Positions 1 through 44,680 of a stretch of 44,680 bases of DNA are shown here, one piece after another. The position numbers were made by a program, and so were the translations under genes. Within the stretch, counting starts at the first letter, position 1; the number at the start of each line of letters is the position of its first letter. The DNA lies in contig JAHLFA010000072.1 of the NCBI GenBank assembly GCA_018883985.1, forward strand, positions 1 to 44,680, written 5' to 3'. Source of the DNA: Candidatus Ruminococcus intestinipullorum. GTDB lineage: Bacteria > Bacillota > Clostridia > Lachnospirales > Lachnospiraceae. The notes beneath the pieces are model-generated. The model saw only the letters and a list, made by a program, of their open reading frames with translations, was not told the origin of the DNA and made no database searches.

Positions 1-738
1 TATCAGAAGCTTTCCCAGGAACTTTCAACAGATGAGATGTACGGGACTACAGTTTTTGGAAGCGGAACCGATGCGGTATGCTCCTTCCTTGACTTTGCAT
101 GTCAGGCAGGCGCAGACGGGCTTGTGTTTGACAAAGAAGGTAATGTAAATATAACAGATCAGGCTTATGTGGATGCACTAAACTTTATGGTTGAAAATGC
201 AAATGCAGATTATACACCGTCAGACTCCTTATCTACAGCAGCGACAGAGTCTCAGGAACTTTTTACTAATGGAAAAATCGCCATGCAGTTAAACTGGAGT
301 CATCAATATCCGGCGGCTGTTGAGGCATTAGGCGCAGATAAAGTTGGATGTGCACCGATGATTGCAGGAAGTGCGGGAATTGGTGCAACAACAGGTCCTT
401 GGTATGAATGCGTTATGAAGGATTCTAAAAATAAGGAAATGGCACAAAAATATGTAGAATTCATGTATGAACATAATGAAGACTACATGGATCTTACATT
501 AAAAATTGCGGGAAGGACTTCTGTATACGAAGAAAAAGGAAAGGAAGCAGGAAATGAACATACAACCGCGGTTCTAGAAACGTTGAATTCAGAGCAGTCT
601 CAGGCAAGACCTATGGTAGAGACATGGTCACAGATCGAAGAAGTGCTGGTAGGTGTTGTAGAATCTACTTTGGGAGGAGCTGATATCAATGAAACACTGG
701 AGTCAGCAAAGGCTGAAATAGAGGCAATTGGAAAGTAG
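1..738 (+). CDS. Sugar ABC transporter extracellular solute-binding protein (5'-truncated by contig edge)
   Basis: Frame is open from base 1 (YQKLSQELSTDEMYGTT...). Family 1 solute-binding C-terminal pattern, followed by two permease genes. Confidence 0.85.
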   Translation, partial: YQKLSQELSTDEMYGTTVFGSGTDAVCSFLDFACQAGADGLVFDKEGNVNITDQAYVDALNFMVENANADYTPSDSLSTAATESQELFTNGKIAMQLNWSHQYPAAVEALGADKVGCAPMIAGSAGIGATTGPWYECVMKDSKNKEMAQKYVEFMYEHNEDYMDLTLKIAGRTSVYEEKGKEAGNEHTTAVLETLNSEQSQARPMVETWSQIEEVLVGVVESTLGGADINETLESAKAEIEAIGK

Positions 739-823
739 TAAACATAGATTACGTAATTGTAGCAAGGTATTCTTGAGGAATCAATATTGTCAAGAGTACC
801 TTTCTGGTTAAAAGGTGGTAAAA

Positions 824-1708
824 ATGAGATTGATTTCAAAAAAAACCTTATTATTATTCTTCCTTCCGGGTGCGGTATTTATGGGTGCATTCCTGATATA
901 TCCTATTATCAAGATGGTCATAGACAGTTTTTTTGAGATTGGCATTACGGGAGATAAAACATTTATCGGTTTAGAAAACTATATTCATGCATTTACAGCC
1001 GGCGGCTTTTTGAAACAATTAAAAAATACTCTCATCTATATCATTGTTGCCGTAGGGATCGAAACAGTGATGGGACTATTATTTGCACTGTTTTTCGAAT
1101 TGGATTATAAAGGTAGTAAAGTGATCCGCTCATTTCTTATGGCTCCTCTTATGATAGCGCCACTGGTAGCTGGTCTTACATGGAAATTGATGATGAGTTC
1201 AAGCTTTGGAATTGTCAATGAACTGCTGGCACGAGTAGGAATCTTATCAAGTAGTAGTGATATTCTCTGGCTTGCGGATGAAAAATGGTCATTATTAGCT
1301 TGTTGTATTGCAGATATCTGGTTGACAACACCATTTATGATGTTGATGATCTTAGCGGGACTACAGGGGTTGGACAGTAGCATGCTGGAGGCAGCAAAAA
1401 TAGACGGTGCAAACAAATTACAGCAGATATTTGCTATCAAATTACCAGTCATCAAACCAGTTTTATTGACGGCGTTGTCTGTAAGGATCATTGATGCGGC
1501 CAGAACATTTGACATTATCTGGGCAATGACAGAAGGTGGACCGAACAGTTCTTCAGAAACGATCAGTATTATTATATATAAGACATTGACAAGATATAAC
1601 GACATTGGTTATGCAAGTGCGATGGCAGTCATATTTATTGCAGTTTTAGTAGTATTCACGCTGGTATTTATGCAAAGCTTGTGGAATCCGAAGAAAAAGA
1701 ATGGTTAG
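824..1708 (+). CDS. Sugar ABC transporter permease (MalF/UgpA-like)
   Basis: ORF 815-1708 with multiple TM segments and an EAAKIDGANKLQQIFAIKLPVIKP EAA loop. ATG at 824 is a likely alternative start. Confidence 0.88.
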   Translation: MRLISKKTLLLFFLPGAVFMGAFLIYPIIKMVIDSFFEIGITGDKTFIGLENYIHAFTAGGFLKQLKNTLIYIIVAVGIETVMGLLFALFFELDYKGSKVIRSFLMAPLMIAPLVAGLTWKLMMSSSFGIVNELLARVGILSSSSDILWLADEKWSLLACCIADIWLTTPFMMLMILAGLQGLDSSMLEAAKIDGANKLQQIFAIKLPVIKPVLLTALSVRIIDAARTFDIIWAMTEGGPNSSSETISIIIYKTLTRYNDIGYASAMAVIFIAVLVVFTLVFMQSLWNPKKKNG

Positions 1709-1732
1709 TTGATTGGGATAGGAGGCATAAAA

Positions 1733-2563
1733 GTGAAGAAAAAGAGTGAAATAGGAAAAAAGATAGGGATCATATTATCAGTGGTTCTGACAATAGGTTG
1801 GCTTTTTCCGTATATATATGTGATCTGTTGCTCTTTTAAACCGGGTTCAGAAGTAATCGCAGTTCCGCCAAGTTTTTTCCCTAAAAACTTTTCAGTTGAA
1901 AATTTTTCGGGTTTGCTGGAAAGAATGGATGTTTTTACATTTCTTTTCAATAGTCTGAGTACTGCGTTACTCAGTACGATTATTGCACTGATCTTAGGAT
2001 CTCTTGCGGCATATGCGATTCAGCGTTCAGGTGCAAAATTGTCAATTTTGTTAGTGGTTCTGGTCTTGTGTTTAAAAATGATACCTACTTCAAGTATCGT
2101 GGTGCCTATTTATGAACTGATATGCAATTTGGGATTATATGATACAAAAATTGCTTTAATACTGGTATATGCAGCAATTAACATGCCATTTGTTATGTGG
2201 ACAATGTTGAGTTTCTTTGAAGGAATACCTTCAACGCTGGACGAAGCGGCTTATGTTGATGGGGCCAGCAGTCTGCAGACATTCAGGAAAGTAATCCTTC
2301 CAATCTGTAAACCAGGTTTAGCGACTGCATTTATATTCACATTGTTTTTGGCATGGAACGATTTTCTTGTTGCGTTATTGCTCACCAGCACAAATGCAAA
2401 GACGTTTACTGTTGGCTTAGCGGGCTTTTTATCAGCGTATAATCTGGATTTAGGTCCGATGTGTGCAGGAGCATTTTTGTTTAGTTTTCCTGTTATGATC
2501 ATTTCTCTGGCTGCTCAGAAATATATCGTACAGGGAATGACAGCCGGAGCTGTGAAGGGATAG
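1733..2563 (+). CDS. Sugar ABC transporter permease (MalG/UgpE-like)
   Basis: EAAYVDGASSLQTFRKVILPICKPG EAA loop. RBS-like ggagg at 1721 precedes a GTG start at 1733. Confidence 0.88.
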   Translation: MKKKSEIGKKIGIILSVVLTIGWLFPYIYVICCSFKPGSEVIAVPPSFFPKNFSVENFSGLLERMDVFTFLFNSLSTALLSTIIALILGSLAAYAIQRSGAKLSILLVVLVLCLKMIPTSSIVVPIYELICNLGLYDTKIALILVYAAINMPFVMWTMLSFFEGIPSTLDEAAYVDGASSLQTFRKVILPICKPGLATAFIFTLFLAWNDFLVALLLTSTNAKTFTVGLAGFLSAYNLDLGPMCAGAFLFSFPVMIISLAAQKYIVQGMTAGAVKG

Positions 2564-2594
2564 GGATGATAGAAACAGACAGGAGGATTTATGA

Positions 2595-3947
2595 ATGAAA
2601 TGTAACAATTATTACGATGTTACAAAATGGGAGACGGGAAATCCGTATGAAGATATTGGAGAAGTGATCAACAGCATGATCGCAGACATCAAAAGCAGGC
2701 AAACAGACTCTGATGTTAAAGAAGGAGGAAAGCCGGGAGCAGTAATATATATTCCACCGGGCGATTATCATCTGCATACACAAGTGGTAATTGACATCAG
2801 TTACCTAAAAATCATGGGATCGGGACATGGTTTTGTCTCTTCTAGTATCCGATATAATCTGCCGCAAGATGAATGGAAAGACCTGCATGAGGTATGGCCG
2901 GGAGGAAGCCGTATTCTGGTGGAACTGTCTGGTAATAATGCATCGGAGAAAGACGGAGCTGCATTTTACGTGGAAAGAGATGGAAATCCTAGGATTAGCT
3001 CTGTTGAATTTGAAAATTTCTGTATTGATGGATTACATTTTGAAGATGATGGCACCAAAAAAAATGATCCGGAGAATACATATATTAATGGGAAGACAGG
3101 AATTTACATAGCAAGTGCCCAAGATTCATTTCGTATCACAGGAATGGGATTTGTATATTTAGAACATGGAGTTGTTATTTATCATGCAGATGCATTGTCG
3201 ATCCATGACAATTTTATTGCAGAATGCGGCAACTGTATTGAACTACGTGGTTGGGGACAGGCTTCTAAAATTACAGATAACCTGATCGGTGCAGGGTATA
3301 ATGGGTATTCGATCTTGGCGCAAAGTTTTGGTGGTCTTTTGATCAGTAACAACAATGTTTTCCCAAGAGGAAAAAGTAGTGTGTGTTTTCAAAATGTAGC
3401 AAAATCGATTATTTCAAACAATAGGTTTCATTCGTTTTACCCTGGAATGCTTTCGTTAGAAGGTAATTGTTCTGAAAATATGATCTCCTCTAATCATTTC
3501 TTAAGAGACAATGAGCCGTGGAAACCGATGTTAGATAATGACAATGGTTTGGATGACAGTTACGGTCTTTTGTATATAAACGGAAATAATAATTCTATAG
3601 TTGCAAATCATATTTCAGAAACGATTCAAAGGAGATATATCAAGCCTCTAGATGCAATGCCTGTGATTATACGTATTGCTTCAGGAAGAGGGAACTATAT
3701 TTCAAATAATCATATCGTAGCTACTTGTGATATTGAAAACGAGTTGCAAGATGCATCTGACTCTTGCTATTCGGCACAGGTAGACGCTTTGACATCATTA
3801 AATAATATCCGGGAGATGTCGGTAGTTCATGTATTGGTTGAGCAAGAAGCGACTAATAATACGATTCTTGATTCGGGAAATGAAAAACAAGTGATTTTAG
3901 ATAGAACCGTAAATGTTTTCAGACCGACACCTGCTTTGGGAGATTAA
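2595..3947 (+). CDS. GH91 family inulin fructotransferase / DFA-III hydrolase-like right-handed beta-helix protein
   Basis: KPGAVIYIPPGDYHL, SYLKIMGSGHGF, GNCIELRGWGQASKITDNLIGAGYNGYSI and LHSFYPGML-like stretches match recalled IFTase sequences. No N-terminal signal peptide is visible. Confidence 0.85.
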   Translation: MKCNNYYDVTKWETGNPYEDIGEVINSMIADIKSRQTDSDVKEGGKPGAVIYIPPGDYHLHTQVVIDISYLKIMGSGHGFVSSSIRYNLPQDEWKDLHEVWPGGSRILVELSGNNASEKDGAAFYVERDGNPRISSVEFENFCIDGLHFEDDGTKKNDPENTYINGKTGIYIASAQDSFRITGMGFVYLEHGVVIYHADALSIHDNFIAECGNCIELRGWGQASKITDNLIGAGYNGYSILAQSFGGLLISNNNVFPRGKSSVCFQNVAKSIISNNRFHSFYPGMLSLEGNCSENMISSNHFLRDNEPWKPMLDNDNGLDDSYGLLYINGNNNSIVANHISETIQRRYIKPLDAMPVIIRIASGRGNYISNNHIVATCDIENELQDASDSCYSAQVDALTSLNNIREMSVVHVLVEQEATNNTILDSGNEKQVILDRTVNVFRPTPALGD

Positions 3948-4083
3948 GATATGGGACAACATAATACTTAAACAATGGTAAAAGATAATTGTAAAAAGAC
4001 TGACAGAGAGTTCGATGCCAGTCTTTTTATTAAATGCTGTTATTGAAACAATAAAGTATATAATTTCCGGAGGAAGAAAGAGT

Positions 4084-5418
4084 ATGCAGAAAATACATGT
4101 AAAAGCGAACAGGCACTGGATGAATGATCCAAATGGTTTCATCTACTATAAGGGTAAATATCATTTATTTTATCAGTGTTTTCCATATGAAGCTAGATGG
4201 GGAAGGATGCATTGGGCTCATGTGGTGAGCGATGATCTGGTAAACTGGGAGTATCAGGGAATTGCAGTATTTCCCAGTAAAACGGATGATAGAGATGGCT
4301 GCTTTTCAGGGAGTGCCGTTGAAGATGAGGGTAAATTATATTTATATTATACTGGTGTAAGGTATTTAGTGGAAAATCCTGAAGATATTAATTTGTTTCT
4401 AGACGAACAGTTTGTTTCGGCACAAATGCTGATCACATCAGAAGATGGATATCATTTTGATAACATAAAAGATAAAAAAACTATTATTCCGGTTTTTAAT
4501 AACAGTGAGATCGGAGATGCACGGCATACAAGAGATCCCAAAGTCTGGAAAGAAGATGACGGATGGTATATGGTTCTTGGAAGTACGATTAATAATAAGC
4601 AGGGAAAGCTATTGTTTTTTAAAAGTACGGACAAGAAAAATTGGACATACATGAATTTTGTCACAAAAGATAACGGTTTCGGTTGGATGTGGGAGTGCCC
4701 TGATTATTTTCAAACAGATGGAGAACAGATTTTAATTTTTTCCCCGATGGATTTTAATAAAGGAGGGAAATCTTATTCTGACCAGTCAATCTGTATGAAA
4801 GTCATGTTTCAGAAAGAAACATGCCATATGGAGATGCCAGATACATATCAATATTTGGATTATGGACTGGATCTTTATGCGCCTCAGACTACTGTGGATG
4901 AAGCGGGCAGAAGGGTCCTGCTAGCATGGTTACGTATGCCAAAGCCGGTTGACGGACAATGGAGCGGGATGCAATGCATTCCAAGGGTTATTGAGGTGAA
5001 AAATGATCATATTTATTTTCGTGTACATCCTAATATAAGAAATGCTTTTTCCAAAAAGATTAACAGTCCGGATAAAGCGGATGAAAATGGATACAGAGTA
5101 TCATTTTCATTAGAGGATGGGGAGACTGTTGATATTGGAGGATATCAAATTACAAGAAAAGGAAACAAGATCCATACGGACAGAGGTAGGCTGGTAGATA
5201 CTTCATGGGAAATACAAACAGAATTTTCCACTCCTGATTTAAAAGACGGATTCCAGATAGATGTATATGTGGATCCGAATCTAATTGAAGTTTTTGTAAA
5301 TGACGGAGAATATATAATATCCAATTGTGTTTACAACCTAGGCACTGATATTCATCAACAGGGGAATGTGAAATATGAAATGTACACTTTGGAAGGAACA
5401 GATGTATCGGAGGTGTAA
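4084..5418 (+). CDS. GH32 beta-fructosidase / sucrose-6-phosphate hydrolase-like enzyme
   Basis: HWMNDPNGF catalytic motif, FSGSAV, ARDPKVW-like HTRDPKVW, WECPDYF. RBS ggaggaag precedes the ATG at 4084. Confidence 0.93.
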   Translation: MQKIHVKANRHWMNDPNGFIYYKGKYHLFYQCFPYEARWGRMHWAHVVSDDLVNWEYQGIAVFPSKTDDRDGCFSGSAVEDEGKLYLYYTGVRYLVENPEDINLFLDEQFVSAQMLITSEDGYHFDNIKDKKTIIPVFNNSEIGDARHTRDPKVWKEDDGWYMVLGSTINNKQGKLLFFKSTDKKNWTYMNFVTKDNGFGWMWECPDYFQTDGEQILIFSPMDFNKGGKSYSDQSICMKVMFQKETCHMEMPDTYQYLDYGLDLYAPQTTVDEAGRRVLLAWLRMPKPVDGQWSGMQCIPRVIEVKNDHIYFRVHPNIRNAFSKKINSPDKADENGYRVSFSLEDGETVDIGGYQITRKGNKIHTDRGRLVDTSWEIQTEFSTPDLKDGFQIDVYVDPNLIEVFVNDGEYIISNCVYNLGTDIHQQGNVKYEMYTLEGTDVSEV

Positions 5419-5420
5419 AA

Positions 5421-6395
5421 ATGTATGATGTAATTGCTTTAGGAGAATTACTGGTCGATTTTACGAATAATGGAACAAGTGATCAGGGAAATATGCTTTT
5501 TGAAGCCAATCCCGGAGGCGCGCCATGCAATGTGCTTGCTATGTTGGCAAAGCTGGGAAAGAAAACAGCCTTTATAGGAAAGGTTGGAAACGATATGTTT
5601 GGTGCGATGCTAAAGGGAACGATCGAACGAGTGGGAATTTCATCAAAGGAACTAAAAGTAGATAAAAATGTGAACACAACGCTTGCATTTGTACATACAT
5701 TTCCAGACGGAGACAGAGCATTTTCCTTTTATCGGAATCCAGGTGCAGATATGATGCTTACAGAAGACGAGGTAGATGACACGTTTGTTCGGTCTACAAA
5801 GATTTTCCATTTTGGTACTTTGTCCATGACACATGAAAATGTTCGGAATGCAACAAAAAAAGCTGTTAAAACTGCAAAGAAGAATGGATCTCTGATTTCT
5901 TTTGATCCGAACTTGAGGGAGCCCCTTTGGGAATCCTTGGAAGAGGCAAAAAAGCAGATGGAATATGGATTTGAGCAATGTGACATTCTAAAGATATCCG
6001 ATAATGAGATTCAGTTTATTACAGGAATAGAGGATTATGACCAAGGAGTCTTATATTTACAGAATAAATATGAGATACCATTGATTCTTCTTACTATGGG
6101 AAAAAAGGGGAGTAGAGCTTACTATAAAGACTTTAGGATAGAAGAAAAAGGATTTCAGGTATCAGCGATAGAAACAACAGGAGCGGGAGATACTTTTTGC
6201 GGGTGTTCCTTGGCATATATTTTGGAACACGATATTAACAACTTGACAGAGGATCATTTGAGAAAAATGCTTATCTTTGCGAATGCAGGTGCGGCTCTAG
6301 TTACAACAAAAAAAGGTGCAATCTGTTCTATGCCTGAACGGAGAGAAATTGTAGATCTAATTGATGTTGGTAGAAATGCAATTCATCAGTTTTGA
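5421..6395 (+). CDS. PfkB-family carbohydrate kinase (fructokinase)
   Basis: N-terminal ALGELLVDF, NPGGAPCNVLAMLAKLG and C-terminal ETTGAGDTFCG PfkB signature. Confidence 0.92.
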   Translation: MYDVIALGELLVDFTNNGTSDQGNMLFEANPGGAPCNVLAMLAKLGKKTAFIGKVGNDMFGAMLKGTIERVGISSKELKVDKNVNTTLAFVHTFPDGDRAFSFYRNPGADMMLTEDEVDDTFVRSTKIFHFGTLSMTHENVRNATKKAVKTAKKNGSLISFDPNLREPLWESLEEAKKQMEYGFEQCDILKISDNEIQFITGIEDYDQGVLYLQNKYEIPLILLTMGKKGSRAYYKDFRIEEKGFQVSAIETTGAGDTFCGCSLAYILEHDINNLTEDHLRKMLIFANAGAALVTTKKGAICSMPERREIVDLIDVGRNAIHQF

Positions 6396-6714
6396 TACGG
6401 AGGATGTGGAAGAAAATAATCTCACCGCAGAAAAGGCACAGCAGCTGTGTCTGAAATATGCTCGAAAAAACTTTCTCGGCTATTAAAAATTAGTTGTAAC
6501 ACATATAGATGGCGATGATCATTCCGGGAATATTCATACCAACATCGTTCAACAAAACGATGGTACTGAGGAATAAGAGAGGTATCCTCAATCGTGTTGA
6601 GTCGTCATTGGTTTGCAACGTGTCTGCAACAAATTTCCGTGTAAACCCTGATTTTTCCGCTGTTTTCGGTTACCCAAACGATAATCTCTCGTATTTTTCG
6701 GAGAAAATTATTAC

Positions 6715-6755
6715 AAAGCCCCGCAAACTCAATGTTTTCGGGGCTTTATTTTTTT
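6715..6755 (+). terminator. Intrinsic terminator
   Basis: AAAGCCCCG (6715-6723) pairs with CGGGGCTTT (6739-6747), followed by a T-rich tract. Confidence 0.7.
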
Positions 6756-7010
6756 CAACGTATCGAAAACGGCTAAACCCACCTGTACAAATTTGACAGT
6801 GTTTTTTCATTTTTTTAACGGTGAAGCATGGGTGGAAAAGCGTAAATGGGTTACAAATCGGGCTTATAAAGGAAGCTAAATAATCATCTTCAGCACTGTT
6901 TTAGTTCCCTTAAATTTTTTCCGAAATACAGCAGTTTTCATGTCCGTCGACAAAATGACTCGTTTGTCTCAATTTGAACAAAAACGATGCTTTTAATCAT
7001 CAGTTATACA

Positions 7011-7050
7011 AGAGCGTTCAACTTTTTTCAATGAAGTTGAGCGCTTTTTT
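7011..7050 (+). terminator. Intrinsic terminator-like hairpin
   Basis: AGCGTTCAACTT...AAGTTGAGCGCT stem followed by TTTTT. Confidence 0.65.
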
Positions 7051-7166
7051 GTATTTGCGACGAGCCAAAGTCCGAGCTTGCTCGGGACCTTGGCGACCGC
7101 AGTACAATCTCAGAATGTGCCAGAGGCACTTCAGAAGATGTGCGTTCAGAAGGAGGCGAAATAGAA

Positions 7167-8948
7167 ATGAAGAATGAACAGGTGATTCAGCTTCCATTGA
7201 ATCGCTTAACAGAGTTCCCGGAACATCCCTTTAAGGTAAGAGATGACGAGTTCATGGACCAGCTGACGGACAGTATCAGATCACTTGGCGTATTAACGCC
7301 CATCGTAGTTCGACCTGAGGGAGATGTCTGGCAGATCATATCCGGACACAGACGAGTACATGCCTGTGAGATTCTGGACATGGAGACGATACCCGCCATT
7401 GTGAAGGAAATCGAGATGGATGATGCTATTGTCATGATGGTAGACAGCAATTTTCAGCGACAGTCCTTATTACCAAGTGAAAAGGCCAGGGCCTACAAGA
7501 TGAAGCTGGATGCAGTGAAACGTCAGGGAGCCAGGAGAGATTTATCTTCTGACCACGATGAACAGAAGTTGCGGGGAAAGACATCCAGAGACCTGATTGC
7601 AGAAAACAGTCCGGACAGCTCCACACAGATTCAAAGGTTCATTCGATTAAATGAACTGATTCCAGAGCTTTTGGAAATGGTGGATGCCATTGCAACTGCA
7701 ATATCCGATGAGAAGGGTGAGTTTGTATTCGAGAAGGTTCCTTACGGCGACTACCTTGTAGTAGAGCTTAAGGCTCCGGAAGGATATGTGCTCTCAGATG
7801 CACGTCACTTTGTATCTGTATCCTTCGATGAGCAGGTGATCGGTCTGAAGGTGATCAACTATCCGATCATTGGTAGTGTAGAGCTTACCAAGGTGGATAA
7901 GGATTATCCGGACAATCATCTTTCAGGCGCAGTATTTGAAATCTACGTGGATGTAGATGGAAACGGTGAGCTGAACGAAGAGGATACCCTCCTTGGCGAG
8001 CTTACAGAGTGTGAGGGCGGTATTTATCGCATGGATGGTCTCCGCTATGGCAAATACCTTGTGAAGGAGAAAACAGCTCCTGAAGGCTTCCTCTTAGATG
8101 AGAATGTATATCCATTTGCAATCACAGAGGATGGTCAGTGTCAGATCATCGAAAACGAAGCAGGTGTCGGTTTCATGGATCAGGTGATGAAGGGCAAGAT
8201 CAGCATCTTCAAAACTGACAAAGCAACCGGCGAGAAGCTTGTTGGTGCAGGCTTCCGTGTATGCGACCTTGAGGGAAATATTGTTGCAGAAGGTAAGACT
8301 GGTGAAGATGGCATCGTAACCTTCGAGCTTCGTTACGGAGACTACACAGTAGCTGAGTATGAAGCGCCGGAAGGCTATGTGCTTGATGATACTCCTTACG
8401 CCTTCAGCATCACTGAGGACGGCCAGGAAATCTCTGTGGATATGGCAAATATCAAGATCAAAGGTAAACTTGTGATCTCCAAGGTAGATGCTGATACAGA
8501 GAAACTCCTTCCTGACGCCGGCTTCAGAATCTATGCTGCAGATGGAAAGACAGTCATCAAAGAGGGTTACACTGATAAGAAGGGTGTGGCAGAGTTCGAG
8601 CTTGAGTTCGGCCAATACTTCTACCAGGAGTTTGATGCACCGGAAGGCTATAAGATCGACGATACTATGTATGAGTTCTCTATCACTGAGGACGGCCAGC
8701 TGATATCTGTTGTCATGACCAATCAGCTTGAGGAGACTCCTGAGAAGCCGGACGAACCTAAGAAGCCTGAGACACCTTCAAATTCTCAGACACCATCCAC
8801 ACCTTCTAAGCCTGCTGATGGACCTAAGACAGGTGATGATGCAAATGTCAGACTCTGGGCAGCAATCTCACTTGGAGCCTTAGCTGCAGCTGCGGCAGGT
8901 GGCTATGCTTTCTACAGAGGTAAGAAGAAGGATGAAAAGGAAGACTAA
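7167..8948 (+). CDS. Chimeric ORF: N-terminal ParB-like nuclease domain fused in frame to SpaA/Cna_B-repeat pilin with xPKTG sorting signal
   Basis: ParB part contains ISGHRRVHACEIL and MVDSNFQRQSLLPSEKARAYKMKLDA. From ~7685 it switches to repeated KAPEGY...AFSITEDGQ Cna_B domains, then GPKTGDDANVRLW + TM + KKKDEKED tail. RBS aaggagg precedes the ATG at 7167. Confidence 0.85.
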   Translation: MKNEQVIQLPLNRLTEFPEHPFKVRDDEFMDQLTDSIRSLGVLTPIVVRPEGDVWQIISGHRRVHACEILDMETIPAIVKEIEMDDAIVMMVDSNFQRQSLLPSEKARAYKMKLDAVKRQGARRDLSSDHDEQKLRGKTSRDLIAENSPDSSTQIQRFIRLNELIPELLEMVDAIATAISDEKGEFVFEKVPYGDYLVVELKAPEGYVLSDARHFVSVSFDEQVIGLKVINYPIIGSVELTKVDKDYPDNHLSGAVFEIYVDVDGNGELNEEDTLLGELTECEGGIYRMDGLRYGKYLVKEKTAPEGFLLDENVYPFAITEDGQCQIIENEAGVGFMDQVMKGKISIFKTDKATGEKLVGAGFRVCDLEGNIVAEGKTGEDGIVTFELRYGDYTVAEYEAPEGYVLDDTPYAFSITEDGQEISVDMANIKIKGKLVISKVDADTEKLLPDAGFRIYAADGKTVIKEGYTDKKGVAEFELEFGQYFYQEFDAPEGYKIDDTMYEFSITEDGQLISVVMTNQLEETPEKPDEPKKPETPSNSQTPSTPSKPADGPKTGDDANVRLWAAISLGALAAAAAGGYAFYRGKKKDEKED

Positions 8949-9717
8949 GCGTCTGATAGGCCGAGTGGCTGCAGTCTGCCTGATACTTTCAGGACTTGGA
9001 ACTGCAGCCGTATTTGGCTGGAAAACTTATAGCATGCAACAGGAATATGAAATCGGAGATGAAGCTTACGATAAGCTTGCCGATTTGGTAAAAGCAGAGG
9101 AGGAGCCGGAGGAAGGTCCGGCTTCTTCTGAAGCTGAAGAAACAGAAGGAACAGCACCGACTGTAGATCTGGAAGCCGCCCAGGAAGTAAACAGCGATAT
9201 CGTTGCCTGGCTCAACAGTCCGGATACGGTCATTGATTATCCGGTTTGCCAGGGAGAAGACAATTCCTACTATCTATTTCATCTGGTCGACGGAACCTAT
9301 AACCGGAATGGCTGCCTGTTTATCGACTGTGAGAATAGGAAGGATTTTACGGATGACAATACCATCATCTATGGTCACCACATGGCCAGTGGAAAGATGT
9401 TTGCCAGCCTGATCAAGTATGCAGACCAAAGCTATTATGATGCTCATCCGGTCATGTATCTGACTATTGGGGAAAAGCAGTATCAGCTGGAAATCTTCGC
9501 AGGCTATGTGACTACGGCAGATTCATCAGCCTATATGATCAATCTTGGAAGTAAGCAGGAGTTTGCAAAGTGGCTGAGGGAAATCTGTGGGAGGTCTGAT
9601 TTTACAGCCAATCCGATGAAGATTAAGACTTCAGATCGGATCGTCACACTGTCCACCTGTGCTTACAATTTTGATGAGGCAAGGTATGTGGTGCACGGAA
9701 GAATAGTGAAAAAATAG
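8932..9717 (+). CDS. Class B sortase
   Basis: N-terminal TM, IIYGHHM and VTLSTC catalytic motifs, adjacent to the pilin-like gene. Confidence 0.92.
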   Translation: MKRKTKRLIGRVAAVCLILSGLGTAAVFGWKTYSMQQEYEIGDEAYDKLADLVKAEEEPEEGPASSEAEETEGTAPTVDLEAAQEVNSDIVAWLNSPDTVIDYPVCQGEDNSYYLFHLVDGTYNRNGCLFIDCENRKDFTDDNTIIYGHHMASGKMFASLIKYADQSYYDAHPVMYLTIGEKQYQLEIFAGYVTTADSSAYMINLGSKQEFAKWLREICGRSDFTANPMKIKTSDRIVTLSTCAYNFDEARYVVHGRIVKK

Positions 9718-9747
9718 TGTAATTATAGTGAATAAAGGAGGAGTTGC

Positions 9748-10242
9748 ATGAGCAGCATGATATATTTCGGGTCGATTTTCTTTGCGAAGGTCATTGATAA
9801 CGCCCTGAACACAACAAAAACAATATTGATTCAACGAAGTCGTTGGTTACTTGCAGGAATAGCAGTGGGAATCAGCGACTTTATTTATTTCTGGATCACC
9901 AAGCGAGTGGTCTCTTCAGACAGCATGGCAGCCATTCTGGTGGTATCACTTGCCGGTGGTGTTGGCTGTGCCCTTGCCTGTCTGCTTAGTGACAAGATGA
10001 GCAAGGACAGAACCTATGTGAATGTGATCATGTCAGATGACTTGGAAGCCATGATGGACTTCCGTGATTTCCTGGCAAAGAATCATATCACAAATGTTGC
10101 TTCAGACAGCTACACCCTTGACTGGGATCAAAAGACAATCACCATCACTGCTTATGCAGAGACAAAGGCTGAGAGTCGTCTGATCAACAAATACATTGAA
10201 GAGAGTCCGCTGAAGTTTAAACGAGTGATTCAGAAAGCATAA
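9748..10242 (+). CDS. ICE-associated membrane protein with C-terminal DUF2179-like domain
   Basis: Two TM segments followed by a soluble alpha/beta domain. Position between sortase and topoisomerase III genes is typical of Tn1549-like elements. Confidence 0.5.
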   Translation: MSSMIYFGSIFFAKVIDNALNTTKTILIQRSRWLLAGIAVGISDFIYFWITKRVVSSDSMAAILVVSLAGGVGCALACLLSDKMSKDRTYVNVIMSDDLEAMMDFRDFLAKNHITNVASDSYTLDWDQKTITITAYAETKAESRLINKYIEESPLKFKRVIQKA

Positions 10243-10256
10243 GATGGAGGTAAGAC

Positions 10257-12488
10257 ATGCAATTAGTAATTGCGGAGAAACCGAGTGTGGCACGGTCAAT
10301 TGCCAATGTCATCGGTGCCTATAAGCGGGAGGTTGTTTATCTGGAAGGTTCCGGATATATCGTTTCCTGGTGCGTGGGACATCTGATTGAATTGGTTTAG
10401 CCACAAGCATATGATGAACGCTTGAAAGAATGGCGTATGGAGGATTTGCCGATTCTGCCGGAGAACTGGTTATACCAGGTTTCAGAAGGTACGAAGAAGC
10501 AGTTTTTTATTTTGAAGAAGCTTATGCACCGAAGTGATGTTACAGAAATTATAGCTGCAACCGACGCCGGAAGAGAAGGTGAGCTGATCTTTCGACTGGT
10601 CTATGAGCAGGCAGGTTGCAGAAAGCCCTTTAAGCGATTATGGATTTCTTCCATGGAGGACAGTGCTATTCGTGAAGGCTTTGAGCATTTAAGGGATGGT
10701 CATGAATTTGATTCTCTCTATGCTGCAGCACAGGCCAGATCCTGGGCCGACTGGCTGGTTGGAATGAATGGAACAAGGCTCTTTACCAAGCTTTATGACA
10801 GGAAGCTGACAGTAGGACGTGTACAGACACCAACCCTGGCAATGCTGGTTGACAGGCAGAATCAGATCAATGGCTTTCAGAAGCAGAAATACTGGAATGT
10901 GCATTTACATCTGGATGACCTGGATGTGGTGAAGGAGAGGCTCTTTGATCAGAACGAGATGGCAGAGCTGATCGAAAAATGTCGAAATCAGACGGCAACT
11001 GTCACCTATGCAAAGAGCACAGAGAAAACCATCAGTCCACCAAAGCTTTATGACCTGACCACTCTGCAGAGAGAGGCTAACCGTTACTACGGATTCAAGG
11101 TGGTCTCCGTCTTTGATGTAAGCCAGACCGATGGCAGGGAGCTTCCATCACTTGGTGTAAATGAGCTGACCGGTGATGTAGAGCAGTACGAAATGTTCTT
11201 TGAAGCACTGAAGCGTACCTGTCCGGTTCCAATGGAATTCGAGCAGATCAGCAGTGGTGCCAAGGGCTATTATCACCAGATTGAACAGCGTATTGCTATC
11301 CAGGAAGGCATGAGTCAGATCCAGACCGTAAAGACTGCTATCCATGAGATGGCTCATCAGAAGCTCCATGCCATTGATCCGAATCTGAAGAAGTCAGAGC
11401 AGAACCTGGAGAATATCAGCCGTGGTGGAAAAGAGGTAGAGGCCGAATCTGTAGCCTATACTGTCTGCCAACACTATGGCATCGATACTTCTGATTACAG
11501 CTTTGCCTATATTGCAGGCTGGTCCAAGGGGAAGGAAACGCCGGAGCTGAAGGCATCCCTGGATACTATTCGTAAGGCAACATCAGAAATGATTAATGAT
11601 ATCGATGGTTATATGAAGCTCCTGCTTCAGGAAAAGGAACAGGAAAATACGCAGGATAGTAAGCAAGTAGAAGCTGCCTATCAGATTGGAAATCATTATC
11701 TGGAAATCCATGAGGCCTCGGATGGAAACTGGGATTATACCCTGTATGGCCATAACTTCAGAGAGGTTGATGGAGGCCAGATCAGTGACTCCGACACCAT
11801 GACCATTGAGGTGGCAGCAAAGGAAGTTGCCGACTTTTATCAGCTCTACAATCAGAAGCTTGAGCCTATGGATCGGGATAAGCTTGCAGACCTGACAGAG
11901 CTTTATAACCCTGCATTTACCGATGAGCAGATTCATTTTATGGCAGAAATCATAGATCAGGGCTTTGATCCAAAGGAGTACTGGGTCGGCGGTAAGGCAA
12001 TGGATCTGACAGAGAAAAGATTGTTTGCTGAAGATATTGCCGATATCAAATACCAGGTGCAGATTGACAGCATTCCAAGGATGATTTTTACAGCAGAACA
12101 GTGGCATGAGATTGAGGCTGGAATTGCAGACAAGCTGGATGTGGCAGTCTATGCCAGGCCGGAATTCTCACCGGAACAGATGAGGATTCTTCGAGGTGTG
12201 TTAGGCGTGGAATACGACGGCTATCTGAATCGTGAGGATGTCTTATCTGTAGCTGATCCAAAGAAGTCTGTAGATGAGATTCGAAAGGAAGTACTTCAGC
12301 TCAGACGAGATCCTGAGACAGGAGAGCGGGCAAAGAAGCCTGAAGTAAAGGAGAAAGCAGAAGAGACTGCTGGTAAGCAGACCGGCAAAAAGAAATCTCT
12401 TCTGGCAGACCTTCATGAGAAGCAGGCAAAGGTAAACGGGAGTAATCCCAAGGGACAGAGCAAGAGCAAATCAAAGGAGATGGAATGA
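10257..12488 (+). pseudogene. DNA topoisomerase III with in-frame amber stop, fused to an LtrC/ArdC-like zinc metallopeptidase-type ICE protein
   Basis: ATG 10257 MQLVIAEKPSVARSIANVIG...GHLIELV, TAG at 10398-10400, then PQAYDERLKEWRMEDLPILPENW in the same frame (ORF track 10422-12488). Topo motifs AATDAGREGELIFR and LTVGRVQTPTLAML. After ~11095 it switches to TAIHEMAHQKLH (HExxH). Confidence 0.85.
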
Positions 12489-12706
12489 TGATGTTTAATG
12501 TGGAAGAGCAGAATATTCTTGCTGTATTACATGCAGAAACCAGGGAAGCCACCATCGCTGATATCAGGATGGTGCTGGACAATATAGATGATTTGGAACT
12601 TGAGGAAGTGTGCCGCCATACTCTGAATAAGCTGATGAAGATCAGTGACGAGGAATATGCAGCACTTGATTTGGAAGTAGATGAGGGATTTGTCTATGAA
12701 GAATAA
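12485..12706 (+). CDS. Small ICE-backbone protein of unknown function
   Basis: Overlaps the preceding gene's stop (ATGATG). Acidic 73-aa ORF in ICE context. Confidence 0.6.
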   Translation: MMMFNVEEQNILAVLHAETREATIADIRMVLDNIDDLELEEVCRHTLNKLMKISDEEYAALDLEVDEGFVYEE

Positions 12707-13238
12707 AGAAAATGAAACTTATGAGCTTTTTCAGTTGAAGGATGCACCGGAATGCAGGGATCTGATGTTCCTGTCCTTTGACCGCTTATCCAGGCTTGGT
12801 GTGCCTGTGAGAGGAAGCCATTACAACAAGGTTTACTCCGGTACATTGAAGAGTGGTGAAGACCTGGACAGCATCTATGAACGTTTTAATCTGTACCATC
12901 CTGACGACTTCAGAGGGCATTCCCTCAGTGTCAGTGATGTGATTGTACTTCATAAGGATAATCGTGATCAGGCCTACTATGTGGACTCGTTTGGGTTCAG
13001 ACAGGTGCCTGAATTCTTTGCAGACAATCCCTTAAAGAAGGTAGAGGAAATGCTGGAAGACGATTATGGAATGATTGACGGCATCATCAACAATGGTGAT
13101 CGCCGCAAGGATGATGACGAGAAGAAACACTCGGTGATGGATAAGATTCAGGAGAAAAAGAAAGATGCTGCGGTGATAGAGAACAATGCTCCAAAGCCAA
13201 AAGAAGCAGCGAAGAAACAGGAAGCTGAATTGAGTTAA
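12693..13238 (+). CDS. YodL-domain-like ICE protein
   Basis: FQLKDAPECRDLMFLSFDRLSRLG...GHSLSVSDVIVLH...YYVDSFGFRQVPEFF is the YodL-type pattern of Tn1549-like ICEs. ATG at about 12693 within ORF 12681-13238. Confidence 0.7.
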   Translation, partial: SMKNKENETYELFQLKDAPECRDLMFLSFDRLSRLGVPVRGSHYNKVYSGTLKSGEDLDSIYERFNLYHPDDFRGHSLSVSDVIVLHKDNRDQAYYVDSFGFRQVPEFFADNPLKKVEEMLEDDYGMIDGIINNGDRRKDDDEKKHSVMDKIQEKKKDAAVIENNAPKPKEAAKKQEAELS

Positions 13239-13248
13239 GACAACCCGG

Positions 13249-13300
13249 CTCGGGATGCCAGTATCGATGGTGGTGCTGGTGTCTCGGGCCATTTTTTTAT
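13249..13300 (+). terminator. Terminator-like GC-rich hairpin + T tract
   Basis: ggctcgggatgccag...ctggtgtctcgggcc imperfect stem followed by TTTTTTTATTTT. Confidence 0.55.
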
Positions 13301-13358
13301 TTTAAGACAAATATTGTTGTTGCTCTTAGTGACTCGTGTATTTTATAATAATTTGTAG

Positions 13359-13387
13359 TTGACAGATTGAGATTAAAGATGTATTAT
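13359..13387 (+). promoter_or_regulatory. Sigma-A-type promoter
   Basis: TTGACA (13359-13364), 17-nt spacer, TATTAT (13382-13387). Confidence 0.65.
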
Positions 13388-13459
13388 ACAATATTCGCCA
13401 GGGCGACATAGCCGACCATTTATATCATTTGGAGGAAACTCCGGAAAGGAGGTACGGTT

Positions 13460-13627
13460 ATGAGCGTTACGGTCAATATTGACTGGAAAACTGTTGCTGC
13501 CCTGGGTGCTTCAGTTATCGGTACCATCTTAGTTGTTAAGTTGGATCCGAATTCTGCTGAAGCAGTATCTACAAAAGTTGTAGATGCGGTTAAAGAGTTT
13601 GCGATTGCTACTGATAGCAATCGCTAG
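13460..13627 (+). CDS. 55-aa small protein with single predicted TM segment
   Basis: ATG at 13460: MSVTVNIDWKTVAALGASVIGTILVVKLDPNSAEAVSTKVVDAVKEFAIATDSNR*. Preceded by gaaaggaggtacgg RBS and a TTGACA/TATTAT promoter, followed by a hairpin/T tract. Confidence 0.65.
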   Translation: MSVTVNIDWKTVAALGASVIGTILVVKLDPNSAEAVSTKVVDAVKEFAIATDSNR

Positions 13628-13694
13628 CTCACATTATTATCATCAGGGCACATGATCTACGCGATTATGTGTCTTTTTTTGTGGGGGATTTCTT

Positions 13695-15419
13695 ATGAAT
13701 GAAAGAATAAAAGGGTCTGTTTGTAAGGACATCTATAAAGAAGAAATTGAAAAAGAAGTTAAAACTTTGAAACGCTTCAGAGAATCATGGTTGGGGGTGG
13801 ATTTTCGGAATAACAAAGAATTATTTCTCTATGCAGATGATGATTTTTATTTCTATAGATTTGCGATTTCTCGAATGGAACTAAGCAGAACACGGCTATT
13901 AAATAGTATTATTTATAGAGTCATGGAAACGTATGAGTATGAATTCTTGGTTCCTGATACCCAAAAGAATGTTCCGTTTGAATTTATCTTAATTGCTTCA
14001 GGAAAAAAAGTTGGCTACAAATATGAGGACTTTTTTGAAGATGAAGATGTTAGTGATTTATTGCGAGAATATGATGTGGAGAAGGCCTTTATCATAAGAA
14101 CCACTTCTGGATGCAATACAAATCACATGAAACAAAGAAATGAGCAGTATGTTGAAAAAAAAGTTGCTGTAGAAGAGATTACGATTCAGTATTTTTTTGA
14201 AACATTATTTAATCATGAAGAGTACATCGAGTTTGAAAAACAGATACAGGATTATGTGAATCTAACAAAAGATATTCTTGGATTTAAATCCATAAAAGTA
14301 TTATCGGCAATGCATCTGTCGACACAGAAAATGCTTGCAGAAAAAGTGTTGCTTGATTGGAATTATGAAGAATCCAGATATCATGTGATTGATGAAAGCA
14401 ATGAAAAAATAAGGGATTTTCTAGATGTAAAGGACTATGATTTTGGTTCTGAATGGGAAAAAATAAAAGCTGTTTATCTTTCAGAAGGTGTGTATAAAGC
14501 AATGATTGGAAAAGAGTCCTTTGCAGATAGCTTTATCACGTCAGAGTGGTTGTATCATTCCTTAAAAGGAAAAGACAATTTTGATTACACAGCTATAGTA
14601 AGTGGATATTTAAAGTCGATTGAACAGTTGTTACATAAATTGGTATTGCTGAATATAGATAATAACTGTGTTATTTCTATGCGAAAAGAGAGGAAAACTA
14701 AGTCAGCTGTTTTGAAACAAGGAATAATTGTATACGAGATTACAAAAGAGGGGGAAAAAAGAAACGCAAAGGATATATGGAAAACGAGCTTTCCATATAT
14801 TGATTTTATAGATACCCAAAAGGAATATATGGATAGTTCGATAGGAACATTTGAATACTTCTTTAGAAATAATCCGCATATATTGTCTGAACCGAAGCTA
14901 TCAAATGTTATATGCAATATGGTGAGTTGCTTTAGGACGGAATGTCGCAATGGATATTTCCATACACATAATTTACATGACCTTACTATAGTTGAGAAGA
15001 CAAGGGAAAATGCTATTCTTTTGTATGCACTTTTACTAGGTTGTGTTGAAAAAGCTAAGGTATGTAAGGATAAGCTTAGTATTTACACAGAAGACAAATT
15101 TGATGCGATATGTAAAGAAATCAGAAGGATTCGTCATTTTAGTAGTGATTTTATCTTTGAGTATGCTGATGGAAGTAAAAAGAAAATGATTTACGATTAT
15201 TTGAATAACACTATGGAGTATACGGAAGATGGTATTGAGCATTATGAGGCATTGATATTTTATGAAGTTGAAGATTTTTCGATGAAAACTTATGAGATGC
15301 TTGAAACTCCTATAAGGGATGAGTGGAAGCGTCTGCTGACTCGAGATAATCTTCCGAATAGAATATACTGTTATGATAGGAAAAAGAATATTCATGAAAT
15401 CCCAAATTTGAAAATATGA
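13695..15419 (+). CDS. 574-aa protein of unknown function with possible C-terminal HEPN-like domain
   Basis: Helical region containing CFRTECRNGYFHTHNLHD (R-N-x3-H, an RX4-6H HEPN-type motif). Confidence 0.5.
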   Translation: MNERIKGSVCKDIYKEEIEKEVKTLKRFRESWLGVDFRNNKELFLYADDDFYFYRFAISRMELSRTRLLNSIIYRVMETYEYEFLVPDTQKNVPFEFILIASGKKVGYKYEDFFEDEDVSDLLREYDVEKAFIIRTTSGCNTNHMKQRNEQYVEKKVAVEEITIQYFFETLFNHEEYIEFEKQIQDYVNLTKDILGFKSIKVLSAMHLSTQKMLAEKVLLDWNYEESRYHVIDESNEKIRDFLDVKDYDFGSEWEKIKAVYLSEGVYKAMIGKESFADSFITSEWLYHSLKGKDNFDYTAIVSGYLKSIEQLLHKLVLLNIDNNCVISMRKERKTKSAVLKQGIIVYEITKEGEKRNAKDIWKTSFPYIDFIDTQKEYMDSSIGTFEYFFRNNPHILSEPKLSNVICNMVSCFRTECRNGYFHTHNLHDLTIVEKTRENAILLYALLLGCVEKAKVCKDKLSIYTEDKFDAICKEIRRIRHFSSDFIFEYADGSKKKMIYDYLNNTMEYTEDGIEHYEALIFYEVEDFSMKTYEMLETPIRDEWKRLLTRDNLPNRIYCYDRKKNIHEIPNLKI

Positions 15420-15464
15420 GGGATTGAAGAGGCTCTGGCTTATCAAGTCAGGGCCTCAAAGTGT

Positions 15465-15890
15465 TTAAAGGGATGATTTGTCTTTGGTGATTTCCGGTTT
15501 GTCACGATCAAGAAGGACATTCATATTGGCTTCAATATTGGCCAGTTCTTTGTCGTGAGCACGGGCCTCAGAATAGGCTTCATACTGAGCATGCTTTTGC
15601 TGATAGAGGGCTGTTCGCTCTGATTTGATATCTTTCAGGGATGGGAATTTCTTCTGTCCTGTAAGCTCCTGTAGTTCTCTTCTGGCAGCTTCATTCAGAT
15701 CTTCACACTCACGTCCAAATGAAGTCGGATCGCAATTGATGCCCTCGATTATGAAGCTTTCTCTTGGAATTTTCTTTCCGTTTTCATCCAGAATAGGCTT
15801 GCTGGTAAACTCATCGTGCTTAGTGGTCAGGTAATCGTAAGCTGCATCATAGTTGGAATTTTTGATTGAGATATGTTTAATTACAGCCAT
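15465..15890 (-). pseudogene. Relaxase/mobilization nuclease with internal deletion (N-terminus joined to C-terminus)
   Basis: MAVIKHISIKNSNYDAAYDYLTTKHDEFTSKPILDENGK...GINCDPTSFGRECEDLN is a Tn1549-type relaxase N-terminus. It then joins a coiled-coil C-terminal tail; the expected catalytic His-rich motif is absent. Confidence 0.75.
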
Positions 15891-16260
15891 GATATTCACC
15901 TACTATTTCTTTCAAATTATCACGCATCTCATACAGTTCTGAAATACATTCTTTGATGTCTTTCCACATCTGATTCGTCATTGTTCCGCCATCATTTAAG
16001 TAAGCTGCAATCTGATTAAGGTTATTACCACAGGCTCCCAGGTTACGGAAAATCTGCAGAATCTCCGGATCGTTGAAGACCACTTCGATACGCTTTTTGA
16101 TGGTGGGTTTTCTGCTGGTGAGAAGCTTGCGGACATAATCAGATAATGTCATTTCTGCAGATGTAGCTTCTGTCTGAAGTACTTCATACAGTTCTTTTGT
16201 CATTCGAAAATGGAAGTTCACTTTCTTGGATGGTGGGAATTCTTTTTTCTTTCTACCCAT
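15877..16260 (-). CDS. mobC: MobC-like relaxosome accessory protein
   Basis: FHFRMTKELYEVLQTEATSAEMTLSDYVRKLL (RHH-like) and LGACGNNLNQIAAYLNDGG MobC signature, directly upstream of and overlapping the relaxase. Confidence 0.88.
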   Translation of the reverse strand: MGRKKKEFPPSKKVNFHFRMTKELYEVLQTEATSAEMTLSDYVRKLLTSRKPTIKKRIEVVFNDPEILQIFRNLGACGNNLNQIAAYLNDGGTMTNQMWKDIKECISELYEMRDNLKEIVGEYHGCN

Positions 16261-16328
16261 GTATCTTTCCTCCTTTTGGTAAGCTGAAGGCTTCCAAAGA
16301 CCGCATCTATGATGCTAATGTCGTGGGA

Positions 16329-16410
16329 TTGGGGAACGGAATCCCCAACAAGTTGCCGATGCTCAAAAATTTATTTTTGTAGCACAAGGCGAAACTTGCT
16401 CTAGTTATAC
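16329..16410. other. Candidate oriT region
   Basis: Upstream of mobC. Hairpin TTGGGGA-ACGGAA-TCCCCAA (16329-16348), second inverted repeat tgctcaaaaat..atttttgtagca (16360-16384), then ggcgaaacttgctctag. Confidence 0.45.
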
Positions 16411-16515
16411 CGAATTTTGTACTTATGAAAAGCCTTCTATATTACCTGTGGTCACATTTTTTCAGCTGCGTTTCCAGGAAAAGAAAGAAATATGATTAAA
16501 AGAGCTAGAAAGTGC

Positions 16516-16545
16516 TGAAGGTGTCACCTACGGGCAACACCTTCA
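16516..16545. terminator. Perfect 9-bp stem hairpin (tgaaggtgt...acaccttca)
   Basis: Inverted repeat 16516-16524 / 16537-16545, just upstream of the island promoter. Confidence 0.45.
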
Positions 16546-16547
16546 AA

Positions 16548-16600
16548 TTGACTTTGGGCGTGGTTTGGCGTATAATTTAGTTTGGTATAATTGTACAATT
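16548..16600 (+). promoter_or_regulatory. Strong promoter with palindromic operator-like site
   Basis: TTGACT (16548-16553), 17 nt, TATAAT (16571-16576). 12-bp palindrome AATTGTACAATT at 16589-16600 near the expected +1 and upstream of the HTH gene. Confidence 0.7.
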
Positions 16601-16625
16601 TTTGGCGCGTATAAAGGGAAAAATT

Positions 16626-16814
16626 ATGGAATACTTATCACTTAGACAAACGGCAGAAAAATGGGGACTTTCCATTAGAAGAGTACAAACATTGTGTAGT
16701 ACGGACAGAATACCTGGTACTACAAAGATTGGTTCATATTGGGCGATTCCGGTTGATGCGGAAAAACCAAAGGATGAAAGAATAAAGAGTGGTAAATACG
16801 TAAAAAGAGTATAA
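16626..16814 (+). CDS. Small helix-turn-helix DNA-binding protein (excisionase/MerR-like HTH)
   Basis: MEYLSLRQTAEKWGLSIRRVQTLCSTDRIPGTTKIGSYWAIP. Confidence 0.8.
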   Translation: MEYLSLRQTAEKWGLSIRRVQTLCSTDRIPGTTKIGSYWAIPVDAEKPKDERIKSGKYVKRV

Positions 16815-16859
16815 CAGTATTACACATAGTATCTACTGTTTTGATAAAGGAGAGAGTCC

Positions 16860-19800
16860 ATGGCAGTTGTAGTAGATGTAAAGTCTTCTTATAAAGGAGA
16901 ACAAAAAGTAAGGAATGCTATAGAAGAATTTTTTACTGATGATACAGTTGTATATAACAATCGAGAGGTGAATGGAAGAGAATATGACATATGTCTATTA
17001 GTTAAGGATGTATGTGTATTTATTGTTGAAGTAAAAGGATGGCTTGCAAGTAAAATCAAAGTTCACGGAGTAGATGAAATAGAGGTAGAGGGATATGAAG
17101 AGTGGCAAACCTCTCCCAAAAAGCAAGCAAAATCATATTGCATTCAGTATTTTTCAAAAATAAAAAAACAATTTGGATCAAGCCCATTAGTTGTAGATTT
17201 AGTTGCATATCCTTTTATAACTAAAGAACAGTATTACAGCAGTAGATTGGATATTATTTCAGAAGAACAATTTACAATTTTTGAGGATGATTTGCAGGAT
17301 CAGAATTCTTTAAAGAGAAAATTTCAAGCTGCTTTTGATGAAAAAAAGGGCATACCACATGCAGAATTGGATGCAGAGTTTTTAGGTCGAATTAGAAGGT
17401 TTGAAGAACCTTCTTTTGATGATTCGAGCGCTGAAGAGTTCAATCAGGTGTATTCTGAGTTGTCAATTTTTCCAAATACTGTCGATGAGGAACACATAAA
17501 GAAAATTATTACAGCTTATTTCAAAGGGATAAAGCAAATACTATTTGTGTCTCAGAAATCTACATTTGATGCATTCTTGCGAGAATTAGATTCAACATAT
17601 AAAAAAGAAAACATTGAGCCAGGAGACAAGATAAAAGTTGGATATAAGAATGGTGTAGATCTTAAAAGAGTAAGTGAGTTGTATAGAACGTTTAATTTTG
17701 AAATTTATCTGATTGAGGGATTAGGCGCGCAATGTGGAGAAAACATCACTATTGAAGAGGGAAGAGTATCAGATAATACGGGCTTGCTGTCTTGGATTGC
17801 AAATCACTCGAATTTTAATTTTCAACAGTATTGTGTAGAACATGCATCACCGGAGAAAAATACTCTGGTAGAAGCAGGAGCAGGAACTGGAAAAACATAC
17901 TCTATGGTTTCTAGAGTCGCGTATTTATGTAATAAAAGAAGAAATAATATTTCGTGTATTGAAGATGAACTCGCCATGGTTACTTTTACAAATGATGCTG
18001 CAATCAATATGAAAAAACGATTAAAGCAAATGTTTGTAAACTATTATATTTTGACCGGAAAAGAGTGTTATCTGCAGTATGTTGAGGGAGTCGATCGAGC
18101 AAACATTTCTACAATACATAAATTTTCTTTGGAACTTTTGAGAAGTGCGTCTTTTTATACAGGATTAGGTACTACTTTCAGAATTTCATCTGACGAATAT
18201 GGACGAGCAAAAATATATGATTTATATCTTAGTAAGTTTTTAGAAGAAAAAGAGGAAGAAAATTCCAATTTTATTAGTGAGATTCCGGTTCCGATTTATG
18301 ATTTGAAGAAAAAAATAATTGGAATAGCAGATCGTTTACTTCAGAAGAGTGTAAATTTAGTAGATATTAAAGCGGAAGAAATGGGAACGACTATAGATAA
18401 CACATTACCGTATTTCAATGAAATACTTCAGAATGTGGTTTTCCCTGCAGAAATAGAATATCTTTCAGCTATGAATGAAAAGAATGCAATGGATTTGAAA
18501 GAATGTATTATTCTTCTAAATCAGGTGCTGGCTTATGGTGCTGATAATATTGTCAATTTGAAGCTGAGATATCTATTCATTGATGAATTCCAAGATACAG
18601 ATGATGTACAGATTGAAACATTTCAGAAACTCCAGAAGTGTATTGCTTCAGATTGTAGGCTGTTTGTAGTTGGCGATTTGAAGCAGAGTATTTACCGCTT
18701 CAGAGGTGCTAGGCTGAGTGCGTTTGATCAATTGAAAGAATACAAAAAATATGAGTGGGAGATATTCCATCTAAATATTAACTATCGTACAGATGCAAGG
18801 TTACTGGATTTGTATGATTCGATTTTTCAAAAAATGGGGGAGGATGGGTATCTACCTTATAACAAAGATAATGATCGTCTTTCAAGTGGAAAAATATTTG
18901 AGAGTGATGATAATGAGCTTTTACAGTGTGTTCCATGTCATGGAAAAGATCAGGATGTATTTTTTGATTGCTTGTTTGACATCTTAGATATCCAAAATCG
19001 AAAACTAAGTGAAATCATAAAAAGAGAAAAGGATAAGGGAAAGAAACTAAGCATAGAAGAACGTACTATTGCAATCTTAGTGCGTAGTAATTGGCAAACA
19101 GATAATATTTTAAAAGAGGCGAAGAAGAGGTCGGTAAATATTGAAATTAAATCTGGTGGAGATTTGTTTCAATTGGAGTCTACACAGGACCTGTTTAAGT
19201 TAATTCTAGCAATAGAAAATGCGCAAAATCCAGTTTACCTTGTGAATTTTATAGAATCTAATTATACGGATTTAACTTTGGATTATCAAAAATTTCATGG
19301 GCTGTCAGAAAATGAAAAACTTCTTAAATTGAATAGAATTCTTGATGAGTTTTTTATGCTTAGGATGAAAAAAAGCTGGCAAGAAGTGTTAAATGAAGTG
19401 TATGCAAAACCAGTATTATTTGCACTGAAACATATTTATGACGCGTTAGAGCCATGGAAGACTTATAGTAAGAATTCGATAGAACAATCCTTCTATATGG
19501 AAAACTATGATTATCTGTTGGAAAAGATAATAAAGTTTGCGAAAATTGATTCTTTAACTATCAATCAAATATCAAAATACTTGGAGATTAATATTTTGAG
19601 TAGACAGCAGGAACTCTCTCGGATGCCAGAAGTTGATGAAGATGGGATCCATATTATGTGCACAACAGTACATAAATCAAAAGGTCTTGAGTATGGAACT
19701 ATTGTGCTCCCATATACATCGGAAGATATAGGGGATATTCGAAAAGTAAAATTGGACGCAAATTATTCTAAATCAAAGTTGGCGTATACGGTTCAGTTTG

Positions 19801-19979
19801 AAAACAAAGTTAGAGAACGTAATTCAAATTATGATGAAAAAATAGAAAAGGATGAGCAGATTGCCGAGGAGTCTAGAATTCTATATGTTGCTCTAACGAG
19901 AGCAATTAGAAATTGTATTTGGATTATGAATTTAGATAGAAGCGTTCCTATTAGTTGGGGAACATTAATGGAGGAGTAA
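16860..19979 (+). CDS. NERD nuclease domain-UvrD/AddA-like superfamily 1 helicase
   Basis: N-terminal GREYDICLLVKDVCVFIVEVKGW (NERD, PD-(D/E)XK-like). Helicase motifs EAGAGTGKTYS, LFIDEFQDTDD, GDLKQSIYRFRGA, TVHKSKGLEY, LYVALTRA. Confidence 0.9.
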   Translation: MAVVVDVKSSYKGEQKVRNAIEEFFTDDTVVYNNREVNGREYDICLLVKDVCVFIVEVKGWLASKIKVHGVDEIEVEGYEEWQTSPKKQAKSYCIQYFSKIKKQFGSSPLVVDLVAYPFITKEQYYSSRLDIISEEQFTIFEDDLQDQNSLKRKFQAAFDEKKGIPHAELDAEFLGRIRRFEEPSFDDSSAEEFNQVYSELSIFPNTVDEEHIKKIITAYFKGIKQILFVSQKSTFDAFLRELDSTYKKENIEPGDKIKVGYKNGVDLKRVSELYRTFNFEIYLIEGLGAQCGENITIEEGRVSDNTGLLSWIANHSNFNFQQYCVEHASPEKNTLVEAGAGTGKTYSMVSRVAYLCNKRRNNISCIEDELAMVTFTNDAAINMKKRLKQMFVNYYILTGKECYLQYVEGVDRANISTIHKFSLELLRSASFYTGLGTTFRISSDEYGRAKIYDLYLSKFLEEKEEENSNFISEIPVPIYDLKKKIIGIADRLLQKSVNLVDIKAEEMGTTIDNTLPYFNEILQNVVFPAEIEYLSAMNEKNAMDLKECIILLNQVLAYGADNIVNLKLRYLFIDEFQDTDDVQIETFQKLQKCIASDCRLFVVGDLKQSIYRFRGARLSAFDQLKEYKKYEWEIFHLNINYRTDARLLDLYDSIFQKMGEDGYLPYNKDNDRLSSGKIFESDDNELLQCVPCHGKDQDVFFDCLFDILDIQNRKLSEIIKREKDKGKKLSIEERTIAILVRSNWQTDNILKEAKKRSVNIEIKSGGDLFQLESTQDLFKLILAIENAQNPVYLVNFIESNYTDLTLDYQKFHGLSENEKLLKLNRILDEFFMLRMKKSWQEVLNEVYAKPVLFALKHIYDALEPWKTYSKNSIEQSFYMENYDYLLEKIIKFAKIDSLTINQISKYLEINILSRQQELSRMPEVDEDGIHIMCTTVHKSKGLEYGTIVLPYTSEDIGDIRKVKLDANYSKSKLAYTVQFENKVRERNSNYDEKIEKDEQIAEESRILYVALTRAIRNCIWIMNLDRSVPISWGTLMEE

Positions 19980-19980
19980 G

Positions 19981-22635
19981 ATGTCAATTGTAATCTATAC
20001 ATACCACGATCCATATAAAATAGATCAAGAACCATATTGGGATGAGATTAAAAATTGTCCTTACTTTTGTTCGGCACAGACATTAGTCAATGGTTTGCGA
20101 AGCCACTATAAGGGAAAATTTGATGGTGGACGTGTTTCAACTGTAAAAATTCTTACAGACTCTCTTTATGCTGATTGGGCAAGTCCTGCGTGGATTGTAA
20201 AGCAACATACTGATATTGACAATATAATTAATTCTGGTTTTTCAACGGATCTTTCAGAGTCAGAGCGAATCAATATCGGCAGAGCTTTTCTGTTTAACAG
20301 AGCTGATGTGTTTGCAAGCATTAGAGCAATGTTTGAATTAAATGTGGATCCAAGCGCAATATTAAAAGATAAACTTACAAAAGAGCAGAGATTCATTTGG
20401 GGTATATATCAAAAAATACTTGCTTCCGAAGTGAAAAAAGATTTCTATCTTGCTCAAAGTTTAGCAGAAGAAGAAATTGATGAAGGATTGCGTAGGGCCA
20501 TGACGGCAATACAAGAGGATTATGATTTTTCGGATGTCAATCTGGATACGATTGTTATTCATGGAGTACATCAGTTTAATCCAATTACGCTTCGGGCCAT
20601 TGATGAATTACAGAAATATAAAAATGTTATTCTGCTATTTAATTATCAAAAACAGTATAAGAACGTATATCAAACATGGTTTGATATATATTCCGCATTT
20701 GACTGCAAAATAATCGATTATGATCGAAATGAATTCTTAGCAACAGATTCATCAACGGTAAGCTATAGAGGAAATGTTTTGGCTGATCAGCTTGGAAAGC
20801 TTGTTAATGGACAAAGGAGAGCAATCACTGTAGACGAGCCGTATGAAGTAATCGAGTTTGATAACATGACAGAGTTTGCCGGCTATGTTGCAGATATTTT
20901 TGAGGAAGCAGAACGAAAGGATCCTCAAAAACCTATGCATCATATGAGAGAGCAGATTTATGCGGCAAATAGTTCTGCGAATGATATATTGAAAATTTAT
21001 TTTCCGGAACAATTTGGGGAACGCCAGTTTTTGAATTATCCAATAGGGCATTTTTTCCTTGCAATTGCAAATATGTGGGATCCGGAAAAAAATGAAATTT
21101 TCATATCAGATATAAATGATGTCAGAGAATGTCTTGGAGCAAATATTCTTTCAGAAGATGTACTGGGACAATTGGTATCAATTTTTGGAAGAATCCAGGC
21201 TTTGTTTGATGGGTGTGTGTCAATCAAACAAATGAGAAAAAGATTGAAATCGCTGAAAAAGAATATGAAATACATTACAGATTCATTAGAACAAGAATAT
21301 GTGAGTCATATATCTTATTACGCTGTTACAAGGAATGAAATAGAGAAGCTTAGTGGTGCATTAGAAGAATTGGAAGATATAGTATCTCATTTTTATGAAG
21401 ATTTTGAGAATACTACACACAATTTCCGAGAGTTTTACAGAAAATTGAAAAACTATTTGCAAAGCGATATTTTAGGAGATCGTGAGCTTTCAGAAGAGTT
21501 CGCAGATATTTTGAGAAGAGTTTTGTCAAGGTTAGAAGAAGTAGAGAGTATTGATGCATCGGCTTCCTTTGAATGCTTAAAATCTACGATGTCCATTTAT
21601 TTGCTTCAAGAATCAAAACCAGGGAGAAGTGCTAACTGGATTGTGCGTAATTTCGAACAGATTGACGGTGATATTCTGCGAAGCGGTCATGAAGATCCGA
21701 ATATTATCTATCACTTCGCTTGTCTTGAAGATGAGGATGTGGGCGCTGTAAAAAAAGCAGAATTTCCATGGCCGCTAAATGATGAATTTTTTGAAGTGGC
21801 CCAGAACCCGGTTGATTGGAAATATCAAGTTTATGTTAAGTGCTGTAATGAATACAAAAATTTTAAAAGGTATGCACTGATTTATGGATTGGAATTTAAT
21901 CGTGCCAAGTTCAAATTATCTTATGTGAAAAGAGACGGTGATAGAGAAAGAGAACCTTATTATCTTCTTAATATATTGGGAATCAAAAAGAAAAAGTATT
22001 CAAGCCATAAGGTATCAAAAAGACTTGAAAACACTTCACATATTGAAATAGAAAATGGAGCAACTGGTTCATTTGATGCATATGACTATTATCGTTATCG
22101 CATATGTAAATATAGATTTTTGATGGAGTCATTAGTTGAGAGTAATACAGTATATAAAGACAATTTTCTTCTGCTAAAATATCTTGAGGTGATGCTCGAA
22201 AATGCAATCAAGGAGGATATGCAAGGAAAGCCAATTAGTGAGGCAATCATAATTGATAAGTTGGATGAAAAATATGAAGAGCTAAAGAGATTTTTCCCAT
22301 TTGCTCAAAGTGTAAATCGAATGGATGTTATTAACAATATTCGAAATAGATTGGTGAGTGGGAAGGCAAAGAAGTTTTCAGTGTTATCTTCAGAAGAGCG
22401 TCGTTACATGATGATTCGAGAGTTATTTATCCATAAAAAACTAGAGAATTCGAAAAATGCTGGCGTGGATATAATGCAAGATAAGTTTCCGAATGTTAGC
22501 GCGGAACAGATAGCCGAGAAACTGAATCAGGAGATGCTTAAGGGAGTAGACTACATGGTTAATGTCGATGCATGGTGTCAATTCTGTGCAAATCGAGAAT
22601 TGTGTACTGCTTACTATAGCAAATCAAGAGATTGA
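19981..22635 (+). CDS. AddB/RecC-like protein with Cas4/AddB-type Fe-S cysteine box
   Basis: YYRYRICKYRFLMESLVE (first Cys) and C-terminal WCQFCANRELC (C-x2-C-x5-C). Starts immediately after the UvrD-like gene. No Walker A seen. Confidence 0.7.
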   Translation: MSIVIYTYHDPYKIDQEPYWDEIKNCPYFCSAQTLVNGLRSHYKGKFDGGRVSTVKILTDSLYADWASPAWIVKQHTDIDNIINSGFSTDLSESERINIGRAFLFNRADVFASIRAMFELNVDPSAILKDKLTKEQRFIWGIYQKILASEVKKDFYLAQSLAEEEIDEGLRRAMTAIQEDYDFSDVNLDTIVIHGVHQFNPITLRAIDELQKYKNVILLFNYQKQYKNVYQTWFDIYSAFDCKIIDYDRNEFLATDSSTVSYRGNVLADQLGKLVNGQRRAITVDEPYEVIEFDNMTEFAGYVADIFEEAERKDPQKPMHHMREQIYAANSSANDILKIYFPEQFGERQFLNYPIGHFFLAIANMWDPEKNEIFISDINDVRECLGANILSEDVLGQLVSIFGRIQALFDGCVSIKQMRKRLKSLKKNMKYITDSLEQEYVSHISYYAVTRNEIEKLSGALEELEDIVSHFYEDFENTTHNFREFYRKLKNYLQSDILGDRELSEEFADILRRVLSRLEEVESIDASASFECLKSTMSIYLLQESKPGRSANWIVRNFEQIDGDILRSGHEDPNIIYHFACLEDEDVGAVKKAEFPWPLNDEFFEVAQNPVDWKYQVYVKCCNEYKNFKRYALIYGLEFNRAKFKLSYVKRDGDREREPYYLLNILGIKKKKYSSHKVSKRLENTSHIEIENGATGSFDAYDYYRYRICKYRFLMESLVESNTVYKDNFLLLKYLEVMLENAIKEDMQGKPISEAIIIDKLDEKYEELKRFFPFAQSVNRMDVINNIRNRLVSGKAKKFSVLSSEERRYMMIRELFIHKKLENSKNAGVDIMQDKFPNVSAEQIAEKLNQEMLKGVDYMVNVDAWCQFCANRELCTAYYSKSRD

Positions 22636-22648
22636 TTGGAGAGATGTT

Positions 22649-25600
22649 ATGTTGGTAGAAAAAATGTATGTAAGATGTCCTGCCGACAAAGAGAGTATGA
22701 CAGACCCTCGTGTATTTGTGTGTGGACAGATTACAAAAGTGGACCAATTTAAGAAAACAGTTAAGGTGAGAATATATGATCCATTAAGTTATTTGATGTT
22801 TTTTGAAAATCTTCCAAAGGGAGAAATAGAAATTCCACAAAGCATGGCCCAGCGTTGTACATTCTTCCTGGGATCCAGTGTATTTGCCAAGAATCGTCGA
22901 TGTAAAGTTTTATCCTGTGTACGAGCAAAAGATCAGTTTTACTACTATTATTTGCAGGATGAAGAGAGTAAGGAGATATTCCGCCAATGTGAGAAAAATA
23001 TAGTTGCAGCATTTAACAACGGGAGAGTGGATCCTACAGAGCAATTAAAACGGTATGAATTTCAAAATCCATGTTGGTATTTAGGGCATTCAATTGTATC
23101 CAAAAGCATGAATGTCTTAGATAATTCTATTTATGGTTTTAAAGAATTGGCGGGTTCTAAAATATACTTATTACCTCATCAGGTGAATTCTATTATGAGA
23201 TGTTTGCAGGAAGAACCTTGCCGTTATATGCTTGCCGATGAAGTTGGAATGGGAAAAACAATAGAAGCTATTTCTGTTTTTAAAATATATATGAAAGACA
23301 GAAGTGATAAAAAAGCATTGATCATTGTTCCAGAGACTTTAAAGGAACAGTGGATAACAGAACTGTTTTTGAAATTTAACATTGAGCAAGGTGAGGATAG
23401 TAATCACAATTGCGTGGTTGTGAAAACCATAAGTGAAATTAGTCTGCTTGATCAAAACACTAGTTGGGATTTTGTAATCATAGATGAGGTACATAGATAT
23501 CTTTCAGATTCCGGACAATATGAGTCTATTCATAATATTAGTAGGAGAACAAGAAATATTTTGTTATTGAGTGCAACACCAGTTCAACAAAGAAGAGCTG
23601 AATATTTGGGTTTGCTCAGATTGCTTTTGCCAAGCAAATATGATTCGTTTACGGAGGAAAAGTTTGGTGAATTAATAGACAAACAGAGCCATATTATACA
23701 GAAAACAGCACTTATCCTCGATGATTTAAGTGATTTTGAGGAGACAATAGACGATGCAATTGATGAGGAAGAAGACCCTCATGAATCTGAAGATTGTCAG
23801 GATTTGTTCGAAGAGATTCAAGAGGGATTAGAAGAAATCTGTGATGATTTAGATGATAGCAGATTGAATGAGTTGTTTGAGGCGATTTCATTTGAAGAAA
23901 ATGATCTGGGTGTATATGCGATTAAAGTTATGATTTCGTATATATGCAGTAATTATCAGATTGAAAGTAATATTATCAGAAATAGAAGAAAGTTATTAGA
24001 AGTAACTGAAGATGATGAAAGATTACTGCCAATTCGAGAATTAGAAACACAGACATATGAATTAGATAGTGATAAAAATGTATACGAGGCATTGACATAT
24101 GAATTATTAAGTAATTGGATTTTAGAGATTACTAAAGAAAATAGTCAATGTGTTGAGTCGATTATTAGGCCGTTATTAAGTGCATTTTTTAGTTCTCCAT
24201 GGGCTTTTGAAGATGCTATCAAGGAAGTGGAGCAAAAAGGCGTTCATGTAAGTGAAGGGATTAAGATTAATGCCGAAAGATGGAAAAGTTTTGAGCAAAA
24301 TATAATAAATGAAATCTCTAAAGTGATTGATGATCCTGATTACTATTTGGACTTCTATTCAACCAGATTACTTACGGTTATTAATGCAGTTTATGAAGAA
24401 CTGTTCGATCAAAAAATTGTATTGTTTACTAATTACAAGGGAACATTTGATGCTTATCGAAAGATATTAGAAGGCATTTTTTCGAAGGGAGAGGTTAGTT
24501 TCTTTGGAGCTGGTATGTCAAAGGACGAGATCGAACTAAATGCTTATAGATTTCAAAATGATAGAAGTTGCAGGATAATGCTTTGTGATTACACTGGTGG
24601 AGAAGGAAGGAATTTTCAGTGTGCGGATTATATCGTCCACATCGATCTTCCTTGGGACGCCAATATGATTGAGCAGCGAATTGGTCGATTGGACCGATTA
24701 GAAAGAGATCCTTCGAGACCAATAGTTCATTCTGTTGTGATTTATACATTGGAAACATTTGAAGAAGCATTGTTTAATTTCTGGAACGAAGGACTAAAGA
24801 TATTTACTCAATCTTTAAGCGGAATGGAAATCATCATGAAGGAAATCAATAGTGAAATAATTTCTGCAATTCAGAATGATTTCAAACATGGCCTTTTTGA
24901 AAAAATTCCTGGAATTATAGAGTCGGCTGATGAAATGCGTGCAACCGTTAGAAAAGAGCAAAATTTCGATGCGGCAGGATTTATTTATCGACCAATGTAC
25001 AACGAATTGAAACGCTTGATAGATTACTACTCTCAAAACGAAAATGAGCTGTTTGCGAATACGATGACAAATTGGGCAAGTTTAGCAGGATTTCATGGTA
25101 CAACAAGTAAGCTAGGAATAATTACGTATTCCGCAAGTTCGTTTGTTCCTAAATCAGCGATAAATGCTTTACTTATTCCACCTAGATGGAATGAATATTT
25201 GAATTCAGCACAGAACGCTTTTACTACTCGTGTTCAAGGAGCATATGATCGTTCGAAAGCAATCAAAAATGTTGCTGGTTCAATAAGAGGTACATTTATT
25301 AGAAAAAAAGCTATTGAAAATGATTACCTTCATTTCTTTGCACCAGGGGATGCCGTTTTTGATTGTATTGTTGATAATGCGATTCATTCTTGTAAAGGGC
25401 AAGCTAGTGCTTTCGCGTTTCAGTCCAATCTAGATTGGACAGGATTAGTGTTTACGTGGTCACTGGCACCAAACATTGATTATCTTATGGATAATGGTGT
25501 TTCTGTCTATGCGTTAAGCCCGTATAGAAATTACTTGATGTCTGAGCAAGTTGTTGTTGCTGTTTCGATAAAGAACGATGATGAAATCGACGACAATCAA

Positions 25601-26017
25601 GTTGTTCGAGAGTATATGCGCCTTGTGGAGTCTGGATTCAAGCCCCAAAATGTTGTGCATCTTGGGAAACGTGGAGGTGGACATGGATTCTTAAAAGATG
25701 AAATAGATGGAATGAGCAATATTGATTGGTTTAAGCAAGAGTATTCCGAAGAAAATTGGATTGATTTAGTAGACAACGCAAAAAAAGAAGCTTCAGAGAA
25801 GGCAATGGATGTTTTTGTACGAAGATCCAATATACGTGGAGCTAGAGAAGAAATGGAAAGGACACTTTCAGAAAGAGCTGCGAATGCGGATTATTTTGGT
25901 ATCTCGCAAGAAGGGCTTGAAGAATTAAAAGAGACTCAGGCTATTATTCTAAATGCAATAAAGAGACCAAGATTAGTTTTAGAATCAGCTGCGTTTGTAT
26001 GGATGGGTAAAAACTGA
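22649..26017 (+). CDS. SNF2-family helicase/ATPase (DpdE-like)
   Basis: ADEVGMGKTIEA, FVIIDEVHRYL, LLLSATPVQQRRAEYLGLLRLLLP, GEGRNFQCADYIVHIDLPWDANMIEQRIGRLDR. Likely start is the ATG at 22649 with ttggagag upstream. Confidence 0.85.
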   Translation: MLVEKMYVRCPADKESMTDPRVFVCGQITKVDQFKKTVKVRIYDPLSYLMFFENLPKGEIEIPQSMAQRCTFFLGSSVFAKNRRCKVLSCVRAKDQFYYYYLQDEESKEIFRQCEKNIVAAFNNGRVDPTEQLKRYEFQNPCWYLGHSIVSKSMNVLDNSIYGFKELAGSKIYLLPHQVNSIMRCLQEEPCRYMLADEVGMGKTIEAISVFKIYMKDRSDKKALIIVPETLKEQWITELFLKFNIEQGEDSNHNCVVVKTISEISLLDQNTSWDFVIIDEVHRYLSDSGQYESIHNISRRTRNILLLSATPVQQRRAEYLGLLRLLLPSKYDSFTEEKFGELIDKQSHIIQKTALILDDLSDFEETIDDAIDEEEDPHESEDCQDLFEEIQEGLEEICDDLDDSRLNELFEAISFEENDLGVYAIKVMISYICSNYQIESNIIRNRRKLLEVTEDDERLLPIRELETQTYELDSDKNVYEALTYELLSNWILEITKENSQCVESIIRPLLSAFFSSPWAFEDAIKEVEQKGVHVSEGIKINAERWKSFEQNIINEISKVIDDPDYYLDFYSTRLLTVINAVYEELFDQKIVLFTNYKGTFDAYRKILEGIFSKGEVSFFGAGMSKDEIELNAYRFQNDRSCRIMLCDYTGGEGRNFQCADYIVHIDLPWDANMIEQRIGRLDRLERDPSRPIVHSVVIYTLETFEEALFNFWNEGLKIFTQSLSGMEIIMKEINSEIISAIQNDFKHGLFEKIPGIIESADEMRATVRKEQNFDAAGFIYRPMYNELKRLIDYYSQNENELFANTMTNWASLAGFHGTTSKLGIITYSASSFVPKSAINALLIPPRWNEYLNSAQNAFTTRVQGAYDRSKAIKNVAGSIRGTFIRKKAIENDYLHFFAPGDAVFDCIVDNAIHSCKGQASAFAFQSNLDWTGLVFTWSLAPNIDYLMDNGVSVYALSPYRNYLMSEQVVVAVSIKNDDEIDDNQVVREYMRLVESGFKPQNVVHLGKRGGGHGFLKDEIDGMSNIDWFKQEYSEENWIDLVDNAKKEASEKAMDVFVRRSNIRGAREEMERTLSERAANADYFGISQEGLEELKETQAIILNAIKRPRLVLESAAFVWMGKN

Positions 26018-26019
26018 GA

Positions 26020-28497
26020 ATGAATAAAGAAACAATTATTGATCGAATGCAATCATATTTTTCTGGAGAGAATCAGAAGCCTGAGTTTGATACCAGTATA
26101 GAAATGGATGCATTGCAATCATTTTATGTTAGAACTGCAAAACGACTCGTGATAGCGAATGAATTGCAAAAGAAAGATACAATCTATAGGGATGATTTTT
26201 TTATTGCACTTCGAGACTATTTGTTAGTGTTTGAAACATCACTTTCTCTTAGTAATGTTATTATTCCTGACGATAATCCGTATGCAATAAAAAAGGATGT
26301 GGCTAATGGAAAATACTACGCTACGTTTCAATTTCCGGAGGGAGTTTCTTCAGAATTGGCAGAATCTGCGTTTATGAGGAGTTATTCTTCAGAAGATGTG
26401 AAAAAGGATTATAATTTGACTACAGATTCATTGATATATTCGCTTACCGGATTTTCTGCTTTTAAATCTATGTCTCAAAAACTAGCAGTTTACGGAGCGT
26501 TGAGAACACCTGATGGTTATACGACATTGGTAGCGTTACCGACTGGTGGTGGAAAAAGTCTTATTACACAGATGTTGGGATATCAGACAGAAGGATTAAC
26601 AATTGTAGTTGTTCCAACTGTTTCTTTAGCAGATGATCAGATTCTTGCTGCGAAACAGATTATTAAAAGCAAAACTGTGGATCAAGAGGTGTTTTCTTAT
26701 AAAAGCGGTGTACAAGTTACCCCAATCATAAATGCTATTCAAAATAGAACTGCACGACTACTGTTCATTTCACCAGAAGCGTTGATGAATAATCAAGCTT
26801 TTGAAAGTGTTTTAAAGGTGGCAAATAAGCAGCATTACATAAAAAATATTGTAATTGATGAAGCTCATATTGTGGTTGATTGGGGAGGATCATTCAGAGT
26901 TGATTATCAATGCTTAGAGGCGTGGAGAAAAAAATTATTGCTAAATAATCCAGGTATTAGAACGATTTTATTATCTGCCACATTTGAAAGTAAAAGCATT
27001 GAAGTACTGAAAAAGTTATTTTCTGATGGAAATAAATGGATTGAAGTACGATGCGATGAATTGCGGCATGAGCCAAGATATATCATATTGAAGGAAAAAG
27101 GATATAAAAATAAAGATAAAAAGACTATAGAATTAGTCAGAAAATTACCACATCCAATGATCATTTATGTTGCTCGGCCTGATGATGCAGAAAGAGTGAA
27201 AAAACTGTTATGTGACAATGGAATCAGAAATACTCGAACATATACAGGTTTAACAAATAATGATATTAGGGAGCAATTGCTAAAAGAATGGAAAGCGAAT
27301 AAGTTTGAAATAATGATAGCAACTTCTGCTTTTGGGGTTGGTGTAGATAAGCCGGATGTTAGAACAGTATTACATCTTTATATTCCACAAAATCCTAATG
27401 CGTATTACCAGGAGCTTGGACGTGGTGGACGAGATCAATTACCATGCTTAAGTGTAATGTGTACATATGTAGATGATCTTAAGTTTGCATTTCAGAGAAT
27501 TAGTAAACGTGTTATGACTACAGAGAAAATAATTGGACGTTGGGATAGCATGTTTAATAATAAGTTGTCAATTAGAGATGGTGCTATTATTCATATAAAT
27601 ACTGCTATAAAACCTAATTATCATACAAAAGATGAATGGGATGATAGACCGGTATCGGATGCCGATATGAATTGGAACATTTATGTGTTACTTCTTTTAA
27701 GGCGTTATGGTTTGATTGAAATCATTGATATTACTAATGACAATGGTATTTATATTTTTTCAATTAGCATCGAAAATGATCTTTTGTTAAATAAAGGTGA
27801 TGAACAAACACTCTTGATTGAAGAAATACGTTCGCAGGAATGGGCATACTATAATGACGCATATCTGACGATGGAAAGAGCGATAACTAGAAGTGAGGGT
27901 GAATGTTGGTCTGAAATGTTTTTTGATACTTATGACAAAGTGTATGAGTATTGTGCAGGCTGTAATGCACACTTAAGAAAAAACAGTGGAGACACTCTTG
28001 CATTTCCACTAAAAAAGAGCATAAAGGCCCCTATTTCTGTAGTTGAAATGGATCAGAAAAAGATTTTTGAATCACAGGATGAGTTGATTGTTCTTGCAGG
28101 TTCAGAGGAAAAGAAGAAAGTAATTAAATTTTTAGAAAGTCAAAGATTATCTACACTTGTTGCATCTAACAGTCAGCTTCAAGAGATTGACTTTTATGGA
28201 AGTGTTTCTGATGGAAAAACGTTATTTGTTGTAAATTCAGGTGACTTAAAAGAGTTGTTAAAAAAAGGCAACTATTACTTTGTATCTGGAATGGTTGCTA
28301 TTCTTTATCCAGATGATGAAAGTGAGGTTTTTGAGATATATAAATTAGTCACAAAATATTTGCAACACAAATTAGGAATACATATTGTACATATTCTTTC
28401 TGAAAACTTTTTCCTGCCAGTGATTGGGAAAAGTATTGCAGATGTAATTGAGGGAAGAGTTGTGTTGGCAAATGATATATGTGCTGAGATGAGGTGA
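26020..28497 (+). CDS. RecQ-like DEAH helicase (DpdF-like)
   Basis: PTGGGKSLITQMLGYQ, VIDEAHIVVDWGGSFRVDY, LLSATF, ATSAFGVGVDKPDVRTVLHLYIPQNPNAYYQELGRGGRD. Confidence 0.85.
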   Translation: MNKETIIDRMQSYFSGENQKPEFDTSIEMDALQSFYVRTAKRLVIANELQKKDTIYRDDFFIALRDYLLVFETSLSLSNVIIPDDNPYAIKKDVANGKYYATFQFPEGVSSELAESAFMRSYSSEDVKKDYNLTTDSLIYSLTGFSAFKSMSQKLAVYGALRTPDGYTTLVALPTGGGKSLITQMLGYQTEGLTIVVVPTVSLADDQILAAKQIIKSKTVDQEVFSYKSGVQVTPIINAIQNRTARLLFISPEALMNNQAFESVLKVANKQHYIKNIVIDEAHIVVDWGGSFRVDYQCLEAWRKKLLLNNPGIRTILLSATFESKSIEVLKKLFSDGNKWIEVRCDELRHEPRYIILKEKGYKNKDKKTIELVRKLPHPMIIYVARPDDAERVKKLLCDNGIRNTRTYTGLTNNDIREQLLKEWKANKFEIMIATSAFGVGVDKPDVRTVLHLYIPQNPNAYYQELGRGGRDQLPCLSVMCTYVDDLKFAFQRISKRVMTTEKIIGRWDSMFNNKLSIRDGAIIHINTAIKPNYHTKDEWDDRPVSDADMNWNIYVLLLLRRYGLIEIIDITNDNGIYIFSISIENDLLLNKGDEQTLLIEEIRSQEWAYYNDAYLTMERAITRSEGECWSEMFFDTYDKVYEYCAGCNAHLRKNSGDTLAFPLKKSIKAPISVVEMDQKKIFESQDELIVLAGSEEKKKVIKFLESQRLSTLVASNSQLQEIDFYGSVSDGKTLFVVNSGDLKELLKKGNYYFVSGMVAILYPDDESEVFEIYKLVTKYLQHKLGIHIVHILSENFFLPVIGKSIADVIEGRVVLANDICAEMR

Positions 28498-28501
28498 AAA
28501 A

Positions 28502-29281
28502 ATGTTTCAAAATAAGATGGTGACACCAGCTATTCCGGAGCGTGTATACACACTGTGTAAAATAGTGGAGAAGAAGGCAATGTCTACCTCAGAAGTTAAA
28601 GAGAAGATGGAGCCGTCTTACTTGAACCAAAAATCAAGCTACTATAATGATTATAGAAATGCTGCGGAAGAATTACAATTAATTACCGTTACAGACAACG
28701 TTTTATCTGTAGCGGTTGATACGTCTGTATTGAAAAACATGGATACTATGCGTTCCTATATCAATGGACAGCTAAATCAGTTTCGTGAAGGGCAGTTTTA
28801 TAAAGTGACGAAGGCATATTTTGATATGGGAGAAGAAATATTGCACGGTGAACAGAATGTGGCAAATATGGCTTCGCTTATGACGCTAAAAACTGGTATT
28901 TCGGTAGACAGTATGGCAATGCGTGCGTGGAGATTTTGGGCATCATATCTTGGTTTCGGATATCTTCAGGATATGTTTGTTATTCCTAATGCGGACACAT
29001 TTTTACAGGATATTATTTCTGAAGCCGAATTTGAAAAGAATAAGAGATATTCTATCGCGGAATTTTTAGAGAAACTTCGCCCGCATTCAGATATTATTAT
29101 TGATTCTTCAAACGGTACTAAAAAGTTTAGCTTTGGAGTATCTAATGGGCTAAGAACACTGCAGGATGCAGGTGCTATTCGAATGGAATACATTTTAGAC
29201 CAGGAAGATACATGGAATTTGTATCACGTAGATGCACTTAGTGCAAATGAAACAGTTACAAATATTACAGTGTTGAAGTAG
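28502..29281 (+). CDS. DpdG-like 259-aa protein (winged-helix-like N-terminus)
   Basis: Size and position between the RecQ-like helicase and the large ATPase. Residues 1-60 resemble a wHTH. Family assignment is by synteny only. Confidence 0.45.
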   Translation: MFQNKMVTPAIPERVYTLCKIVEKKAMSTSEVKEKMEPSYLNQKSSYYNDYRNAAEELQLITVTDNVLSVAVDTSVLKNMDTMRSYINGQLNQFREGQFYKVTKAYFDMGEEILHGEQNVANMASLMTLKTGISVDSMAMRAWRFWASYLGFGYLQDMFVIPNADTFLQDIISEAEFEKNKRYSIAEFLEKLRPHSDIIIDSSNGTKKFSFGVSNGLRTLQDAGAIRMEYILDQEDTWNLYHVDALSANETVTNITVLK

Positions 29282-29291
29282 GGGGGGAAAT

Positions 29292-32200
29292 ATGGATATA
29301 GCAATAGCAAAAGATAGGTTGGCATCAGTTGTCAAACCAGATTCCATTACAGCTTCTCAAGGCGATTTTTTAGCAACACATGTTGCGATAAAGAAATTGG
29401 TGATGCTCAATAAATTTGAATTTGTTCCCACTTCTGAAAAGTATACGTCTGAAGAAGATATTTACAAAAAATTCATTGTAAACCCTTCCAATAAACATCA
29501 GTTTATTGTTGTTTATGGACAGAGCGGAACGGGAAAGTCGCACTTGATTCGATGGTTTGAGGCACGTTATAAAGCGGATCGCCCAGATGATGAAGTGGTT
29601 CTATTTATTCGACGAAGCGATAATACGTTAAAGGGAACGATTCGTCAGCTGCTGGACAAACCAGAGGTTCAGGATATCGGAAATAAAGAGATTATTAAGC
29701 GTCTAGCAAACGCTTCTGCGGCTGTTCCGGAAGATAAACTGAAAGATATGATTTATCATAATTTCATTATTGAGATTAATAATGATGATGACGAATACGA
29801 GATTCAGCTGAATAATATAAAGCGAAAAAGATTGGTTGCATTTTTTAATAATGAGACGATTCATGATTACATGATGAGATCAGGAGGTCCGATTGAAAGG
29901 ATCTATTCTAAGGTTGCAGAAAATTCGTTTGTGTATTTGGATACTATTGCTCAGTTTAAGCCAGAGGACTTTATAGTGTCTGTGGATTTGTATGATGATA
30001 TGCAACAAGCTGGAGCTGATCCGAAAGCGGATAAAATGGCCAGAGTTCTTATGGCGAATGATGCAATGGAGGATGCTAAAAAATTTAGTGATTACCTTAA
30101 TCAATTTGTCGAGATTGTTATTCAACGATGTGCTGGCATTGAGCCAGGAGACTTTGAACAAGTATTCATGGATATTCGAAAAGAACTCTACCGTATTGGG
30201 AAAAATTTGACTCTTTTTATTGAAGATGTTACTTCCTTTACTGGGGTAGATAATGCGCTTTTGAATGCGTTGATGGAGGAACATAATGACCGTGATATTT
30301 GTCGAATTTCATCTGTAGTAGGAGGAACAAATGCGTATATTAATGATTGTTTTCGACAGAATCATCGCGATCGTGTAACGCAATATGTATATATTCCAGA
30401 TGATGTTTTCGATGAAAGTGGATTGTATGAGTTCGTAGGCAGATACATAAATGCAATGTCATTACCTGTTGATAGAATATCAGAGTGGGTAAACAATAAG
30501 GCTCTTCCGGGCGAATATCCAGTTCATGAGGTAGCTCAAGGCAATGATTGGGAATATATCGATATTCTACATGGAAAAAAATTGTGTTTATATCCGTTTA
30601 CAAAAAATAGTATTAAATACTTGTATAAAAATGAATTAACAAAAGGACATCAAACACCAAGATATATTATCAGAGATATCATTGAGCCGGTTGTAAGTGA
30701 CTTGCTTTATAATGAGACGAATTTCCCTAGTAAAAAATATGCTTTAGTGAACATTAATACAACGCTTAATTTTATGGTACATAATCAGATTCAGGATGAG
30801 GAACTTGCGGATCGTGTGTTCTGTTTTATGAGTATTTGGGGAAATAATGAAGCAAAAGAATTCACTTATGACTCGATAACATATATAGCGGGATTACCTA
30901 CATATATATATGAAGAATTTGGAATGCCAGTAGTTAATTTACAGAAGGCAGATTCTGGTAGTGGGATAAAACCAACGCCCAATATAGAGCCGGAAACTCC
31001 TCCACAAGGTGCTGGTCCTTCAGGTGAGCCGAGTAATATACCTGCTATACCACCAGAAAAACAGAAAAAGCTTGATGATGCTAACGTTAAGTTAACTCAG
31101 TGGGCTAATGGTATGCCTATTAACCTATCTACTACAGGTGGCGCAGAAGGTACAATTCGTACTGCCCGAGAAGATATGGGAGATTTTCTTATATCAGCAA
31201 TCAATTGGCAAGCCGAAGGCGTATCTATGGATAATGTTGCAAAAGTAAAAGCGTCAATAAGTGGAAAGGCCTCTAAATATAAGCTGGTTGCTTTGGAAAA
31301 TCAAACAAAGGGAAATGGCTATTATGTATTACCCGCAAACTGGGATTCATTAAATGTTATTAATGCATTTATTAGATGGAGAGAATTTGGTAATCAAAGC
31401 TGGGAATATGTAGGATCTGATTTTGATGCTTATGTAATTACTTCTTGGACTGCAAGAATTAAGAAACAGATTGTGAAGGCAGTAACTCAGTATGATGATA
31501 AAAATGATACAAAGTATATTGAGGCTGCAGTGACCGCAGAAATGTATCGATTAATCTTGAATGGAGAGTATCGAGAAAAATCACTTGGTAATTTAACTGC
31601 TGATTATATTTTTTGTAATCATCTGGCAAAGAATAAGAATACATGGCATTCAAATGAGTGGAACGCATTGTTAGCTGTTATGCACCAAAGAGATGCAGAT
31701 ATTATCAATAGAGAAACTGTGCGTCAGTATTTTAATCTCTTGCAAGGAAGTGCAGCTGGTAATGTTGTAGTATTAGATGCAATTAACCTTTCAAAAACAA
31801 TTAGGAAAGCTAAGACTAATAAATTGCAGATTCCAGAAGAGGATTTTCAGCTAGATGATAAAGTTAAATTACGAAAAGACACATATGCATTTCTAAATGA
31901 CATTGTCAGTAGAATAGAAAATGTAGCAAATGCTGAAATTGATATTGCGAAGAAGGCAATTCAAATAGTGTATGATTGTTTCGATGATGATGAAGTAGAA
32001 GAAGAGGATATCGATGCATTATTGATAAAAGTAAATCAGTTCTATAAAGAAATAGATGAAACGCAAATTAATATTAAGGCGGTTGTTGTGGATGGAGTAA
32101 AAAAAGCCATCAAACAAATTGCAAAGGCAATTGGAGATATCACTAGAGTGCTGGATGAGGATGATCCGCTCACAATTCTCATGGCATTTTCAGGGGATCC

Positions 32201-32393
32201 AGTAGGGGTTATTCAGCCGCTGATAGAATTGATTAAGCAAGTGGAAAAAGATATTTCAGAAGCAAACAAACAAATTAGTAGTAGAAAGAGCTTGCTGGGC
32301 AATAGTGAGACTGATGAAGAGAGCGGAGCTCACTATAAAACTGAATTATCAGTAATTGCAAGTGATATGGATGTGATAGGAGTGTTACGGTGA
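29292..32393 (+). CDS. Large P-loop ATPase (DpdH-like)
   Basis: VVYGQSGTGKSHLIRWFEARY Walker A, LTLFIEDVTSFTG Walker B-like, 1033 aa. Confidence 0.7.
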   Translation: MDIAIAKDRLASVVKPDSITASQGDFLATHVAIKKLVMLNKFEFVPTSEKYTSEEDIYKKFIVNPSNKHQFIVVYGQSGTGKSHLIRWFEARYKADRPDDEVVLFIRRSDNTLKGTIRQLLDKPEVQDIGNKEIIKRLANASAAVPEDKLKDMIYHNFIIEINNDDDEYEIQLNNIKRKRLVAFFNNETIHDYMMRSGGPIERIYSKVAENSFVYLDTIAQFKPEDFIVSVDLYDDMQQAGADPKADKMARVLMANDAMEDAKKFSDYLNQFVEIVIQRCAGIEPGDFEQVFMDIRKELYRIGKNLTLFIEDVTSFTGVDNALLNALMEEHNDRDICRISSVVGGTNAYINDCFRQNHRDRVTQYVYIPDDVFDESGLYEFVGRYINAMSLPVDRISEWVNNKALPGEYPVHEVAQGNDWEYIDILHGKKLCLYPFTKNSIKYLYKNELTKGHQTPRYIIRDIIEPVVSDLLYNETNFPSKKYALVNINTTLNFMVHNQIQDEELADRVFCFMSIWGNNEAKEFTYDSITYIAGLPTYIYEEFGMPVVNLQKADSGSGIKPTPNIEPETPPQGAGPSGEPSNIPAIPPEKQKKLDDANVKLTQWANGMPINLSTTGGAEGTIRTAREDMGDFLISAINWQAEGVSMDNVAKVKASISGKASKYKLVALENQTKGNGYYVLPANWDSLNVINAFIRWREFGNQSWEYVGSDFDAYVITSWTARIKKQIVKAVTQYDDKNDTKYIEAAVTAEMYRLILNGEYREKSLGNLTADYIFCNHLAKNKNTWHSNEWNALLAVMHQRDADIINRETVRQYFNLLQGSAAGNVVVLDAINLSKTIRKAKTNKLQIPEEDFQLDDKVKLRKDTYAFLNDIVSRIENVANAEIDIAKKAIQIVYDCFDDDEVEEEDIDALLIKVNQFYKEIDETQINIKAVVVDGVKKAIKQIAKAIGDITRVLDEDDPLTILMAFSGDPVGVIQPLIELIKQVEKDISEANKQISSRKSLLGNSETDEESGAHYKTELSVIASDMDVIGVLR

Positions 32394-33067
32394 TGGCAAT
32401 GATGATAGATATTCTGGACAAAAGTATAAAGGATATGAAGGATCTGCGTCAGCGTGAAGAAAGAAGAGATAATAAAGCCGCTCAGGAAGCACTAGATCAA
32501 CGATTTAGTGTACTGACTAGTCAAATTCATTCATTGATGTTGGCACTGCAGTATACAAAGGAAAAAATGCAGTTTCAATTAAATGATCAGATTCTCATAG
32601 AATTAGAAAGTCTGTTGCAAGAGAGTAAAGGCATTGTTAAATCTGGTTTTGCTGAAAAGGATCCTATTGCACAGGTAGAAAATGCTCATAAAACTGTACA
32701 GCAGAATATCAAGAAAGATTGGGCAAAGCATTATTCATCTATGACCAATTCAACCAAAAGTACGTTGCAGGTTATCTCAGGGATTGATACGGAAAAAGTG
32801 GCTAAATGTCTAGATGGGATTGCCAAGGGAGCTTCTTGGACAACCAGCATTGGGGATTTTAAAGCAATGAATCAGAGCCTTGCAGAAGCAAAAGATTTGA
32901 TTGATGGATTAGGATTAGATCAACAAATAATTGCCTTCTTGCAGAAGATGAATAATGGAAAAGCAACAGTTACGGATTTAGATGAAAATGTATTGCGATG
33001 GTTAAGGGATGAATCATTGGATAGACGAGTAAAACTTTCTTTTGTTGGAGGAAGTAGAAGGGTTTAG
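32390..33067 (+). CDS. Coiled-coil-rich protein of unknown function, translationally coupled to the ATPase gene
   Basis: Starts 4 nt before the preceding stop. Strongly helical composition. Confidence 0.6.
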   Translation: MMAMMIDILDKSIKDMKDLRQREERRDNKAAQEALDQRFSVLTSQIHSLMLALQYTKEKMQFQLNDQILIELESLLQESKGIVKSGFAEKDPIAQVENAHKTVQQNIKKDWAKHYSSMTNSTKSTLQVISGIDTEKVAKCLDGIAKGASWTTSIGDFKAMNQSLAEAKDLIDGLGLDQQIIAFLQKMNNGKATVTDLDENVLRWLRDESLDRRVKLSFVGGSRRV

Positions 33068-33103
33068 TTTTGCAGGCTTTTTTAGTAAAAAAGAAGCATA
33101 AGA

Positions 33104-33157
33104 TTGACTATTAACAAAAATAAAGATATACTTAAGTAGCTACTTAAGTATATCTTT
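33104..33157 (+). promoter_or_regulatory. dnd operon promoter overlapping a 36-bp perfect palindrome
   Basis: TTGACT (33104-33109), 17 nt, TATACT (33127-33132). AAAGATATACTTAAGTAG/CTACTTAAGTATATCTTT at 33122-33157 is a perfect palindrome. Confidence 0.75.
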
Positions 33158-33178
33158 ATTTGGTTCACGGAGATAAAA

Positions 33179-34246
33179 ATGGATTATGTATATAAGTTCC
33201 CTGTTGTTAGAGGGATTCAAGCAAAAAGAGAATATTTTATTGCAATGGTTCCTTTGAAAATGTTAGCACGTCTATTTCCGATTGATGACGAGTACGTTCT
33301 TCCGGAATATAGAGCACAAAGGAAGCTGAATGAAGCTAGGATACCGGTAATAAGCAAATATATATTGGACAACAGAGATTCTTATGTGTTCTCTGCGTTA
33401 GCAGCATCGATCGATGGGGACTTTTGCTTTAAAGCAGATAATTCTAATCAAGATGCAGGTACTTTGGAAGTGTCAATGGATGCGAAATTTTTAATTAACG
33501 ATGGTCAGCATAGAAAGTCTTCAATTTTAGAGGCAATGAGAGAAGATCCTTCATTAGGGGATGAGACCATATCAATTGTTTTTTTTGCAGACAAAGGGTT
33601 GGCACGTAGTCAACAGATTTTTACAGATTTAAATAAAAATGCTGTAAAAACGTCTAATTCTATTTCGGAATTGTATGATTCGCGTGACGAAATGGCTGTG
33701 ATTACAAGAAATATAATATGGAAAATAGAATTTTTAAATACTTATACTGATAAAGAAAAAGATATCTTAGGCAAGTTTTCTTCGAAATTATTTACTTTAA
33801 ATACTATTTATTCTGCAAACAAGATTGTTGTAGGCGGGAAAATAGAGGATAAAACTGAGGATTTTCTCACAACATACTGGGAAATGGTTGTTGCTAATAT
33901 GCTTCCTTGGCAGGAGTTATCGAACAAAGAAATTACTAAGGTGGATTTAAGAGAACAGTACATTGCAACACAAAATATAGTGATTCAAGCACTGGGAAGA
34001 TTGGGGAATTATTTCTATTCTAATCCAGACTTGGATATGCAGAAATATCTAGAAATATTGAAAGAGATTAATTGGAATCGTAGTGCAAGTATATGGCATC
34101 TAAGAGCTATTAGCGAGAACGGAAGAATAATTACAAATAAAAGAGCAGCACTATTAATTTCAAATGTAATAAAAAAAGTGATGAAACTACCGCTGTCTAA
34201 AGAAGAACAAATGGCTGAAGAAAAGTTGAAAAAAATAGTAGGCTAA
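33179..34246 (+). CDS. dndB: DndB-like DGQHR-domain protein
   Basis: FLINDGQHRKSSILEAM motif and FTDLNKNAVKTS; first gene of the dnd cassette. Confidence 0.9.
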   Translation: MDYVYKFPVVRGIQAKREYFIAMVPLKMLARLFPIDDEYVLPEYRAQRKLNEARIPVISKYILDNRDSYVFSALAASIDGDFCFKADNSNQDAGTLEVSMDAKFLINDGQHRKSSILEAMREDPSLGDETISIVFFADKGLARSQQIFTDLNKNAVKTSNSISELYDSRDEMAVITRNIIWKIEFLNTYTDKEKDILGKFSSKLFTLNTIYSANKIVVGGKIEDKTEDFLTTYWEMVVANMLPWQELSNKEITKVDLREQYIATQNIVIQALGRLGNYFYSNPDLDMQKYLEILKEINWNRSASIWHLRAISENGRIITNKRAALLISNVIKKVMKLPLSKEEQMAEEKLKKIVG

Positions 34247-34262
34247 TCAACAGGAGTGAAAA

Positions 34263-35765
34263 ATGGCAATCAGTAAAGAAATAATAAATAGATTAATCAA
34301 AACTATTCAAAATCTGTATTTATCAGATGATATACCGTGGATGATTGGATATTCGGGAGGAAAAGATAGCACGGCAGCACTACAGCTTGTTTGGATTGCT
34401 ATGGAAGGCTTACCAGAAAGACAACGAGTTAAACCTATCCACATTATGAATACAGATACACTTGTAGAGTCACCGGTCGTATCAAAATGGGTTGAAAAAT
34501 CGTTAGATTCAATGAGAAAAGCTGCAAAAGAAAAGAAGTTACCGTTCGTTCCTGAAAAACTAATTCCAGAATACAATAATACATTTTGGGTAAATCTGAT
34601 TGGAAGAGGATATCCATTTCCAAGAATGAAATATAGATGGTGTACAGATAGACTAAAAATTCAGCCAGTTAATAATTTTATAAAAAATAAGATTGCAGAG
34701 CATGGGGAAGTCATTCTTGTTTTAGGAACAAGAAAAGCTGAAAGTTCGAGAAGAAATCAGACAATGACAAATTTGGAAAAAAAAAGAGTAAGAGAGTTAC
34801 TCAGTCCAAATCCTACACTGGCAAATGAACTCGTATTTTCTCCATTAGAGGCATGGACCGATGACGATGTATGGGCATTTTTAATGCAATATAAAAATCC
34901 ATGGGGATATTCGAATATGGAACTCTTAACAATGTATAAGGGTGCCACGGCCGATAATGAATGTCCGATCATGGTGGACAAGGATTTGCCTTCTTGTGGA
35001 AAAAGTCGTTTTGGATGTTGGGTTTGCACCATGGTAGAAAAAGACAAATCGATGGAAGCTATGATTGCAAATGATGATGAGAAAGAGTGGATGACACAGC
35101 TTCTTGAATTTCGAAATGAGTTTGGCAATGAAGAAGGCGATAGAGATCGAAGAAGTTTTAGGCGTATGCATGGAAATCTTCAAGGTAACTATAGAAAGTT
35201 ATTTCATGGGCCTTATAAAAAAGAAGTGCGAGAACAATGGCTAAGAAGACTTCTAGAGATTCAAAAGAATATTAACGAAACAGGTCCTGAAGAGTTTCAA
35301 AATCTTGAATTGATAAGAATTCAAGAATTGAGAGAGATAAGAAAAATCTGGGTTTTAGAAAAGCATGAATTTGATGATGCTGTTCCAAGAATTTATTTTG
35401 AGGTAACGGGTAAAGAATTTGAAGATCCAGATTGGATTTGTGCTGAAGGTTTCGCTAAAGAAGAGTGGGATATTCTAAAGAAAGTCTGCTCAGACTTATA
35501 CGGAGATGAGGAACTTGCATTTGAAATGATGTATAGCCTTATTGATGTAGAAAGTAATGCTGCTGGTATGAACCAGCGAAAAGGCATAATAGAGGAACTG
35601 GAAAAAGTTATTGCTAAGACATTTTATAAAAATGAAGATGATGCTACACAGTATTATATGGAAAAGGTTTGTCGTAAAAAGGAATATGGTGGAAAGTATA
35701 ACGAAAAGTTTTTGGATTACGGAAACCAGATGCCAGAAGAAACAGATGAGGAGTCTGAAGAATGA
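34263..35765 (+). CDS. dndC: DndC phosphoadenosine-phosphosulfate-reductase-like protein
   Basis: IGYSGGKDSTAALQL, RWCTDRLKIQP, VLGTRKAESSRR, CGKSRFGCWVCTMVEKDKSM. Confidence 0.95.
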   Translation: MAISKEIINRLIKTIQNLYLSDDIPWMIGYSGGKDSTAALQLVWIAMEGLPERQRVKPIHIMNTDTLVESPVVSKWVEKSLDSMRKAAKEKKLPFVPEKLIPEYNNTFWVNLIGRGYPFPRMKYRWCTDRLKIQPVNNFIKNKIAEHGEVILVLGTRKAESSRRNQTMTNLEKKRVRELLSPNPTLANELVFSPLEAWTDDDVWAFLMQYKNPWGYSNMELLTMYKGATADNECPIMVDKDLPSCGKSRFGCWVCTMVEKDKSMEAMIANDDEKEWMTQLLEFRNEFGNEEGDRDRRSFRRMHGNLQGNYRKLFHGPYKKEVREQWLRRLLEIQKNINETGPEEFQNLELIRIQELREIRKIWVLEKHEFDDAVPRIYFEVTGKEFEDPDWICAEGFAKEEWDILKKVCSDLYGDEELAFEMMYSLIDVESNAAGMNQRKGIIEELEKVIAKTFYKNEDDATQYYMEKVCRKKEYGGKYNEKFLDYGNQMPEETDEESEE

Positions 35766-37708
35766 TAATCAATCGATTAACTATGCATAACTTTGGTGTT
35801 TATGCAGGAACTAATACATTTGAATTCGCTAGTAAAAAACCAATTGTCTTAATTGGTGGTATGAATGGACGAGGAAAAACTACGTTTTTGGAGGCAATTT
35901 TGTTGTCTTTGTACGGAGCAAATTCAATTGCATATAAAGAAAGTGATTACAACTCATATAATCAATATCTTCGTTCATATGTAAACAATAATAACTGGAG
36001 TCAAAGCAGCTATGTGGAAATTGAATTTTTATTAAATGAAAGTTCAAATGATACATATCTTGTTAGACGAGAATGGAACGCTCTTTCAAGAATTACAAAG
36101 GAAGAAATATCTGTACAACAGAACGGTGTATATAGCGAATTTTTAACACAGAATTGGGCTATGTTTGTAGAGAATATTCTTCCAAGTGCATTATCTAGCT
36201 TTTATTTCTTTGATGGAGAAAAGATTGCTGAATTAGCAGTGGCAAAAACAGATGATCAAATGAAGGCCTCTATTCGTTCAATGCTCGGAATGACCACTTT
36301 AGATGTTTTGAAAAACGATCTTGGTCGCATAGTGAAAAAAATCAACAGAAATAACAAAGCAGATGAATCCAATAAACATTTAGAAACTTTACGAGAGGAA
36401 CGAGATCAAGCAATTTCTGAATTAGAGAAAATTGATGAATCAATATCAATTGCAACAAAAAAGGTGGAAGACCTTCAGGAAGTGCTTGAACAATTACATA
36501 AAAAGTATGAACTTCAAGGAGGAGCTGTGCTCGAACAACGACAGTCTTTGATTCAAAAGAGGGCACAGATTCAAACAGGGATAGCACAAAATGCTGAACT
36601 ATTAGTTGGAATGGCTGCTACAGAATTGCCTATTTTTCTTGTAAGGGATCTTGTTAGTCAAATAAAACTGCAGGCTGAGGATGAACATAATGATTTTATC
36701 ATGCAGCAAGCATTAGAACAAATGGATGACTATTTATCAGATTTTGAAATGCAATATCCAGAGTCGATAGAAGCTAGTCGTATATTTGTAGACTATGTTA
36801 GAAAACAAACAGAAGCAGATTCAGCCCCTAGATTATATGAAATGTCAGATCATGCGTTATTTCAAATGAATGATTTAGTAGAGAATACGCTGCAACAGAG
36901 CGTGAACAATACAAAATCATTATTAGCAAATAAGGCTGATTTGAAAAAGCAATTAGATGCAGTTGAGAGTTATCTTACATTGGATATAAATGAAAAAGAT
37001 TTAACGGCTATATATGATCAAATAAAAGCGAAAGAGGCAGATTTAGTTGAGGCACAAGTTGAATATAACAGATTACAGCAGGAAAGAAGTTCTATAAATT
37101 CTACAGTAATAACAAAGAGTGCGGAGTACAGTAGAGATATCGAGATTTTTCTTCAAAAACTTGAACTTCATGATGATTCAGAAAGAATGATGAAATATTC
37201 GAATATTGCACTTCGTATTTTAGAGGCATATGCAGTAGAACTGCAGAGAAGAAAAACTGGTATTTTAGGAGCTACAATTACGAAATGTTACAAGCAACTT
37301 GCAAATAAAAAGAATCTAATTCAAGAAATTGTGATGAATCCAGAAACACTAGATATGCAATATCTTGATGAAAATGGGAATGAAGTATCAAAAGAGTCCC
37401 TTTCAGCAGGAGAAAAGCAGCTTATGGTAATTGCTATTTTGTGGGCTCTTGCATTGTGTTCGAAGAAAAAATTACCAGTAATAATTGATACGCCATTGTC
37501 TAGACTGGATTCTCAACATAGAACGTCCATTATTAGTACCTATTTTCCAAATGCAAGTGATCAGACAATTATTCTGTCCACAGATACAGAAATTGATCAG
37601 AATTATTATGAAATGATGAAAAATTCTGTTGGAGATGAGTTTACACTTGTATACAGCGAGAAAACAAAGAGTACGTCAATTAAGAAAGGGTATTTTCAAG
37701 AATTATGA
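35762..37708 (+). CDS. dndD: DndD SMC-like ATPase
   Basis: LIGGMNGRGKTTFLEAILLSLYG, SFYFFDGEKIAELA, coiled coil, ESLSAGEKQLMVIAILWAL, PVIIDTPLSRLDSQHR. Confidence 0.95.
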   Translation: MIINRLTMHNFGVYAGTNTFEFASKKPIVLIGGMNGRGKTTFLEAILLSLYGANSIAYKESDYNSYNQYLRSYVNNNNWSQSSYVEIEFLLNESSNDTYLVRREWNALSRITKEEISVQQNGVYSEFLTQNWAMFVENILPSALSSFYFFDGEKIAELAVAKTDDQMKASIRSMLGMTTLDVLKNDLGRIVKKINRNNKADESNKHLETLREERDQAISELEKIDESISIATKKVEDLQEVLEQLHKKYELQGGAVLEQRQSLIQKRAQIQTGIAQNAELLVGMAATELPIFLVRDLVSQIKLQAEDEHNDFIMQQALEQMDDYLSDFEMQYPESIEASRIFVDYVRKQTEADSAPRLYEMSDHALFQMNDLVENTLQQSVNNTKSLLANKADLKKQLDAVESYLTLDINEKDLTAIYDQIKAKEADLVEAQVEYNRLQQERSSINSTVITKSAEYSRDIEIFLQKLELHDDSERMMKYSNIALRILEAYAVELQRRKTGILGATITKCYKQLANKKNLIQEIVMNPETLDMQYLDENGNEVSKESLSAGEKQLMVIAILWALALCSKKKLPVIIDTPLSRLDSQHRTSIISTYFPNASDQTIILSTDTEIDQNYYEMMKNSVGDEFTLVYSEKTKSTSIKKGYFQEL

Positions 37709-38082
37709 TAATCAAACAAGTACGCTTGTCTCAACAAGCAAAAGATCAGCTTTCTCGTTTGAAGGGAAAGACTGGTATTAAGAATTGGAATATTCTTTGC
37801 CGATGGGCATTATGTTATTCCTTAGCAGAAAAAACACTCCCAACAGATATTCCACTTGCAAGTGACAGTAATTTGGAAATGTCATGGTATACATTTGGTG
37901 GAGAATACTATGAAGTTTATGAAGCTCTTGTTAAGGCTTGGTGTATTAGTATGGGATTAGAGACTGATGATGAGACTGTTTCAAAATACTTTAGATTAAA
38001 TTTGGAACGTGGAATTTCTTATTTATGTGGAACAGGGTTCATAAAAAGTATAGATGATTTATTACATTTGGTGGTGAAATAA
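37705..38082 (+). CDS. dndE: DndE
   Basis: RLSQQAKDQLSRLKGKTGIKNWNILCRWALCYSL; overlaps the dndD stop. Confidence 0.93.
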   Translation: MIIKQVRLSQQAKDQLSRLKGKTGIKNWNILCRWALCYSLAEKTLPTDIPLASDSNLEMSWYTFGGEYYEVYEALVKAWCISMGLETDDETVSKYFRLNLERGISYLCGTGFIKSIDDLLHLVVK

Positions 38083-39233
38083 TGAGTACATATTTGGACT
38101 ATAATGCATCTGCACCAATTGATCAGAGGGTCCTTGATGTAATGATAGAAGTCTATAAAGGAACAATTGGAAATGCAGATAGTAGAACTCATAATCACGG
38201 TGAAACAGCAAGATTAGTGGTTGAAAATGCGAGAAAGCAAGTTGCAGAGTTATTGGGGATTTCACCGGGGGAAGTTTTTTTTACAAGTGGTTCTACAGAA
38301 AGTAATAATATTGCTATTCAAGGATTAAAGGAATATGCAGAAAAAACAGGTAAAAAGCATATTATTACAACATCGATAGAACATAAGGCTATTTTGGAAA
38401 CAGTAAAAGCCTTAGAAAAGAGAGGATACGATATTGAGCTTGTAGATCCGGAACGTTCAGGTTTTGTAAAACCAGAAGATATATTGTCTAGAGTAAGAGA
38501 AGATACTCTGTTAGTGAGTGTTATGCATGTAAATAATGAGACTGGAATTATTCAGCCTGTAGAGCATATAGGGAAGGCTTTGTCAGAAAGAAAGGTCTTA
38601 TTTCATGTGGACGCAACGCAAAGTTGTGGAAAGCTAATAAAAGAGATAAGGGGGCTGAAATATAATATGCTATCTTTCAGCGCCCACAAGCTACAGGGAC
38701 CGCAGGGCATAGGTGTTCTTGTGTTAAGAAAAGATGGTTACAGATTACCACCGATAAAGGGGATTATGTACGGAGGCCAACAAGAGCATGGAATTAGACC
38801 TGGAACAATACCGGTTGCTTTAGTTGCAGGATGTGGATATGCATGTGAAATAGCATCGTTGGATTATAAACATAACAAAGAAAAAATGGATGCTTTGAAA
38901 AAGCTGGTGTTAACGATATTTGATGAATCCGGAATGGAATATCATTTTAATGGTGATCAAAGGCATTGTGTGAACAGTGCGGTTAATATATGTATTCCAG
39001 GAGTTGTATCAGAAGCCTTAATGATCATGGCAAAACAGTATTGTAGTATATCAAATGGCTCCGCGTGTACATCTAAAAACTATTCACCAAGCTATGTATT
39101 AAAAGCAATGGGAATTCCAGAGGAAGAAATTGAGTGCTCTGTTCGAATCAGTTGGGGACCAGATACTTCAGAGAATGAGTTGAAGGAAAACTTGGTTAAG
39201 TTGATAGAGATAGCTAAGCAGATAAAAGGTTAA
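38082..39233 (+). CDS. dndA: DndA-like cysteine desulfurase
   Basis: YLDYNASAP, FFTSGSTESNN, HVDATQSCGK, FSAHKLQGPQGIG, SNGSACTSKNY. Confidence 0.93.
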   Translation: MSTYLDYNASAPIDQRVLDVMIEVYKGTIGNADSRTHNHGETARLVVENARKQVAELLGISPGEVFFTSGSTESNNIAIQGLKEYAEKTGKKHIITTSIEHKAILETVKALEKRGYDIELVDPERSGFVKPEDILSRVREDTLLVSVMHVNNETGIIQPVEHIGKALSERKVLFHVDATQSCGKLIKEIRGLKYNMLSFSAHKLQGPQGIGVLVLRKDGYRLPPIKGIMYGGQQEHGIRPGTIPVALVAGCGYACEIASLDYKHNKEKMDALKKLVLTIFDESGMEYHFNGDQRHCVNSAVNICIPGVVSEALMIMAKQYCSISNGSACTSKNYSPSYVLKAMGIPEEEIECSVRISWGPDTSENELKENLVKLIEIAKQIKG

Positions 39234-39249
39234 TTGTCAAGGAGGCAAT

Positions 39250-40443
39250 ATGAGTCCTAAAATGAATATGGGAATTGTTTATGAAAACAATTTAGATACG
39301 GATAAGTTTGCCAGAATGTTTAATAATAAGGCTCAGAGCTACAAATTTTATTGGTTCGAGGCAATTTTGAATTTGACTATGGAGACGGATGAGGATTTGT
39401 CATTTGAAGATGTAATTGATGAAATGATATGTGAAGCATGGCACACTGTTACTCATTATCATTTGCGTCTTGGCCCTACAGTTAATGGAAATGCAGAAAA
39501 CTTTTTAGAGCATGCCATAAATACCTTAAATCATTTTTCAAAGGATGTTTTACAGAATCCGTCGAAAGAAGAACTGAAGGCTGCAATAAGAGACTGTAAA
39601 AATGAACTTAAGAAAGATAAAACTCGTTTGACAGACTATGTGCCGTACAAATTACTTTATCCATTTTTTGATACAGAAGGAATGGAGGAAGGTCTTTCTT
39701 ATATAAAGAATGATAAGCATAGACGATTGATTGCTTACATGGAAAAACTAACGGGGAATGAAAATATCTTATACACAATAATTGATGGGGTAGGGCTACA
39801 GAAAAGAATACGCTTGAATGCGTATTGGCGTAAGCTCTTAATAAAAAACTATTCAGTTATTCGAAGCTGGGTGCAATATAATAAAGCTCAATTTCTTCAA
39901 GACCGAAATCCAGGTGTACCAGGAATTATATATAAAATATGTCCGGAAAACGAGGATCAAAGAAAACTAGATCAAGCAAGAGCCTTGTGGAGAGCAACAG
40001 TGGATATTACGAAAAGACCAATCCGAGAAATATATACAGGTAGAGAAATTGGATTGGATGTGTTATCCATTGATCATTTTGTTCCGCGTTCATATATATC
40101 AAATGATGAATTGTGGAATTTGACACCTATGAGTAAATCGTTGAATTCTAGTAAAAACAATAGATTGCCATCGTGGGATGAATATTTTGAGCCGTTTGCA
40201 CATTATCAATATTATTTGTATAGTCTTGTTTTTCCGGAAGATGAATCTAAAAAATCGGCGTTCTTGATTGATAAATTTGAAAAGTGTCGCAAGAACAATG
40301 TAAATGCAATATGGGCATCAGAAGCATTGTATATACCAGGAAATACAAAAACTCAATTTGTTAATATTTTGAGTCATAACTTGAAGCCAATATATGAATC
40401 TGCACAGATGCAAGGATATGATATCTGGAATATGAAGGTGTAA
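39250..40443 (+). CDS. HNH endonuclease-like protein
   Basis: SIDHFVPRSYISNDELWNLTPMSKSLNSSKNNRLP (DH...N...N HNH pattern). Confidence 0.75.
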   Translation: MSPKMNMGIVYENNLDTDKFARMFNNKAQSYKFYWFEAILNLTMETDEDLSFEDVIDEMICEAWHTVTHYHLRLGPTVNGNAENFLEHAINTLNHFSKDVLQNPSKEELKAAIRDCKNELKKDKTRLTDYVPYKLLYPFFDTEGMEEGLSYIKNDKHRRLIAYMEKLTGNENILYTIIDGVGLQKRIRLNAYWRKLLIKNYSVIRSWVQYNKAQFLQDRNPGVPGIIYKICPENEDQRKLDQARALWRATVDITKRPIREIYTGREIGLDVLSIDHFVPRSYISNDELWNLTPMSKSLNSSKNNRLPSWDEYFEPFAHYQYYLYSLVFPEDESKKSAFLIDKFEKCRKNNVNAIWASEALYIPGNTKTQFVNILSHNLKPIYESAQMQGYDIWNMKV

Positions 40444-40445
40444 AC

Positions 40446-41054
40446 ATGAATAATGATTCTATTGAATACTATGAAAAAAATGCAGACGAGTTTGTGCTTT
40501 TGACAGTAAATGCAGATGTAAGTAGTCTTTATAAAGAGTTTGAAGGGCATATTAAAAGAGGATGCCGCATTCTGGATCTGGGTTGTGGAAGCGGGAGAGA
40601 CAGTAAGTATTTTGCAGAACAAGGATATGATGTCGTTGCAGTTGATCCATCACCAGCAATGTGCGAGAAGACAAGAACGTTATCCGGCGTTGTTACATAC
40701 ATTCAGCGAGCTGAAGAATTGGAGTTTGAAAATGAATTTGATGCAGTGTGGGCATGTGCTTCATTGCTGCATGTTTCAAGAGAAAATCAGAGGAAAGCTC
40801 TTATCAAAATTTGTAAATCGCTTAAACCAGAAGGGGTTCTTTATTGTTCTTGGAAATATGGAACACAAGATCGAGAGGAGAAGGGGCGTCATTTTACTGA
40901 CTTAACCGAACGTGAGTTACAAGCTCTTTTGTCTGATATCTTGAATTATCAATTAATAAAAATGTGGCGAACAGATGACGCTCGACCAGGAAATAAACAA
41001 CAGTGGTTGAATGTACTGTTGAGAAAGGATTGTAATGTCATTAGCAAGAATTAA
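40446..41054 (+). CDS. Class I SAM-dependent methyltransferase
   Basis: RILDLGCGSGRDSKYFAEQGYDVVAVDPSPAM motif I. Confidence 0.9.
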   Translation: MNNDSIEYYEKNADEFVLLTVNADVSSLYKEFEGHIKRGCRILDLGCGSGRDSKYFAEQGYDVVAVDPSPAMCEKTRTLSGVVTYIQRAEELEFENEFDAVWACASLLHVSRENQRKALIKICKSLKPEGVLYCSWKYGTQDREEKGRHFTDLTERELQALLSDILNYQLIKMWRTDDARPGNKQQWLNVLLRKDCNVISKN

Positions 41055-41964
41055 ACAAGTATTAACACATTTAGAAGAGGCAAAAGATGTAGTGTTTCAG
41101 ATTGTTCAAATGAACACGTCAAGGAACGGTGATACCGCTTATATAGTAAGGCCTATTACATTTGAACCGATAGATAAAATGAAAAGTTTTTTACTTGAAA
41201 TCCATGATAAATATTTGGATAGTAAAAAAGGATTGGACAAAATGTTTTCGGCATGTATTGCGTATGATGGAAGCGCTGATGGAAAAAATGTATATTATTT
41301 AGAAACAGACAATGCATTGATTCAAAAAGAATATGATTTGCTATTGGAGGCTTTGGCGGCACCAGCAGTGGAACAAGACCCGCTTTTAATGAAAGCGATT
41401 GCTTCAATGATTACGTTTAGTATTGAAGACGATGGGGAGATACTTCCTGTAAAATTGATTTCTATGCAAAATCCAATCACAACTTTAAAACATAAATTCT
41501 TTTGTAATAAAGGAAGGTTTGAAGAGTTTTCTGAAAAAGTTTTGAATTTGCGAACATCTATAGATGTTATTATCGTCGGAGATAAAGTATATTTTCTTAC
41601 AATGGCAGGTGAGAAGCTTTTCAATATGGAAAGAGCATACAAAAAACTTTGTGCAGATTATGTTGTTGCCATTAAAGATAGTGGAATTATTGTAAATGTG
41701 GATGGGTTTACTGATGTAGCACTTCATGGCCATAACCCTAGAAGATTTGTGGCTTACAATAAGAAGAATTTGGAACAGCTCCAAAATAGTAGTACTAGAG
41801 AGAGAATTGCAAAGCTGTTTTCAGTAAAATTAACGGATGGGAAATTGGATGCGACTGATCCTAAGGATGCAGAAAGAATTGTAAAGATTCTATGCAATAA
41901 AGGGATGACAGATCCGTTTAGAGAAGAAGCAATGGAAGTATCTGGTGCGAGAAAATGGAGCTGA
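41035..41964 (+). CDS. KwaB-like (DUF4868) protein
   Basis: VYFLTMAGEKLFNMERAYKKL and overall 309-aa DUF4868-type architecture recognised by eye; paired with a membrane protein gene. Confidence 0.7.
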   Translation: MSLARIKQVLTHLEEAKDVVFQIVQMNTSRNGDTAYIVRPITFEPIDKMKSFLLEIHDKYLDSKKGLDKMFSACIAYDGSADGKNVYYLETDNALIQKEYDLLLEALAAPAVEQDPLLMKAIASMITFSIEDDGEILPVKLISMQNPITTLKHKFFCNKGRFEEFSEKVLNLRTSIDVIIVGDKVYFLTMAGEKLFNMERAYKKLCADYVVAIKDSGIIVNVDGFTDVALHGHNPRRFVAYNKKNLEQLQNSSTRERIAKLFSVKLTDGKLDATDPKDAERIVKILCNKGMTDPFREEAMEVSGARKWS

Positions 41965-41977
41965 GTTAGGAGTGTAA

Positions 41978-42529
41978 ATGTCTTTCATATTTTCGTGTAC
42001 AATGTTTTTCCTTTCATTTACACCACTTTGGCTTTCAATAGTTTTCATTGATGCAGTAAGTATTTGGACTAATCAATACTGTATTTGGACTGAAATTATA
42101 AGTATATGCTGTATTGTCGTGGGGTTTTTTATTAGTGGTATTATGTTGCATCATTATTTGCAACATGGTTTAGTAAATGGAAATAGAAAGTATACAGTGT
42201 TAAAGGCAAACGAGGAAAAGACAATTTCTGTAGAATTTATTTTGTCTTATGTAATGCCTTTGTTTGCGTTTGATTTCAAGAATTGGCAGCAAACAATACT
42301 GTTTTTACATATTTTTTTGATATTAGGGTGGTTAAGCGTAAAACATAATCATTTTAGCAATAATGTTGTATTAGAAGCATTAGGATATCGTGTGTTCCAC
42401 TGCGTTCTAGACAGTGAAGACCGTAAGCAACTAGACGTAAATGTAATTACTAAAGATAACATGGTATTGTCTCTTCAGGAAGAAGTGACAATAGAATTTG
42501 TAAATAATGACTTTGCTATAACTAGATAG
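41978..42529 (+). CDS. Multi-TM membrane protein, candidate KwaA-like partner
   Basis: About four hydrophobic segments in 183 aa, 13 nt after the KwaB-like gene. Confidence 0.5.
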   Translation: MSFIFSCTMFFLSFTPLWLSIVFIDAVSIWTNQYCIWTEIISICCIVVGFFISGIMLHHYLQHGLVNGNRKYTVLKANEEKTISVEFILSYVMPLFAFDFKNWQQTILFLHIFLILGWLSVKHNHFSNNVVLEALGYRVFHCVLDSEDRKQLDVNVITKDNMVLSLQEEVTIEFVNNDFAITR

Positions 42530-42565
42530 TTATATTAGAAAATGTTCAATTATAGGTATAAAAAT

Positions 42566-44140
42566 ATGAGAGTATTAATGCTTGGCAATAGTTTTACTTT
42601 TGCAAACAACATGCCAGAAACCCTGGCCAACTTAATAGATGGCGAAGTGGTCCAGCATACCCGCGGTGGAGCACGTCTGGCCGAGCAGTTGAATCCTGAC
42701 ACCAAGATGGGAGGAATGACACAGGCAGCGCTGCAGAATGAAAAGTGGGATTATGTGATTCTTCAGGAGATGAGCAACGGCCCGATCACTTCCAGGGAAA
42801 GCTTCCTGAATAACACGGCACTGTTGTGTGAGCAGATTCGTGCTAATGGTGCAGTTCCGGTTTTGTATGCTACTTGGGCCTACAAAAGGGGAGGCAAGCA
42901 GTTGGAATCTTTTGGTATGGATTATGATGAAATGTATCAGAAGATGTATGATGCTTATCATGAGGCTGCCAATCAGAACGAAGCATTGATTGCGGATATA
43001 GGCAAGCGCTTCTATGAGGAAGCTGATAAGCAGGATATCTTTGCTGAGGATGGCTGCCATCCAAATGAGCTTGGTTCCAGGCTTGCAGCGCAGGTGATTG
43101 CTGATGTTATCTTAGCTGATCAGGCAACCAAAACAGAAATAGTGATTGAACCAAAGGCAGAGGACAACGATACAAGACTTCGAATCCTGTATCTTTATCA
43201 GATGCTTCTGACCCAGACCGATGAGGATCATACCCTGTCTACAAAGCAGATCACTGACCGTATGATGGAGCAGCACAATATTCTTGTGCATAGAACCACC
43301 GTGCCAAAGGATATTGATTTGCTTCGTGCAGCTGGTTTTGAAATTATTGGAGAGCGTAAGCGTGCCTGGGAATACTACCTGGCAGACCGCAAGTTCTCTG
43401 TGCCGGAGTTAAAGCTCTTGATCGATGCGGTACAGTCTTCAAAGTTCATTACAGAAAAGAAGAGTGAGAGTCTGATTGAAAAACTGATCTCTTTGACCAG
43501 CGAGACCAACGCAGATAAGTTAAAGAGATCTGTGCATATCACTGGTCGTGTGAAGTCAGAGAATGAAAAGGGCTATTACATAGTGGATGCCATCAATGAG
43601 GCTATCAATGCCGGCGTGAAGATTTCCTTCTATTATTTTGAACTCAATGGTAAGAAGAAGGAAGTGCTCAGGAACGATGGGAAACCATATACAGTCAGTC
43701 CATTTGATCTGATCTGGGATGGCGACTATTATTATCTGACCGGTTACTGTGATGAGAGGGAGGCTGTTCGCACCTATCGAGTAGACCGCATCAAGAAGCA
43801 ACCTGAGTTGCTGAAGGAGAAGGCTGTTAAGAAGCCAAAGGGCTATGATGTATCCAAATATACAACAGAAGTCTTCCGAATGTTCTCTACTGATGAAGCA
43901 GTTGACGTGACCTTGCTCTGTGACAACCGCTGTATGAAGTCTGTGGTAGATAAGTTCGGTATGAAGATCAAGACTCGCAGTGTTGGGGAGGAGCAGTTCC
44001 GGATAACGGTTAAGGTCTGTGCAGGTCCTACATTTTATCGCTGGGTATTTGGAGCCGGTGGGAAAATCGTGATCGAGAGTCCAATTGAAACACGTAATGA
44101 ATATAGAGAAATGCTTCAAAAGGCACTTAATCAACTATAG
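42566..44140 (+). CDS. SGNH-hydrolase domain fused to WYL-domain regulator
   Basis: N-term MRVLMLGNSFTFANNMPETL...DYVILQEMS...DGCHPNELGSRLAA (SGNH). C-term wHTH TLSTKQITDRM...HRTTVPKDIDLLRAAGF and SPFDLIWDGDYYYLTGY (WYL). Confidence 0.8.
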   Translation: MRVLMLGNSFTFANNMPETLANLIDGEVVQHTRGGARLAEQLNPDTKMGGMTQAALQNEKWDYVILQEMSNGPITSRESFLNNTALLCEQIRANGAVPVLYATWAYKRGGKQLESFGMDYDEMYQKMYDAYHEAANQNEALIADIGKRFYEEADKQDIFAEDGCHPNELGSRLAAQVIADVILADQATKTEIVIEPKAEDNDTRLRILYLYQMLLTQTDEDHTLSTKQITDRMMEQHNILVHRTTVPKDIDLLRAAGFEIIGERKRAWEYYLADRKFSVPELKLLIDAVQSSKFITEKKSESLIEKLISLTSETNADKLKRSVHITGRVKSENEKGYYIVDAINEAINAGVKISFYYFELNGKKKEVLRNDGKPYTVSPFDLIWDGDYYYLTGYCDEREAVRTYRVDRIKKQPELLKEKAVKKPKGYDVSKYTTEVFRMFSTDEAVDVTLLCDNRCMKSVVDKFGMKIKTRSVGEEQFRITVKVCAGPTFYRWVFGAGGKIVIESPIETRNEYREMLQKALNQL

Positions 44141-44207
44141 AAAGTAGGAGAAAATTAGAGAAGTATCTAGATATTAGGCATGTGCCTTCGCATATCTGAA
44201 AATAATT

Positions 44208-44310
44208 ATTCGAATAAAATCGAGTCGGGACAAACCGAATAAGAATTGAAAAAACACAAAAACATGTTATAATATATTCGAACAAAACCGAGTCGGAGGT
44301 GACCGAATAA
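44208..44310. repeat. Two imperfect 35-nt direct repeats bracketing the promoter
   Basis: 44208-44242 attcgaataaaatcgagtcgggacaaaccgaataa and 44276-44310 attcgaacaaaaccgagtcggaggtgaccgaataa (28/35 identical by my alignment). Confidence 0.75.
44246..44273 (+). promoter_or_regulatory. Promoter of the truncated AAA ATPase gene
   Basis: TTGAAA (44246-44251), 16 nt, TATAAT (44268-44273), flanked by two 35-nt direct repeats. Confidence 0.6.
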
Positions 44311-44311
44311 A

Positions 44312-44648
44312 ATGAAATTCATTGGGAGAAAGGAACAGCTGAGAAAGCTTAATCGAGCAATTGCCAACACTAATAAAGAGGAAGCGATGCAAACCGTCTT
44401 GATCTATGGTCGAAGACGGGTGGGAAAAAGTGAGCTGGTGAAGCAGCTTCTCAAAAGTACAACGTGCCAAAGCATTTATTATGAGTGCAAGCAGGTGGCA
44501 GAAGAAAGCAACACACAGGGAATCTGCAATATTTTATCGGAAGAGTTACATCTTCCAAAACTTGGATATCAATCCATAGAGGAGGTTCTTGAGTACATCT
44601 TTCAAAGATCATGCGAAGAGAATATGATTTTTGTTCTGGATGAATATC
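44312..44648 (+). CDS. AAA ATPase (archaeal-type/DUF234-like), 3'-truncated; genuine sequence ends near 44648
   Basis: MKFIGRKEQLRKLNRAI...TVLIYGRRRVGKSELVKQLL Walker A ... MIFVLDEYP Walker B, then adapter sequence. Confidence 0.85.
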
Positions 44649-44680
44649 CTGTCTCTTATACACATCTCCGAGCCCACGAG
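44649..44680 (+). other. Illumina Nextera transposase adapter contamination
   Basis: CTGTCTCTTATACACATCTCCGAGCCCACGAG matches the Nextera mosaic end + read-through adapter; it translates as the known artefact VSYTHLRAHE. Confidence 0.97.

Follow-up and report, generated by a model that had tools for sequence, protein, structure and literature searches.

How might a DNA modification operon be controlled on its own when a restriction module lies just upstream of it in the same orientation? The question is raised by a 44,680-nt stretch of Candidatus Ruminococcus intestinipullorum DNA (contig JAHLFA010000072.1; hereafter, the window), in which a Dpd-like restriction module (16860-33067) sits directly 5′ of a dnd phosphorothioation operon, in place of DndFGH or Pbe. 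The upstream genes encode DpdE-, DpdF- and DpdH-like proteins and a UvrD/NERD protein, and the downstream order is dndB, dndC, dndD, dndE, a dndA/sspA-like gene, and genes for an HNH protein, a methyltransferase, KwaB/KwaA-like proteins and a WYL protein. A first-pass annotation of this sequence had placed the boundary between a restriction-like and a modification unit at the gap before dndB. This division holds because Dpd relatives (DpdE, DpdF, DpdH) lie upstream and dnd genes (dndB-dndC-dndD-dndE-dndA-like) downstream. The gap, described there as the only sizeable one, spans 111 bp (33068-33178) and is indeed alone between 16860 and 42529, where all others measure 16 bp or less. Two further features of the window were recorded in passing. 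The genes after the dndA-like gene (39250-44140: HNH protein, methyltransferase, KwaB/KwaA-like) include those of the Kiwa type and end in an ORF that fuses SGNH/GDSL-like and WYL parts. On the minus strand, two ORFs at 15465-16260 resemble mobilisation genes, the second possibly the cut-off N-terminus of a relaxase; together with a small excisionase-like ORF at 16602-16814, they may mark a mobile-element boundary (all judged by eye).

The gap before dndB contains a perfect, loop-free palindrome of 44 bp (33118-33161, AAATAAAGATATACTTAAGTAG/CTACTTAAGTATATCTTTATTT), of which the 36-bp perfect repeat reported earlier (33122-33157) is the inner part. With an arm of 22 bp, it surpasses every other in the window, where the runner-up zero-loop palindrome has an arm of 9 bp, and its length is far above chance: across 200 simulated windows with the same dinucleotide transitions, the maximum arm was 11 bp. 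Its inner part comprises two copies of TACTTAAGTA, each palindromic by itself, with centers 12 bp apart, and in the window copy two 9-nt outer arms are situated beyond the TATA flanks of this core. The annotated TTGACT-N17-TATACT promoter is present, with its -10 element inside the left arm. The 21 bp said to separate the repeat from dndB apply to the 36-bp version; the full palindrome ends 17 bp before the ATG. The features of this region are as follows.

32390-33067, plus strand: 225-aa gene, the last of the Dpd-like restriction module (no family match; homologue in the same place in 20/38 loci, the window being counted via locus L002)
33104-33109, plus strand: -35 element TTGACT (from sequence; TTGAC is kept in relatives)
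33118-33161, no strand: the 44-bp palindrome in full (sequence, simulation, conservation)
33118-33126, plus strand: left outer arm AAATAAAGA, 9 nt, pairing with the right outer arm (covariation: variable sequence, pairing kept)
33127-33132, plus strand: -10 element TATACT in the left arm, 17 bp from the -35 element (from sequence)
33129-33138, no strand: left subsite TACTTAAGTA, proposed DndB site overlapping the -10 element (sequence; conserved word, its pair found only at dndB in 397 family genomes)
33139, plus strand: predicted transcription start, a G at the dyad (placed by its spacing to the -10 element)
33141-33150, no strand: right subsite TACTTAAGTA, proposed DndB site, centered 12 bp from the left one (conserved word)
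33153-33161, plus strand: right outer arm TCTTTATTT, 9 nt, T-rich, carrying the T-run in relatives (covariation; the window T-run is weak and interrupted)
33179-34246, plus strand: dndB, encoding the proposed repressor acting on the palindrome (PADLOC DndB, E = 3.6e-128; Pfam PF14072, E = 3.3e-114)

Searching the genome collection for dndB gave 40 loci, 37 of them at 61-99% identity. Conservation of the palindrome before dndB homologs, which had been proposed as a check, is borne out: a core of two TACTTAAGTA subsites with a 1- to 5-bp spacer precedes dndB in 36 of the 37 close Bacillota relatives, the exception being a metagenome contig (L034) that lacks the left arm. The core is also specific to dndB. 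Among 397 genomes of the family, 12 contain the exact core pair, one copy each and always immediately 5′ of dndB, and a stricter pattern searched among 399 genomes of the phylum is found in the window's own genome only. The reversed control pattern had no occurrence in the genome searches. dndB itself is present in 21 of the 397 family genomes, 18 of which are strong matches. Six of these strong-match genomes do not carry the exact pair; L055 and L062 have it with two mismatches, and L070, also a strong match, has it with a 12-bp spacer. The remaining three of the six (L054, L059 and L068) have a more distant DndB, preceded by no such palindrome. In viral contigs, the core occurs at 40 sites, none of them adjoining a dndB detectable by tblastn. 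Closely similar stretches around CACTATACTTAATACTTAAGTATATACTTAAGTATATCACTTTT occur in two viral contigs with no detectable dndB (L103, about 1164-1185; L114, about 12007-12028), perhaps as the operator of an unrelated regulator.

Subsite centers are usually 12-13 bp apart (11-13 bp in 36/38 loci, 15 bp in two), and in L116 and L070 they are 22 bp apart, the spacer of 12 bp being one helical turn beyond the commonest 2-3 bp. In L070, one of the subsites, 12 bp apart, is mismatched and dndB (about 1501-2544) has an internal TAG. The first spacer base is a G in 29/38 loci, and the inner 20 bases are sequence-fixed in nearly all. In L017 and L065, TATACT has moved to the palindrome center, N17 from a TTGACA (about 7941-7967 and 1448-1474, respectively); the outer TATA is lost there and both TACTTAAGTA words are kept. 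Both inner half-sites are altered symmetrically in L024 (TACTTACGTA-GAA-TACGTAAGTA), and partial ACGTA forms of the subsite are seen in L007, L012, L024 and L062.

We take the core to be, very probably, the DndB operator of this Bacillota clade, positioned over the -10 element and start point, because of its specificity, its conservation, its two-subsite architecture and its resemblance to a published operator. Its retention where the -10 element has moved (L017 and L065) and beneath three different upstream modules, and the one-turn-longer spacer of L116 and L070, favor this reading as well. In Salmonella enterica Cerro 87, DndB is a dimer that represses dndBCDE and was footprinted on TACGN10CGTA (He et al. 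2015, PMC4507180), and its deletion raises dnd transcription about 15-fold (PMC4507180). Like the palindrome, the Salmonella operator has two short symmetric subsites in the dndB promoter with centers 12 bp apart. An E. coli locus has GTTACGTAAAATATCACGTAAC at its dndB. It differs in using TACG/CGTA subsites in two regions, whereas the window has TACTTAAGTA in a single composite palindrome; the literal consensus TACGN10CGTA is absent from the window element, where two copies of TACTTAAGTA are found instead. The same four lines of evidence make DndB a strongly supported predicted binder, as had been suggested alongside a helix-turn-helix (HTH) protein encoded near 16626. For the latter we found no support: the element tracks dndB while the upstream module varies. 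This candidate is a 70-aa ORF (16602-16814) far from the palindrome, and no inverted repeat lies upstream of the restriction operon. A DndB operator common to all clades was likewise rejected, as other DndB clades show other repeats or no clear palindrome. Before dndB we find GGAAGT/ACTTCC in L039-L041, L122, L133 and L134, TGTTTG/CAAACA in L126, L128 and L129, and TACGTACGTA in L115, L120 and L121. Neither the DndB sequence nor its AlphaFold model (mean pLDDT 81.6, pTM 0.56) had a significant match in the PDB, SspE being the sole thematically related weak one for the model; we therefore do not argue for DNA binding from structure.

The outer arms behave differently from the fixed core: they vary in sequence yet remain able to pair. 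Across 38 distinct loci, outer positions 1-6 are complementary in 195 of 228 cells (86%), compared with 23-39% when one arm is shifted against the other in the same loci. Contiguous outer pairs sum to 221; permutation gave 57.5 on average and 98 at most. Position 3 alone is AT in 9 loci, GC in 9, TA in 9 and CG in 8. Pair states at positions 1-6 changed at least 6, 5, 12, 9, 5 and 4 times on a DndB tree (at least 41 in total), counts that are approximate given that the tree is a quick one with several open forks. Arms reach 26 bp in L010, and the outer stem is short or broken in L008, L019, L020 and L038. An operator alone, at which DndB would repress its own expression from a site covering the promoter while the complementary outer arms play no role in RNA, would account for the conservation and specificity of the core, but a protein site leaves unexplained why the outer arms change and yet stay complementary.

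Such complementarity could in principle arise without function. Template switching during replication can copy one arm onto the other, and this established process of quasi-palindrome correction would yield covarying arms. As an explanation of the outer arms, we regard a neutral by-product of this kind as the least probable of the readings considered. The 40 other instances of the core, in viral contigs without a detectable dndB, are not near dndB and have outer arms of just 0-2 bp, with the long stem absent; the long stem is therefore a companion of dndB rather than of the core itself. Moreover, 548 kb of flanking loci contain just two further inverted repeats of comparable form, and template switching gives no one-sided T-run.

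A T-run of this type is evident across the relatives. The T-run to the right of the core exceeds the A-run to its left in 27 loci, with the reverse in 3 (p = 2.6e-5), and T-runs at the element exceed those before other ORFs of the same loci (p = 4.5e-8), both p values being optimistic since related loci do not count as independent. This asymmetry is also left unexplained by an operator alone. The window copy has a weak, interrupted T-run (TCTTTATTTGG), which speaks for the operator-only reading, and a terminator scan calls the minus strand only there; with these points on both sides, we consider that reading unlikely.

At the RNA level, the window leader is predicted to form a stable hairpin (-30.3 kcal/mol, z = -5.66). 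Read-through RNAs fold at -10 to -33.5 kcal/mol, and RNAs beginning at the operon's own start, in the spacer, at -0.3 to -7.9 kcal/mol. Rfam gave sub-threshold matches only, most of them to microRNA models to which any long A/U hairpin conforms. At outer positions 1-6, the cells that are not Watson-Crick pairs comprise 10 GT, 0 TG and 3 AC on the RNA-sense strand, a lean that is confounded by T-enrichment on the right side. These data also bear on whether the element acts as a DNA cruciform, in which the A/T-rich palindrome would extrude under negative supercoiling and switch the promoter, perhaps stabilized by DndB. The window palindrome is perfect and loop-free, and arm covariation would also be expected of a cruciform. 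However, a cruciform does not predict the one-sided T-run, the lean towards G-T on the RNA-sense strand counts against it (subject to the same confounding), and spacers range from 1 to 5 bp and once or twice reach 12 bp. We judge it highly improbable.

The upstream gene is co-directional in 37 of the 38 element loci, which are all those where it can be read, L021 starting too near a contig end; in the 36 loci with a measured gap, 20-82 bp separate its end from the core. Three families occupy this position: the 225-aa gene of the Dpd-like module (20 loci, the window included), DndH of DndFGH (10 loci), and a 177-aa gene (7 loci) that follows PbeA and PbeC in L026. The three restriction modules (Dpd-like, DndFGH and Pbe) are mutually unrelated, the upstream family switches at least 6 times on the DndB tree, and the core words persist beneath all three families. 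In the window, a transcript of the 225-aa gene would continue into the palindrome. We also compared DndB loci of other clades for which upstream neighbors are annotated: L115, L117, L126, L129, L132 and L134 have a divergent neighbor and no comparably long hairpin, and L131 has a co-directional neighbor and an arm of only 9 bp. The agreement between a long hairpin and a co-directional neighbor is thus loose, with clade as a confounder.

The covarying stem, the T-run and the co-directional upstream gene could all be accommodated if the element were only a terminator, or an mRNA 3′-end hairpin, of the upstream restriction operon that the dndB promoter merely overlaps. We find this very unlikely. 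A terminator needs no fixed sequence, and yet the inner 20 bases are held constant; furthermore, the core pair occurs, among the 397 family genomes, only at dndB and is built like the known DndB operator. The first-pass annotation had named a purely terminating role among what would overturn its proposal. Such an exclusive role does not stand, given the sequence conservation of the core. A terminator-like component nevertheless seems to be present besides, one that was invisible in the initial reading because relatives were needed to see it.

Together, these observations suggest that the palindrome probably unites operator, promoter and read-through terminator for the dnd modification operon. 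At the DNA level, DndB would bind the two TACTTAAGTA subsites over the -10 element and start point and thereby repress its own operon. At the RNA level, the upstream restriction transcript would hold both arms and form the long hairpin followed by a T-rich stretch, by which read-through would be stopped or weakened. The transcript of dndB itself would pass, as it could not form the hairpin because a start near the dyad leaves it the right arm only. Expression of the modification genes would in that case depend almost entirely on the DndB-controlled promoter, whatever restriction module lies upstream. This model builds on the dndB specificity, two-subsite core, covarying outer arms, T-run bias and co-directional upstream modules read from the sequences; DndB binding, the start point and termination are the steps that we infer, and termination at the window copy is the least certain of them because its own T-run is weak. 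Also weighing against the combined reading are the terminator call on the minus strand alone at the window copy, the A/T-rich stem, the short or broken outer stems of four loci, the loss of the left arm in L034, and the different or unclear sites of other DndB clades. We lean, by a little, towards the broader proposal that one palindrome serves as operator, promoter core and intrinsic terminator, passing its own transcripts and stopping those from upstream, and that covariation has kept it as a portable boundary below three unrelated restriction modules.

So far, DndB autoregulation is known mainly from Salmonella and Streptomyces. These findings would add a clade of gut and anaerobic Bacillota in which the site is defined, and suggest how modification and restriction stay separately controlled despite forming one co-directional gene array. 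They also raise the questions of whether one short DNA element can be both an operator and a one-way terminator, and whether loss of the hairpin would upset the balance between modification and restriction. Autoregulation by DndB via palindromic subsites is already known. What appears new is an outer sequence that varies freely but stays complementary and is followed by a T-run; in the open-access literature, we found no description of the TACTTAAGTA site, its conservation, the covarying terminator-like stem or such an operator-terminator.

Several known systems share parts of this arrangement. The long covarying stem and T-run are missing from the dndB loci of E. coli (L118) and Salmonella (L117). 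Streptomyces lividans, like the window, has an inverted repeat (R) at the -10 element of dndB; it is reported to regulate positively and is probably bound by something other than DndB (PMC6186775), in contrast to the autorepression site proposed here. Intrinsic (Rho-independent) terminators resemble the element of many relatives in having a hairpin followed by a T-run, but here the left arm holds the -10 element of the next operon, the core is fixed and resembles a protein site, and the stem is A/T-rich. A parallel in layout is EcoKI, where a separate terminator and promoter lie between the restriction gene and the modification genes (hsdR - terminator - promoter - hsdMS; reviewed in PMC12707154). 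As proposed for the dnd boundary, restriction and modification genes can be controlled separately because a stop and a promoter lie between them; in the dnd palindrome, unlike EcoKI, a single sequence would act as stop, promoter and operator.
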